In this document: positions 1 to 64,000 of the stretch, in pieces
Position numbering within the stretch: the stretch's first letter is position 1
Layout of the letters: every line of letters starts with the position of its first letter
Assembly (NCBI GenBank): GCA_963377175.1
Contig: CAUJNA010000580.1
Location: 1,044,347 to 1,108,346 of the forward strand
Direction of reading: 5' to 3'
From: Effrenium voratum
Taxonomy: Eukaryota; Sar; Dinophyceae; Suessiales; Symbiodiniaceae
Length of the DNA stretch: 64,000 nucleotides
Notes under the pieces: model-generated
What the model was told of the DNA's origin: nothing
Seen by the model: only the letters and a program-made list of their open reading frames with translations
The model's database searches: none
Translations under genes and position numbers: made by a program

Positions 1-1045
1 CTCCATCTTCGTCTTCCACTCAGAAACCTTCATCGCCTTCATACTCCCCTTGTTCTAGGATGTAGAAGGTGTTACTCCGATTTTCTCCTGGAGGTCGGAT
101 GGATGGATCTTGGATGGATGGTCTCGTTGTAATGGAGAGATTTTAATATGGAGAGATTTTAATACTCATCATCTCGTAGGTGTAATTCTTGAGCGAGATG
201 TTTCTCAAAGACATTGCACTGATCAGTCTCAACTCACTCTGGATGATGAAGAAATGCGCACTGAGATTGTCGCTGAGGGGAAATGCGTCCTTGTGCCTTG
301 TCTGCATGCCATTGAGGCACTGTCTGAGTACTTCTCGATTGTCTGTGGACAGCAGATCTGGAGGCGCGGTGCGGGCGCCGGCTGCTTGCTGATGCGCGGC
401 AATTCTTCTTGCATTGCCATCGTGCACTGATGCTATGAACTTTGGTGACTGTGCCGTGTGAACAGGCATCAAGTCCATTTCAATCTCATCAAGAGAATTT
501 CAAACTTTGATGTGAATATGAGGAAACTCAGTGTTCTGCCTTCTGTGATTGACGAGTGTTCTGAAAGTCACCCAATCATCTACGAGTTCTTCATATCTAA
601 ACCAGCTGACTTTTCCATCATACAATGGCGGCTGCTTGGCGGTCATCGATAAGTTGAGCGTCTCTTCAGTGAAGCCATGGGAGCCTACGCTTGAATAGGC
701 CTCCATGAAGCCTTCTCCATCGGACGACGTCTTGTTTGGATCTCTTGCGGGAAACCCGCTCCGCTACCACAAACTGAGGCCTGCTGTGCCAGGGGTATCT
801 TATCCGCGAAGGGAACGGATACCTTGTGGAAGTAGAGGATCTTTATGTGGTGGTCCGCTAGCACCTTTGCATAACGGATGCAATGGCTCAGTGAGCTATG
901 CGCATCTCAGGTGTGACATGAAAGGCCTTGAGCCAAAATAGTAACATGTTGCATGGAGATCAATGGGTCCAGAAACAAACACAAAACAGACACAAATTCC
1001 TTCTGATCTCCAGCACTGAGTTTCTATTGGCTTATTGGCCTTCGA
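1..1045. other. No supported gene
   Basis: I see no convincing coding region. The short open frames overlap each other on both strands and none shows a recognisable motif. Base composition is near 50 percent GC. Confidence 0.5.
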
Positions 1046-1060
1046 CCGTAGCCATTCAAG
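1046..1060 (+). other. Truncated dinoflagellate spliced-leader relic
   Basis: The 15 bases read CCGTAGCCATT followed directly by CAAG. These are the first eleven and last four bases of the 21-22 nt dinoflagellate spliced leader, with the central TTGGCT missing. Such relics mark mRNAs that were trans-spliced, reverse transcribed and reinserted. A second copy of the same 11-mer lies at 13226. The 11-mer is expected well under once by chance in this window. I cannot see which transcript, if any, followed it. Confidence 0.4.
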
Positions 1061-1089
1061 TGTGTGCCATAGCCATGAATGAGTCAGTG

Positions 1090-1235
1090 ACAGATAACAT
1101 CTGACTCTTCGCTCGAGCGGCCAACGCGGGTGGTCGGAAAGCCCTTGGTGAGGATCCGCAGCGCCAGCAGCTGCCGGAGGCCCAGCTTCTTCAGGTCCCC
1201 TGCCGCCCGTGCGTTCGGCGCGCGAAAACCACTCA
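1090..1235 (-). CDS. Candidate host exon, product unknown
   Basis: On the minus strand this stretch reads open, with a regular amphipathic leucine pattern (LKKLGLRQLLALRILTKGFP) and GC-rich third positions unlike the flanking repeats. It ends at a stop just before 1090. It could be the last exon of a minus-strand gene. A second exon-like stretch on the same strand lies at 4063-4162, after an AG acceptor. I found no family match and cannot join the exons with confidence. Confidence 0.25.
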
Positions 1236-1248
1236 GTATGTGGAGCCA

Positions 1249-1364
1249 GGGTTCCACTTTTTGACTACCCTAAGATGGACTTAAACACAGGGGTTCTCCT
1301 TTTGGGGGGAATGAGCCACCCCTTGGTTTAAGTCTACCTTGGGGTAGTCGACAAGTGGAACGCT
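1249..1364. mobile_element. MITE-like hairpin element, copy 1
   Basis: The arms are inverted repeats: GGTTCCACTTTTTGACTACCC at the left and the complementary GGGGTAGTCGACAAGTGGAAC at the right, with the inner arm (GACTTAAAC and its complement) also paired. Total length is about 116 bp and there is no coding capacity. A related copy lies at 8469-8586 with the same termini and a different central loop, which supports a dispersed non-autonomous DNA element rather than chance pairing. I could not identify a clear target duplication or a parent transposase. Confidence 0.65.
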
Positions 1365-2417
1365 GTGACAGATATGATTTGCTTGTGGGTCACCATGAGA
1401 AACCACCAGGAATCGGACCGCAGGTTAAATCGTCCTTGGTCCCATTTTCCAGGGCAAGCCAGTTTGGGGTTACCTTATTCTTGACCCGCTCCAAATGGAC
1501 ATAGGTGTCCCTTTTTGGGAACATAGATGGGTTTCTCTGGTAGTTGATTAAACCAGGTAAACCAGGAATCGCCCTCTATTTTGCAACCAAATCAACCAAA
1601 AAGGACACCTATGAAAATGCACCGGCGACCCTCCGAGAAATTGGCGGCCCCCCCACCTCCTTTTTTGGCGGGGGGTGATGAGGGTACCCTTTTTGGGTTG
1701 GCAAAGGAGGGCCAAAAGGAAACCCTTGCCATTTTTTGGGGGGGTCCCTCAAAAAAAGACACACAAATGGGCGCGTCTTCTTGGTTGGGGATTTTTTCCA
1801 CCAAGATGGCGACAATTCACCTCGCAACGCGGAGCGCGTTCGGATTCCACAATTGGGGTCACTTACTTGGAAGCACTCATGGGACTGGCGGGAGTTCAGG
1901 TGCCTGACCATTGATTGGTACGAACGAATCCACACAAGTTGGGATGGATGAACTCCTAGAGATCTGGGATGAACCTGGTTGGATTCTGTCGATCCAAATG
2001 GAATGGGCGCACCAAAGAGGCGACCGAAAAAGGACGAATGCTCCGGACCCACAGGGAAAACATGAAGAAAAACTGCTGTTCCAGCTTCCTGCATCGAAGC
2101 TGTGCCCCCAAACGTATTGGCAAGTGTCAAAATAGGAAACAACCTAACCTTTTGTGATGTGAAAAGGAAACTGGCGCACAAACACCGCGCTTGGATCGGG
2201 ACTCTCTCGTAGTAAACCAAGTGTCTCCATGAAAATGTGAAGCTTGTCGACAGAGACGTCTTCAACAATCTGACCAGTGTACATGCAGCTAAGCATGGGT
2301 GCATACCGGAGATGGTAAGCATCTTGACTTCAAGATCCAGCCCTAGATTCCAAGCACCTGCTTGCGTCTACAAGTCTACATGGCTAAGTGGCCATGGGTC
2401 AAACTCCCGTACCCTCC
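1365..2417. other. No supported gene
   Basis: No coding sequence is supported. The open frames over 1581-2322 lie on both strands through G- and C-rich low-complexity sequence and carry no motif. A 60-90 bp stretch around 1404-1500 (beginning GGAATCGGACCGCAGGTT) recurs in diverged form at 4530-4615, so part of this interval is dispersed repeat. Confidence 0.45.
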
Positions 2418-2510
2418 GTGAACATCCCAATCCCCACTAAAATAGGTTCTAAAATGGGTGGTGAATTCACCTACCCCAAAATGGGATCCCATTGGTTCTG
2501 ACCCACAGCC
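2418..2510. repeat. Dispersed palindromic repeat, copy 1
   Basis: It begins GTGAACATCCCAATCCCC and runs through AAAATGGGTGGTGAATTCACC and CCCAAAATGGGATCCCATTGG. It contains nested palindromes (GGTGAATTCACC, ATGGGATCCCAT). Related copies occur at 8680-8752 and 10910-11007 in the same orientation, with small indels. It is non-coding and probably a short non-autonomous element; the family is unknown to me. Confidence 0.6.
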
Positions 2511-3329
2511 ACATTGCTAGGTCATGGGGGCTGGGGGGGAGGGAGGGTAGACGGATCCAAAACAACCATTATTTAAGCCCTTATTAAGCCCTTATTAAGG
2601 CCTTATTTCGGGCTTATTTGGGATCCCTCCCCCTCCCCTCCCCCATAAATAGGTCTCGCTGCACCGCGGCCAGGGTGCCTTGAGCTGCCGCCACATCGTT
2701 GGCCGGGCAAGCTTTCCTCAGCTTTCTCGGCTTCTCAGGGTGCCACCTTTGGATCTCCCCAAGGACTTGTTAGGCGTGGTTCACATTACCCATTGGAGGG
2801 TCCGGGATCCAGTCAGTGCATTAAGCAAACAAAAAAAGAGGAGTGGCTGGAATCAAGTGTGTGAGCCCTTCGGCTATGGGCTTGGCTTGGTGGTTGCGGA
2901 AAGGGTATTCGATGCGCTTCTCGTTCTCTGGCATTTCACGATGTCCATATGTTTGCAACAACAAAAAAGAAACAGAGCTTTGCTCATGAAGGTTTCGGAT
3001 TGAGGGCCTTCATGATAGACCAAGTCCGGTTGCTCAAAGCGGATCCAAAGGTTTGCAACTGCAAAGTGGCTGTGGGTCAATAATGTGTGCCCAAAATGGA
3101 ACCCTGGTAAATGGACATAAGGACTAAACCTGCGGTCTTCTAGTGGTTTGATGTTGACCCATAGTCAAGTCGCAATCAAGTCCTGCAATCCACCTCCCTC
3201 ATCGTCAAGGCGACCGACGAGGAAGGCAGCTGGGTTTGAAGAGCAAATTCGGGACACTGTGCTCTATTCAAAAAATCAAAAACAGACGACAGAATTCAAC
3301 AACGGCAACCAACAATTCGTCTCTTGGGC
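2511..3329. other. No supported gene; short A/G- and C-rich tracts
   Basis: The interval holds a G-rich tract (2527-2548), a short TTATTAAGCCC repeat (2572-2620) and C-rich tracts. The open frames of about 100 codons here have no recognisable motif. Confidence 0.4.
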
Positions 3330-4050
3330 CCCACAACCAAAAAAAAAAAAACAGGCCTCCAAAAACTAATGGCCTCCAAAAAAAAGACAGGCCTCTAAAA
3401 ACCCATGGCCTCCAAAAAAAGAAGAAAAAACGGGCCTCCAAAAACCCATGGCCTCCAAAAAAAAAAAGGCCTCCAAAAACCCATGGCCTCCAAAACAAAA
3501 AACAAAAAAACAGGCCTCCAAAAACCCAATGGCCTCCAAAAAAAGAAGAAGAAAAACGGGCCTCCAAAAACCCATGGCCTCCAAAAAAAAAAGCCTCCAA
3601 AAACCCATGGCCTCCACAAAAAGAAGAAAAAACGGGCCTCCAAAAACCCATGGCCTCGAAAAAAAAAAACAAGGCTTCCAAAAACCCATGGCCTCCAAAA
3701 AAAAACGGCCTCCAAAAAACCAATGGCCTCCAAAAAAAGAAGAAAAAGAACGGGCCTCCAAAATTCAATGGCCTCCAAAAAAAAAAGGACTCCAAAAACC
3801 AATGGCCTCCCAAAAAAAAAAAAAACGACGGGCCTCCAAAACCAATGGCCTCCAAAAAACAAAAAACGGGCCTCCAAAACCCATGGCCTCCAAAAAAAAA
3901 CAGGCCTCCAAAAACCCATGGCCTCCAAAAAAAGAAGAAAAAAAACGGGCCTCCAAAAACCAATGGCCTCAAAAAAAAAACTCAAAAAACCAATGGCCTC
4001 CAAAAAAACAAACAGGCCTCCAAAAACCAATGGCCTCCAAAAACCCGTTG
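3330..4050. repeat. A-rich tandem repeat, unit ~30-45 bp
   Basis: The stretch is an irregular tandem array built from GGCCTCCAAAAACCCATGGCCTCC and poly-A/AAGAA spacers, about twenty units. Because the unit lacks stop codons in several frames, it creates long spurious open frames of up to 370 codons on both strands (KNPWPPKK / GGHGFWRP repeats). I treat these as non-coding minisatellite. Confidence 0.85.
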
Positions 4051-4062
4051 GGTTTTTCTCGC

Positions 4063-4162
4063 CCAGGTGCAACTCCACGTGGCCCCCCAGCAGCCGCTCG
4101 AAGAAGGAGGCCCGCAGCACCATGGACCCCGAGCGCTGCAAACCCTCCGCGGGTTGGAGCTG
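4063..4162 (-). CDS. Candidate host exon, product unknown
   Basis: On the minus strand, an AG acceptor (GCCCAG) is followed by an open stretch that reads QLQPAEGLQRSG, SMVLRASFFERLLGG and HVELHLGEK. It is GC-rich and non-repetitive and sits right at the edge of the A-rich array, so the array would lie in an intron. I cannot identify the protein. Confidence rests only on composition and the splice site. Confidence 0.3.
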
Positions 4163-4199
4163 CTTCCTGGGCGATGTTTTTTTTGCGCCGGAAATGCCG

Positions 4200-6310
4200 G
4201 GGGAAAACCTCGTGTAGGTGTGCTTTTTGGGAAAATGGATGCCCCTGGTCAATGGAATAAAACAAACCTAAACCAGTGCCATCTGTTTCTGGTGGCCCCC
4301 AACATGGAACTTGCCCGAATGGAAAGGGCTAAAATCTGCGGTCCTCCTGAGTGAGTCACAATCAAAACCTGGCATCAAAATGGGTAATGTTGACCCTATA
4401 TTCATCAACCCCTGTTTGTGAATGGGGTGTCAACCTGGGTTTAGTGAGGAATCATCACTTCTGGAGTTGGAATAGTTCCCCTCTCTCCCACATTGCCATG
4501 TCTGAGGGGTCCCTCCACGGGCACCAGGAATCGGACCGCAGGTTTTAGTTCTTGTTTGCAGTTGCCGGGCAAGCCATTTTGGTCTCCTATTTTGACACAC
4601 CCAAATGGTCTACCCGGAATGTAAAGGATAACAGAGGCAGCTGCACCCATTTATGGCACGGGAATAGTCCCTTACCAAACTTCAACCCGGTTTTCGGGCA
4701 AGTGGCTCAAGTCAGTCAACAGGATTCGGACCTTGTAAGACATGCAACGGCTCTTGGAGAACCAACCGAAATGGAGCGTTTCCGGCCGTAAGCAAAAACG
4801 GGCAGGCCCAAAATTTCGTGACCTCTAGTTCCATGAATAGACACAATAGCTTGCGCAGCTCAAGTGGTGCAAACGTGGTAAGGTGGACCTAACGTTTTGT
4901 TTAATCTGCTTGTACCCCTCAGGCGCCTCACTTAGTTCGCATTCCTCACTCAAGCAGGATTCCTCTCGTTTGACGATTCCTACAGTGCAAAGCTCAAAAT
5001 GGTTGGCTTCTCTCTGGGCTTCCTAGAAGTCATTAACGAGAAGATTCGCCCATGGGAGCCCACACTTGTCAAGGTGTCAAAACCGATCCAAAGTTCCGGT
5101 GTACTGCTGGGGAAGGTCCCTCTGACTTACCTTTTGCCCCAAAAAGAAACCCAAAAAACAACAACACACCCACAAGGCCCTGCCTCCCCCCTTCTGGCTC
5201 AGGAAAGTTTCTTAGAACCTTGCGCAGAAGGTGTCCTTAGGAATGAGTTGTCTTTTATAAAGGGAAGCGTGAAAAATTGGGGCGTGTCTGCTGTGGCCAA
5301 GACATTGGAGCTCATCCCCCATGTAACCTCATGTCCGGAACCCCAAACGAACTATCACAGTTGTCACATCTCCAATGGATGGCCGTTCAAGGCCTTTTTT
5401 TTCTGAAGCCTGGTTTGGACCAGTTTCCCAAAGGGCTCATTTCCCCAACCTCGGGGTTAATTCACCCCCCCCCCCCCCAACCCCACCCGCCGGGTTCCTT
5501 CCTTTTTTAATTCACCCCCCCACCCCCCACCCCACTCCGCCACCCCTCTTCCCCGGGTAGGTATCATGGACTCTCCATCCAAGCAACAGGGCGGTAAGCC
5601 CACTCTCCAGCACCCGCTGCTCCGGATGCTCCAGGCGCCAGTGATCCCGAGGCGAGCCTCTGAGACCAACAAAGCTTGGAGCTTTTGGACCGTTTGAAGA
5701 AAAACATGGGCCGGAAACAAACATGGGTCGGAATGAGTCGCAATCCAACCTATCGGTATTTAAAACGACCCAAATCCTTGAAATTGAAAGCCGGAGATCC
5801 GCACCTATTTCTGGCTGCCCCTTACTCACCTTCCATCTGGGTTTTAGTTGTCAGGAATTGGACCACTGGTTTTCCATTTGCCCGGAGCCAATCTGGGGCT
5901 ACCCCTTCGATTTTTGACCAGCCATGGAGATGGATCTGCAAAGAAAAGAGCGATGCCCAACACAAGGCACTGGGAAGGTACCTGGAAGATCAAATTCCTC
6001 TTGAATGGACCCCCTGTCAGGTGCAATGGCAACGTGGGGAGGGTACAAGTCTCGAGTTTTGACGTGCGTAGAACTGGCCCCAAGGGAACTGTGAGGATGC
6101 AATGAGGATTGTTTGACGCTCACGGCACTGGAGATTGTCTGAGCCGCCAGCCTTTCTTCAAGGGATGCGAGCGAGGAGTGCTCGGCGCTTCCTGGATATC
6201 AAGAATGTCCATTAAACTGTGGACAGAAAACAAGGAGATTGATGGGCCCACTCGTCGTGTTTGGTACTTCTCAAAATTCAGCATCCAAGGTCGAGCCAGA
6301 AACCGCTACT
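4200..6310. other. No supported gene; includes C-rich tract 5467-5545
   Basis: No coding region can be supported. The interval includes a dispersed-repeat relative of 1404-1500 at 4530-4615, and at 5467-5545 a pyrimidine tract of C-runs (CCCACCCC units) that generates proline-rich false frames. The rest looks like ordinary intergenic or intronic sequence. Confidence 0.45.
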
Positions 6311-6314
6311 GACA

Positions 6315-6432
6315 GGGGCAGGGTACTTCGTAAGTGGTTAGTGAGCCTGGTTATAACCCACAAAGGAGACTTATCACCATGGTAAGTGAGTTATAACCAA
6401 GCTGACTAACCACTTACAAAGTACCCTGCCCC
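6315..6432. mobile_element. Foldback / MITE-like element, 118 bp
   Basis: The left arm (GGGGCAGGGTACTTCGTAAG, then TGGTTAGT and GGTTATAAC) is matched by an inverted right arm (GTTATAACC, ACTAACCACTTAC, AAGTACCCTGCCCC). The arms are about 43 bp with few mismatches, around a 30-bp loop. There is no coding capacity. The GGGGCAGGGTA terminal sequence suggests a MITE; I see no second copy in the window. Confidence 0.65.
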
Positions 6433-7346
6433 CTTGTAGGTCTTCGGGGTCTTACTCTCACAGTCCTCTTTCGAAGGCGATGTGGCCGCTTCCATCAGCG
6501 CGGGATGCCAAAGCAAACGGCCAGCTTAGCACACAGAGAGGTCATGCTTACCTTGTGTTGCTCTGCAAATACACGCTTCATCTTCTGTGAGCTCACGCTG
6601 GGACATGCAAATGACAAAAGATGCTGGTGCTTTACCACCCAACTCGCCTGAACTGAGTGGAGTTGACGACGTTTGCTAGCCACGGGACTCCTGGATGAGC
6701 AGACATGTCTCCGCTTGCAACCAACGAAACGAACGAGACGGCCAAGTTGGCGCCATGTGCAGGTGCACGCCCTTCGAGCCGCAACAAGCTCCGTCTCTTC
6801 CGCAACCGTTTTCCGCCTCGGCCGAAAATCTTGCTTGCAGGCACCGCGCCAGGAACTCATTACGTTGTTCGCAGGAACAGGCTCATGTTCTCAGTGCTTC
6901 TGTGAAGCTAACACATAGAACCAAAGAGTACCCTTCCTCCCACTATAGCACTTCTGGTGAGCTACCTGGAAGATCATCATTTTGGAGGGACCCACTGTGC
7001 CATGGTTCAACGTGGCAAGGGACCTCTGGCATACCTTCTTGCCCCATGACTTCCTCAGCCCGCTTCCGGTCTGTTCGCGTCTCAAGCTCCCTTGGCATTC
7101 GGTGCGGCTGCACTGCGCGTCACTCACTCCGCCTCACTCTCGGAGTCTCCCGCTGCCACCTGGCTCAAGGCAGGCTAAGCAACTCACTTTGTCTATCTCC
7201 GCTTCAATCATCACCATCTGGCCCCCAACCCCATCTACCTCTCATCCCGGCCTAACCCACAAACATACAATTAGAGAATCAAGAGAGCAGCTGCTCCTGT
7301 TTAGTTGGCACTGGCGCCTTTTTTCCGCATCCAAGTCAGAGTCAGT
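6433..7346. other. No supported gene
   Basis: Several frames of 60-190 codons overlap on both strands without motifs. The composition resembles intronic DNA. Part could be the 3' flank of the minus-strand HlyIII-family gene that ends at 7347. Confidence 0.4.
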
Positions 7347-8201
7347 CTATCTTTGGGATTGAGCGGGAGAACCTTCTCCCATGAACGGGTAAACGTAGAA
7401 GAACATTGTGCAGTAGTGGAACGCAGCTCCTGCGAGGACGAGAACATGCCAAATCTCGTGAAACCCGAATTTGCCGGGAACAGGGTTGGGCCATTGCAGG
7501 GTGAAGATAATCCCGCCGACCGAGTACGCAATACCCCCCAGGAGTAGCAGCATTGCACCTCCGAACTGGACGCAGTGGTAAGCTGGCAAGGCCAGGAACG
7601 TGCCAAAGCCACCCAAGGTGAGGTACATCGTCATGCTGGCCCACATCGGAAACTCCAAAGGGCACATGGTCTGGAAGAACACGCCAACGAGCGCCAGTCC
7701 GGTGCTGGTGCCAAAGAAGACCCAGCCCAGATACGAATCGTGGAGGCACACGAAGCAAACCGGCATCATCGTCCCAGGAATGAGAAAGTAGATGGCAACA
7801 TAATCCAAATTTCGCAAAATGTCCATCAAACGCTTGGAACCCTTCAGCCCATGGTGCGCAAAGCTCGCAAAGAAGAGGGCCACCATCGAAGCACCATACA
7901 ACGAGAAGGATATGACTCCCCAAACATTTGATTGCGCCGCAGCGCCCGTGATGAGCACTGTTGAGCCCAAAACAGACAGCAACCCGCCAAATAGATGAGA
8001 TGCTGCATTGAAGACCTCATCGGTCACATGCTCAGCTCCGTCGTGCGACACCACGCCCATCAAACCTATGTTGGAAAATCGGGTCTCGTCCTCGTGGTTC
8101 GCAGAAGAACCCATACAGCATGATTGTTGTGGTAGGCTGGCTTCCTCATCATCGCTCGTCTCTGCAAAGCCCATGTAGCCCCTCTGTTCTGGTGGCTGCA
8201 T
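7347..8201 (-). CDS. HlyIII/PAQR family seven-helix membrane protein
   Basis: This is a single open frame of 284 codons. After a ~55-residue soluble N-terminus come seven hydrophobic segments. The family signature is complete: DEVFNAASH at residues 61-69 (the conserved E, N and SH), S113 with H116/H117 followed by the D of NLDYVAIY (D133), and a C-terminal H248-x3-H252 pair in FGFHEIWH with H262. These residues form the buried metal site of PAQR receptors and their bacterial HlyIII relatives. The family covers ceramidase-like membrane hydrolases and receptors; 'hemolysin' is a historical name and no toxin role is implied. The protein most likely sits in an internal or plasma membrane. The lack of introns, unlike the gene upstream, fits a retroposed dinoflagellate gene. 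The start is the first ATG in frame. Confidence 0.9.
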   Translation of the reverse strand: MQPPEQRGYMGFAETSDDEEASLPQQSCCMGSSANHEDETRFSNIGLMGVVSHDGAEHVTDEVFNAASHLFGGLLSVLGSTVLITGAAAQSNVWGVISFSLYGASMVALFFASFAHHGLKGSKRLMDILRNLDYVAIYFLIPGTMMPVCFVCLHDSYLGWVFFGTSTGLALVGVFFQTMCPLEFPMWASMTMYLTLGGFGTFLALPAYHCVQFGGAMLLLLGGIAYSVGGIIFTLQWPNPVPGKFGFHEIWHVLVLAGAAFHYCTMFFYVYPFMGEGSPAQSQR

Positions 8202-8366
8202 GCTTTCGACACTGGGACTGTGGCTTATTTAAGCCAGTTGAGCCACGAGAATGTGGACGGTCTGCTCTTTGTCTAAGAACAATCAACCAGCCAAAAACAA
8301 GCATGGAAGCTTGCAAGCCGTAAGTACCAAAGCGATGGCAACCTGCCGATGTCCCGGCCAATCTCC

Positions 8367-11148
8367 ACTCACCGAGCCTTCTCCTTCTTCTTCTCTGCCA
8401 AGCGCCACTTCTTCTTGGCCCTGGCCAAGCGGCCAATCGGCACTGCCCCAAAACAAGTAGCTCCACAAAGGGTTCCACTTTTTGACAACCCCAGCGTAGA
8501 CTTAAACCCAGGGATGGTGCATTCTCCGAAAAGGAGAACCGCTGGGTTTAAGTCCATCTTAGGGTAGTCCAAAAGTGGAACCCTGCAGGCTCCACATACA
8601 TGGTACGCTGGACTGTGCAGCATGCAACGAAGATGGTATTTTGTTGGAGGGTATGAGACAACCTGGTTCCGTACCCCCAGTGAACATCCCAATCCCCACT
8701 ATAGACCAAAATGGGTGGTGCACCTATCCCAAAATGGTACCATTGGTTTTGAACGATGGCCATATCCCTTGAAACATCACCCAAATCAAAGGCAGCTTAG
8801 TTTCAATCGCAACCCAAAGAAGTGCAATGACCCCTGCCCAAGGCTGTCCCAATCAACCTGCCTGATCTTCAGCTGGATCTCCTTCTGTTTCTCCTTCTTC
8901 TCAGCCTTCTTGGCTACATGGGCCTGGCCCTCTTCGGTCTCCTTCCACTCCTCGTACATCGCCCGAATCGGCCACTTTCTGGAGTAGCCTCGCATCCGGT
9001 GAGTCTTTGATCCCTAGGCAAAGGTTGCTAGTAGAAAAATGCCCGACTTTGTGAAAGGCCCCCGGGTCGTGAGAGCTACAGTAAACCTCATCGTGGGTGG
9101 GTGGGTGGGTGGGGTGGGGTGGGGTGGGGTGGGGTGGGGTGGGGTGGGGTGGGGTGGGGTGGGGTGGGGTTGGGGTGGGGTGGGGTGGGGTGGGGTGGGG
9201 TGGGGTGGGGTGGGGTGGGGTGGGGTGGGGTGGGGTGGGGTGGGGTGGGGTGGGGTGGGGTGGGGTGGGGGGGTGGGGTGGGGTGGGGTGGGGTGGGGTG
9301 GGGTGGGGTTGGGTTGGGGGGTGGGGTGGGGTGGGTGGGGTGGGGTGGGTGGAGTGGAGTGGAGTGGAGTGGAGTGGAGTGGAGTGGAGTGGAGTGGAGT
9401 GGAGTGGAGTGGAGTGGAGTGGAGTGGAGTGGAGTGGAGTGGAGTGGAGTGGGGTGGGGTGGGGTGGGGTGGGGTGGGGTGGGGTGGGGTGGGGTGGGGT
9501 GGGGTGGGGTGGGGTGGGGTGGGGTGGGGTGGGGTGGGGTGGGGGTGGGGTGGGGTGGGGTGTGGGTGAAGGTGTGGGTGGGGTGGCAGGGTGGGTGTGA
9601 GGTGGGGGTGTGGGGTGGGGGTGTGGGGTGAGGTTAACGGGGTAGGGTGGTGGGTGGGTGGGGGTGGTGGGTGAAGTGGATGGGGTGGTGGTGGTGGGGT
9701 AGTGGGTCAGTGCAGGGTGGTGGGTGGGTGGGGTGGTGGGTGGGTGGGGTGGTGGGTGGGTGGGGTGGTGGGTGGGTGGGGTGGTGGGTGGGTGGGGTGG
9801 TGGGTGGGTGGGGTGGTGGGTGGGTGGGGTGGTGGGTGGGGTGGGGTGTGGGGTGGGGTGGTGGGTGGGGTGGGTGGGGTGGTGGGGTGGGTTGGGGTGG
9901 GGTGGTGGGTGGGGTGGTGGGGTGGGGTGGGGTGGGGTGGGGTGGTGGGGTGAGGTGGTGTGGGGTGAGGTGGTGGGGTGGGGTGGTGTGGGGTGGGGCG
10001 GGGTGGGGGGTGGGGTGGGGTGGGGGGTTGGGTGGGGTGGGGTGGTGGGGTGGGTGGGGTGGGTGGGTGGGGTGGGGTGGGTGGGGTGGGGGTGGGGCGT
10101 CGGTGGGTCGTCGGTGGGTCGTCGGGGGGTCGTCGTCGGTGGGTCGTCGGTGGGTCGTCGGTGGGTCGTCGGTGGGTCGTCGGTGGGTCGTCGGTGGGTC
10201 GTCGGTGGGTCGTCGGTGGGTCGTCGGTGGGTCGTCGGTGGGTCGTCGGTGGGTCGTCGGTGGGTCGTCGGTGGGTCGTCGGGGGGTCGTCGGGGGTCGG
10301 TGGGTCGGTGGGTCGGTGGGTGGGTCGGTGGGTCGGTGGGTCGGTGGGTGGGTCGGTGGGTCGGTGGGTCGGTGGGTCGGTGGGTCGGTGGGTTGGTGGG
10401 TTGGTGGGTCGGTGGCTCGAAGGGTCGGTGGGTCGGTGGGTCGGTGGGTCGGTGGGTGGGTCAGTGGGTCAGTGGGTCGGTGGGTCGGTGGGTCGGTGGG
10501 TCGGTGGGTCGGTGGGTCGGTGGGTCGGTGGGTCGGTGGGTCGGTGGGTCGGTGGGTCGGTGGGTCGGTGGGTCGGTGGGTGGGTCGGTGGGTCGGTGGG
10601 TCGGTCGGTGGGTCGGTGGGTCGGTGGGTGGGTGGGTGGGTCGGTGGGTCGGTGGGTGGGTGGCGATTGTTGGGGGCCCCCCTGGGGGGGCCTCCTAATA
10701 GATGGTTGAATCGGGCAACTCGGACCCATCTATTAAACAACCCTGATTCAGCCCTCACTAAGGCCGTCGAGGGGCGAGAGAAGTTGCTGCCCATCCAGGG
10801 CTCGTAGACCTTGGGCGCGAGGTTGCCCGGGTTGTGGAAGTAGCACTTCTTGTTGACGTATTCCCACGGCACCACACTCACCTGGCCAAATCGTACGTAC
10901 CAAAGTCCAGTGAACATCCCAATCCCCACCACTATAGACTAAAATGGGAGGTGAATTCACCTGCCAACCAAAATGGTACTGTACCATTGGTTTTGACAAC
11001 CACAGCCACCAAGCTGGAGGCGCTGGAAGAAAAAGAGCCAGGTCTGGGAAATCCGTAGGCGATTGAAAGCTTCAAGCCCACCTCCTTGTGACGGTAGTCA
11101 CCACGCCACTGCACAATGCCATCCCGCAAAGAGATCAAAGAGTCGTTC
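8367..11148 (-). CDS. Likely multi-exon host gene, product unknown
   Basis: Four exon-like stretches lie in order on the minus strand. Exon A is 11148 to about 11045, after a TCTCAG acceptor, and reads NDSLISLRDGIVQWRG and GLKLSIAYGF. Exon B is 10881-10759, exactly 41 codons between a GGCCAG acceptor and a GTGAGG donor, with PWEYVNKKCYFHNPG and EPWMGSNFSRP. Exon C is about 9010-8858, with RGYSRKWPIRAMYEEWKE then lysine/glutamate-rich sequence, ending at CAG/GTTGAT. Exon D is about 8442-8367, GGCAG acceptor, RLARAKKKWRLAEKKKEKAR, ending at GTGAGT. The phase between C and D is not settled. The product is small, basic and helical at its C-terminus. I do not recognise the family. The intron between B and C contains the whole G-rich satellite at 9093-10665. 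Confidence 0.5.
8469..8586. mobile_element. MITE-like hairpin element, copy 2
   Basis: It has the same termini as the element at 1249-1364 (GGGTTCCACTTTTTGACAACCC left; AGGGTAGTCCAAAAGTGGAACCC right) with GACTTAAACCCA and its complement as the inner arm. Length is 118 bp. It lies in the presumed intron region between exons C and D of the minus-strand gene here. Confidence 0.7.
8680..8752. repeat. Dispersed palindromic repeat, copy 2
   Basis: It starts GTGAACATCCCAATCCCCACTATAGACC and ends with AAAATGGTACCATTGGTTTTGA. It is shorter than the copies at 2418 and 10910 because the central GGTGAATTCACC palindrome is partly lost. Confidence 0.6.
9093..10665. repeat. 1.6-kb G-rich compound satellite
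   Basis: It is made of successive blocks. GGGGT pentamers run to about 9345, GGAGT pentamers about 9350-9450, GGGGT again to 9560, and GGTGGGTGGGGT-type units about 9650-10095. GTCGTCGGTGG units follow at about 10098-10295 and GGTGGGTCGGTG units to 10665. One strand is almost free of C, so quadruplex formation is plausible. All frames on both strands stay open, giving false frames such as a 432-codon (PTHRPTDP)n on the minus strand. The array lies between two candidate exons of the surrounding gene. Confidence 0.95.
10910..11007. repeat. Dispersed palindromic repeat, copy 3
   Basis: This is the longest copy of the family also seen at 2418 and 8680: GTGAACATCCCAATCCCC, then GGTGAATTCACC, then an extended TGGTACTGTACCATTGG hairpin. 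It lies in the intron between exons A and B of the candidate minus-strand gene. Confidence 0.6.
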
Positions 11149-13225
11149 CTGAGAGCAAGACAGCAACCAGACCGCGAAAACTCAGGTTGGTTGGTACACG
11201 ATGATCGGTTCTTTCCTCACTTTCTGAGTGGAGTGGCCAAACAACAGAAACTGTTCCACTAAATGGTCTTCCCAAAAAGCAAAAAGTCCAGAAGCAGGGG
11301 AAGTGAGTTTCACTTCTGGCTGGCCAAGGCTCTTGCATCGCATGACATTGGTTCCGGGATACCAATTCATGCCTTTCCTGAGCTGCAAACGCACCAACAA
11401 GGTTCAAGTGCCTGCGGCAAAGAGCAACGTGCACAACATAGTCGATCCGCCTGTCAATTCGCCAGCTCATTCAGACCTGGCTTGGCAAGGAAGCGTGATT
11501 CTTCGGTGGTCCTCAACGGGGACTCCAAATGGCAACCCTTACTGTGGTTTGCTTGCAGGTGTTTCCTTTTCACGCCAAACAAATCGTCGAGCAACTTTCG
11601 AATGCACCGCACACGCGACCGAGTGTCTGCTTGACCAGCAACTGCCGGCACTTGACTGCCTTGCCGTTGAGAGCCTTCACCTTGGGCAACAGTTGTGCAA
11701 ACAAATGTCATGGGTCCAATCAAAACGAAACCACTCGTCTTGGGGGCTCCAAATGGTTGAGACAAATCCAGACCGCCCATCAAATTCGCCTCAGCCCTCC
11801 GGTCAGGTCCCTATTTAGATCGCGCCACTCTGATGCGCGACCCCCTGTCAATTTGCACATTTTGCAATTTCATCAATTTCATCAGTTTTGAGATCAAGGA
11901 TGCCTCGAAACCATGGTCGGTATGTGTTGAGTTCTGCAAGCTTTGTGGCCAAAGCGGGAACAGGCGTGACACATTTTGAGAGGTGTCAAGGCCGATTAAA
12001 AGATCTTCCAAAAGATGTGCAAAGCACCGTGCGAAGGATCCAAGGTGATGTGCGGCAGTTGGTACAGAAGCATCCAAGCAAGGATGCGGGGCCAGTTGAG
12101 CTTAAAACAGTAACATGACCCCTAATCTGAGAGTTCCAGGATCGTAGCTTTTCAATGGCGCCGTGACGTGTGAAAGACAAGCCGTGACGCAGTCCAGGGT
12201 CGCCCTCCACCAGCTGCGTGCACCCTTTGGATAGGGACCTTGCCAAAGCCTCCCCAGGCCGTTGCTTTGGCACCTGACCCACGCGCTCATCCAGCCACGC
12301 TCAGACTCCGTCCGGTCTAGTCCAGCCCGAGCGCCAGCGCGTGCCACGTGCAACCAGCTCTGAACGCTTTGCACATCTCAGCCCTCGCCCGCCGAAATCC
12401 AGCTCGACTCTAGGCTCCAGGGTCCAGAGAAGGGGCAAAAAGCCTTCACCGAGCGACCAGAAGCCACGGCCATTTCAGAGTCAACCCAAAACCCGGTATT
12501 CACATGGTCGCACTCCCAGAACCATGCTTCAAGAATTCAGAAGCCGGAGATCCGAAGCTATTTATAGGGGATTGTCCCTTGCTAACCTTCATCTACCCGG
12601 GTTTTGATGGCTCTTACATCTTCTCTTTGAGCCACGCCCGCATTGCTCGGCCTAGCTCGGGGCTTGCGCCACGTCCAATTCAGATTCCGATGCCGAAGTG
12701 GCCGTTCTCTGGTGGAAAAAAAATCGTTCCGCCCAGGAAACAGACATCATGTGTGGAGGGTACCCATGTTGCGACAGAGTCAGAGTCGTGCCATCTTACA
12801 ACAGCTTTTCTTAGTTGTCTTAGGTCCCTAAGCTCTCTGATATCCCGACAAGCTCTCTCATCTTGGCGCCTCATTGCCTCCAAGACACACCCCAGAAGTG
12901 CGGGTTGCGGGAGTGTCCCTGGTTCTTGGTACTGGCCGCAGCCTGGTCGAAGATGCGGGCTGGCAAAGCGCACCCAGCGTCGGAGGTGTTACCAGTATTC
13001 ACATGCAACACGTGTGACGACATCATCTGCCACTCAGTCCCAAGTCGCGAGTTTTCGGAGCCCGCCTTCTTGTGGGCATGAAGGATCAGTGCTGAGCGTG
13101 ACGACAAGGGCCTGAAGACCTAAACACTCCAAGCAAGGCAACCCACCATCACCATGCAGCCAGGGCTTCTGGCAATCCTAAACCTCAGCCCAGTTTACCC
13201 CCCGGTTACTGCTAAATTCAAAGGG
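11149..13225. other. No supported gene
   Basis: Many overlapping frames of 60-200 codons on both strands, none with a domain. A short plus-strand stretch at about 11895-11970 reads VCVEFCKLCGQSG, with a CxxC pair, and may be a fragment of a zinc-binding gene, but it is too short to call. Further exons of the minus-strand gene ending at 11148 may lie here unseen. Confidence 0.4.
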
Positions 13226-13241
13226 CCGTAGCCATTGCAAG
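13226..13241 (+). other. Second truncated spliced-leader-like sequence
   Basis: CCGTAGCCATT is followed by GCAAG. The first eleven bases are identical to the dinoflagellate spliced leader, as in the copy at 1046-1060. The downstream part is more diverged, so this is less certain than the first copy. Confidence 0.3.
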
Positions 13242-13707
13242 GGCTCATTCCTCAGCAAAAGAGCAAAGGGTGATAAACCACTGCCTAACGGCTAAGCTTC
13301 AACCCAGGAGCTGCTCGCTTGCCGCCCACGAAGGTTGAGCCCGTCTGCCCGAGCGGAGCAGAGCTGGCTAGAGCAGCAGGGGCCCAGCCTGGGGCAACAA
13401 GGATCTGCTAAAGCTTTGGTCAAGTGAATGCTATCTGAAAATAACACCTCTCATTCCATACAGGTCAAGCCCAAGCCCTCACAGTGTCACACACACACAC
13501 ATTTGCATAGGACATCCGGGTCAAACGCAATGGGCATCCCACATAAAGTGGCAAGAAGACTTGGTCACCTTGCTTCCTTCTATTGTTGTCCAGCCAGCAC
13601 GGTGGAAGGCAAAAGACTATGGAAAACGAAATGAAAAAATATGATCCAAAGTGGCTCAACGCGCACGCACCAAGAATACATACAACACGCGCACGCAGAA
13701 GCATGTT

Positions 13708-13796
13708 TATATATATATATATGTACAATGTGCATATTTACATATATATATATACATATATATATATACATATATATATATACATATATATATATC
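13708..13796. repeat. (AT)n / ATATATGT microsatellite
   Basis: Alternating TA runs are interrupted by regularly spaced ACAT/ATGT. The tyrosine/isoleucine-rich frames on both strands across it are artefacts. Confidence 0.9.
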
Positions 13797-13799
13797 ATG

Positions 13800-14520
13800 T
13801 GAGGGAAGCCGAAGGTCGCCTCCTGCTGTTTGAAGAATGTTAAACGACGAATCATCAGCTGACAGCAAGCAATCACATCGGGATTGGGGAGTGATAGAAA
13901 CTAAGATCCTTGTGCCCTGCAAAACAAACAAACATGTCAGAGCAAGGAAACTGTACTATCTTAGCTCGAAGCATGGCAGTGGACTTTCTTCGGTTTATGG
14001 TTGGTGCCATTCACATGCCCTCGAAAGCCGCACACTGGAGTGGTCTAGTTTCGGAATGGCTTCGGAGCTTCCACTCTGCCTCGCAAAGCACTTGGAAAAC
14101 CCTCGTTTTTTGCAGTCAAGTGATGCCCTGAGAGGTCGCAACAAAAGAAGAAGCTGAAATCGCATTTCCACCAGCCGCAGGTTGCCAGGTCATGCGACAA
14201 GTGCTAACCCCTTGTGCCCCGACTCACTTCCTTGCCATGTCCTGGCAAATGCGCTAAAATCTTTGATCGCTCTCCGAACTCCAAGGCGTTCCCTCCTTCC
14301 AAGGTGCAAAGGTAGCTTCTCAACCACGCGAAAAATATGGCAACCAAAGGCTGGAGTATGGCTGCAAAACAACCAAACCAATCACAAGAAATTTGAAAGG
14401 AGACGGTGGATTGTGCCTACCCGACTGAGCTTGAGGCCGCTGAGGGCAGGGATGCCCGTGGTCGGAGACGGAAAGTCTGGATTCTCAGGCTTTCCCTGCA
14501 AGGTGCAGCAAATTCGCGGT
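13800..14520. other. No supported gene
   Basis: There are no motifs in the open frames here and no repeat copies recognised. The right part may be 3' flank of the minus-strand gene at 14526-15324. Confidence 0.4.
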
Positions 14521-14525
14521 GCATG

Positions 14526-15324
14526 CTAATGCCTTTCCGGAGCCTGGTACATGTTGCGAGAGTATGGGTTCTTCACCTCCGTGTGCCAGGCACCATATTT
14601 TGCCCACCAAACGTTGTGCGACCGCAGGATCTTCTGCTGCTTCATGTACTTCACGCTGCGACCATAGGGTTTGAATGTTGATCGACTCAGGTTGACATGC
14701 TTTCTCCAGCGCGGGCCCTCTGCATCATCAGCAAGGCCAGGCCAAGTACACTCCTGCGCGGATCGAAACAAATCAAAAGCTTGGGCTGTGCTTGGGGTCG
14801 GAAAAATGTCTGTGCTTGGTTGATATCCGCTCTGAGAAAATCAACCCTGTCAATGTGCTCATGTACAATCTCGTGTCCTGGTCTTTGTCTACTGGATAAA
14901 AGGTCCACACATTTCTGGAGGTGCGAGCTCGACGTCGGCTCGCGGCTAGTAGAGCGGCACCAAGCAGAAATGCACCAGTGGTGCTCGCCTGCAACATGTG
15001 ACAACAAGGGAGACGCACACAATAAAGCAAGCAAGCCAGCAAACAAACTGGAATGCACCCAAATTGATCATTGATTGTTTGTATCTTATGAACATGTAAC
15101 ATCTACGTACACACAAGTTTTTGCATTCACATAGCGGGCGACACGAATACATGTCTGCTACTTCGCTGGTCGACTGCCTGACTTGAGAAGCTGGTCCTCC
15201 CCTCCGGAGCGGGCACGCTTCTCGCGTAGGGCGCATCCACCCGCTGCGCTGGGGCAGCCACGAAGGCCAGGTCCGCCGAAACGCGCAGGAGTAGATCCAG
15301 CACCACCACGGCAAGAAGTCGCAT
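14526..15324 (-). CDS. Likely plastid-targeted protein, multi-exon, function unknown
   Basis: On the minus strand the first exon (15324 to about 15130) begins MRLLAVVVLDLLLRVSADLAFV: a signal peptide followed by an AFVAAP sequence. That matches the FVAP-type start of transit peptides in peridinin dinoflagellates, and a serine/arginine-rich stretch follows. A second exon starts near 14988 after TTGCAG and reads TTGAFLLGAALLAAS then RRRAR, a possible stop-transfer segment. A third exon, from about 14725 after GATGCAG to a stop at 14526, reads PRWRKHVNLSRSTFKPYG then NVWWAKYGAWHTEV and NPYSRNMYQAPE. Exact splice sites and phases are unresolved. The mature part is basic and aromatic; I do not recognise it. 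Confidence 0.4.
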
Positions 15325-15329
15325 ACCTC

Positions 15330-16011
15330 AAGTGACTCGCAATAACATCGTTCCAGGGGTGCCAAGGTACATACCCCTTTTTGCATACCCCTTGGACAAA
15401 TGAACCCAAAAGGCGTGCTGGTGTTCATACCCCTCTCCCCAAAAGGGTATATACCGCGTATAAAGTGGGTTGCATTCACGCTCAATCCTTAGCTTTCCAA
15501 TGCTCGCAATCCACCAAGTTGCTCAGTGAACCAACTATAGCCAATTCGATGGAGGAAAATGCACACTTGCCAATGCAACCCCTCTCCGGAGCCACAATGG
15601 CTTCAACGGGCCATAGTCAACTGGCATGCATGGTAAAACTCATCCTGACGTGTGTAGCTGCAAGCTTCGCAAAAAGTAAAGCCCTCCAGCGTTTCCCCTG
15701 AATTTGGGCATTAGAATGGCGCGCGGCAAGGGAGGGGAAAAACGAAGAAATTGTGGAGACGACGTCTGTTGCATAAAGTGCCACAAACGCAAAGGCCTGT
15801 TCATAGCAGCACTGAGTTTGCATTGGCAAAGTGGACGTGTGGCTGAAAACAAGGGCCAGTGCACCGTAAACATAGTTGTTGTTTTGTTCTTCCTGGCAAT
15901 TTTCGAGCTTCTCCCACTCCTGATAACACACCAAACAACAAGCAACTGAGAAAGAAAAGAAGGCAAATTGCCAAACGTGTTCCAACATCGGATGGAATCG
16001 GATTGCCCTGG
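15330..16011. other. No supported gene; left flank of the LTR element
   Basis: Frames on both strands show no motifs. This is the original host DNA interrupted by the retrotransposon; it continues at 33805. Confidence 0.45.
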
Positions 16012-16016
16012 ATAGG
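16012..16016. repeat. Target site duplication (left), ATAGG
   Basis: ATAGG directly precedes the TG end of the left LTR and is repeated exactly after the CA end of the right LTR at 33800-33804. A 5-bp duplication is the normal integrase footprint of Ty1/copia elements. Confidence 0.9.
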
Positions 16017-16364
16017 TGTCAAGAGACGGCAAGGTGACGTCCCGTGGGACGCTGCGCACCGAACCCTCAAGCTTTAATACCAACCACGTAGAAAGGTGTA
16101 TACGGACGATGCCGTTATAGCCGAACCCGTGTAAACGTTGTAAGGAAGAAGGAATGATAGTTACAACAGTAGTCCTGACAAATGCAGCGCAAGCAGTTGT
16201 TTTCGCTCTTAATGCCGATCACGTAGGTCTGCAGTCACACATCAGATCTTGAACCTCAATTGTGTCTTGAGCCAAATGGCGATCAATGGAACTTGGGAAG
16301 CAACACCAACAAGGACCTCAGAACAGCTACCCAATTTCGGCACGGGGCCTAGAGGGTTTTAACA
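16017..16364 (-). repeat. Left LTR (3' LTR of the element), 348 bp
   Basis: It begins TGTCAAGAGACGG and ends GGGTTTTAACA on the plus strand, so it has TG...CA ends. It matches 33453-33799 almost base for base; the differences include one extra A in a run near 16180. Confidence 0.93.
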
Positions 16365-16378
16365 TCCCCCATTTGGGT
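16365..16378 (-). promoter_or_regulatory. Polypurine tract next to the 3' LTR
   Basis: On the minus strand the bases just before the LTR read ACCCAAATGGGGGA. This purine-rich run sits exactly where plus-strand DNA synthesis is primed in LTR retroelements, and it confirms the minus orientation. Confidence 0.65.
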
Positions 16379-16989
16379 CGCATTGTTCATCATGCGGTCC
16401 AAACACCACAAAACGTTCCACTGGCCACGGCTTCAACTACGAAATCGTGTCGTGCATTCTTTTACTTGCTATCACTACACCGTTCATTCGCTGTGAAACA
16501 TGCCGGGTTCGATTGTACGAAAAGTGAAACATTCATCCTCCAATCGAAGCACACATCCATATGCAGGTGTATATAATACACTGTGGCCACTTCACTTGAC
16601 CGCCAGTGAACATTCCAGCTGCCGCATTTGCGCATCGCGCAGCTGTCATCCATAAATGGGTTGGCCACAAAAGTCCACCAGACGCGCCCGCTTGTGATCG
16701 GTCTGCATATCTCCGGCAAAGAAACATCGGTGAGTAATCAATGCAAATCATAGCCATTCCAGATACCATGGACAATGCATAAATAATGAAAAGATATCAT
16801 CTATAAGGTAATAGTTCCATCCATGAATATCCAGAGCGTCATAGTCATCGGAATATGTAACCATGTACACACCCAATCATCTTGGACACATGAATATAAA
16901 TCATGACATAAGTCGTTCCACCGAAACAGTGTCGATGTGACGCAAGTAACAGATGGGGACTGGCCCACATCGTACCGCAATCATCATCT
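16379..16989 (-). other. 3' part of the retrotransposon, no clear gene
   Basis: A minus-strand frame at about 16720-16462 (SGRVWWTFVANPFMDDS, RKCGSWNVHWRSSEVA) could be the last exon or a diverged tail of the accessory protein. It has no recognisable domain and its link to upstream frames is unclear. Confidence 0.3.
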
Positions 16990-17656
16990 TCACGAAGCAT
17001 ACCTGTCCCCAATGGACAGCCTATGGGTACGTCGGCGGAACTCCTCGTCCAAGTTCTTCTGGGCTTCTCGTGCCCGGACACACTTCTTGTTGTAGTCCTC
17101 TGGCAACCAGTGCCCTTTCCGAAGGCACCAATCCAGCAGGGGTGTGTCGCATTTGTTCGGGTCGATGGCCGAGATGATGGCGCTCACGTTGACCGTGTAA
17201 CCATGTCTTGCCAAGGTTTAGGCCATCCCTCACGAATGATATATACTTACAGTTGAAAGCTAGTGCAAAACATCTGAAAATAATATCACCCACCGGGTGC
17301 ACTCGGTCCTTGACCAGGAGCTTCATTTCTTCCTTGGTGACATCGAGGATTCTTGCTGCAATCCACAGCTTGTAGAATGTGTAAAGTCCCTCGCATTTGC
17401 ACACCATCATACGAATATATTCGTCACGCTCCTCAACCGATCGGAAGGCTCTTGTCCGAACATTCTCCGATTGAGAAATCTTCGTTATTGTTGATGGCAA
17501 AAGTATACCTTCCTGATCATGCTCAGTGATGTTGGGGTACCTCTTGAAATCATTGTGATAAGGGCAGCCCGGATTCCCTTCGAGTCCGGCATTCATCGTT
17601 CTCTCCTCACCACCTTCAAACATCCCCCACGTCATGAAGGACCCAGTTATCCTCAA
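16990..17656 (-). CDS. Unrecognised continuation downstream of the Tpt1-like protein
   Basis: This begins immediately after the Tpt1-like frame ends. Two overlapping minus-strand frames carry protein-like sequence: one down to about 17200 (FKRYPNITEHDQEG; RSVEERDEYIRMMVCKCEG; FYKLWIAARILDVTKEEM), and one at 17214-16990 (RHGYTVNVSAIISAIDPN; DTPLLDWCLRKGHWLPEDY). GGTAAG at the end of the upstream frame and AACTGTAAGT near 17247 look like splice donors, so this may be a spliced C-terminal part. It has no family assignment. The ATG-less starts suggest it is not an independent gene. Confidence 0.4.
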
Positions 17657-19143
17657 ACATTCTTACCACATGATGGACATATCCGGCACCTCAGTCCTTC
17701 CCATGTCTCATCATTCAGGATGACGACTTTGCTGACTTCGTCCCGGACCTCGTTGACCTGTGCGTTGAACTCTTCCATCTTGTTGTTTCGATAGAGTTCG
17801 CAAGCACGATTAACCATGTCAACGATGTAGTGCAGATTATCGGCACCTGTCTCAGTCTCCGGCATCCTCTCGCTGATCTTTGCGACGTTCTGGAGGAACA
17901 TCGCAGCCGACTCTTGGGAAGAGTTGACAAAGCCAGGGCAGATCTCGTTCTCCACACACTTCGAGTACGCCCTCTTGATGTCAGCGTACTCCAGGCGCTT
18001 CCCTCCGTTGCTTTTGCCAATCCAAATGGACTTGACCTCATAGAACGGGATCACGTCAAAGACCATGAAAGTCCCATTAGCCGCGACTCCAGCCCCATAC
18101 CGCGCGAGGGTTGCACTGGGAATATAGATGATCGCAATCGGATCCCCTCTCCTCACGTTCCGTAGCGTTGTCTTCGTCGCCACGTTCATCTCATCCCATG
18201 GAGCAAACGCCCCGAAGTGCAGTGCTAGCCTGTTACCGCCATCGATTCCGCCGGGGACTAGCCCACAGCGTACGATGCTTGGCAGGTTTTCCACATACGT
18301 CACATGGAATGCTCCTCCGAGAGTATCACCCATTCTTGCGGAATACCTATTCGCCAGTGCGGATGAGCTCATGAATCCAAAATCACTGTGACCGGTTGTG
18401 ACTCGGATGCACCAAGGTCTGTACCATCCATCGCATCTGTTGAACATCCTGTCGATGTCGTCCCGATCCACGCCAGCCTTGGTCATTTCCTCCCTGGCTG
18501 CCCTCGTGTCGTTCGGGTTCATGATGCTCGGAAACCTTGCTGCCAGAACCTGGAATCTCGATTTCTTGCTTCCGGATTCCTGCCACTTGATCACCTCCAT
18601 GATGCCCATGTATCGTTTCGCTCTCGTGGTGTATGGTGGGAATATGTCGTTGTTCCGGTCGTCAATGACAGCATCAATGTCGACCCATCCACCCTCGTCG
18701 CACCTGAAAGCACTTCCTCGGCAATTGCCGATCTTGTGTCGAAGGACTCTGCATAGGTCGTGAGATAGCTGGTTTGCTTGGTCCCTTGTAGTAAATACCG
18801 AGCGATCATCACCAATCCTGCATAGTGGAGCACCGTCGAAAGGAGCAATGCAGAAGTTGACACTCTTGCCAAGTTGCATCACGTCCACTTGCTCAAGGAT
18901 TGCACCTTTGGAAAAGTATTTGGGGTCAACGATGGACGCATACGCCCATGGCAAGTGCACATCACTCACATCGCCATACTTCGGGATGTAGCACGGGATG
19001 GTGTCGCATCCCATCTCAAGCGTCTTCTTGAATGTCCTGCTGTCCCCGCACGGGTTGTAGGTGAGGTCGACGCCACCACATTGTAGCTCTCCTCCCTCAG
19101 CCGTGTCAGCCATCTCCACCAAATTAATAGTGTAGCTGTACAT
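17653..19143 (-). CDS. Tpt1/KptA-like RNA 2'-phosphotransferase domain protein
   Basis: This is a 496-codon frame. From about residue 125 the motifs of Tpt1/KptA appear in order: CRVLRHKIG with the catalytic Arg-His pair (134-136), the winged-helix tail GGWVDIDAVI (151-160), CIRVTTGHS (245-253, family IRxxxGHS), HVTYVENLPSIVRCGL (280-295, family HGT), and ANGTFMVFDVIPFYEVKSI (355-373, family NGV near the end). Known enzymes use NAD+ to remove an RNA 2'-phosphate left by tRNA splicing, through ADP-ribosylation. An insert of about 70 residues separates the two lobes. The ~120 N-terminal residues (CGGVDLTYNPCGD) are unknown. It lies downstream of the long accessory ORF with a one-base frame change near 19155; the decayed copy at 43580-43720 reads straight through, so both were probably one polyprotein. 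The domain call is by motif only. Confidence 0.7.
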   Translation of the reverse strand: MYSYTINLVEMADTAEGGELQCGGVDLTYNPCGDSRTFKKTLEMGCDTIPCYIPKYGDVSDVHLPWAYASIVDPKYFSKGAILEQVDVMQLGKSVNFCIAPFDGAPLCRIGDDRSVFTTRDQANQLSHDLCRVLRHKIGNCRGSAFRCDEGGWVDIDAVIDDRNNDIFPPYTTRAKRYMGIMEVIKWQESGSKKSRFQVLAARFPSIMNPNDTRAAREEMTKAGVDRDDIDRMFNRCDGWYRPWCIRVTTGHSDFGFMSSSALANRYSARMGDTLGGAFHVTYVENLPSIVRCGLVPGGIDGGNRLALHFGAFAPWDEMNVATKTTLRNVRRGDPIAIIYIPSATLARYGAGVAANGTFMVFDVIPFYEVKSIWIGKSNGGKRLEYADIKRAYSKCVENEICPGFVNSSQESAAMFLQNVAKISERMPETETGADNLHYIVDMVNRACELYRNNKMEEFNAQVNEVRDEVSKVVILNDETWEGLRCRICPSCGKNV

Positions 19144-22100
19144 CTCAATTGTTTCTTTCCCTGCTTGTCCCCCTTCTTTCTTTCCTTGGACGTTGATGAG
19201 GACGGTTCCTCCGTATCCCCCATGTCTTCATCAGATGAAACAGGGTCACTGCTGAGTAGCTCACGGAGCACCTTCATCGCCTTCTCATTTCCAGCAGCCT
19301 CCTCAATGTCCTTGCAGTCGCCGTCGTGGGCCAGGTTCGCGCACTTCTTACAGATCCCCATATCTCCCATGCACTTCTCCATTGACTCCAGGAATCCTAG
19401 TGCCGCTCTCCGCCCGTCGATCACTCGCTGCTTCTTGTCTTCCTTCTCAGTATGGGTTTGAGAACTTCGACTCGGGTCTGGTGCTTGACCAAGACCCTCA
19501 TCTTCGCCCTCCGTGGCCTTTCTCTTGGAACCTTGTGCAGAGGGCTCGGTGAGCAGGGATCGTGGATGTCTGGGCTTGACCTTGTTCATGATGTCAAGCA
19601 CCTCCTTCGTGGGCACGCCGAGCTGTGCGGACGGTTTGTTCCGCTTACTGTTCTGGCCCGTCGTGTGGGTCATGACAAGCACCTCCTTCGTGGGCACGCC
19701 GAGCTGTGCGGACGGTTTGTTCCGCTTTCTGTTCTGGCCCGTCGTGTGGGTCACGTTCCCAGCGAGGTGTAGCACTATTGACTGCTCGAACTCCCTCTTG
19801 ATCTTCCATGCATCCTTCCACAGTGGCAGTTCGTGCTGGAAGTACGACATCACCTCAAAGAATCCCAACACCATCTCGACGACGTCTCCCAAGGATTCCT
19901 CGTTCGTGGTTTGTCCCAGGAGTTCATACATCGTTACTTGGTCGAGCACACTCTTGATCCAGGACGAATATGCCACATTGCCAAGATCCTTGCCTATCAA
20001 GAAGATGGACATCCTCTCCTCGACTCCCTCGGAATTCTTGCCCACGATCACATCCCGGGATGCGCACAATTGCTTCCCGTGACCGGTGTTGTAGAACTGC
20101 GCTGCTTGATCCACAGTCATGCTCACGAATCCCACGTGAGAAAGCTCCTTCTTCAGCCTTGAGTACGCGAGCTCCCGTATGATCGTGATCATGGCCTGGA
20201 TATTGTTGACGTCCACCATGAGGTTTTGAAGGTCAGGGATTGCCACCACGCATTCCGCGAAGAGGCGCGTGTACATTTTCTTCCCCTCGATAGACATTGC
20301 AATACCGTTCGTGTCCGCGTTCCAGTTTGCGCAACAGTTCACGCAAGAAGAGGGATTGTACTTCGACTTCGGTCCGAGCACCTTCGACTTGCTCATCTGC
20401 ATCTCTTTAGCGCAAAGTTCGCAGATAAACTTGCTGAGCTCCGTGACCGTATACCATCGAAGACGTTGATCACCGGCATCGGCTTTTCCAAAAGCATCCT
20501 GCTCGCCGTGTCCTTCATCTTGCCGCTCTTGTTTCCTCTTCGACTGTGCAGTGAAGGTCGGCTTGTACTCGAATTTCACCTTCGATTCCTCCATGTTCTT
20601 CGGGATGTTGAATCGAAGGTCGGGCTCGTTTATGCACGTCCCCTCCAGCTCACACACTAACGCGTTGCTTGGTGCGACCGCATCGATGGATTTCTCAATC
20701 AGCAGTCGCTTCAGGAGGAAGTGTTGCAAGTTCGAGCTCCCAGGGATCTTGTAGTTCTTTCCTGTGAGCGCATGGACCACGCGCCACAGGCGATCGTTCT
20801 CGGTCACCAGCGCGCCTGCCGCCTTGCAGATCTCGCGAACCTTGTTGGCGATCGTCCCCAAGTCCCCTCTTCCACCATGGAAAGCAACATCGCGATTCAC
20901 GCTCACCACGACCAGGCCCTTGCATGTGTTGACCAGGTCAGATATCGCCTTCTGTAGGGAGTCGATGATGGGGTTGGCGGTCACCTGCCATCCGCATCCT
21001 CTCATGCACACCCAATCATATAGCGACATCCAGATGTGCACCGACATTGGCGAGTCATCCATGTCTCGCCTCCGCCGTTCAGCGATGAGCTTATCCAGCT
21101 TCTGCAATCGGGAGATGAGATTCAACGTGTCGTTGGGTGAGGAGACTTGCTCACTCGACCCATAGTATGATCTCTCCTCGATGTTTGTCCATCCCTGTTC
21201 GTTGACCATCATCTGGAAGGTCTTCGTGCTCCCTTTCGAGTTGACGGACCGCAGGGGCCAATCCAGGACCAAGAAGCTCTTCTTGTGGATCATCATGTCG
21301 CGAATCGTCGCCTCGCCAATGGGGCTCCTCTTCTGCCTATTGATGATCCGGTTCAACTGTCCAGGTGCGTTGTCCGGGTTCTTCTCCGCCTGAATCAACG
21401 CGTTGATGGCTTTGGCGCCCGGAAGGCGTCCAGTAATCAAGCATCCTGTTTGGGCACACAAGAAAGCATACAGCTATAGCCATGCCGCATTTCCCTTCCC
21501 AACATAGGAAAGAATGATCTTCTCCGCGCTGGTCTTCTCCTCGAAGTGCAATAGCGAAGAGGTCAGGCATCTCAGCATACACTCCCAATATGTTGCGTTC
21601 TTGCCTTCTGCAAGACACGGCCCAAATACAGTTTGTATGATTGGGTACCCCGTATTGTTGTCTATGTTGAATTTCACATTGACAGTCGCGCCGCCCAAAG
21701 TGGTACCCCCTTCAAATGAAGTGTAGGTATCGTGTCCAGCAGTTGGGTTGATAATTACCCATCTGTCGTCGTCACCGCCAGAGTTCATTCGGAAAATGGA
21801 GTCGATGATCTCGTTGTCGATCCTGACAGCGTCGCTGGCTTGCGACCCCCCACTTGGAGCTCCCGGCTGGGGGACTGACCCACCAGCGGTTTGACTCCTT
21901 TGTCCGGAGCTCGATGCCGACTTCTGCTGTCGCTCCGTCTTCCGCGGCGGCTCGGTCTTCGATGAGCCCATCACCCACCATGTCGGCTCTTCCCCAACCA
22001 CGAAATCCTCGGGGTACTTCTCCAGTTCCCTCTCGATTTCATGAATCGTGCAGTATTTATTCTGGAAGAATTCGATCATGACGTCCTTCTCGGCCTTCTT

Positions 22101-23348
22101 CTCGATCTCCTTCATCCAGCTTACCCACTTGCGCCGATCTTGGTTCTCAGCGGCCCTGTCAGCCGCGTGCGGTGCCAAACTGATGGAGTTGATGTTCATC
22201 GCAGGCAGCTTCGACTCATAGATCATATCGATGCACCACAGGAAATCCCTGGCGTACTCAATCTCCCGGTAGAGATCGTTCAGCTCCCTTTTGTCTGGAC
22301 GGAAATAAGCTGTATACGACTGATCTTTGGAGTCCTTCTCACCGAGCAATGGCTGCAATCTCCTCATGATGAAAGAACGCACATGAGCGAATTGACCGCT
22401 CCGATGCACGCGTCAGAGATGTCACTGGGGGTTGACCCACAGATCATCCAGCGCAATAGGTTGTTCTGGCTGGCATTCTCATCCCTCCTCAGTGCATATG
22501 CGAGGTTCTTCATCGATGCCTGCAGCTCATTCTGGTAGACCAACCCAAGGTCCCAATTCTTCTGGTAGTCGTCCTTGGAACCACGACCGTAGGAGTCGAT
22601 CTTGGGAGCCTTGATCACGCTCAACGTGAACACTTTCCCCCCAGTTTCGATCTCTGTATCTTGCGATTCTCCGGTCGTGCCTCTCAAACTCTGCAGTTGT
22701 CTGGAACTCCTCAGAGCTCCTCCACCTTCTCGATGACGATGCCCTAGATGACTCGTCGTTGATGAATTCTTTGTACACCTCCCCAACCGGGGTGTTCTGG
22801 TGGAATGCTGCTTTGAACGACCGTTCATCGTTGTCCTCGGCCACGCCTAATGCGAGATCCCAGATGTTCGCGATTGATCTCAACATATCCGCCCCTTCCA
22901 TGCAGTACTTGGTTACGTTGAGCATCTCGGGGTTCTTCGCCAGCATCGTTGCCTCACCGCAAAGTTGGTTCAGCGCCGACACGATCTTCTTTCCCTTGCT
23001 GCAGAATTCCCTCCATCCAAGCATACATTCGTCGGCAGAAAGCTGTCCGAAAACTTTGCTGATGAACTCTAAGGCAACCCTCATAGACTGCCCTTCACCT
23101 TTCATCATCCCGCGGCCCTTGGCAGAGTAGTACGCAGAGTATGCATAAATAGCGGGGACGCCTATGTCCTCGATCCACTTCACGCACATGCCCAGGTCGC
23201 TGCTCATCTCCATCCTCTTGGGTATCCTCTTGCCTTCCTCGATGGCGTTCTTCACCAAATTTCCCAAGAAGATTGCTGCTTGCCTAGATTTCCCGACAGG
23301 CACGCAGAAGAACTCATTCGTATTGACGACATTCGGATTGGCAGTCAT
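19130..23348 (-). CDS. Long accessory polyprotein of the retroelement, unknown function
   Basis: A methionine at 23348 (MTANPNVVNTNEF) opens a region of about 1,400 codons that stays protein-like through four breaks: a frame change in a G-run near 22660, a one-base deletion near 22365, a TAG at 21472-21474, and a one-base loss near 19155. Recognisable sections are a basic serine/arginine patch (ASSSRRWRSSEEF), a low-complexity linker (KTERQQKSASSSGQRS, about 21900), a compact conserved core (NPTAGHDTYTSFEGG; YPIIQTVFGPC; YWECMLRCLTSSLLHFEE; CLITGRLPGAKAINAL), cysteine pairs (FICELCAKEM; SCVNCCANWNAD; MGICKKCANLAHDGDC) and an acidic tail (SSDEDMGDTEE). Two CxxC pairs could bind zinc. The decayed copy at 40106-44995 is similar throughout, so the protein was conserved. 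I do not recognise the family. Confidence 0.6.
19595..19756 (-). repeat. 81-bp in-frame tandem duplication in the accessory ORF
   Basis: Two adjacent 81-bp units, near identical, encode a 27-residue repeat (TGQN-KRNKPSAQLGVPTKEVL). The second copy of the element (about 43130-43200) has only one unit, so the duplication is recent and specific to this copy. Confidence 0.85.
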
Positions 23349-23689
23349 CTTGATGATATTCTCCAGAACCAGGAAAACCCAAAATAAGCAGCTGCAAATG
23401 AAGCCACGGAATTGTCCCAATATGATCCCAGCTTCAGATTGAGGTGACGAACTCGTCCAGCTCCTCCTTGAAGCTTGGGGTTCGGGACTGACCCAGCTCC
23501 CCGTATGCACCAGAGGTTCGGGACTGGCCCAGCACCTCGGTTGTGCAGTTGGGGTGGTGCAGATTTCGCTCGCAGTAGCTTGGTGCTTCCGCGATCTCCT
23601 TCGCGTAATGCAAGCAAGAGCGAGTTTCAACGGTGCCGGTTTGAGGCACCTTGCTCGAGCACGAAAACGGCGAAGGATCACACCCACAA

Positions 23690-25160
23690 TTATAGACGTG
23701 TACAACTGGGTTTCTTTGGTTTCACGACCAGCACAAGGTCCATGCTCATGGTTTCCATTGCATTTCTTAGACAACGAGCCACCAAGTTCAAAGTTCCATG
23801 AGACAACTCTCCATGGTTTCTTGATTGGCATGGGTTTCTTTGCATATCTTTGTTTCAAGCCATAGCGACACCCATCAAACTCGTGACTAGTCCCATCATG
23901 CACGACCTCATGCAGTCTCTCATCTTTCCAATAATCACAACTTCCAGGCAACTCAAACAAAATCGCAGCTCGTTTTGTCATGGCATGCCGTTTAATTTCA
24001 ACGAACCGTTCAAATAATCTCCAAAATTCTCTTTGTTTGGCCTCGATTTTCTCTGCGGTGTCAATGCCGCGAGTCTTGTTGAGGCGTGCCCATGATGATC
24101 CCCCCGTGCAAGGCCCGGCGAAGAACAACAAATCGGAAGGTTTGGTAAGCACATGTCTGGCGATTCTCCCCCCGTACTCGCTCAGTAAGTCATCAACCAG
24201 AGTTATGGTGACAACCTGCGGCCCGTCATGGCGGGCAAGAGCAGTGAACCAGTTACGCGGTTCGGAACATGCCATCAGCACGATGGGCCGAGCCAAGTCA
24301 ACACTGTAAAGAGTGACGACTGTGCGAGTTCTCATACCAGGAAGCGAGACATGAACAGGAGCGCGAAGCACACCACCGTCATGTTTGACCATCGCGAGTT
24401 CAATACCCGGCGCTAACTGTGGCTTGTGCTTCACCGCAATGCGATACGGAACAAAACAACGACCAGGGACAAGCTGCTCGTGATTGATATGCAGACAACG
24501 CATGAGCAATTTCAATCGGAGCAACGTTTCCAAAGCAAGGTCGTTAACACACTTCAACTCTATGCGCTCGTTCGACAGTTCTTCAACAAATGCGGCCAGC
24601 ACGGACTGCATGTCAACATCCCCGGACCCGACGTGAATTGGTCGTGGTCGTGGAGACCGTTCCCGCGCCGGTGCAGCGACCGGTACGGGATGAAACTGCC
24701 AAACTGCGCGTTCAACCCAACCATCAATTCGCACACATTGTAGCCCCGGGTCAACTCTATCCTCAACTTTGAGCCATGACCCATTCTTCAGAAACCAAGT
24801 GGAACGAAGCCACTTGCTCCCAAACGGTGTCATAACCGCGAGTGGAGGTTTTACACGCATCAATCTGGGTCCCTTGGCAACAACAACCGGATCATGTCCT
24901 TCATGCTCATGCAATCCCTCCTTGGATGTTAATCCAGACCACCATAGGTCCGGGGGCATGATCGGTATGTGTGTGTACGGAAATGTTGGAACTCCGTCAA
25001 CTGTCCCCGAAGCGGTCTGCATGGTCCCCTTTATGGGATCACACGTGGGTGTGAGCGCCTTGAGGGTATCCGGGTCAGACAGCAAGCTCGGGTCAAGTAG
25101 ACCAATCTGCAAACATGCATGTTTCCATTTGCGCCCATCATTGAACGCCTTGGTGTGATG
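23690..25160 (-). CDS. Pol C-terminal methyltransferase-like domain
   Basis: The frame at 25112-22527 continues from RNase H after a one-base frameshift near 25158 (before it the frame reads AADI, after it HTKAFNDG in the new phase). At codons 327-345 of this frame stands LLFFAGPCTGGSSWARLN, and at 384-396 ILFELPGSCDYWK, then FDGCRYGLK, KKPWRVVSWN (432-440) and a CNGNHEHGPCAG cysteine/histidine cluster (451-462). The PCxxxS and FExP spacing recalls motifs IV and VI of C5-cytosine methyltransferases. However, the ENV of motif VI is absent and motif I is not evident. Dinoflagellate copia-type Pol proteins commonly carry such a tail, and retroelement-linked cytosine methyltransferases are known. 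I call it methyltransferase-like, with enzymatic activity doubtful. Confidence 0.5.
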
Positions 25161-25984
25161 TCGGCCGCCATCCTGTCGGTGACCTCATACGCCAAGTACA
25201 TGTAATCACGTGTGAACATCTCAAGCATCCACGAAATGCTAACACCATGGCTTCTCTCAAGGTGGCGCATCGTGGGGTTTCTCCCCGATCGCACGACACC
25301 GATCATAGCCTTATTATCGTCATAGAACACAAAGTTCGGTGACTTCTTGAGAATCCGCTCTACCAGCTTGAGAGCGGGCATACCCATCGATCTCATGGCA
25401 ACGTCGGCCGCAACAATCTCGGCCTCGGGAGTGGAGTGACTCACACAACCCTGTCTTTTAGAGCTGCCAGACAACGGAAACCGGGTATTAGGCCCTTGTA
25501 TATTCAAGTGTCCACCGGAGGTGGAACGCAGCGAGTCAATGCATCCCGCAAAGTCAGCGTCCGCATACAAGGCCAAGTGCACATCGTCCATAGGGTCTCC
25601 AACCCAACCGACCATGCGCCAATGTTTGGTATGATGCACATAGCACATCAAGTGATGCAAACCCCGATCATCGGAGTCAGTCCACCTATGCACGTTCCGT
25701 GCTAGGCGATTAACTTGCCGCAACAAATCGAAGCGAGCAATCCGCGCACCGTACAGCAACTTCATCAGTACGCTAGCGGCATGCGGAGCAAGGTGTCCAC
25801 GCACGGGCTCCTTCATGGCCAACTCAGGAGTCCCTCCCCGTTGGTCCGGCACTGTGGCAGAACCGTCGGGGGGCACAAGATTGTTACACCAATTGCACAC
25901 GACTGACGGCCCCTCTCTGGCAGGCTTCCGTGAGACGTGATTCTTTGTTTCTTCATGCAACTCAGGGGTGACAACCTTATTCAA
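25160..25984 (-). CDS. Reverse transcriptase thumb and RNase H domain
   Basis: This lies in the same frame as the Gag-Pol ORF, directly after a TAG codon at 25985-25987. The copia-type RNase H motifs are present: LALYADADFAG (first Asp), SLRSTSGGHLNIQGP, SSKRQGCVSHSTPEAEIVAAD (Glu) and YDDNKAMIG (Asp), then HLERSHGVSISWM (His). It removes RNA from the RNA/DNA hybrid during reverse transcription. It can only be made if the TAG is read through or if another copy lacks it. The frame ends at 25031, but homology leaves this phase near 25158. Confidence 0.85.
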
Positions 25985-28900
25985 CTACACGTCGCCCGCC
26001 ACTTCAAGATAGCGGTCGACACAGGAACGTAGGAACTGTTCCATGTCATAGGTCACCGTTGTTACTCGGTGTCCGTTCCCGAGAGGGACGTTTCCCTTGC
26101 TTTGATTGCAACCAAGGTACATGTCAAGTCCAGTCTCGGGCTCAATCTTCAAACGTGTACGCAACATGCTCCACCCTTGGGCAAGGTTCTTCTGCGGCCC
26201 TGCCATTTTGAAGTCGTCGACATACACAACCAGAACAAGCTGGAGCTTTTCGTGGATGTACACTGAAGGCCATTCTTCGCCGATGGGCTCAAAACCAACG
26301 GCACGCACCGACTCATCGCAGTGCTGCTCCCAAAATGTTCCCGCATCTGGGTGTCCGTACAGCGCCTTCCTCAAAGGGACGACTGGTCTTCTGTACTTAT
26401 CCCATTTGCATTCACCTGGCACGGCCTCCGGTGGCAATTCAATCCAACACGGCGTGCCTCTCAAGGTGGCCTGTATATACGCCTGAACAGCGTCGGCCAT
26501 CTCCACATCCCAGCCATCATGACAACCCAGAAAATCCGCCCAACGCGAGGCTTCAAATGAAGCAGGGGAGTTCCCCAAATCTTGAAACATCGCAGCCTCA
26601 AAGCTTTGGTTCTTCACTTGGTTCCCCAGCAACACTCCTCTACCCTTGAACTTCCTCTTAGGATCACCAACAGGCAACTGTGAGTGCTTTTCAACGCAAA
26701 TGCCATGTGCGCGAGCCATGTGTATTTCCTCCCCCTTCGCTTTTGCTTCTCTGGCTACAGCGTCATATTCACGCACCGCGCCAAGTTCGAAGACCCCCTG
26801 GTCGATTAATCCCGACCACTCTTTCTTCATTGATGCCAATGCATCAGGGTTGGTCAACATCTCTTTCCGGCCTACCGGCCTGGATACTAAAGCGTCGAAG
26901 AATCGAACAACTTTCACAGCCTTCTCTCTGTGCTGTATTCGCTCAGAAGTCACGCACGGCATCGATGGGTACTTTTTGGCTTCACCGTCCTCGCCTATCG
27001 CAGGCATTGCGAGTGGCACTTTTCCAGAAACTATCTCAGCAGACTCCTCCCATTCATACCAGGTGAGATCCGTCGATTCGTCGACCGATGGATCCGTCCC
27101 CGATGCCGTATCAGCTTCGTCTTTATGACTCTCCATGACTGATGCAACCGCCTTCGTCCAGTTTGGAGTCGACTTTGATCGCTCCTCAGACTTGAACTTC
27201 CAGGCATAAATTACTACCAGACACTCAAATTCTTTCTCAAGCTGAACGTTTCGTCTCATGACGTCTTGGGACTGTTTGGAATCCATGAGAACAACCACCC
27301 CGTCGACAGGATTAACACCAATCCTGACCCATTCAAGCTCAGCCAAGTGCTTCCCATCCATTGGGTTCTTGATCTTTGATATGTTCTTCCGCAATCCCCA
27401 ATTGTACTGCCATTCTACTCCACCCCAGCGGTTCCGAAGCATCGCTCGAATTCTCTTACCACCGGGCATCTGTAATGTCCGTGCCTCTGCCGGCGCGGAA
27501 ATCTCAGACTCCTTACCCTTGGGATCTTCTTCTTTCCTTTTGCCACCGCCCTTCACCTCGGCCTTCTCTTCCTTGGTGTAATATTTACTCATCATCTTCC
27601 ATTCTTCAGGAGTGAACTCCGATGTCTTCATTAGCCTGAATCCAGGATACGGTCTTCCGGCCTTGTCGATTTTAACCTCCTTGCCATCGTCGTTGACGTA
27701 CGTGATGCCATCCCCAGGTAGTCCAACTGACACGTGTGGAAGGTCGGATTTCGCAACCTTCTCATCGCCCTTGGAGTGTCCATCTCCTTTCCCTTTTGAA
27801 GAGCTCGGTCTAGCATCTTCCTCTCCTGCATGATCCCCCCGACCTCCGGCGAGTACCTCCGGGCCATCGTCGAGCAGTAGACCAGCGATCTGATCGACTT
27901 CATCGTCAAGCAGTCGCTTCTCGTCACTCTGCAGCAATTCGGGCTCGTAGTCCTCATCTTCGATCAGGCGGTCACGCGCATCCAGACCGATTGCATCGAT
28001 AGACATCTCTATCCCTTCCAAAGTCTCGTTGGCAACCTTGTACTTCTGTTGTATTGGGAATGTCAGAGGAGATGTCAGAATCATCCTCTCCGTCTGATGT
28101 GGCATTCTCAACCGAGGTGGAACCTTTGCCTTCTTGATGTTCAGCTCTGCACCCGCAAATGCAGTAAGTGCCCAAGCACGATACTTGTTCGCCCAATGCA
28201 TACCGGTGCTCAACACATATCCAGCAAATATACCAGTTTCCCCTCTCGGCTCGAACTTCTCCCTCTTTCCCCCTCGTGCCTCGCTCGGCTTGAAGTCCAC
28301 TAGCGCACCAAAAGGTATCTTCTCGCCCTTGAACTCCTCGCCATGCAGCCTCATCCATGCACTCGATCCGTTCACCTCTTCGATGTTCATGAGATGACAC
28401 AGAGTGGTGATGGCTTGCACCCAATAACACGTGGGTAGACCGGCATGTACTAGACAAGCCGAAGTCTGGTCGATGATGAATTGATTTGTTCTGTCAGCAA
28501 GGGAATTGTTCTGCGGCCGTCCAGGCAGCGATAGGTCGTGGTTCAGCTTCAGCTCCACGCACGCATTGATCAGTTCCGGGCCGTCATCCGAATATACCTG
28601 CTTGATTTTCCTCCTCCCGCAGAAGTGCTTGATAGCCCTGACGACTGAGTCTGTGTCTCTTCTCGCGGTGGGATAAGCCATGATAATTCCGGTATATATG
28701 TCCCGGATGATGAGCGCATACCTACCTTCCACTTCATGGTCTCCTGATGCCGTCACAAAGTCGAACGTCACCAGGTCACCGAACGTCTTCACTTCTCTTT
28801 TGAATGCTCCCGTTCGCGATCTGAAGTGTCTCATCTTTGCCTTGACGCATGACTCGCAGAAGGGATTTCGGTACCTGTGTGTAAGCAAATGAGCTATGGA

Positions 28901-31246
28901 ATTGGCGTCCTTCTTGAGGACTCCCACTTTCCTCTTTATTGAAGATCCTTCGTACACGTCTACTTCGATTCCGGCATCTGGATCATCTTCATCAACCTCT
29001 TCCTCGTGAGCTTCGGCATCACCATGTCGATGCGGGACTGACCCAACATCTACAGGTATTTCCTCAGCCACGGGAGGCGGACGTACCGGACCGGCTCCTC
29101 CGGGTGGCCCGAAGTCGAATGCTCCGTCGTGGTGTTCGCCCTCGGCCTCTGCGGACTCACCGACAGCGGCGGGTGTGACGTCGTTCTCATCGTCACCTCC
29201 CTGATCTGCCTCGTCGTTCGTTACCATCGCCAATACTTCCGAAAAGTGCTCCTTGAGGTCGTCTATCGTAGGGCGATGCCTGTTACTCCGAAGCTTACCA
29301 TCACTCACTAGGTACGGGATGTCGTCCTTGACCTGCAAGTGCACGAATCCCTGCTTTGGCGTAACCATGAAAGGTAGTTTACCAGGCATCCAGTGAAATG
29401 CATAACCCATCTTCATGCATCTCTTCCCCACTGACAATACCGTGGGTGTCTCATCCAATACATGCGGCTCGACAGTCTCGTCCAACTCGTCCACGACTAT
29501 CTTGGCCACATCAGATGTGGAAGTGGAACCATTCGCGGTCTGGAACACGATCTCGTCGTCATCTTTCACGATGTCGACACCCAGGCTCTTCGCCTTGGCT
29601 CTTCCAATGAGATCATGACCACATCCGGTGTCCATCAACCATTTCACCCGTTTGCTGATGCACGTTGACATGGCGAAAACGTTCCTCGGCATACCATGCT
29701 GTTTCTTCCAGTCGACAGCCGATTCCTTGATCTCGTCCTTGTTCCGATCATACTCGAACATTATGCTGCTCTCCTTGGTCACCGGGAAGTAGTGCTTCTT
29801 ATATACATCATCCACCACTTCTCTCAGTATCTTCGCACGTATCAATGATCGTTGGACTTGGTAGGCTGATAATTCACGATGATCACTGCTTTTGAACTTC
29901 TTCTCATCGACGTACACGTACTGATAAGGCTCATTCTCGTTGTCCTCAAAACCGTACCATTCCCCTTTTCGTTCCCATTGCCTTCTCTCGTCTTCGAGGT
30001 AGGTGATCTCCCCATTCTCGTCGACGTCGAGCACGTCCTTGAACCACACCATTTTCTCGGGGATCTCGGACTCGCCAGACCATCTCGATGATTCGCTCAT
30101 CGCGTCGTCATCGTGCTCGTGGTAGACAGTCTCGGCTTCGTCCGGTTCGACCTGATCAACGTCCTTCTTGAAGCTTACCTTCCCTGCAGGAGCCGATTGC
30201 TTCAGGACTAGCGCGGGCATTGCGATGGCCCTCCTCGCAATGGCAGGCGCTGCGGCTTTGGCGGCAGCCTTCGACTTGGCTTGCGCCTTGTCATTTGACG
30301 TTGCTGGAGCTGAATTGTTCTTGATGAGCTCATGCCTGTACTTGCAAGCGCTTCCCCTATCGCACTTCCCCTTCTGAAACGCGAAGCATGCTCCATCATC
30401 TCTCTTTGGTGACGATGATCTGGACTTGGACTTGCCCTTTCCTTTCCCTTTGGACATACTCTCCAACTTGTGCTCCGTCTTCTTGCTGTGGGAAAAAGTG
30501 CATTCATTCCCTTTCACGCACCCCTTTGCCGATTTGAAGTGGTACCAGCAGGGGTTATCCTTGCTTCCGCCCGGACTCTTGCCTCTGTCGCTGGCACCGT
30601 CGGACTTGCCGGTCTTGCCAGCGTGGCCCTTTGCCTTGGCTTTTGGGAGCACAGGAGCGGCATCTGGTCCACCGGGTTTCCCCTTTCTGCCCTTGCCACC
30701 CTGGCTCTCCTGTTTGCCAGTTGCTGGAGCCGCATCCTTCCCGCCTGACTTCATCATCGACTTGACCGATTTCGCCTTCATGTCGAGCATCAGGTCTTCC
30801 CGATCTGCCTTGATCTGATAGTCGATCAACGCCAATAAGAATTCATACGTCTTCTGAGGATGCTTGTCCGGTAGTCTATGGTAGGCATTGAGGCCGAACA
30901 CCATCTTCTTGCTCCCTTTGATCTTCCTGTAAAGGATGTCTCTGAGAGCCAGCTTACTGGGTCTGTCCTCGCTCCTCATCTTCAGCAGCAAATCATACCA
31001 TTTTTTCCTGAACATGACCAAGTTCTTGTCGCCAGGAAAGTCAAGGTTGAATAAATGCTCGATGTGGTAGACAAGATCCGTTCTATCGGAAGTTCTGAAT
31101 GATTGCAAAACTAATGCCACCAACTCTCGTCCCTTCACGATCACCCCTTGTTGATGTCGTAGTTCAGAGTGTCGTGTAGCATCGAGGTATACGTCCTTGG
31201 CTTCGTCAGGTGCTTGTTTCAGCATGTTCTGCATGCCCATGGCCAT
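25985..31246 (-). CDS. Ty1/copia Gag-Pol polyprotein (to RT)
   Basis: This is a 1753-codon frame. Residues 40-160 are the copia Gag helical domain (RTDLVYHIEHLF). Two CCCH zinc knuckles follow at 233-253 (CWYHF...CTFSH) and 287-305 (CFAF...CKYRH), replacing the usual CCHC. The aspartic protease active site is MDTGCGHD (538-545). Integrase has the zinc-binding H787/H790-C797/C800 motif, then a catalytic core: D829 in TFDF, D887/D888 in YSDDG, and an unusual Asp918 in SLADRTNQ where Glu is normal. After an acidic, lysine-rich linker comes RT: ADAVQAYIQATL (first Asp, 1585), RKALYGHPDAG (1626-1636) and the YVDD box (1675-1678). The frame ends at TAG (25985-25987), just before RNase H. The annotated ATG is not the true N-terminus: Gag-like sequence continues upstream in another phase (31260-31500). 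Confidence 0.9.
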   Translation of the reverse strand: MAMGMQNMLKQAPDEAKDVYLDATRHSELRHQQGVIVKGRELVALVLQSFRTSDRTDLVYHIEHLFNLDFPGDKNLVMFRKKWYDLLLKMRSEDRPSKLALRDILYRKIKGSKKMVFGLNAYHRLPDKHPQKTYEFLLALIDYQIKADREDLMLDMKAKSVKSMMKSGGKDAAPATGKQESQGGKGRKGKPGGPDAAPVLPKAKAKGHAGKTGKSDGASDRGKSPGGSKDNPCWYHFKSAKGCVKGNECTFSHSKKTEHKLESMSKGKGKGKSKSRSSSPKRDDGACFAFQKGKCDRGSACKYRHELIKNNSAPATSNDKAQAKSKAAAKAAAPAIARRAIAMPALVLKQSAPAGKVSFKKDVDQVEPDEAETVYHEHDDDAMSESSRWSGESEIPEKMVWFKDVLDVDENGEITYLEDERRQWERKGEWYGFEDNENEPYQYVYVDEKKFKSSDHRELSAYQVQRSLIRAKILREVVDDVYKKHYFPVTKESSIMFEYDRNKDEIKESAVDWKKQHGMPRNVFAMSTCISKRVKWLMDTGCGHDLIGRAKAKSLGVDIVKDDDEIVFQTANGSTSTSDVAKIVVDELDETVEPHVLDETPTVLSVGKRCMKMGYAFHWMPGKLPFMVTPKQGFVHLQVKDDIPYLVSDGKLRSNRHRPTIDDLKEHFSEVLAMVTNDEADQGGDDENDVTPAAVGESAEAEGEHHDGAFDFGPPGGAGPVRPPPVAEEIPVDVGSVPHRHGDAEAHEEEVDEDDPDAGIEVDVYEGSSIKRKVGVLKKDANSIAHLLTHRYRNPFCESCVKAKMRHFRSRTGAFKREVKTFGDLVTFDFVTASGDHEVEGRYALIIRDIYTGIIMAYPTARRDTDSVVRAIKHFCGRRKIKQVYSDDGPELINACVELKLNHDLSLPGRPQNNSLADRTNQFIIDQTSACLVHAGLPTCYWVQAITTLCHLMNIEEVNGSSAWMRLHGEEFKGEKIPFGALVDFKPSEARGGKREKFEPRGETGIFAGYVLSTGMHWANKYRAWALTAFAGAELNIKKAKVPPRLRMPHQTERMILTSPLTFPIQQKYKVANETLEGIEMSIDAIGLDARDRLIEDEDYEPELLQSDEKRLLDDEVDQIAGLLLDDGPEVLAGGRGDHAGEEDARPSSSKGKGDGHSKGDEKVAKSDLPHVSVGLPGDGITYVNDDGKEVKIDKAGRPYPGFRLMKTSEFTPEEWKMMSKYYTKEEKAEVKGGGKRKEEDPKGKESEISAPAEARTLQMPGGKRIRAMLRNRWGGVEWQYNWGLRKNISKIKNPMDGKHLAELEWVRIGVNPVDGVVVLMDSKQSQDVMRRNVQLEKEFECLVVIYAWKFKSEERSKSTPNWTKAVASVMESHKDEADTASGTDPSVDESTDLTWYEWEESAEIVSGKVPLAMPAIGEDGEAKKYPSMPCVTSERIQHREKAVKVVRFFDALVSRPVGRKEMLTNPDALASMKKEWSGLIDQGVFELGAVREYDAVAREAKAKGEEIHMARAHGICVEKHSQLPVGDPKRKFKGRGVLLGNQVKNQSFEAAMFQDLGNSPASFEASRWADFLGCHDGWDVEMADAVQAYIQATLRGTPCWIELPPEAVPGECKWDKYRRPVVPLRKALYGHPDAGTFWEQHCDESVRAVGFEPIGEEWPSVYIHEKLQLVLVVYVDDFKMAGPQKNLAQGWSMLRTRLKIEPETGLDMYLGCNQSKGNVPLGNGHRVTTVTYDMEQFLRSCVDRYLEVAGDV

Positions 31247-31259
31247 CTTAATATCTATC

Positions 31260-31506
31260 GTAGCGAATCTGTCGCCACCTCACCTGAATCGCTAAGCAAA
31301 TCCAGGTCTGGGTTCAACCCAAGAGCCTGCTCCAGCCATTTCGTCCATGCGTCGGTATCTGGATCTGCACACGCGCTCAGAACATTCATCAGCAGTTGCA
31401 TCTTCCAGGTGTCAAGTTGATGGATCTTTGGCCAGGCCGGAATAGATACTCTCTCGGCCTCTTTCCTCGAGATTCTCGGTCGATCATTCTTGATCTCTCG
31501 GTTATC
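31260..31506 (-). pseudogene. Gag N-terminal segment between a TGA and a frameshift
   Basis: After the TGA at 31507-31509 the same frame remains protein-like (RPRISRKEAERV, WPKIHQLDTWKM, VLSACADPDTDAWTKWLEQAL), which resembles the N-terminal part of dinoflagellate copia Gag. Near 31275 the phase changes and continues as RFATIDIKMAMGMQ into the long Gag-Pol frame. The segment therefore links the coiled-coil ORF and Gag-Pol, and is separated from each by one lesion or recoding site. Confidence 0.6.
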
Positions 31507-33354
31507 TCACGATCTCCTTCGTCTCCTCCGTGTCCGATCGTCTTCTTCCTCTTCTTCTTCCTCGTCTTCCTCATCTCCTTCGTCGTCGTCATCCTCATCC
31601 TCATCATCGGGTGGATCATCCGGAGGCCCTCCTCCGCCACCAGCGAGGCTCAACTGACGTCGACCCGCTCCCTGCCCATTCCCATTGGGCGGGAATCCAC
31701 CGTTATCCAATGGGGGCGTAGTACCGTTGTTTCCCCCCCCATCACCACCACCAGTCGTAGTAGTGGATTGTGGGACATGCCCAACAACCCCTTGCATCTG
31801 GGAAAGGTGTACATCGATCATTGGATCACCGAAAGACGGAAAGAGGATCGAACCTGGCATCAGCGACGAATTAGGGATTTGATTTGAAGACGATGACGGG
31901 ACTGACCCAGCCACCTTCTTGTCTATCCTATTTGAATTAGCCTGGTTTCCTCCCTCAGCGCGTTTCACTACTGCTCGTTCACGATGTCCATCTTTGCTGC
32001 TGGAGGCTTCCTGTGTCTCCAGCTTCTTGTGTGCACGTAGTTCCTCGTTGTCAGCATCGAGTTGGCGTACAAAACTCTCTTCTTGCTTGAGCGTCGCCTC
32101 TCTTTCCTTCAGTTGTCCCTGAAGCTCATGCATCTCCTCGAGGTACTCATCGTACATTCCCTTAGCTGTCAGTCTCCAGTACTCAGCCTCCTTCGACTTC
32201 TCGTCCATCGTGCACCGTTCCTCTTGTTTCTCTTCTTTGACCTGGGCTAACTCCAAGAACGCATCCTGACGATGACCACCTTCGACAGCAATCATCTGGT
32301 CCTTCATCGACACGTCGGACTCATACTGTTTGACGATCTCTTCTTTTTCGCGAAGCAAGCAAACTGCTCTCTTCGATTCCTGTTCCGCAAATACTGTAAC
32401 GTCATTCAGCCTCGTCATCAGCTGTTCCCTGGAGTCCTCCAAAGAGTACGTCTCGGGGCGCTTGACGAGTGCATGCTCCAACTGTGATTTCAGACTTTGG
32501 ACCATCTCCTCCTCGTTGAACTTCTCGATAGATGTAGAAGATTCTATGCCTCTGATCTGTTGCAGATAAACTGATATCTGTTGTGAAGCCTCACGGTGTA
32601 TCTGATTTGCACGTATAGCTGATTCCTGCGCGGCCGACTTCTCGCTTGCCATGTAGGATTTCATCAATGCAATCTCCCGCTTCTGCTCCATGATAGTTCC
32701 TTCAGCTTGCCTCATCTGTTGCATTATAATATTCGACTCCATGTATTTCTTCTCCCCGTACTGAAATGCGTTCATTTCCACCTTGCGCATCTGTTGGGCT
32801 TCTTCCTCAAACTTGCGCCATGCCTCAGCCATGTGGTGTTGGTGGTGACTCACTAGATGTCCCGACTGCTTGCTGGCAATCTCGCATCGTCTTTCCAGCT
32901 CCTGGATCCGGATGGTGCTTCCATAGTCTTCTTGGTTAAGATTCGCCATTGCAGCCGACATTTCATCAAGTGTCTTCTGATATTCCCCGATCTCCACCTC
33001 CATCTTATTCTTCTCTTTGATCACGGCGCGAAAATCTGCACTGGTGGGTGATTTTGACCTCCCACCCTTCGATGTCGATCTCACGCCCTTCTGCGACGTC
33101 CGTGGTGTCGCAGGCGAAGATGATGATCTTCTCGGTGGGGATTCTCTTTTCTTCGACTCCTGATGAACATCGATCTGCTTCCATGATCTTGTGGGGGTAG
33201 AGATGTCGCTGAATAGCGCGGAACCTCCGCTCCCAGGTTCATCCTGTGAATCTGCAATCATATCCATCACCGCAGGAAGAGCCATCAATCCATTGGATCC
33301 CTCTGAGCTGCTGTTCCCAAAAGTTGCAGTACTTGGGCTCGCCGAAGACGCCAT
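31507..33354 (-). CDS. Coiled-coil Gag-like protein, 615 codons
   Basis: This is the first ORF after the 5' LTR. Residues 1-110 are Ser/Pro/Arg rich and low complexity. Residues ~110-470 are a heptad-rich coiled coil full of Glu, Gln, Lys and Met (for example EAWRKFEEEAQQMRK, EMHELQGQLKEREATLKQEE). Residues 500-590 are Gly/Asn/Pro rich, and the end is an acidic run followed by RTRRRRRRS. A long assembly domain preceding the copia Gag helices would fit a role in particle formation. It shares its reading phase with the Gag segment beyond the TGA, so it may be the true N-terminus of Gag. No enzymatic motif. Confidence 0.7.
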   Translation of the reverse strand: MASSASPSTATFGNSSSEGSNGLMALPAVMDMIADSQDEPGSGGSALFSDISTPTRSWKQIDVHQESKKRESPPRRSSSSPATPRTSQKGVRSTSKGGRSKSPTSADFRAVIKEKNKMEVEIGEYQKTLDEMSAAMANLNQEDYGSTIRIQELERRCEIASKQSGHLVSHHQHHMAEAWRKFEEEAQQMRKVEMNAFQYGEKKYMESNIIMQQMRQAEGTIMEQKREIALMKSYMASEKSAAQESAIRANQIHREASQQISVYLQQIRGIESSTSIEKFNEEEMVQSLKSQLEHALVKRPETYSLEDSREQLMTRLNDVTVFAEQESKRAVCLLREKEEIVKQYESDVSMKDQMIAVEGGHRQDAFLELAQVKEEKQEERCTMDEKSKEAEYWRLTAKGMYDEYLEEMHELQGQLKEREATLKQEESFVRQLDADNEELRAHKKLETQEASSSKDGHRERAVVKRAEGGNQANSNRIDKKVAGSVPSSSSNQIPNSSLMPGSILFPSFGDPMIDVHLSQMQGVVGHVPQSTTTTGGGDGGGNNGTTPPLDNGGFPPNGNGQGAGRRQLSLAGGGGGPPDDPPDDEDEDDDDEGDEEDEEEEEEEDDRTRRRRRRS

Positions 33355-33437
33355 TGTACTGTGTAGGTTATCGTTCCTTTATTGTCCCTGTACCCGCACT
33401 AAACCAGCTGTCTCCCAGTCCAGTGTAGAGCTTGTAG

Positions 33438-33452
33438 TTACGGCTGATAACC
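33438..33452 (-). promoter_or_regulatory. Putative primer binding site
   Basis: On the minus strand the bases just inside the 5' LTR read GGTTATCAGCCGTAA. The TATCAG core resembles the primer site of many Ty1/copia elements, which is complementary to initiator methionine tRNA. The match is short, so the priming tRNA is uncertain. Confidence 0.4.
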
Positions 33453-33799
33453 TGTCAAGAGACGGCAAGGTGACGTCCCGTGGGACGCTGTGCACCGAAC
33501 CCTCAAGCTTTAATACCAACCACGTGGAAAGGTGTATACGGACGATGCCGTTATAGCCGAACCCGTGTAAACGTTGTAAGGGAGAAGGAATGATGGTTAC
33601 AACAGTAGTCCTGACAATGCAGCGCAAGCAGTTGTTTTCGTTCTTAATGCCGATCACGTAGGTCTGCAGTCACACATCAGATCTTGAACCTCAATTGTGT
33701 CTTGAGCCAAATGGCGATCAATGGAACTTGGGAAGCAACACCAACAAGGACCTCAGAACAGCTACCCAATTTCGGCACGGGGCCTAGAGGGTTTTAACA
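33453..33799 (-). repeat. Right LTR (5' LTR of the element), 347 bp
   Basis: It begins TGTCAAGAGACGG and ends GGGTTTTAACA on the plus strand, and pairs with 16017-16364. It should carry the promoter for the minus-strand transcript; I could not pick out a convincing TATA element. Confidence 0.93.
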
Positions 33800-33804
33800 A
33801 TAGG
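33800..33804. repeat. Target site duplication (right), ATAGG
   Basis: Exact partner of 16012-16016. Confidence 0.9.
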
Positions 33805-34837
33805 CCCATGCATACTGTTGTAGAATATTCCAAGCACGGCCCCGCAGGCCGCGGATTTATGCAGAGCCTGTGTAAAATGGATATCAGTCGATGCTGTGTG
33901 TGTGTATGTGTGTCAACACTGTGGGGTGGGCCAAAAAGGGAATCTCCTACTTTTTTCCTTGCGAACCGAAAAGCGCCTCATCGGTAACACATGGCTCATG
34001 CCAAGCATTCCAACCAGAACTTTACAAAGCTTCATCCTCATGATTTACATCATGCACACACATGTTTGAGTGGGTGCTGTAGTGGTAAACCTTTATCACC
34101 TCGCTTTTGCCATGTGGCTTTGCCATGTGGCAATCTTAAAGTGGCCTCTTGGGGAAAACTCTGCCTGCCCTTCGGTCTGTACTTTTCTTCCCCCATGCGG
34201 CCTTCCGCATAAAATCGCTAGTCGACTGAAGATACTCCGTACACATGAAGCAAAAGAGGGAGAACCCAAACGAATTCCCAAATTACAGGAAGGCACACGC
34301 AGGTATAACGAGGGCGCCAGGTACACACATGGTTTAGCCATGTGTGCCCACATGCCCCATCTAGCCGCAAGACGCGAACAAAAAGGGAAACAAAGCGAAG
34401 GGTTGAGTCGGCCACGCACAAAGCCAAGAAAGGCACCGAGCGTAACTGCACCAGGTGAGACACTGAGCATCAGCCTACAGCACCAGCAAAACATTGGTAC
34501 AGAAAACTGGGCATCCGCTGCAGTCGAGGGAGTTGAAAAGACAGAAAGGCTGAGGCAGGGCAACTTAGCAGCTCGCGCGGGAAAAGGAGCGCATCGCTGC
34601 AATCAAGAGGCTGCAAAGACACACAGGCTGCAAGGCAATGGCAGCCACTCATATAATAAAACTTTAGGGCTCCTGTGGCGACGCGCGAGGCCGTTGCCGT
34701 GTCCAGCCACGGAGTCACCTTTTTACATCGCTGCGGCGAGCGTGTCTGCTCAATGTGTATGGTCACATGAGAGCTCCATCTCGTCATCCTAGTTTCCTCT
34801 CGAACTGCGCCGTGCGATTTCTCACGAAAGTGGCTTG
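33805..34837. other. No supported gene; right flank of the LTR element
   Basis: Open frames up to 240 codons occur on both strands but overlap each other and contain no domain. A TGTGTGTG run lies at 33897-33912. Confidence 0.4.
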
Positions 34838-34867
34838 CGCAACCTGCATTGTTCCAGGCTGCTGCGC

Positions 34868-35235
34868 GCAAGTTGCTCTCTGCAAGCTGCTGCACGCAAG
34901 TGCTCTGCGCAAGTTGCTCTGCGCAAGTGCTCTGAGCAAGTTGCTCTGCGCAAGCGCTCTGCGCCAGTTGCTCCGCGCAAGCGCAAAGCTTGCGCATGCG
35001 CTCTGCGCAAGTTGCTCTGCGCAAGTTGCTCTGCGCAAGTTGCTCTGCGCCAGTTGCTCCGTGCAAGCGCTTTGCGCATGTGCTCTGCGCAGTGCTCTGA
35101 GCAAGTTGCTCTGCGCAAGTGCTCTGCGCCAGTTGCTCCGCGCAAGCGCCTTGCGCATGTGCTCTGTGCAAGTTGGTCTGCGCAAGTTGCTCTGCGCAAG
35201 TGACTCTGCGCAAGTTGCTCTGCGCAAGTGCTGCC
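34868..35235. repeat. Minisatellite of ~13-bp CTCTGCGCAAGTTG units
   Basis: About 28 degenerate units of the form TTGCTCTGCGCAAG, often alternating with GCGCCAGTTGCTCC. The unit contains the palindrome TTGCGCAA. False frames on both strands encode alanine/cysteine/leucine repeats. Confidence 0.9.
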
Positions 35236-35275
35236 GGAGCTGTGGGAATGTACTTCGCGTACTATTTTTGTACTT

Positions 35276-35445
35276 AAGAGTTGCGATTTTCCAGCCGGAG
35301 CTGCGGGAGCACGCTCCGCATACTACGTCTGCACAAAAAGTTGCGATTTTCCAACCGGAGCTGCGGGAGCACGCTCCGCATACTACGTCTGTACTTAAAA
35401 GTTGCGATTTTCCAGCCGGAGACTTAAAAGCTGCGATCTTCAAGC
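35276..35445. repeat. ~62-bp direct repeats (GTTGCGATTTTCCAGCCGGAG)
   Basis: Three units begin GTTGCGATTTTCCAGCCGGAG and end near CATACTACGTCTG, with partial fourth and fifth units ending in CAAGCCGGAGCTGC. They are non-coding. Confidence 0.8.
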
Positions 35446-35457
35446 CGGAGCTGCCGC

Positions 35458-35530
35458 GGACCAGGGGGGAATCGAACCCGCGACCGCGGGATTGCGAAAG
35501 CAGGCGCGCGAGCCACGAGACAACTTCCAA
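35458..35530 (-). tRNA. Degenerate tRNA-like sequence
   Basis: On the minus strand the sequence GCGGTCGCGGGTTCGATTCC matches a tRNA T-arm and B-box, and a GTGGCTCG start resembles an A-box. The anticodon arm (around TTTCGCAA) does not form a proper stem, and the 5' acceptor strand is not found. This is probably a tRNA-derived repeat or pseudogene rather than a working gene. Confidence 0.3.
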
Positions 35531-35584
35531 AGGCCATTTCGCGAGCAACAAATTCGCACGGCGCCACAGCGAGAGCGCTTCGAC

Positions 35585-35815
35585 ACGCACAAGGGGCGGC
35601 TTGCAGAAATCGTAAAAAGTCCTCAGTTTTTGAACCTCGACCACGCGAATCTCCGCAGAGGGCCCACGCTAAAAATCGTAAAAAGTCCCCAGTTTTTTTG
35701 ACCTCGACCACGCGAATCTCCGCAGAGGGTCGCGCGCGGCTTGCAGAAATCGTAAAGAGTCCTCAGTTTTTTAACATCGACCACGCGGATCTGCGCAGAG
35801 GGTCGCAATCCCGAG
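35585..35815. repeat. ~70-bp direct repeats (CCTCGACCACGCGAATCTC)
   Basis: Three units contain AAATCGTAAAAAGTCCTCAGTTTTT and TCGACCACGCGAATCTCCGCAGAGG, separated by variable GGTCGCGCGC stretches. No gene. Confidence 0.8.
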
Positions 35816-35914
35816 CAATGATCAAACTCCCGCCCCGGCACCTTAGAAACCTAAACTAACTTACATAGCTGCTTCCGCCGAAGCTCTACGCAAGCTCTAC
35901 CTAACCTTGGCTCT

Positions 35915-36145
35915 GCGCCACCTGGCTCTGTGTCACTTGGCCCTGTGCCACTTGGCTCTATGCAACTTGGCTCTATGTAACTTGGCTCTATGTAACTTAG
36001 CTCTATGTAACTTGGCTCTATGTAACTTGGCTCTATGTAACTTGGCTCTATGTAACTTGGCTCTATGTAACTTGGCTCTGTGCAACTTGGCTCTATGCAA
36101 CTTGGCTCTATGCAACCTGGCTCTGTGCCACTTGGCTCGCGCCTT
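35915..36145. repeat. 15-bp tandem repeat CTTGGCTCTATGTAA, block 1
   Basis: About 15 units of CTTGGCTCTATGTAA with point variation. The frame encoding (LALCN)n is an artefact. A second block lies at 36367-36505. Confidence 0.9.
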
Positions 36146-36366
36146 CCAGTTTTGAGCGCTACAGGAACCAGCCTTCCAGGAAGCAGTCAAGAAGGCTGAC
36201 CAGAAGGCCCGCCTGATTCAGCATGTCTTTTCGGCATCTGAGCGAGCTGCTTTGCCCTGCTGACAGTGCCGTGAAGCAGTCTTGCGTCAGGAAAGGCTGG
36301 CTTGAGGTTGCTTTGATGATCTTTCATTTTTCTCGAAATTGCTCACCGCGATTGCCCCGTTGCCAC

Positions 36367-36505
36367 CGCCCTATGTAACTTGGCTCTATGTAACTTGGCT
36401 CTATGTCTCTTGGCTCTTATGTAACTTGGCTCTATGTAACTTGGCTCTATGTAACTTGGCTCTATGTAATTTGGCTCTGTGCAACTTGGCTCTGTGTAAC
36501 TTGTC
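36367..36505. repeat. 15-bp tandem repeat CTTGGCTCTATGTAA, block 2
   Basis: About nine units of the same 15-mer as at 35915-36145, split from it by ~220 bp of unrelated sequence. Confidence 0.9.
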
Positions 36506-36529
36506 CAAGGGCTCGGAAGAACCCTACGC

Positions 36530-37155
36530 GATGCTTTCGGGAAAAATAAAAGAAGAAAGAAAAAATAAACAATAAAGACGAAGAAATATGAAAAAGCTAC
36601 AAATATTACAAAGATCACATTGCAAAAAGAAGAATAATAAGACTAGAAAGATAAATAACCAAAAGATCTTAATAACGTCAACAAAGGAAAATCTTTTAAA
36701 TAAACCAACAATAAAAACCAGCAAAAGAAAAAGATAAGAAATAGACAAGCTCGAATTATTATAAAGATGACACGAGAAATACAAAATAATGATGGCATCT
36801 TTTCTAAATTAAGAGATGAAGAGATACACTATGATTATGATGTAATCTTATCTCATTTACTTTCATCTCCAAACACATCCAAAATAACAAAAGAAATCCA
36901 AATAAAAAGACAATAAGATACAAATAAGAAGATAATAATAATTACATGTCAAGATACGACCATAGGATAGAAAGTTGTCTACAGGAAATTGACCACCTAT
37001 CCAAATAAAAGAAAAAAGATTCAGAAACCAAAAGCACAAGTAAAAGCCATTAAATCTACTAGACGTAAATCTTCTAAAATAGACGATAAAGAGAGACTTC
37101 TCATAAAGTAAAATAAGATGAAGATAACATAGCATATTGGCATAAGAAATACCAT
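36530..37155. other. AT-rich island
   Basis: About 620 bp strongly enriched in A on the plus strand (many AAGA, ATAA, AAAT words), in sharp contrast to neighbours near 50 percent GC or higher. Minus-strand frames are hydrophobic and Phe/Leu/Ile rich, as expected from composition. I cannot identify a mitochondrial or plastid gene in it. The borders are abrupt. Confidence 0.6.
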
Positions 37156-37162
37156 TCAGGTA

Positions 37163-37216
37163 CGCGAGCCAGTATCAAACGAGGTTGGGCGGGCCAGTAT
37201 CAAACAAGGTTGGGCG
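37163..37216. repeat. Two copies of GCCAGTATCAAACGAGGTTGGGCG
   Basis: Two adjacent 24-bp units. The reverse complement occurs at 51382-51436 and 52394-52432, flanking minisatellite arrays in the viral island. Confidence 0.7.
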
Positions 37217-38099
37217 CCAGCGCTAATCCTACGCGCCCGCTCGGCGCCGTGCCCGCTCGGCACTCCCACTCGGCACTGTACGGAGCGTTCCCTGGCTGGT
37301 TTCTTTCCTTTCCACTTCTTTGTAGAATGGCCGGCTATCCCCGCTTCCTTTCTAGCTAATCTGATAAACTGTTCAAATGGCGCGATCTTGAGAAATAGAG
37401 ATCTGCTCATTTGGCTCCTTTCTGCGCTTGGCTTGGCCAACCGCTGACAAACTCTTCATAAATATGGCGCAGCCTCTTTCCAGGAAGAAAAGAAAGCTTC
37501 TTTTCTTTGCAGAATCCAAGATCTGACTTAGGCCATTTGGCATCTTTCCAAATGGTTTTTGCTTTGATTTTTTTCTCTTCAAAATCCTGAATCTGGGCTT
37601 AAATCTGTTCGTATGGCAAATGTACAAATTGCCACATCCGCCTCCCATCCGTCCGCCTGCCTCGCCCTATGAGGCACGTGCAGAACGGTGGCAGGAACCT
37701 CCGCATGCGCTACTCCGACGACAACCAGCGGGCCAGCTGCGCATTGCCTTGCGCTAATCCGCATTGCCCGTGCTCGGCTGTCTGCGGACAGTACGTGGAT
37801 GGCGCAAAATGACACGTATTGAAATGGAAAGATTTGCGCATTTGGCCCGGAGCCCGCTCTTCTTTAGATGTAGGATTTTTCTAAAAATCTTGGGTCTGGC
37901 TTGGCCGGCTGTTGGTGCATCAATTTCTTCGTGCGGAGCGCTAAATTGCAATGACTTCCAAAGGAAAGTTTGTCGCCGCAATGCCCATCTTGAAATTTGA
38001 GGAAACTAACATGCAAACTCTCCTATGTTGTGGGTAACCAATCGGTGGGTAGGAAAGCCAACGCAACACTTCCTCAATCCATTTGATATACCCTCTAGA
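37217..38099. other. No supported gene
   Basis: Frames are short and lack motifs. TTTGGC- and ATTTGG-containing words recur (for example 37375-37560), hinting at degraded repeats. Confidence 0.35.
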
Positions 38100-38121
38100 C
38101 CCTAAACTCTAAACCCTAAAC
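38100..38121. repeat. Interstitial telomere-type repeat (CCCTAAA)3
   Basis: CCCTAAA, CTCTAAA, CCCTAAA run head to tail. This is the TTTAGGG telomere motif used by dinoflagellates and plants, here away from a chromosome end. Confidence 0.6.
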
Positions 38122-38886
38122 TTAGCAAGGGCTCGATGGAGCGCTTTAAAGCAGAGCCCGAGCGTTGGCTGCCGAGACCAGGCAGCCGCCCGAGCAGCTC
38201 AGCTGCGAGCGGCCTTGCGCGTTTGCTTGACGTAGAAGCAAACGCCCGGCAAGCACGCCACTTCTACGTTAGTAGAAAGACAATACCCTAAAGCCGGAGA
38301 CGTTTGCCAGCGGCGTCGCCCAAGTTCCAACGTTGCCGCTCTTTCCGGAAGCTACATCTGTAGCTAAACTTGGCCAGTCACCTTGACGGCTTTAGCTAGT
38401 CTGGCAAATCCGCTTTTGGATGGTTTTCGCGTTGCCATATGAGCAAGCCCAGAAAGGAGCCAAGTTACCAGATGGCTTCGGAGCATTTGCAAGGCAAGTG
38501 CGCAAAAAACTTCTTTGCGCAAACTGTTTCTTCTCTGGGAGGGCAACGGCCAACTTTCCGAACTGGGTTCGATGGTTTGGAAGCAAAGCCATTTGCGTTT
38601 GTTTGCAGTTTGGACACGTTCGTAGCGGCCCGATTGCAGTTTGAGCGGACACTCTTCCAGAAAAATCGAAGCTTTTTGGTTCACAACGAAACGTGTGGCT
38701 TGAAGGTCCAGACAAGCGCTCAGTTTTGGGAGCGGAACCAGCCACGTGGACCCTCTGACCTCCCCAGGTTCTGTTGTTTTTTCTTTTGCCATCAACACAC
38801 CGCGTCTTTTCTGCTTCAAAAAAACGACTCATGCGGCACGCACAACGTGAAGCAACCGCATTTAGCTTGCATGAGTCTCTCTTTCT
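38122..38886. other. No supported gene
   Basis: Overlapping frames of about 150 codons on both strands cross 38364-38888, but neither shows a domain or consistent codon bias. Confidence 0.35.
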
Positions 38887-39238
38887 AGGGAATTTCCCAA
38901 ATGGATTCTATTCCACCTGGTAGGCTTCTGACACTCGTCCGTCCAGGAAACAACCTCGTCCTGCGAAGGATTTGAAATCTAAAACGCTGCGTGCAGGCGT
39001 GTGGCTGCAACATAACGACCCCGAGATACGCTTGCAATTTCCTCCAGGTGCATTCCAAGCTTTGCAGGGCTAAAAACCAAAAAAAAAAAAGGTCCCCCAA
39101 AAAAAGGGGGTCGTTATGTTGCAGCCACACGCCTGCACGCAGCGTTTTAGATTTTAAATCCTTGCAGGACGAGGTTGTTTCTGGAGGACGAGTGTCAGGA
39201 GCCTACCAGGTGGAATAGAATCCTTTGGGAAACTCCCT
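38887..39238. mobile_element. Foldback element with ~130-bp inverted arms
   Basis: The left arm (38887-39024) and right arm (39107-39238) are inverted copies. GGATTCTATTCCACCTGG pairs with CCAGGTGGAATAGAATCC, and TGCAGGCGTGTGGCTGCAAC pairs with its complement at the inner end. An ~80-bp centre holds poly-A and AAAAAAAGGGGG. It has no coding capacity, so it is a non-autonomous foldback or MITE. No target duplication was identified. Confidence 0.75.
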
Positions 39239-39239
39239 C

Positions 39240-39485
39240 TAAAGAGAGAGCTTGGTCTGCTCTGAAAGAAGTCTGCTCTGCAAAGAAGCTGTCTGCAAAG
39301 AAGTCTGATCTACAAAGAAGTCTGCTCTGCACAGAAGTCTGCTCTCCAAAGAAGCGCAAGGCTCTGCAAAGAAGCGCATTCCGGTGTGCTCTGCAAAGAA
39401 GTGGCTGCAAAGAAGTGTGCTCTGCAAAGAAGCGGAAGTGTGCTCTGCAAAGAAGTGTGCTCTGCAAGAAGAGCAAGTGCGCTCT
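39240..39485. repeat. Minisatellite of GAAGTCTGCTCTGCAAA units
   Basis: Roughly 14 degenerate 15-18 bp units (GAAGTGTGCTCTGCAAA and variants). Not coding. Confidence 0.85.
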
Positions 39486-39889
39486 GCCACAGCAGGGCGT
39501 ACGCGGTCAGGGCGCTGTCTGCCTTGGAGGCCTGCAGCCCCAAGATGGAGGCGTCTCGACTTGCAAGCTCGGAGGCCAGCGTTGGCCACCTTGGTGTCAA
39601 CCCAGCGGCGTGATCCTTGCGTCTTGAGGCCGTAGTTGGCGGCCACCGTGGCCAGCGTGGCGTTGTTGGCCGAGGCAATGGCCGCCGCGCGACCCTCGCG
39701 GACTTTGGGCTGGTCGACCTTCGAAAACTCGTGGTATTTTGCGATTTTCAAATCGCCTGCGCGATCAAGCTCCCGGGCCCAGGTTCGCAGAAGGAGAAGG
39801 CTCAACTCGCGGGTCTTTAGAGGACGTTCGGGTCCTTGCAAAATCTTAACTATGCATTGTGTGCATAGTTAAGATATAGGACAGAGAGC

Positions 39890-40045
39890 GAAGTCGGAAT
39901 TTCGACCTCGGTGGGAGAGCGAAGTTGGAATTCCGACCTCGGTGGAAAGAATTCCGGCCTTGCTTTTAGACCGAAGCCGCGGAGCCGGCCTCGCTTTCAG
40001 ACCGAAGCCGCGGAGCCGGCCTCGCTTTTAGACCGAAGCCGCGGA
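39890..40045. repeat. Short tandem repeats before the decayed element copy
   Basis: Units of GAGAGCGAAGTCGGAATTTCGACCTCGGTGG (two to three copies), then GACCGAAGCCGCGGAGCCGGCCTCGCTTT (three copies). The second unit also appears around 45700-45745 (CGCGGCTTCGGTC, reverse). Confidence 0.75.
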
Positions 40046-40105
40046 GGATTACGAAAGCTTGTGTCACGGGGCGACACGGACCGTGGGACACCTTGGCGGC
40101 TTCAG

Positions 40106-43100
40106 CAGCTCGACGAATGTATGCTTGGTTGGAGGGAATTCTGCAGCAAAGGGAAGAAGATTGTGGCGGCGCTGAACCAGCTTTGCGGCGAGGCGTCACT
40201 ACTAGCAAAGAATCCTGAACTGCTCAATGTCACCAAGTATTGCATCGAGGGGGCAGATATGTTGAGACAGATATCTGGGATCTCGCATCAGGTGTGGTCT
40301 TTCACAGCTGCATTCCACCAAGACCTCCGGTCGGTCTACAAAGAGTTCATCAGTGATGAACCAACCAGGACCTCGTCGTCAAGGAGGTGGAGGAGCTCCG
40401 AGGAGTTTCTGACAACTGCAGAGTTCGAAAGGCATGATCGAAGAATTGCGAAATTCAGAGATCGAAACTGTTGACTTCTAGAGCCGACTACCAGAAGAAT
40501 TGGGACCTTGGGCTGACCTACCAGAATGAGCTGCGCGCGTCGATGAAGAACCTGGCGTATGCAATGAGAAGAGATGAAAGAGCTCATCAGCACAACCTTT
40601 TGCGCTGGATGATCTGTGGGTCAACCCCCAGCGACATCTCTGACGCATGCATCGGAGCAATCAACTCACTCATGTGCGTTTCCTTCATCATGAGGAGGTT
40701 GCAGCCATTGGTCGGGGAAAGGCATGCTACGGATCAGTCGTACACAGTTTATTTCCGTCAGGACAAGACCGAGCTAAGGGGCCGAGGTCGCCAGGAACTT
40801 CCTGTGGTGCATCGACATGATCTACGAATCAACGCTGCCTGCGATGAAACTCCATCAGCTTGGCGCCACACGCGGCTGACAGGGCCGCTGAGAACCAAGA
40901 TCGGCGCAAGTGGGTAAGCTGGCTGAAGGAGATTGAAAAGAAGGCGGAGAAGGACAACATGATCGACTTCGACCAGAACACCTACTGCACCATTCACGAA
41001 GCCGACAGGGAACTGAGAGGTACCCCGAGGACTTCGCGAGAGGAGCCGACGTGGTGGGTAATGGGTTCATCGAAGACGGAACCGCCGCAGAAGACGGAGC
41101 GACAGCAGAAGTCAGCGTCGAGCTCCGGGCAAAGGAAACAAACCTCTGGTGGGCCAGTCCCCCAGCAGGGAGCTTCGAGTGGGCAAGCGATGCCGTCAAG
41201 ATCGACAACCATATTCCGCATGAACTCCGGTGGTGATGATGACAGATGGACAATCATCAACCCAACTGCTGGGCTCGACGCATACACCTCATTCAAAGGG
41301 GGTATTACTCTGAGTGGCGCAACTGTCAGCGTGAAGTTCAACATAGACGCCAACACAGGGTACCCAATCATACAAACTGTATTCGGGCCGTGTCTCGCAG
41401 ATGGGAAGAACGCGACATATTGGGAGTGTATGCTGAGATGCCTGACTTCTTCGCTGGTACATTTCGAGGAGAAGACCAGCGCAGAGAAGATCATTCTTTC
41501 CTATGTTAGAAAAGGGAATGCGGCATGGCTTCAGCTGTATGCTTTCATGTGTGCCCAAACAGGATGCTTGATTACTGGACGCCTTCCGGGCGCCAAAGCC
41601 ATAAATGCGTTGATACAGGCAGAGAAGAACCCAGACAACGCACCTGGACGGTTGACCCGGATCATCAAGGAGCAGAAAAGGGGCCCCATTGGTTTGGATT
41701 GGCCCCTGCGTGGGCAACGCGCCACAGGCGATCGTTCTCGGTCACCAACGCGCCTGCCGCCTTGCAGATCTTGCTCACCTTGTTGGCGATCGTCCCCAAG
41801 TCCCCGCGATTCACGCACACCACAACCAAGCCCCTGCACGTGTTGACGAGGTCGGATATCGTCTTTTGCAAGGAGTCAATGATGGGGTTGGCGGTCACCT
41901 GCCACCCACACCCCCTCATGCACACCCAGTCATAGAGCGACATCCAAATGTGCACCGACACAGGTGAGTCATCCATGTCTCGCCTCCGTCGTTCGACAAT
42001 AAGCTTCTCCAGTTTCTGCAATCGGGAGATGATGTTCATCGTATCTGCGGACGAGGAGACTTGCTCACTCGAACCGTAGTACGATCTCTCCTCAATGTTT
42101 GTCCATCCCTGTTCGTTGACCATCATCTGGAAGGTCTTCGTGCTCCCTTTTGCATTGACAGCCCTCACAGGTAAGAACTACAAGATCCCTGGAAGCTCGA
42201 ATCTGCAACATTTCCTCTTGAAGCGATTGTTGGTGGAGAAATCCATCGACGTGATCGCGTCCAAGCAACGCGTTCGTGTGTGAGCTGGAGGAGACATGCA
42301 TAAGCGAGCCCGACCTTCGCTTCAATATCCCGAAGAACATGGAGGAGTCGAAGGTGAAATTCGAGTACAAGCCGACCTTCACTGCTCAATCGAAACGGAG
42401 GCAAGAACGGCAGGATGAAGGACACGGCGGACAAGATGCGTTTGGGAACATCGATGTCAACGATCAACGTCTTCGATGGTATGCGGTCACCGAGCTCAGT
42501 GAGTTAATCTGCGAACTTTGTGTGAAAGAAATGCAGATGAACAAGTCGAAGGTGCTCGGGTCAAACTCAAAATACAATCCCACTTCTTGCGTGAACTGTT
42601 GCGCGAACTGGAATGCGGACACGAACGGTGTTGTGAGATCAACCGAAGGGAGGAAGCTGTATACGCGACTTTTCGCAGAATGCGTGGTTGCAATCCCGGA
42701 TCTTCAACATCTCATGGTGAACGTCAACAATGTTCAGGCCACGACCACGATTATACGGGAGCTTGCATATTCCAAGCTGAAGAAAGAGCTATCCCACGTG
42801 GGTTTCGTGAGCATAACAATGGATCAGGCAGCACAGTTCTACAATAACGGACACGGGAAGCAATTGTGTGCATCCCGGGCCATCTTTGTGATAGACAGAG
42901 ATCTTGCAACGTGGCCTATTCATCCTGGATCAAGAGCGTGCTTGATGGACGATGTATGATCTCCTGGGACAAACTACGAATGAGGAGTCCTTGGGGGACG
43001 TCGTCGAGATGATATTGGGTTTCTTTGAGGTGATGTCGTACTTTCAGCACGAGCTTCCATTATGGAAAGATGCATGGAAGATCAAGACGGAGTTCGAGCA

Positions 43101-44995
43101 ATCAATCGTACGACACCTCGCCGGGAACGTGAGCACACGACGGGCTAGAACCGAAAGCGGAACAAACCGTCCGCCCAGCTCACATCCGCGATCCCTGACG
43201 GCCGAGCATGCCACCCAGGATCCAAGAGGAAGGCAACAGAGAGTCTTGGTCAAGTGCCAGACCCGAGCCGAAGCTCTCAGCCCAACGTTGAGAAAGAAGA
43301 GAAGAAGCAGCGAGTGATTGATGGGCGGAGAGCTGCGCTCGAGTTCCTAGTCTCAATGGAAAAGTGCATGGGAGAGATGGGAATTTGCATGAGATGCGCG
43401 AACCTGGCCCACGACGGCGACTGCAAGAACTAGGAGGCGCTGGGAACAAGAAGGCGATAAGAAGATCCGTGAGCTTCTTAGCAGCGATCATGTTTCCTTG
43501 GATGAAGAAATGGGGGATACGGGAGAACCGTCCTCATCGGCGTCCAAGGAACGCAAGAAAGGAGGACAAGAAGGGAAAGAGACAATAGAAATGACAGCTA
43601 TACCATCAATGGTGGAGATAGCTGACACGGCTGATGGAGGAGAGCTACAATGCGGTGGCGTGGACCTCACCTACAATCCGTGCGGAGACAACAGAACGTT
43701 CAAGACGACGCTAGAGCGAGGGGTGACACCATCCCATGTTACATCCCGAAGTTCGGCAACGTAGCGATGTGCATATGCCATGGCGTACGCATCTATTGTT
43801 GACCCCAGTACTTTCCCAAGTGCGCCGGCCTCGAACAGGTGGATGCGATGTAGCTTGGCAAGAACGTCAATTTCTGCGTCGCTCCCTTTGACGGTGCTCC
43901 ACTATGCAAGATTGGCGACGATCGCTCGGTGTTTGCTACGAAAGATCAAGCGAACCAGCTATCTTACAACCTATGCAGAGTTCTTCGACACAAAATCGGC
44001 AATTGCCGAGGAAGTGTTTTCAGATGCGATGAAGGTGGATATAGACCCAAATGACACAAAGCGGCCAGGGAGAAGATGAACTACGCTGGCCTGGATTGGG
44101 ATGACATCGACAAGATGTCAACAGATGCGATGGATGGTGCAGACCTTGTGGTATCCGAGTTACAACTGTCACAGTAATTTTGGATTCATAAGCTCATCCG
44201 CACGGCAAATAGGTATTCCGCAATGATTCTGTGGAAGGAGCATTCCATGTGACGTATGTGGAGAACCTGCCAAGCATCGTAGCGGTGGGCTAGTCCCGGC
44301 GGGATCGACGGCGGAAACAGGCGAGCATTGCACTTGGGGCATTTGCTCCTGGGATAAGATGAATGTAGCAACGAAGGCGCTACGAAACGAAGGTCGGGGG
44401 ATCCGATTGATCATCTACATTCCCAGTGCAACCCTCGCGCGGTATGGAGCGGAGTCGCGGCAAATGGAACATTCAGGTCTTTGACGTAATTCCGTTCTTT
44501 CAGGTCAAGTCCATTTGGATGGGCAAGAGCAACGGAGGGAAACGCCTGGACGTTAAGCGAGCGTACTCAAATGGTGGAAAACAAGATCTGTCCGGGTTTC
44601 GTCGGTTCCTCCAGGTGCGATGTTTCTACAGAACGTTGCAAGATCAACAAGAGGATGCCTAGGCAGGAGGTGCCGACAATCTGCACAAGACATCAGCAAA
44701 GTCGTCATCCTGAATGACGAGTATATGTCCGTTATGCGCAAGCGCGATTCACATGCTTCTGTGTGTGCTTGGAATGTAAGCGCAATTGATCTCTACAAGA
44801 TTCTACATCCACATCAGTTCCCACAACGACGGGGACAACCAAGGTTCCAATGTCTTGGGTAATGCCAGGCGCGCACAAGACAAGCCAACCATGGTGCAGC
44901 ACCAGGAAGATGAGGCGGAGGACGTTCTGAAGAAGACGACATGGACACGCAAGGATACAAGTAGTAAGGAACATCAGCTTACACTACCCTATTAA
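40106..44995 (+). pseudogene. Decayed second copy of the retroelement accessory region
   Basis: The plus strand carries in order the same proteins as the minus-strand region 22980-17690. GWREFCSKGKKIV is at 40130, DYQKNWDLGL at about 40490, and the NPTAGLDAYTSFKGG core at about 41265. CLITGRLPGAKAINAL is at about 41565, the cysteine-rich part at about 42500-42620, and the start of the Tpt1-like protein (CGGVDLTYNPCGDNRTF) at about 43650. Its C-terminal FDVIPFFQVKSIW is at about 44480. Many frameshifts and deletions break it. There is no Gag-Pol and no LTR at either end. It starts in mid-protein, so it is 5' truncated. At 41706-42168 a segment is inverted. It keeps sense codons where the LTR element has a TAG (near 41530) and a one-base deletion (near 40680). 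Confidence 0.85.
41706..42168 (-). pseudogene. 0.46-kb inverted segment inside the decayed copy
   Basis: Within a plus-strand pseudogene this stretch reads on the minus strand (VNAKGSTKTFQMMVNEQGW... to ...ENDRLWRVAHA). The flanking plus-strand sequences end at LDWPLR (about 41706) and resume at LTGKNYKIPG (about 42171). In the intact-order element these residues are continuous, so the segment was flipped in place with almost no loss at its edges. Confidence 0.8.
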
Positions 44996-44999
44996 TTTT

Positions 45000-45765
45000 C
45001 GGATTTGGGTCCTGCAAAACAGCCAAATTCTCCAACCAGCTGAACGTTTTTCCGATGTCACCGGTCTTTGTCACCACTCCGTTTTTGGTGCAAAAAGCGC
45101 TGAATACGGCGAACTCCGAAAAGTTCGTTTTTTCGTGTCAGACGTCGAAAGTGGTGCCCGAGCCTCCAAGTTCGCTCGTTTTCCGCCGAAAACCGGCTCC
45201 AGGCGTTCGCCGTGCTCCAAATTCCGCTTTCTGCCCCGAAAAGCCTGCGAATTCCAGCCCGCTGAACTCGTCGCCGCTTGTCACCGCTTTGTGACCGCTC
45301 GCTTTTTGGGTGCAAAAGTGCGCAAAACCGGGCCCAGTTCCCGACTTCTCCGCTGGGTTTTTCGCGGCCCGACAGCCCGCCAAGGTCCAGGCTCGGAGTC
45401 CGACAGCCCGCCGAGGTGGTCCGTCAGCCCGCCGAGCTTGTCACCACTGATGTCACCGCTCCAACGCTCAAAACGGTCAGTCCGAAGAGTCCGTTTTTCG
45501 TGTCGGACCGACCACTTTGCTCAGTTTTCCGCTTTCGGGCCGGAAAAGCGGCGAATTCCAGCCCGCCGAGCATGTCACCGCTTGTCACCGCTTCGTCACC
45601 GCTCTCTTTGGGGCCGAAAAGTGCGCAAAAGCAGCGGCCAGACTGCAGCGGAACTTTACGTGGAACTCCACGCGGGCATGTGCAAAATTTGGTACATGCC
45701 TGTCGCCAGTTCCGCGGCTTCGGTCTAAGAGCCTCTCCACCGAAGCTCGCTCCATACCAAAGTCG
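45000..45765. repeat. Diverged GC-rich direct repeat
   Basis: Words such as CGAATTCCAGCCCGC, TGTCACCGCTTGTCACCGCTT and AAAAGTGCGCAAAA appear twice in the same order (about 45240-45330 and 45545-45630). The interval therefore holds two diverged copies of a ~300-bp unit. The frames here are artefacts of the composition. Confidence 0.6.
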
Positions 45766-45769
45766 GATT

Positions 45770-45905
45770 GGGGCCTGGTGCGGGCCTGGTGCGGGCCTGG
45801 CGCGGGCCTGGTGCGGGCCTGGCGCGGGCCTGCTGCGGGCAATCCTGTGTTGGGCACAGGATTGCAGCTTCAATCCTGCTGTGGGCGCAGGATTGCTCCA
45901 CCCAT
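45770..45905. repeat. GCGGGCCTGG tandem repeat and CAATCCTG palindromes
   Basis: Six to seven units of GCGGGCCTGGTGCGGGCCTG, followed by repeated CAATCCTG/CAGGATTG inverted pairs. Confidence 0.8.
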
Positions 45906-45924
45906 TCCTGCGCTCACAGCAGGA

Positions 45925-46510
45925 TTGCCCCGGTGCACTACCAGCAGCTCGGGGGGCTTGGAGCTGTTCTTGCCCGAGCACAGCCTCGCGATGGAGCTGG
46001 CCCTGCTGTAGAGCTCCCAGGCTTCAGGCACGTCGTTTATGCTCAGGACGAAGGGCAGGCCGCTTGCGAAGGCTAGGTCATGCCCCCGCCTCCTCGTGCC
46101 ATAGTAGTTCACGCTGCGGCCTAGGCGGATCGGCATATATGGCTTGTCGGGGTGCCTGGCGGGGTAGAGCGCGTAGATAGGCCAGTGCGTCCTGGCATCG
46201 CACGGTCACATTGCGCGGTGGCCGCTGCATACGCCGCACGCTGCTCAGCCCCAGCGGCCGCTGCTGTGTGAAGGAGCCCCACTTTCCCGAGAAGCTGTTG
46301 CGCAGCACGGCGCCCGGCGCGGCCTTTTTGAGTGCCCGGCAGGAGGTGACTGAAGTAGAAGCGCCTGTCTATCTTGCGCCCCGCCAGGCGTAGCAAGGAG
46401 CGCAGGAAGACCGGGTCTTGCCTTAAGTAGCAGCGGCGCAGGTTTGTGACGTCCATTTTTCCAGAGCCGAAGAAGGGAGAGTGAAGCACAGCGACGTCCC
46501 CCAGCAGCCG
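45925..46510 (-). pseudogene. Dam-like (D12 class) DNA N6-adenine methyltransferase, frameshifted
   Basis: Three minus-strand phases hold consecutive pieces of a D12-class methyltransferase. First is PFFGSG (about 46480, motif I). Next are KIDRRFYFSHLLPG and NSFSGKWGSF with VTVRCQDALAYL (about 46300-46170). Then come YADPP (motif IV DPPY, about 46135), VNYYGTRRRGHDL, FVLSINDVPEAWELY (about 46050-46000) and ELLVVHRG at the end. Such enzymes methylate adenine in GATC-like sites; polinton-like and giant viruses often carry them. At least two frameshifts separate the pieces and the Tyr after DPP is lost at one shift, so the copy is dead. It is divergent from the packaging ATPase and the two 5' ends overlap. 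Confidence 0.7.
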
Positions 46511-47215
46511 CTGAGTATAGCAGTAAGCAGCCCTCGGACCCCGTGGTGCCCCTGGTACCATGCACAGGTATCTTCCTCGGCCCCAGCAAGTCCGGCAAAA
46601 CCGTGGCGCTGATCAGCATGATTCTGGAGCAACACCGTGGTGTCTTTGAGAAAATCTACATATTTAGCCCTTCCATCAATATCGACGACAGCTGGGTCCC
46701 TGTAAAGAAGTACATAGAGGAGGACCTGGGGGTTAATACCGAGCGGGAACAGGCCTACTACGACGAGTGGGACGAGGCAGCGCTGCGGGGGATCATCCAG
46801 AGGCAGCGCAAGATCACCGAGACATCCAAGAAGTTGGAGATGAAGAAACTCTACCAGGTGCTGATTATCCTGGACGACTACGCAGATAGCCCGCAGCTGC
46901 ACAAGGCCCACGGCGCCCTGGACACGCTCTTCATCACAGCCAGACACATGCAAATAAGCACCTGAGCTCCCAGAAGCTGAGGCTCATCAGCGCAGCCGTG
47001 CGGGTGAACATGCAATTTCTCTGCTGCTGGAGGCTGCGCAACCAGCACGAGCTGGACGCTGTCATCGAAGAGCTGAGCGCCCTGCTGCCGAAGGACAAGC
47101 TGCACAGGATCTACGAGCAGGCGACTCGGGAGCCCTACAGCTTCCTCTTCGTCTACTACCTCAAGCCAAAGTATCAAATGTTCCACATGCGCTTCGAGGA
47201 GCGTTTTGCACTGGA
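46500..47215 (+). pseudogene. A32-type DNA packaging ATPase, frameshifted
   Basis: The Walker A motif GPSKSGKT (46573-46596) and Walker B LIILDDYAD (about 46863-46890) are intact, followed by LDTLFITARHMQIST. Then a stop at 46963-46965 interrupts. The next phase continues at once with SSQKLRLISAAVRVN, RLRNQHELDAVIEEL, REPYSFLFVYYL and FHMRFEERF, the conserved C-terminal half of the FtsK/HerA-like packaging ATPase of polinton-like viruses. The indel lies at 46960-46970. The usual stop is missing, so the frame runs on into the capsid gene behind it. The frame is open upstream of 46543 without a clear ATG, so the start is uncertain. Confidence 0.85.
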
Positions 47216-47365
47216 AAGAGAAGCCGATGGGAGCTTCCTGGGCCAGAAGCTGTTCGCCAGCTCCACGCTGATCAACGCGAGGTGTGAGAACATCTCCTGC
47301 TGCACCTCCGTCGCAGCAGTCCAGCCACCCATCGTTCGCCGAACAGGTGGCTTCCTAAAGAAAAG

Positions 47366-48153
47366 AATGACGACGATCTACGTCAACAGCCGCAAGAGGG
47401 TAGCCGGCTCGGACAGCGACTTTGAGGTAGACCTGGGAGAGTCTCTGCACCTGCAGAGCGACGCCAGGCTGGCCGTCTACAAGATCAGAATCGCCGACAG
47501 CTTCCTCTCGACAGACCGGGGCCGCTACTTGTACTGGGTAGACGCAGCGCTCGGCACGCTGAATTGGGCGCTCCTTCCGGAAGGCGCCTACACGGGCGCA
47601 CGGTTGGCCGCCTGGATCAGCTCCAACTTCGCTACTGCCACCTACAGCGAGACCACGAACAGCCTGAGCGTAGCCTACGACGGCAACCGCCTCATTCTGA
47701 ACAATCTGGAGCTGCAGCAGCAGTTCCCAGACACTGTGGACTACCCCACCTTGCCGGCCGCATCGCCGACCAAGCCCTTCAGCATCGACCACATGCTTGG
47801 CCCCAGCTTCGTCTCTGGCGGGCAGCAGGTCTTTGAGTTCGTCCGCATGATGGCATACAGCGAGGTCTACCTCCGCTGCCCCCAGCTGGCCAACGCCAGC
47901 CGCGTGCTGGGCAATGTGGGGGACGACATCCTGTGCTGAAGAGGAGACCGCCGGGCACTTCATGGCTGTTAGGGGCCCCATCACCCTGAGACACCTGCGC
48001 TTCCGGCTGACAGACCTGGAGGGCCAAGTCGTCCGACTGCGGGGGTCGTCGTTGTCCTTCGTGCTGTTTTTTGGGCAAGTTCCCGCAGGACGCCAGAGCC
48101 GCCTGCCTCCGCCGAGCTACGACCAGCTGGCCCGAGACATCGAGGCGGCCTAG
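47366..48153 (+). pseudogene. Penton-like minor capsid protein, one frameshift
   Basis: It starts at ATG 47366 (MTTIYVNSRKRVAGSD). The sequence has the pattern of PLV/adintovirus-like penton proteins: an N-terminal SDFEVDLGESLHL strand, WALLPEGAYTGARLAAWI, SLSVAYDGNRLILNNLELQ in the middle, and a C-terminal LRHLRFRLTDLEGQVV with SLSFVLFFGQ. A stop at about 47937 is bypassed only by changing phase, so one indel lies near 47930. It sits between the ATPase and the major capsid gene, the usual place in PLV structural modules. The capsid role is by family resemblance. Confidence 0.7.
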
Positions 48154-48206
48154 ACTCTCCTTCGCCGTACGAGTGAAAATGCGTGTTGCGCTACATGTAA
48201 AGAAGC

Positions 48207-49481
48207 ATGGAGGTAGTCACAGCCGGAGCACAGGATGAGTTGATGCAGAGCCTGGACTACAAGCTAAAAAACAGCAACACCAACTACGTGACCGCACGGC
48301 ACGACGTGCAGTATTTCCCCAGCTCGCTGAGCTCCTTCTCCCCCGCCACCTCGAGGGTCTGCCGCATTCCGCTGACCAGCGGCACCTCATTCATCGACCC
48401 CGAGTCTATCAAGATCGCCTTCAGAGTCACAAACACGCACGCCACCAACCCGCTGGCGCCTGCCACTCCGAACCCCGCCTGTTTCATCCAGAGGATCCAG
48501 GTCTTCGCCAACGGCCAGCGCTGCGACGACATCAACTACTACGGCCGCACCGTGGCCGTGCATGACCTGCTGAAGGGCCGCGAGTACAACCAGAACAAGG
48601 CCGTGGAGGGCTTTGACGAGGTGAACAACTCTCGGACGCCCCGCGCGGTGCACCAGAGCGGCTACGCGGACGTGCTGCTGCGCCCCACCATGGTGGGCAT
48701 CCTGCGCTGCGGGAAGATGCTGCCGCCGCAGCTGAACCTGGTGATAGAGATCGAGTTCGCGGACGCGACGACAGCGCTGTGGTCCGAGAACGCCGGGGCG
48801 CACCCGGCGGGAGCCACGCTGAGCACCGACTTCGAGATCCAGAACGTCCGAGTTCTGGCCTCCCAGGTCGTCCTGGACTCTGCGCTGGTAGAGTCCTTCA
48901 ACCGCGTGCTCCTCTCAGGAAGGTCGCTTGTGTTCAGCTACCCCACGGTGCACACGCAGCAGTCCACGGTGCCTCCGGGCGTGGCGGAGCACAACGTCAC
49001 CGTGGCGCGCGCCTTCACGAAACTCATGGGAGCGTTCGTGACTTTTTGGGACAACGACTCGGGCTCTAAGATCCACCTGCTGGCCAACCCGGGGCAGGAC
49101 GTGGCCCCCATCGGAGCGGCCAGGCAGGAAGACAGTCTCCTGGAGTCGCAGATGCAGCTGGGCAGCCTGCAGTACCCGCACAACCCTATGAAGGGAGCCT
49201 CGGAGCACTTCCACTTCCTCTCGGTCCTTGCGGGGACCTACGACGACACGGTGCGCAACATCGACATCGACCGCGCTGGCTACCTGCGCCACAGCTTCAT
49301 CGCGGGCTTCCCGACAGAGCGAGTGCCCAAGATGCCCCTCAGTGGCGTCAGCACTCGTTCGGGCGACCTGGCTCGGTTCACTTTCAAGGCGCTCGACGGC
49401 ACGATGACGGACGTGTTCATCCACCTGATAGCCTATCAGCTGGTGACGCTCTCTGGCACTGGAGTCTCTGTGCTTGACTAG
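48207..49481 (+). CDS. Major capsid protein, polinton-like virus type
   Basis: This is an intact 424-codon frame. The N-terminus ELMQSLDYKLKNSNTNYV is followed by beta-rich sequence, with FIDPESIKIAFRVTNT (65-80) and QRIQVFANGQRCDDINYYG (100-118). Further along are MLPPQLNLVIEIEFADA (about 180-196), NVRVLASQVVLDSALVESF (about 220) and the C-terminal DVFIHLIAYQLVTLSG. Length, strand-rich pattern and position after the penton gene fit the double-jelly-roll major capsid protein of polinton-like viruses. Unlike nearly every neighbour it has no stop or frameshift. ATG at 48207 is the first in frame. The protein would form the pseudo-hexameric capsomers. Confidence 0.8.
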   Translation: MEVVTAGAQDELMQSLDYKLKNSNTNYVTARHDVQYFPSSLSSFSPATSRVCRIPLTSGTSFIDPESIKIAFRVTNTHATNPLAPATPNPACFIQRIQVFANGQRCDDINYYGRTVAVHDLLKGREYNQNKAVEGFDEVNNSRTPRAVHQSGYADVLLRPTMVGILRCGKMLPPQLNLVIEIEFADATTALWSENAGAHPAGATLSTDFEIQNVRVLASQVVLDSALVESFNRVLLSGRSLVFSYPTVHTQQSTVPPGVAEHNVTVARAFTKLMGAFVTFWDNDSGSKIHLLANPGQDVAPIGAARQEDSLLESQMQLGSLQYPHNPMKGASEHFHFLSVLAGTYDDTVRNIDIDRAGYLRHSFIAGFPTERVPKMPLSGVSTRSGDLARFTFKALDGTMTDVFIHLIAYQLVTLSGTGVSVLD

Positions 49482-49484
49482 TAA

Positions 49485-49566
49485 GGATCCATAGCTCAAT
49501 CGGAAGAGGCGCTGCAGCTCTGAAGCTTGGAGACCGCGGGCTCGATTCCACCCGGGCGCGGATCAT
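49485..49566 (+). tRNA. Degenerate tRNA-like sequence (Gln-like, CTG)
   Basis: Immediately after the capsid stop comes GGATCCATAGCTCAATCGG with an A-box-like TAGCTCAATCGG. A loop CTCTGAA would put CTG at the anticodon. GGGCTCGATTCC resembles a B-box, and GGATC at the end pairs with the 5' GATCC. The anticodon and T stems are poorly paired, so this is more likely a tRNA relic or tRNA-derived repeat than a functional gene. Confidence 0.35.
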
Positions 49567-49584
49567 TATTTCGGGCGAGTGCCT

Positions 49585-50535
49585 TTTGGGAGTTCATTTT
49601 CCTCCCTCGGCCCGAGACGCATCTCCGAGACGGATCTTTCCGCCTCCAACCCAGTGACCGCCTCTCCTGGGAACAAGAAATTTTCGAGACGGATCTTTCC
49701 ATCTCCTGGGAATAGGAAATTCCCCGAGACGGATCTTTCCGCCTCCAGCCCAGTGACCGCCTCTCCTGGGAATAGAAAAATCCCGAGACGGATCTTTCCG
49801 CCTCCAACCCAGTGACCGCCTCTCCTGGGAACAAGAAATTTTCGAGACGGATCTTTCCATCTCCTGGGAATAGGAAATTCCCCGAGACGGATCTTTCCGC
49901 CTCCAGCCCAGTGACCGCCTCTCCTGGGAATAAGAATTTCCGAGACGGATCTTTCACTCCGAGACGGATCTTTCCACCTCCAGCCCAGTGACCGCCTCTC
50001 CTGGGAATAAGAATTTCCCAAGACGGATCTTTCACTCCGAGACGGATCTTTCCACCTCCAGCCCAGTGACCGCCTCTCCTGGGAATAAGAATTCCCGAGA
50101 CGGATCTTTCACTCCGAGACGGATCTTTCCACCTCCAGCCCAGTGACCGCCTCTCCTGGGAATAAGAAATTCCCCCGAGACGGATCTTTCCACGTCCAGC
50201 CCAGTGACCGCCTCTCCTGAAAATAAGAAATTCCCCGAGACGGATCTTTCCGCCTCCAGCCCAGTGACCGCCTCTCCTGGGAATAAGAAATTCTTGAGAC
50301 GGATCTTTCCGCCTCCAGCCCAGTGACCGCCTCTCCTGGGAATAAGAAATTCTTGAGACGGATCTTTCCGCCTCCAGCCCAGCGACCGCCTCTCCTGGGA
50401 ATAAGAAATTCCATGCTCTGAGACGGATCATCTCCGAGACGGATCTTTCCACCTCCACCCCAGCGAGCGCCTCTCCTTGGGAAAGTATTTCCCCAGGCCC
50501 AAGACGGTTCTTTCCGCCTCCAGCCCAGTGTGCGC
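49585..50535. repeat. Minisatellite of ~60-bp GAGACGGATCTTTCC units
   Basis: About 15 units read GAGACGGATCTTTCCGCCTCC, then CAGTGACCGCCTCTCCTGGGAA and a variable AAGAAATT tail. Some are truncated to GAGACGGATCTTTCACTCC. The minus strand stays open for 320 codons (WKDPSR...LFPGEAVTGLEAERSVS) because unit lengths happen to keep phase. Confidence 0.95.
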
Positions 50536-50624
50536 CTCTGCGTAACCTCCAGACTAATTGCTACCTTTTTCCGGAAATGCTCGTTGTACGCGCGCGCCCT
50601 GGTGGGCTAGCTTGTTTAGCACGA

Positions 50625-50810
50625 ATTTGCACGGATTTTGACATGATTTTGCTTGATTTTCGCATGACACGGTTTTGCATGGTTTTTGACATGATTTTCG
50701 CATGACTTGGTTTTGCACGGATTTTGTCATTATTTTGCTTGATCTTTTTTGCATGACACGGGTTTGCATGGTTTTTGACATGATTTTCGCATGACATGGT
50801 TTTACATGCG
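50625..50810. repeat. Tandem repeat with GATTTTGCATGA / TTTTGACATGATTTTCGCATGAC
   Basis: Alternating ~25-30 bp words built of TTTTGACATGATTTT, CGCATGACACGG and TTTTGCATGG, about six units. AT-richer than both neighbours. Confidence 0.85.
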
Positions 50811-50914
50811 CTTCACCCCCAACACGTCCCCCCTGAGTTTTTTCCTGTCAGGCTGTTGTACGTGTCAGGTCCTGGAGAACTTTGTGGGGTGGGAGGCGGG
50901 GCAGTGCCAAGCGG

Positions 50915-51290
50915 GCACTTGTAACTAGGTGCCGAGCAGGCACAGTGCCGAGCGGGCACTTATAAGTAGACGTGCCGAGCGGGCACAGTGCCGAGCGGGC
51001 ACTTGTAACTAGACGTGCCGAGCAGGCACAGTGCCGAGCGGGCACTTTCTTTCGGTAGACGTGCCGAGCGGGCACAGCGCCGAGCGGGCACTAGTAGGTA
51101 GACCGCTTGTAGGTAGACGTGCCGAGCGGGCACTTGTAGCTAGACGTGCCGAGCGGGCGCTAGGACGTACCGAGCGGGCACTTGTAGCTAGACGTGCCGA
51201 GCGGGCACTAGGACGTACCGAGCGGGCACTGTGCCGAGCGGGCACAGTGCCGAGGGTACCCGGTGCCGAGCGGGCACCGTAGGAGTGAGC
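50915..51290. repeat. Minisatellite of GTGCCGAGCGGGCACTTGTA units
   Basis: About 20 units around the palindrome GTGCCGAGCGGGCAC with TTGTAGCTAGAC spacers. Strong hairpin potential. Confidence 0.9.
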
Positions 51291-51381
51291 AGACACAGCA
51301 CCAAGCAGGCGACGTTGTGTTGTGGGGCCACTGTGATATAGGCGGCCACAGTACAAGCGGTTGAGCGTGCGCTTTACGCCT

Positions 51382-52432
51382 CCGCCCAACCTCGTTTGAT
51401 ACAGGCTCGCCCAACCTCGTTGGATGCTGGCTCGGTCGGGTTTTTTTAAGTACTGGTTAGCCCAACGGGTCCGGGCGGGATCGTTTTTTCGAGTACTGGT
51501 CTGCCCAAAGAGCCCGGCGTTTTTGGCTTAGTACTGGTCTGCCCAACGGGTCTGGAGGGGTTTCGGATTTTTAAGTTCTGGTTTGCCCAGCAGGTCTGGA
51601 GGGTTTCGGATTTTTTCGAGTACTGGTCTGCCCAAAGGCTTCGGGGGTTTTGGTTTGGTACTGGTCTGCCCAACGGGTCTGGAAGGGTTTCGCTTTTTTT
51701 TTCAAGCACTGGTCTGCCCAACAGGTCTGGAGGGGTTTCGGGATTTTTTTTTCGAGTACTGGTCTGCCCAACGTGCCTGGAGGGGGGTAGTTCTGGTTTT
51801 CTGGAGGGGTTTCGGAAGTACTGGTCTACTTGGTTCTGCCCAACGGGTCTGGAAGGGTTTCGTTTTTTTTCAAGTACTGGTCTGCCCAACAGGTCTGGAG
51901 GGGTTTCGGATTTTTTTTTTCGAGTACTGGTCTGCCCAACGTGCCTGGGGGTTTCGTTTTTTTAAGTACTGGTTTGCGGGGGGGTTGTTTTTAAGTACTG
52001 GTCTGCCCCAGGTCTGGAGGGGTTCGTGCCGGTTTCGTTTTTTTTAAGTCTGGTTTGCCGTTTTAAGTACTGGTCTGCCCAACGGGTCTGGAGGGGTTTC
52101 GGATTTTTTTTCGAGTACTGGTCTGCCCAACGGGCCTGGGGGGTTTCGTACTGGTTTGCCCAACGGGTTTTTTTCAAGTACTGGTCTGCCCAACAGGTCT
52201 GGAGGGGTTTCGGATTTTTTTTTCAAGTACTGGTCTGCCCAACGTGCCTGGGGGGTTTCGTTTTTTTAAGTACTGGTTCGCCCAACGGGTAGGGGGGTTC
52301 GTTTTTAAGTACTGGTCTGCCCAACGGGTCATGACCCAACCAGACGAAGGGTGTCGGAGTTCTTTTGGGCCCTTATAGGAACCTATAGGAACCACTGGCT
52401 CGCCCAACCTCGTTTGATACTGGCTCGCCCAA
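51382..52432. repeat. ~45-50 bp GTACTGGTCTGCCCAACGGGTCTGGAGG array with flanking motifs
   Basis: About 20 degenerate units contain AGTACTGGTCTGCCCAACGGGTCTGGAGGGGTTTCGG and a T-rich spacer of variable length. CGCCCAACCTCGTTTGATAC words stand at both ends (51382-51436; 52394-52432); these are the reverse complement of the repeat at 37163. Confidence 0.9.
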
Positions 52433-52654
52433 CTGGCCTAGCTCTGTGCCCCTTGACCGCGGGGTGCGAACGACTCCGCGCTGGTCCCTCAATGAGTTCC
52501 ATCCAGGTCCGAGAAGGATCTTATAAGAAATGATCCTCGGTTCAGTCAGGGATGCTCAGCCGATCCGCAAGCTCTGCCGTGGCCGCGCTCGCAATCACAG
52601 CGCCGTAAAAGCAGCTCGCGCGACTGCCCTCTGACCCTCTCGCGCTGGCCCCCC

Positions 52655-53215
52655 ATGAGTCAAGGCCCCCCTTGGGCGCCCCTCAGATGCCTCCCGTCTT
52701 CCCACGCATCGCACCGGCTGCCGCTCCTGCACAGCCCTCGACTCGGCCTCCAGCGCATGTTGGTCCACAGCCGGGTCTGCTTCCTGTACGGAGTCCCGTA
52801 CTTGCAGTAGGCAACGTGTAGTCCCAGCTCCGGATGTCGCACAGGATCGTGGTCACGCTGGGGCGCTGCCCCTCGGAGAAGGCCCTGGGCTCCCATGGGA
52901 TTTCCAGCGAAGCTTCGCTCTGCCAAAACACAGGCTCCATGCACAAGAATTTGCCACCCTTAGCATTGGAGCGCACCTCGCCCAACTTCCACATGCTAGC
53001 CTGGCTCGTCATCCTTTTCTGTCTCCGATTAAAAAAAGATTGGTCCGAGCATGCGAAACTGCTTGAGCCGCGTGCGTGCTTTGTTACGCTGGTGGTAATT
53101 GTTAAACATGCCGAGACTGCTGGAGCTGTTTTGCGGCACAAAGTCGATTGGCCGAGCCTTCGAGGCGGCAGGGTGGGAGGTCGTCTCCCTGGACATCGTG
53201 TCGAAATTTGAGCGC
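52655..53215. pseudogene. Rearranged C5-cytosine DNA methyltransferase
   Basis: The N-terminal part is on the plus strand from ATG 53108: [31 protein letters not shown], which is motif I of a DNA cytosine methyltransferase. The following part is on the minus strand at about 52865-52800, SVTTILCDIRSWDYT. After a gap in which the catalytic PC region should be, a different minus phase at about 52800-52660 reads YCKYGTPYRKQTRLWTNM, CDA and GRHLRGAQ, the usual C-terminus of these viral enzymes. The gene is therefore inverted internally and has lost its catalytic middle. Confidence 0.6.
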
Positions 53216-53229
53216 TTCGCAACCGACGA

Positions 53230-53583
53230 GTGTGCGAGGTTTTGTGGGAGCGGGCCGAGACCGATCTGGTCGAGCAGCTGGCGGCCGCATCCGAGCGCGT
53301 CTTCGACGCGAAGCTCACACCCGAGGCCGTGCGCCAGCGGCTGCTGCCCTCTGTGAGGCAATTGTGCGGCGGCGATTGGATGCTGAAAGCCAAGCTGCCG
53401 GCCCACGCGCGCTTCTGGAACGCCGGCGGCACGTTTGCGGACCGCCCCGCTGAGCTGGCTCACTGCGCCGCGCGCGTTAGGCTGAGAGCGCGCAGCTTGT
53501 GGCTGATGAGCGGCATGTGCGGGTTGAGTCTTGAGGTCACAGATCTGCGTGTGGAGCCACCTTCTCGAGAGTGCCCGCTGTAG
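53230..53583 (+). CDS. Unrecognised viral-island ORF, 117 codons
   Basis: A GC-rich frame with coherent sequence: [26 protein letters not shown], then [18 protein letters not shown] and [29 protein letters not shown]. It overlaps the frame that continues the methyltransferase N-terminus, and is preferred from about 53235 on by its helix-then-strand pattern. The ATG at 53230 is present but may not be the original start. No family recognised. Confidence 0.45.
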
Positions 53584-53632
53584 TTTCTTCCAACGCCGCA
53601 GCCTTTTTTTTGCTCATTAAAAAAAAATCAGA

Positions 53633-54202
53633 ATGGCCACCCTTGTCCTTGAGCGCCGCGAGCCGCCGTCGATGCTGAAGCGCTGAAGCGGGAGCCTCTC
53701 TGAAGAAGGTGAGCCGCCTGCATGACGAGCTTACTCGGGGAGCGCCCGTGCTGGAGCGGCTGCTGGCTGACGGGGTCGCCGGCAGGTTCCCGGCGGAGGA
53801 GGTCAACATGCAGGACTGGAGGGACATGCTGAAGCGCTCCCAAGAGCTTCGGCTCAAGCTTCGCAAGCGGCTTAACCAGCGGACGGCCCGCTGCTCCGCT
53901 CCCGCGGTGGCCGAGGAGCGCCAGGAAGAGAGCTGCGAGACGCTCCGCGAGAAGCGCGAGGCCCTGAGGCAGCGCCGCATTCGCACGAGCGACATCGCCT
54001 CGCTGGCGCAGATCGAGAGAGAGCTCTACGAGGTGGAGGAGCAGCTCGTCAGCAAGAAGATCGCTGAGCGGCTGCCGGTCTTGCTGGCGGCCAAGAGCGC
54101 AACCCTCGCAGGGTTGAGAAGGCGCGCAAGGAGCTGGACGAGGCCTCCAGAGAGCTCCTCACTGCACTGAACCTGCAGGGCAGCAGCACCGACTTGCTGT
54201 GA
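53633..54202 (+). pseudogene. Charged coiled-coil protein, two frameshifts, function unknown
   Basis: It starts at ATG 53633 right after TTAAAAAAAAATCAG. The first phase (MATLVLERREPPSMLKR) stops after 17 codons. The next phase holds SRLHDELTRGAPVLERLLADG, a long Arg/Glu/Leu-rich helix and IASLAQIERELYEVEEQL to about 54110. A third phase finishes VEKARKELDEASRELLTAL, NLQGSSTDLL. The predicted product is a ~190-residue helical coiled coil. It lies directly upstream of the DNA polymerase gene. Confidence 0.5.
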
Positions 54203-54327
54203 CGCGGTAGAATCCGGGACAGAACAGAAGCCAGGACAGAACGTGACAGAAAAAAGAAGCGCTCGTCCGACCGACTGAATATTTTACAATTTTTTTCTAT
54301 AGAAAGCAATTTATTCAGCTCAAACCA

Positions 54328-57300
54328 ATGATCTCCCAGCTGTCTGACCGCATCTGGGGCCGCCTGGGGCTCAGCGCTGTCCGGGCGGCGCCTGGCGCCA
54401 AGGCCGCTGTGACAGAACTGCGCCCGCGCGGGGCTGCTTGGACCCGCAAGCTGCGGCTGCGCCCTCTTCCTGGGCAGCAGGTCTTCACCATCGATGCCAT
54501 GCGGCTGCTGGTGGACCGGCTCCAAGACCTGCTGGCAATTCGGCTGCCCTTCCTCGCCAAGGTCAGCTTCCAGATCCTGCTGACGCGCCCGGCCGCGAAC
54601 GATGAGGACGAGGACAGGGTGGAGCTCACGCTCTACTTCCTCAGGCTGGCGCCGTGGATCGTGAGGCCCGCGCCTCCGTCGGCCCGCGCCGGAACCATGA
54701 TGGCGGCCATCAGGACGAAGTTCGAGGTCGCGCTCGAGCGCTCCCGCTTCCCCGAGTCCGACTGGACCGTCGTGGGCATCACGGCAGCGTATTTGCTGAC
54801 CGCGCCCTCGCAGCAGCTGGCCGACATGCCCGCGCCCCCGCCGCCCAACGAGGCGGGAGGCTGCTGGAAGGAGCTGCCCGAGACCCTGGCCAAGAAGAAG
54901 GCCATCTGGAACCCTCAGAACGAGGACCACCGCTGCTTCATGTGGTGCGTCCTCGCGCTCTGCCTCGGGGTCGAAGGGCTCACCTGGCTGGAGCGGAAGA
55001 GGACCGTGAGCTGCTCGTGCTCCTTCTTCTACCCCGAGATGACCCGCCGCGGACGCCGCCCCACGCTCTGGCCGACGCGGGGGTGGACTTGTCTGGCCTG
55101 CCGACGGACCGCCCCGTGGTGGAGGTCTTCGTCTTCGTGTGGCAGCAAACCCTGTGGACGGACGGACTGGAGTACTACCACGTCCTCCAGCAGCGCGCCC
55201 CGAGCGGCACGGGCGTCGTCCAGCACACCGTGCTGCTTCTCCTGCACAGCGGCCACTACAGCCTGATCCACAACTTCTAGGCGCTGGCCGGCAGACAGGG
55301 GCTGACCACACCCAGCAACACGGCTGCATGGAGTACAAGCGCCCAAGGTGCGTGGCCCGCTTCACCGCGAAGGCCTCGTGGCAGCGCCACCGCGCCACCC
55401 AGTGCTATCGAGAGATAGCCGAGCGCACTCGGAAAGTGCCGCTGCCCGGGCCCGAGAAGAGCTTGCTGCGCTACAGGGGCAAGGCCTCCGCAGAGCTCGC
55501 GCCCCTGACGTGCTACGCGGACCTCAAGGTCTACAGCACGCCCGCCCCGACGGTAAACATAGCGCAGCAGCAGCCGGCGCGCCAGACCGTCGCAGCTTCT
55601 TCCTGCTACGTCGCTGTCGGCCGCTGGTGGGCCGGGTGCCTCGTCGGCCCCGCCCAGCTTGTTCACCGGCAGCCAGTCTCTGCGCTCGTAGCCCGTCCCG
55701 GCGTTCCGCCCGCTGCGCCACCGCCCGGACCACCGGCACGTGACCAGGTACTCGCAGAACTTGTCGCGGAAGAAGCTCTTGCCCAGCTTGGTCAGCCGGT
55801 GCTCTCCGCCTGCAAGGAGCGCACGAGCTTCCGCCCGTTGCGCAGCAGGATGTAGTTGTTCGGCCCCTTGCGGATGAGGGGCTTGTTGTAGTCGACACCG
55901 TCCCGCTCCAGGAAGACCCTCGCGTCCTTCAAGACCGCTGACAAGAAGCTCCACCACTGCCACGGCGCTGTGCCACTCCTGCAACATCGCGGCCCAGACG
56001 CCCAAGACCATCCCAGTGGTCTTTCACAACGGGGGCGGCTACGACTTCCACTTCCTGCTGCGCTACATCGCCACGATGGGCTCTCCTGTCAGCAGGGCAC
56101 CGCGCGAAGAGCTCGGCAAGGACAGCAACAACGAGGGCACCGAGAGCGAAGGCGATCAAGAAGGAAGCGAGTCCAAGAGCCCATGGCCAAGGCCGCGCCA
56201 AAGGCCGCACCCAAGGCCAAGGCCAAGGGCAGGGCCAAGGCCGCGCCAAGGCCCCTCAGCGGCTGGTGCGCCCTGCAGGCCGATCAAGCAGGGCGACTAC
56301 AGCCACCTCTGCCTCCGAGTCCTCTGCAAGTCGGGCTGCAGATGAGCTGGGGCCCGCTGAGGTTCGTGGACATGAACGTCTTCCCCACGAGCCTGGCCAG
56401 CATGATCGACGACCTCAGGGCCTGCACCCACAAGCGGCTGCCGGAGCTCTTCCCGCTGATGGCCTCGCTTCACCCCGAACTGCAGCTGCGCACGCCGACC
56501 GACTCTCCGCCCCAAAGACGGCCTCTCAAACAGCGGACGCACTGCGACCTGGAGCAGGCGTGGGACTGCATCCTGCGCAAGCTGCCCATGCCCTTCGAGC
56601 ACTTCTGCGGCGCCGAGGCGTGGGAGATGCCCGCGGTGTTGGAGCAGCACTGCTACGACAGCGTGCTGGCTGGGAAGGCGGTGAGCGCAGAGGACCACCG
56701 GCTGGCCGTCAACACCGCCAATCTCATGGGGTGGGAGACCTTCCGAGAGTTCCACGACTGCTACCTCCACACCGACGTCCTGCCCTGGCCGTGATGGAGA
56801 GCTACCGGGACTCCTTCCGGGCGCAGTTGGGGCTCGACCCCATCCACTACGTCACGCTGCCCGGGGCCGCCTGGGACGCCATGCTGCGGCACTCGCGAGA
56901 CTCCCATTCACCTCATCACCGACGAGCAGGCCTACGCGGACGTGCGGTCCTCTGTCATGGGTGGGCTGAGCTGCATCTTCCAGCCCTTCGCTCAAGCCAA
57001 CAACCCCGAGCTGGGCAAGGAGGACTACAACCAAAGAGCCCGTCAGCTGGATCTTGTACTTGGACTTCAACGCCATGTACCCGGCCGCGATGACGCTGCC
57101 CATGCCCAACGGCCCCTGCGTGACGGTCGCCCTGCCGGAAGAAAACCGGAAGAAAACGCAGCAAGACTGAGCTGGCTGCACAAGACGTGCCTCTCGGGGC
57201 TGAACTGGAGGAGGTGAGCTACCTGCTCCTCGTGGACTACGACTTTCCCCCGGAGGTGCACGACCACTTGGACTGGGCTCCTGCTGCGCGCATGAAGGTC

Positions 57301-58457
57301 GGGAAGGGCCTGTACGGTCCGCACACCGCGGACATGGCGGAGCGTCCCCGTCGCCCTGCGAGAAGCTCGTGCCCTTCCTCGGCATGCACGTAGAGGAGGG
57401 CGTGGACGGCGAGCGGCTCAAGTTCCTGCGGGACGTGCTGGGCGCCAGGATCTGGAGGCTGCACAGAGCCTACCGCTTCGCCTGCAGCCCCTTCATGGCG
57501 GGCTTCATGGAGCTCAAGCACAGCGAGCGGAGGCAGCTCAAGACGGCGGGGAGCGTGGTCGCCGAGAAGGTGGTGAAGCTCACCCAGAACGCCATCTTCG
57601 GCCGCTGCTGCATGAACCCCGACAAGTTCAGGAACACGAACGCCTACGTGGACCCGGCCAAGTTCGAGCGGGCCGTGGGCAAGAGCTCCGTGACGAACTT
57701 CGAGCTCCAGATCAACGACTCGGAGGGGTTCCTGGCCTTCGTGGAGACGCTCAAGACGAACCGCAGCAAGGCCTCATGAGCGTGCCCACCCAAGTCGGCG
57801 CCCGCACGCTGCAGCTCTCCAAGCTCATGATGGAGAAGGCCTACTACCTCCACATGAGGAGGCTCTTCCCGAAGATGAGGCTGCTCTTCACGGACACCGA
57901 CTCCGTGATGGTGCAGATCTTCAAGCTGCAGGACCCGCTCCACGGCCGAGGCGAACCTGAACGGCGCCACCCTCTTCGACGTGGCCGGCAAGTCCAAGGA
58001 CCCCAAGAGGGACCTGAGCGCGCTCTCTGCAGCGGCGCGCGCCAAGGCCATCGAGGTGATGGGCCAGCTGGGCAAGCTCGGCGACGAGACCTTTCCCGCC
58101 AGGATCCTGGAGTACGTGGGCCTGCGCTCCAAGATGTACAGCATCCTCACAGTCCAGCCCGACGGCGCGCGCGAAGCGCAAGATCAAGGGCGTGCCGAAG
58201 AAGGCGGTGACCAACGTCCGGCATCTCGAGTACAGCGAGGTGCTGGAGGAAGGCAGCGAGCGCAGGGCGGCCTTCGCGCAGCTGCGCAGCCGCACGCACG
58301 AGATCGCCGTGGAAACCGTCGAGAAGAAGTCGCTCTCGCCCTTCACAACGACAAGGTCTACGGTCTCGACGCTCACAACTCGCGCCCGCTGGGACACTGG
58401 CGCAACCTGGAGTGGGCGCTTACGCTCCGCCAGGCTCCGCGCCCTTCGACCTCGTGA
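54328..58457 (+). pseudogene. Protein-primed family B DNA polymerase (pPolB), multiply frameshifted
   Basis: Pieces of a Maverick/PLV-type pPolB appear in the right order across all three phases. These are KKAIWNPQNEDHRCFMWCVLA (about 54890), HSGHYSLIHNF (about 55250), a C-x4-C...H-x4-C zinc site (CMEYKRPRCVARF...HRATQC, 55325-55400) and LTCYADLKVYS (exonuclease I, about 55510). Next come HNGGGYDFHF (exonuclease II, 56025-56054), DVMESYRDSF, QANNPELGKEDYN and LYLDFNAMYP (polymerase motif A, 57055-57081). The last are KLTQNAIFGR (motif B, about 57577-57606), TDTDS (motif C, 57890-57904) and the C-terminal KVYGLDAHNSRPLGHWRN. At least ten frameshifts break it, and 55640-55935 holds foreign sequence on the other strand. 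Catalytic motifs survive, so decay is by indels. It would replicate the viral genome. Confidence 0.88.
55640..55935 (-). pseudogene. Inverted viral coding fragment nested in the polymerase gene
   Basis: On the minus strand this reads VLKDARVFLERDGVDYN, KPLIRKGPNNYILLRNGRKL, then after a one-base shift at about 55825 HRLTKLGKSFFRDKFCEYL, and GYERRDWLPVNKLG. The plus strand here does not resemble a polymerase, although the gene is recognisable on both sides (to about 55560 and from about 55960). Both pieces are coherent and look like one viral protein, whose family I do not recognise. Confidence 0.5.
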
Positions 58458-58630
58458 TGGAGTTCCTCGTGGGGCCCCCCGCCTCTGGGGCCCGCTCCGA
58501 CACTGCCGCTGCGGCTGAGCCGCTGCTGGGCGTACAGTAGCGTTGCAGTAGCGAAACAAACGAGCAAACCTCGGCCTGTTGGCAGCGCAAAAAAAAAATG
58601 ACCGGACTTCGTCCTGTCCAAATTTGCTGG

Positions 58631-59524
58631 CTACTCAACTCGGACTGCATGCTCAACATACCGACCTCCAAACAGTGCTTGATAATGTTGCATGCCAAAA
58701 CGCGTCCGTGGCCAAACCAAACACAGCTGCTGGAACGTAGGCCGCGCTCTGTTGGTAATGTGAGAAATCTGCAGAGCTTCTAGATGATTCGTCAAGCACC
58801 CGCCTTCGAGACAGTGGTTGCAAATGCCTCCGTCCAGGACTTTTCTTGAAGCCAGCCAGGGACCCTGGCCAGAAGCTGGATCCAGTCGCGCACTGTCACT
58901 TGCTGCTGCGTCACTCTCATGCGCTGAAACTCCTGACTTAAACGCTGCTTGACAGAGGCAAAGACAAACACGTCTGACCTGCAGCATCATGCCAGCTGGA
59001 ATGATGACGACTTCCAAACAACATGCCCTCGCAAAGCGCAAAGTCTCCGGCGCAATGTGAGCACTCGCTGTGTCCAGAAGCAGCACTGGCTGGCAGAATT
59101 CTTTGTACGGCTCGCACACTCGATTGATGCGGCTCACCACGCGCATCATGGAGGCGCCATTACTCCACGACGACTTGCATCGCCACACCACAAAGTTGTC
59201 TGGCAACACCAGGCGATTGCGAACTCGAACCGCTAAACGATGAGTGTTGCAGAGTAAAAAGCAAGGCATGAGATGCTGCAGAGACGGCCGGTTGCAGACA
59301 GTTGCCAAAAGCGAAGCCGTTCCTCGCTTCTCGTTTGTTGAAACTGCAATTTGACCGCCAAATCCTTTCTTCACGACTCCTGTGACTGGCTTGATGTGAT
59401 ACGGAATCGGCGTCTCGTCGATGTTAATCAAAAGCAAAGGCTTGCCCTGGTGCTGAGCTTTCAGCTGAGTGTGTCGGAGCCATTGCCAATACACTTGTGC
59501 CTGCATACCCATTTTTGAGCACAA
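58631..59524 (-). pseudogene. DDE transposase catalytic domain (DDE_1/pogo-jerky type)
   Basis: A 297-codon frame with LLINIDETPIPYHI (first Asp), LLLDTASAHIAPETL (second Asp) and VVIIPAGMMLQ (the loop that normally reads IPxGxTxLLQPLDV). The third catalytic Asp expected after LLQP is not in place (LQVRRV), and the following sequence looks out of phase, so this copy is probably inactive. A TATGCAG acceptor just before QVYWQWLRHTQL suggests that the true exon starts near 59507, with the N-terminal exon at 59760-60371. It lies on the opposite strand to the viral genes. Confidence 0.75.
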
Positions 59525-59759
59525 GTAATGAACCTAGTTTGTGGGTCAGCCATTTTTATGAGCTAGTGGTAGTTCATTACGACCCTCTTTTTGGGGCTAA
59601 AAAATGTACCCATTTTTGGCGTCACTAAGAAGCTCAAAAAGCTGGCGCAGTCTAGCTTCCTGACAGACCCAACTCCACTGCAAACACCGCAAAAAAAAAC
59701 GAAGCCATCCTGCCTAGTTGAATCTTCACTATAGCCCAAAATCGATTTAGAGGTCACGA

Positions 59760-60371
59760 AATACAAGTGCAAAGGCATAACAAAAACACCAAAAAAAAGA
59801 CTTGAAGACAAGGTGCCTTTGCGCGTTTTTGCGCCAAAGTCAGCTCCACCTGATGCAGACCAATTCTGCGACGCACGAACTTCCACTGCTTGCAAAACCG
59901 CTGCGTCCAGAGTCTTCTGCCGCGAGTGCTGCCTTGCAACCGCTCGTCTTCTGGAAGCATTCGCTGATACATCTCAAACACCTCTAGCGAAGCCGGAGCG
60001 TAGCCAGCAGCGTTGCGCGCAGCTACAGCTTTCGCCACCGCCGCTTTGGCGCCCTGCTTCCGGGCCAGCCTCCAGTCTCGTGCATCAGAGCTTCCAGCTC
60101 GTCCAATGTCAGCCAGACTTGCCGCCGCGACGCACTGTCCAGCTAGCTCAGCGTCGCCCAACTTGGCGCCAGCAAACTCTTCCGCGGCCGCCACACCTCC
60201 CATGGCAAACGAAGCCAGAATGCACTTTCGAAGATGCGGAGTGATCCGGCGACGCGCCGCGTCGCTCCTGGGGCTCGCATCTGTCGAGCTGCTGGTTTCC
60301 CTCAGCTGCCTTTTCAAATTTGAGCACGCTTCCCGGAGCTGCTGAGCTCGATGCGCCGGTCTGCTGCACAT
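59760..60371 (-). CDS. N-terminal part of the DDE transposase
   Basis: A 205-codon frame that is alanine/arginine-rich at first and then reads RRLWTQRFCKQWKFVRRR and VELTLAQKRAKAP, the DNA-binding helix-turn-helix tail seen just upstream of the DDE core in dinoflagellate transposases of this kind. About 235 bp with no coding signal separate it from the catalytic part, consistent with an intron. A 22-bp tandem duplication (TGCGCCGGTCTGCTGCACATGAGAC) lies at its start, 60352-60401. Confidence 0.6.
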
Positions 60372-60754
60372 GAGACTGCGCCGGTCTGCTGCACATGAGA
60401 CTACAGGCTACAGAGCTAGCATGCAGAGACTGCTCTCCCGCCGAAATTGCACAAACACTGCTGCCATGCAATAAATGTCTTGCGCGCAACGCCTGGCTGC
60501 ACAAAGGCTGCTGTGAAGTGCGCGCAAAACCTGTGCCAAGCTTCTTTGTCGCTGCGAACCGCAGAATACTATTGGTGAACACTCCGTGCTCTTACAAGCA
60601 GGGCACGCAATGTGACCCTAATTCTAGCACGGACACAGCCAATTTTCAGCCATGGAAGCATCAACTACGCGGAAGCCAGCTAGACAACCTAGACACGCGT
60701 CTGGCCTTGGACCTGACGTCACACGCCTCTGGCCTTGGACCTGACGTCGGGCTC

Positions 60755-62010
60755 TCAGCGACTTTGCCACCCGCTCTCCCACCCGGAGTGCTGTCCGTCT
60801 TGCCACCCGGTTTCCCACTTGCTGTGCCAGCCATAATGCCAGCCGGAGCGCCAAGCAGGCAGCCAAGACCATGGCTCCTCGGGAACACCGTGTTTTGGTC
60901 TCTTGGCTGGCTGCTGCTGCGGGCTGTGACTGCTCTGCGACTGCACCACCGCTCGATGCAGCTTTATACTGTTGCCGTTATAGTACTGGTTAATGGTTGG
61001 GTTGGTGAACTGCCGGGCAGCAGTGGGAATCACGCGGAATGCCAACACCTCTTTGCCGTCAGCCAACTTGCGCAAGATCCGAAACTTGCTTTCCGGATGG
61101 CGCGCATCCTTGCGTAGAGATTGCTCTCGCTGGATAGCCTGGCAATTGGCGATCATGAGGAAAACGTCCGACGCATCCCAGAACTTGCTGTCGTGGCCCG
61201 CCGCAACAGCCCATGCGTCCAGCGCCGATTGCAGCAACGAGTAGCCAATCCCCAACAGCTTGGACTGGCTTGACAGCACCTCTTCCTCCACACGATTTCC
61301 ACGAAACTTCAAGAGGACCGGTTTGCTGGTGACGGGAGTGGTTTTCTGGAGGCTGCAAATAAACTCAATGACGCGCCATGCTTGGTGGTTTGGTGCTGCA
61401 AGGTCTGCTGAAACTCTGCAGGCACGCAGTTCGAAAGAACCAGGACTTGCTCTGCACAGTACTCCGGCAGCCCCTCGTTGAAGTCGTACACAATGCTAAC
61501 GAGAGCTCGAATCCACGGAGACATATTGAACGACAAATCGCCCGATCCACGCAAAATTGCTTCCTGTTGCTCCTTGGACAGCTCTAGGAGCTCATCACTG
61601 GCGGGGAGATGCTTGTCGCTCGACCACTCCAGACCGGAGCTCGCCGGGTCGTTGACTGGCTCCTCGTCTGTCGGCTCCTCGTTGACTGGCTCCTCGTCTG
61701 TCGGCTCCTGCTTCTGCTCCACCTGCGGCTGCTGCTCTTGCGGGGCGGGATGCGTGTGAGTGACTTCGCAGTCGTCCTGCGATTTGACGTGACTCTGGCT
61801 CTCAAAGTGCTGAAGCACTGCCGCCAGCGACTGAAGCCTGAAGAGCTTCTCTTGCTTGCGGCACCATACGCATGTCAGGGCATCGTAGGCCTGCGGAAAC
61901 ACTAGCCCCTGGCCCACCAGGCACTGCAACTCCAGATCGCTGAACTCCGTCTTGTGCTTGCCCTTCTGATTCGTGTAGAGCTCCATCACCTTGCGCGCCA
62001 CTGTGTCCAC
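60755..62010 (-). pseudogene. Unknown protein with zinc-finger-like N-terminus, one frameshift
   Basis: The first frame (62010-61309) has FSDLELQCLVGQGLVF and LTCVWCRKQEKLF...VLQHFESQSHVKSQ. The CxxC and HxxxxxH pairs are spaced like a C2H2 or BED-type finger. A repeated PTDEEPVNEEPTDEEPVN linker and MSPWIRALVSIVYDFNEGLP follow. Near 61340 the phase changes and continues as VIEFICSLQKTTPV, KFRGNRVEEEVLSSQ, WAVAAGHDSKFWDASDVFL to 60755, ending in a tryptophan/glycine-rich repeat. I do not recognise the family. It may be a host or transposon protein rather than viral. Confidence 0.5.
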
Positions 62011-62106
62011 GCGAGCTAGACGCTCCTCACAAGCAATGAAAAATAGTCACCCCCGCTCAAAACGTTATTTGCAACACACAAGATTAGAAACCCGGCCGGC
62101 CTCACT

Positions 62107-64000
62107 ATGGCGCAACACCTCCATCTCAACCGCCAGGTCTCCGTCTAGAGGTCTGCAAGCGACCTCCTGCGCGGCGCTGGCCTGCGCGCAGTCACCTGTT
62201 GGACACGCCGCTGGAGGTAGACACCAAGATAGCAAATGCCCTGCTGGGTCTCGCCACCGAGGCCTTCGTCGCAGCGCAGCTTGCTAGCCGGGACGCCAGC
62301 ATCACGGCGCTCCAGGGGGCCAAGGCCGACGCGACGCTGCTGGCCTCATACGCCACGAACGCCGCGCTCTCGGCCAGCGAGACCACGCTCCAGAGCGCCC
62401 TCGACGCAATCCTCGCGGAGCTCGCCGCCCTGCAGCTTTCTGGCAGCGGCGGAGTTGTTAACGCGCCGGCCTGGGCGGGCTTCACGACTTGGGAGCTCGT
62501 TCGCGGAAGTAACGTCGTTCGCAACCTGCATCTGGGGGCTCCTCTCTCTGCTGCGCTGGCCAACGGCGACGACACGCTGAGCATCACGGCAGACTGCTAC
62601 TCCACGGCGGGCACTGACGCCGCTATAACAGCAGCCCTGCTGGCCTACTACACCTCGGCGCAGGTAGACGCGCTGTTGGGAGACTACCGCACAGGGGCAG
62701 CGCAGGACGCGGAGACGAGCAGCGCCATCACGGCGCGCGCTGCTTGCCTACTACACCTCGGCGCAGGTAGACGCGCTGTTGGGAGACTACCGCACGGCAA
62801 GCGCGCAGGACACGCAGACGCAGGCCGCCATCGCGGGCGCGCTGCTGGCCTACCGGACGGGCCCGGACCAGGACGTCTTCACAACCAACCAAATCACCTC
62901 GGCGCTGGTGGCGTACCGTTCGGCCGCAGACCAGGACACGGCGACGGCCTCGAGCATCGCCGCCGCGCTGCTCAGCTACTACACCATCGCACAAGTAGAC
63001 GGCCTCCTTGCCGGCAAGCTCGGAGTCACGGAGGCGGCCTCGGCGCTGCAGATAGCAGTGCGCTTTCCGGACGACGGAGGGGCCGACGAGGTGGTGGCCG
63101 CCATAGGAGAGCAGATCCTGGCCCCCACGGACGTCTCGCTGTCAAACTGGACGGTTCGCCCCAGCAGCGGCTGCAGCGTGGTCCTGGCCACGCACACCGC
63201 GGGAGTGAGCGTGGACGGCTACACCCTGACCCTGGCGGCGAACCCGTGGAACATCGTGCGCACCTACAACTTGACCCCGGGCCGAGAGCTCCTCTTCGCC
63301 TGCCGCTACCGGCTCGGCACGGCCTCCAACTTCGTGGTGTACATGTCCGAGGCAGACAACGTCTACGACCCCCTGTACGGCAGCTTCGTGGGCGACCAGG
63401 GCGCCTGGAGCACGGCCAAGATGTACTTCACAGTGCCGCCCAACGGGGTGGCGAAGCTGCACTTCGGCGCGCACTTCCAGGCGCCGGGCCTGCCCAACCA
63501 GACGGCTGGAACGGTGGACGTCTACGGCCTCCAGATCCTGGACGCAACCCTGGAGACCGGCAACGCGGCGGAGGCGGAGGAGGACACGGCGGCCTCGGCG
63601 CTGCTGCTGAAGCACGAGTTCCTCGACGGAGGGGCCGACGACGTCACGCTGGCCACCCTGGGCAAGGTGCTGCTGGAGCCCACGCTCACCACGCTAGGCA
63701 ATTTTCTGGTGCGCTCCAACAGCCAGAGCTCCGTGGCCTCGGCCAGCTTCACGGTGGGAGGCTTCCAGCTGGAGGGCTACGCCATGACCCTGAGCGCCTT
63801 CGCCTGGAACATCGTGCGCACCTACACGCTGACGCCGGGGAGACGCTACTCCTTCGGCTGCCGGTACCGGCTGGGCACGGCCTCCAACTTGGTGATGTAC
63901 GTCAGCGCGGCCGACAACGACTACGTGGGCGTCACCGGCACCTTCCTCGGCACGGCCTCGCAGGGCGTCTGGAGCACGGCGCGCCTGGACTTCTCGGTGC
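62107..64000 (+). pseudogene. Fibre-like repeat protein of the viral island, runs off the window
   Basis: It probably starts at ATG 62107 (MAQHLHLNRQVSV). At least two indels (near 62150 and 62735) shift phase; from 62740 one plus-strand phase is open to the end. The first part is alanine/leucine-rich repeats (FVAAQLASRDASITALQ; LASYATNAALSASETTLQSAL). Then the YYTSAQVDALLGDYRT motif recurs three to four times, as in tail-fibre stalks. From about 63060 two copies of a ~190-residue beta-rich module follow, with PWNIVRTYNLTPGRELLF and CRYRLGTASNFVVYMS in one, AWNIVRTYTLTPGRRYSF and CRYRLGTASNLVMYVS in the other. This layout suggests a trimeric surface fibre with repeated head domains. The 3' end is outside the window. 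Confidence 0.6.

Follow-up and report, generated by a model that had tools for sequence, protein, structure and literature searches.

Tpt1 enzymes take off an RNA 2'-phosphate with NAD+ in two steps (PMC6333775, PMC8131947; here and below, papers are cited for the passages that bear on the point), and some of them also add ADP-ribose to 5'-phosphate RNA or DNA in vitro (PMC8131947). The active site of the Clostridium thermocellum enzyme is a tetrad of Arg18, His19, Arg68 and Arg121, together with a His-x-Thr NAD+ motif (PMC6333775). What Tpt1 does apart from the splicing of fungal tRNAs is still a puzzle (PMC6333775, PMC8131947), and KptA is known from a few RNA-virus, baculovirus and mimivirus genomes (PMC9503650). 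Accessory enzymes in retroelements are, as a kind, already known. We know of no retrotransposon with an NAD+-dependent enzyme, and a search of open-licence PubMed Central full text found no Tpt1/KptA in a retrotransposon among the matches listed, most of which were judged by title and the start of the abstract.

A first-pass annotation of a 64,000-nucleotide stretch of Effrenium voratum DNA (the window; C580:1044347-1108346) had assigned a Tpt1/KptA-type domain to one of its open reading frames. Of 78 protein clusters close to this ORF, a single one is named, as Effrenium voratum (P0053, identity 91% across 28% of the query).

17653..19143, minus strand: ORF with the Tpt1/KptA domain, 496 aa; ends early, after CPSC
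18034..18777, minus strand: Tpt1/KptA domain, approximately residues 123-370 of the 496-aa ORF

Several comparisons bear this assignment out. The Pfam profile PF01885 (PTS_2-RNA), which that annotation had named as one check to run, matches residues 123-341 of the ORF at 34.7 bits (E 2.3e-8), over its gathering score of 26, and at E 0.01 it matches eight of the ten aligned A2 members, the window ORF counted in. In a profile-profile comparison, a ten-sequence profile matched 14 Tpt1 sequences from bacteria, archaea and phages at 97.1% probability (E 7e-11); another domain of the window element, compared with the same 14 as a control, reached 0.1%. A structure model of the domain, only fair (pLDDT 62) and made from an alignment that included bacterial and phage Tpt1, predicts a two-lobe fold, with an RNA lobe and an NAD+ lobe. 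The 17 best of its 234 Foldseek matches are all Tpt1/KptA structures, so that the ADP-ribosyltransferase-like fold is present in the prediction, and a poor model from retrotransposon sequences only (pLDDT 44) still gave a weak match to the Tpt1 RNA lobe. The Pfam score, the profile-profile comparison and the Foldseek matches rule out a chance match of motifs. A PDB sequence search with the single window protein gave no match, and one with profile A2 returned two Tpt1 entries, both weak (E 0.66 and 1.3). The Tpt1 ORF had no match in PHROGs, and scans of viral contigs (with the window ORF, P0075 and three KptAs) and of a phage collection (with the window ORF) yielded nothing useful. P0172, from divergent subfamily 2, scored 17.4 bits against PF01885, under the cut-off. 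The window ORF is truncated: beyond 'CPSC', intact relatives run on for several hundred residues.

By alignment, the tetrad of the window ORF is R135, H136, R196 and R305, its NAD+ motif is H280-x-T282, and R331 is present as well. Among 131 relatives matched by the profile, counted at each position over those that cover it, the four tetrad residues are kept in 58/67, 57/68, 72/76 and 59/69, and the His and Thr of the HxT motif in 66/69 and 68/75. The Arg-His-Arg-Arg set of the first-pass annotation thus stands in most covering relatives, with one correction: the third arginine sits in K-x-R (window R196), and the arginine of IRxxxGHS, considered for this place, was rejected by the alignment. 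A by-eye reading that subfamily 2 had lost the third arginine was likewise wrong once the K-x-R strand was aligned. In this divergent subfamily (seven sequences, 28-42% identical, among matches listed for 120 of 149 proteins) the tetrad and HxT residues are kept where covered, except for one Ser at the fourth tetrad arginine; the equivalent of Arg331 is Lys in 5/6 and Gln in 1/6. An insertion of about 40 residues lies in the RNA lobe, between the K-x-R strand and the IRxxxGHS strand. We conclude that the window ORF carries a genuine Tpt1/KptA domain, catalytic residues included.

The domain was also said to lie inside an LTR retrotransposon, bounded by one LTR pair, and this proved correct. 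The element, in copia order on the minus strand, occupies 17.8 kb (16017-33799) between LTRs that are 98.3% identical, with ATAGG flanking both sides. Its parts are as follows (C259 and C700 are open copies elsewhere in the genome).

33800..33804, no strand: target-site duplication ATAGG, right; read in the sequence, the duplication being 5 bp
33453..33799, minus strand: 5' LTR, 347 bp, TG..CA ends; related LTRs around C259 and C700
33439..33452, minus strand: probable primer-binding site GGTTATCAGCCGTA, abutting the 5' LTR; first bases not TGG
31507..33378, minus strand: gag-like ORF, 623 aa stop to stop; shares the pol frame in open copies
25985..31279, minus strand: pol ORF, 1764 aa; CCCH finger, aspartic protease, integrase and reverse transcriptase, in copia order
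25031..25984, minus strand: RNase H part of pol, by position and motif (ADIYTK in open copies); split from its neighbours in the window copy
22527..25184, minus strand: C-terminal pol extension; conserved 'FFAGPCTGGSSW' domain, hydrophobic linker and start of the extra region (M at 23348)
18966..22409, minus strand: central part of the extra region, its frames broken (ORFs 21474-22409 and 18966-21461); continuous in open copies
17021..17656, minus strand: remnant of the polyprotein C-terminus, in a different frame; resembles the end of P0162
16365..16379, minus strand: polypurine tract GACCCAAATGGGGGA, abutting the 3' LTR; identical in C259 and C700
16017..16364, minus strand: 3' LTR, 348 bp, TG..CA ends
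16012..16016, no strand: target-site duplication ATAGG, left; read in the sequence

Of the pol domains, RVT_2 scored over its Pfam cut-off (35.2 bits), and rve (19.7), Asp_protease_2 (22.3) and zf_CCCH_4 (21) scored under theirs; neither the gag-like ORF nor the RNase H part had a Pfam match. Both halves of the C-terminal pol extension are spanned by eight close proteins (P0079-P0086). No support was found for its 'FFAGPCTGGSSW' domain as a DNA methyltransferase. Comparison with relatives shows that frameshifts, a stop and a deletion disrupt the extra region of the window copy.

Intact copies exist elsewhere. A search of the 1.156-Gb assembly with the window ORF found window-type Tpt1 at 98-100% identity in at least 86 places, the number scored out of 2,215 first-look places; each of the 86 matches covers at least residues 1-493, and none has an internal stop. 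Six of the 86 lie in open frames of more than 5,000 aa, and two of these six were read. Each is a single frame between two LTRs, of 5,563 codons at C259:58765-75453 and 5,562 codons at C700:9016-25701, and in both the markers run in the order gag, CCCH finger, protease, integrase, reverse transcriptase, RNase H end, pol extension, extra region, Tpt1 and C-terminus. The C259 LTRs are 88.8% identical and flanked by the target duplication GAAGC; those of C700 are 100% identical over 349 bp, and no target duplication was seen at their flanks. Because a single open frame runs between the LTRs in both copies, Tpt1 belongs to the polyprotein of the retrotransposon rather than standing beside it by chance: it lies near the C-terminus of a giant Gag-Pol polyprotein of about 5,560 residues in a copia-order LTR retrotransposon. 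Of the 91 proteins that match Tpt1, just 12 have a match to the upstream middle region as well, most gene models being partial.

The window holds a second copy, which the first-pass annotation had placed at 43600-44520 as a conserved counterpart.

40111..44686, plus strand: second copy of the extra region, including Tpt1; LTR-less and frame-broken, about 80% identical to the first in DNA

This copy exists and is longer than first described, but it is cut off within the unit at both ends, and when the window was compared with itself (E 1e-10, over 80 bp) no LTR match appeared around it. With its frames broken as well, it is a relic, not an LTR-bounded element.

Tpt1 in this genome is not confined to the window family (W). 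PF01885 was run against the whole genome, where 150 of 558 candidates were scored, all over the cut-off, with the window locus not among them; sequence was read for 38 of the 150 places (19 A, 9 B, 7 C, 2 D and the host gene), the others being known by score and range alone. The host gene is a plain TPT1-like gene (277 aa, 173 bits, at C276), and beside W there are four more multicopy families, A to D. In family A, a 2,062-aa ORF with Tpt1 (154.8 bits) is followed by a 1,505-aa ORF that, scanned in two pieces, matched the domains of an endonuclease (29.6 bits) and a reverse transcriptase (46.6 bits), which makes family A a LINE. Family B has ORFs for endonuclease (25.6), reverse transcriptase (34.8) and RNase H (35.2); the ORF after them, of 1,958 aa, carries Tpt1 (64.5 bits) and a weak AAA_30 match. 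At a second B locus, C460, two runs (4.4 and 3.2 kb, 96%) are shared with the first, reaching from the interior of the last pol ORF into the Tpt1 ORF. Because the two loci are common only from the end of the pol ORF onward and differ upstream, family B is probably a LINE, a class assignment from one locus. Family C is bounded by 143-bp LTRs (99.3% identical). CCCH fingers are present in its gag ORF, its pol ORF shows copia-type reverse transcriptase and RNase H motifs by eye (no Pfam match in the 845 aa scanned), and Tpt1 sits on a separate 1,114-aa ORF (61.4 bits). Family D is known from a 669-aa ORF with Tpt1 (125.7 bits), without assignment to an element type. The tetrad is complete in 19/19 copies of A, 8/8 of B and 2/2 of D, and family C is without the His in 6/6. 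An OTU-like protease motif noticed by eye before Tpt1 in A and D had no Pfam match.

In a tree, A, B, C, D and W were each grouped at 99-100% ultrafast bootstrap, and the order among the families and the host gene had support of 57% or less. Since the placements differ (within a polyprotein, on an ORF3 of its own, in a LINE ORF1, in a helicase-like ORF), we argue that Tpt1 was probably captured more than once.

Selection was estimated from the window's two copies and from pairs within the other families. Between the window copies, dN/dS is 0.26 for the Tpt1 ORF (0.19-0.35, 400 codons) and 0.24 for the Tpt1 domain (157 codons); out-of-frame controls exceed 1. Three other stretches gave 0.21, 0.14 and 0.33, the latter two from the middle of the extra region (ORFs 21474-22409 and 18966-21461) against copy 2. 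Stretch 23346-22660 gave 0.95 (0.65-1.37), off frame, and 0.31 in the neighbouring frame; with the starting Met at 23348, the 0.95 belongs to a wrong frame. Seven hand-chosen pairs gave domain values of 0.052 and 0.067 in A, 0.047 and 0.051 in C, 0.15 and 0.19 in B and 0.16 in D, dS being high in two of them (1.6 in a C pair; 2.4 in a B pair, with 232 of 300 bootstraps usable). Tpt1 is kept by purifying selection at the level of the element. The domain could in principle be a passenger, a fragment of a host or viral gene captured without use to the element, and captured extra ORFs are known from other LTR elements (PMC5408684). This is very improbable given dN/dS of 0.05-0.26 across five families, a tetrad that is mostly conserved, the same placement in a single open frame in both copies read, and no stop in any of the 86 scored matches.

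What, then, would the element do with the enzyme? The domain is quite likely an active NAD+-dependent enzyme acting on nucleic-acid phosphates. As an overall reading, we consider it likely that a Tpt1 domain of the element polyprotein, selected at element level, carries out an NAD+-dependent attack on phosphates in the RNA or DNA of the element itself. The element's protease would free the Tpt1 protein from the polyprotein, and the protein would be packaged together with element RNA, as expected of a polyprotein part. In the form we favour, it would clear 2'- or terminal phosphates that stay behind once the RNA has been cut by ribonucleases and sealed again. The full two-step reaction is favoured because the tetrad is kept, and repair or end processing of element RNA fits best because an intact RNA template is a common need of LTR and LINE elements. 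That 2'-phosphate removal or RNA repair is the main use is nevertheless a tentative proposal. The uses suggested in the first-pass annotation (protecting, repairing or capping element RNA, or countering a host response) likewise stand as proposals.

Capping fits nearly as well as repair or end processing: ADP-ribose from NAD+ would be placed on 5'-monophosphate ends of element RNA or cDNA as a shield against exonucleases or sensors. It would suit LTR and LINE elements alike, some Tpt1 enzymes do it in vitro on RNA and DNA (PMC8131947), and the structures that the domain matches include 9lda, in which KptA is seen with 5'-p-ADPR-DNA. Were capping the sole activity, though, retention of the arginine that serves mainly in step 2 (PMC6333775) would not be expected, and all five families keep it, W in 72/76 and A-D in every copy read; we rate capping as unlikely. 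The primer-binding site raises another use. LTR elements that prime with a cut tRNA half, as Drosophila copia does with its half-tRNA (PMC5371799), could need Tpt1 to clear the phosphate at the 3' end of that half so that reverse transcriptase can start. The 14-base site GGTTATCAGCCGTA is common to W and C: it also follows the 5' LTR in C259 and C700, and it lies at the end of the 5' LTR of the separate LTR family C, where its first G falls within the matched repeat. Its first bases are not TGG, so it is unlike a partner of the tRNA CCA end, and by eye its complement resembles an anticodon loop (CTGATAA). Such healing of the primer fits the LTR families only; family A, a LINE, and B, a probable one, carry Tpt1 yet need no tRNA primer, and as the main use it is distinctly improbable. 

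The region around Tpt1 bears on where the domain came from. Eight close proteins, two at 41-42% identity and 15 at about 30% span the pol extension together with the beginning of the extra region. In a set of 83 proteins, two further small and separate matches fall in the extra part (E 4e-4 and 7e-4). From this, the beginning of the extra region has probably long been present in these elements. The Tpt1 profile matches none of the 83 proteins P0079-P0161, which by our reckoning stop short of the place of Tpt1. The extra region with its Tpt1 might have come from an RNA virus and serve, or have served, a virus-like function: it is one long coding stretch preceded by a hydrophobic segment, and a few positive-strand RNA viruses have KptA domains in their polyproteins (PMC9503650). 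Scanned with Pfam, however, the extra region gave no RNA-virus polymerase, helicase or capsid domain over the cut-off, although a diverged domain could escape such scans; the single viral match, Astro_capsid_p on P0162, reached 9 bits against a cut-off of 25, and the N-terminal part of the region follows the same pol extension in more distant elements too. We regard a viral source as improbable. In PHROGs, P0162 matched one family of unknown function (E 0.0014).

Taken together, the families raise the possibility, which we put forward with some reserve, that retrotransposons repeatedly took up Tpt1 (W, C, A, the probable LINE B, and D), distinct from the host TPT1-like gene and all under selection, in response to a common pressure on element RNA or cDNA. 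If true, the pressure could be a host defence in which RNA is cut, or 2'-phosphates or ADP-ribose marks are left behind, and NAD+-dependent editing of nucleic-acid ends would be a general retroelement tool. As far as the literature search reached, two things are new: that retrotransposons carry an enzyme of the Tpt1 type, and that it recurs in five families within a single genome. With Tpt1 in five families and at least two retrotransposon classes of one genome, and dN/dS down to 0.05, these elements offer a natural setting in which to test the role of Tpt1. They could point to an unfamiliar RNA-cutting or RNA-marking defence in dinoflagellates, and Tpt1 in several kinds of mobile element hints at a new route to protect or process an element's genetic material.

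Comparison with known systems places the window element as follows. The DNMT-bearing retrotransposons of Symbiodinium are also dinoflagellate retrotransposons with a captured host-type enzyme; unlike the window element they are LINE and DIRS elements with a DNA methyltransferase, Copia elements there are without the DNMT domain, and Tpt1 is absent from that paper (PMC5890265). Bdelloid rotifer LTR elements with an enzymatic ORF3 likewise show one enzyme type in unrelated retroelement classes, but their enzymes are a GDSL esterase and a DEDDy exonuclease, whereas here an NAD+-dependent phosphate enzyme is predicted (PMC5408684). Nidovirus and picorna-like KptA resembles the window case as KptA within the polyprotein of a genetic parasite; those parasites are RNA viruses, the occurrence is rare, and the word retrotransposon is absent from the main text as consulted (PMC9503650). 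With Ty1/copia, the window element shares LTRs, a target duplication and the PR-IN-RT-RH order (RVT_2 alone over the Pfam cut-off, RNase H by motif), and it differs in its 17.8-kb length, its non-TGG primer site and a pol extended by about 2,800 residues that hold Tpt1. With Tpt1/KptA (PF01885) itself, the domain shares the LRH, K-x-R, GHS, HxT and R-x-x-(V/L)-H motifs, the R-H-R-R tetrad and the predicted two-lobe fold. It is unlike that family in its weak family score, in the RNA-lobe insertion of about 40 residues, in a tail that by eye resembles a zinc ribbon (CPxC..CxC), and in its place near the C-terminus of a 5,560-aa retrotransposon polyprotein.

After RNase H, the window element carries a strongly conserved domain, A5, which is common to many relatives and for which we found nothing over the cut-off in Pfam and nothing among PDB sequences.

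23690-24440, minus strand: A5 domain, 'FFAGPCTGGSSW ... FDGCxYGL ... CxGxHxHGPCAGRET'

In P0090, a gene model, the start of the extra region was observed directly after the gag ORF; this junction comes from splicing of the message or else marks a copy with a deletion.

Other domain-like features accompany Tpt1 in families A (a LINE), B (a probable LINE) and D.

L051:2815-4380 (A) and L080:4313-6319 (D): cysteine-protease-like motif upstream of Tpt1
L054:1523-7396 (B): SF1-helicase-like region with Tpt1

Family B holds the helicase-like region and Tpt1 within a single 1,958-aa ORF, on which the Pfam AAA_30 model, whose cut-off is 27, reached no more than 17.6 bits. The motif of families A and D ('GRGNCFWYAVS' / 'GRGACFWKSLS') appeared OTU-like by eye and had no Pfam match.

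Outside the element, repeats lie 1-3 kb beyond the right LTR, and virus-like genes adjoin the second copy.

34872-36540: short-repeat arrays, with units of about GCTCTGCGCAAGTT and a 15-bp unit
46543-49481, extending to ~58 kb, plus strand: virus-like gene group

These genes are possibly an endogenous polinton-like virus. They include a Pox_A32-type packaging ATPase (Pfam, 26.4 bits; cut-off 22.8). By eye, two long ORFs that follow it look capsid-like, and a DNA-polymerase-like TDTDS motif lies beyond them; the Pfam scan matched neither these ORFs nor the TDTDS region.

Two short sites of the window element (family W) match or resemble other sequences.

33439-33452 (W) and L056:5407-5420 (family C, also an LTR element): probable 14-base non-TGG primer site
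33701-33715 and 16266-16280, minus strand: GCCATTTGGCTCAAG in the LTR, similar to the spliced leader

The primer site is identical in these two different LTR families; on our reading, its complement resembles the anticodon loop of a tRNA. The spliced-leader score of GCCATTTGGCTCAAG was reached in none of 1000 LTR shuffles and none of 5 window shuffles, and was equalled at one further window site (~940-955). This LTR stretch matches the dinoflagellate spliced leader, minus one T.
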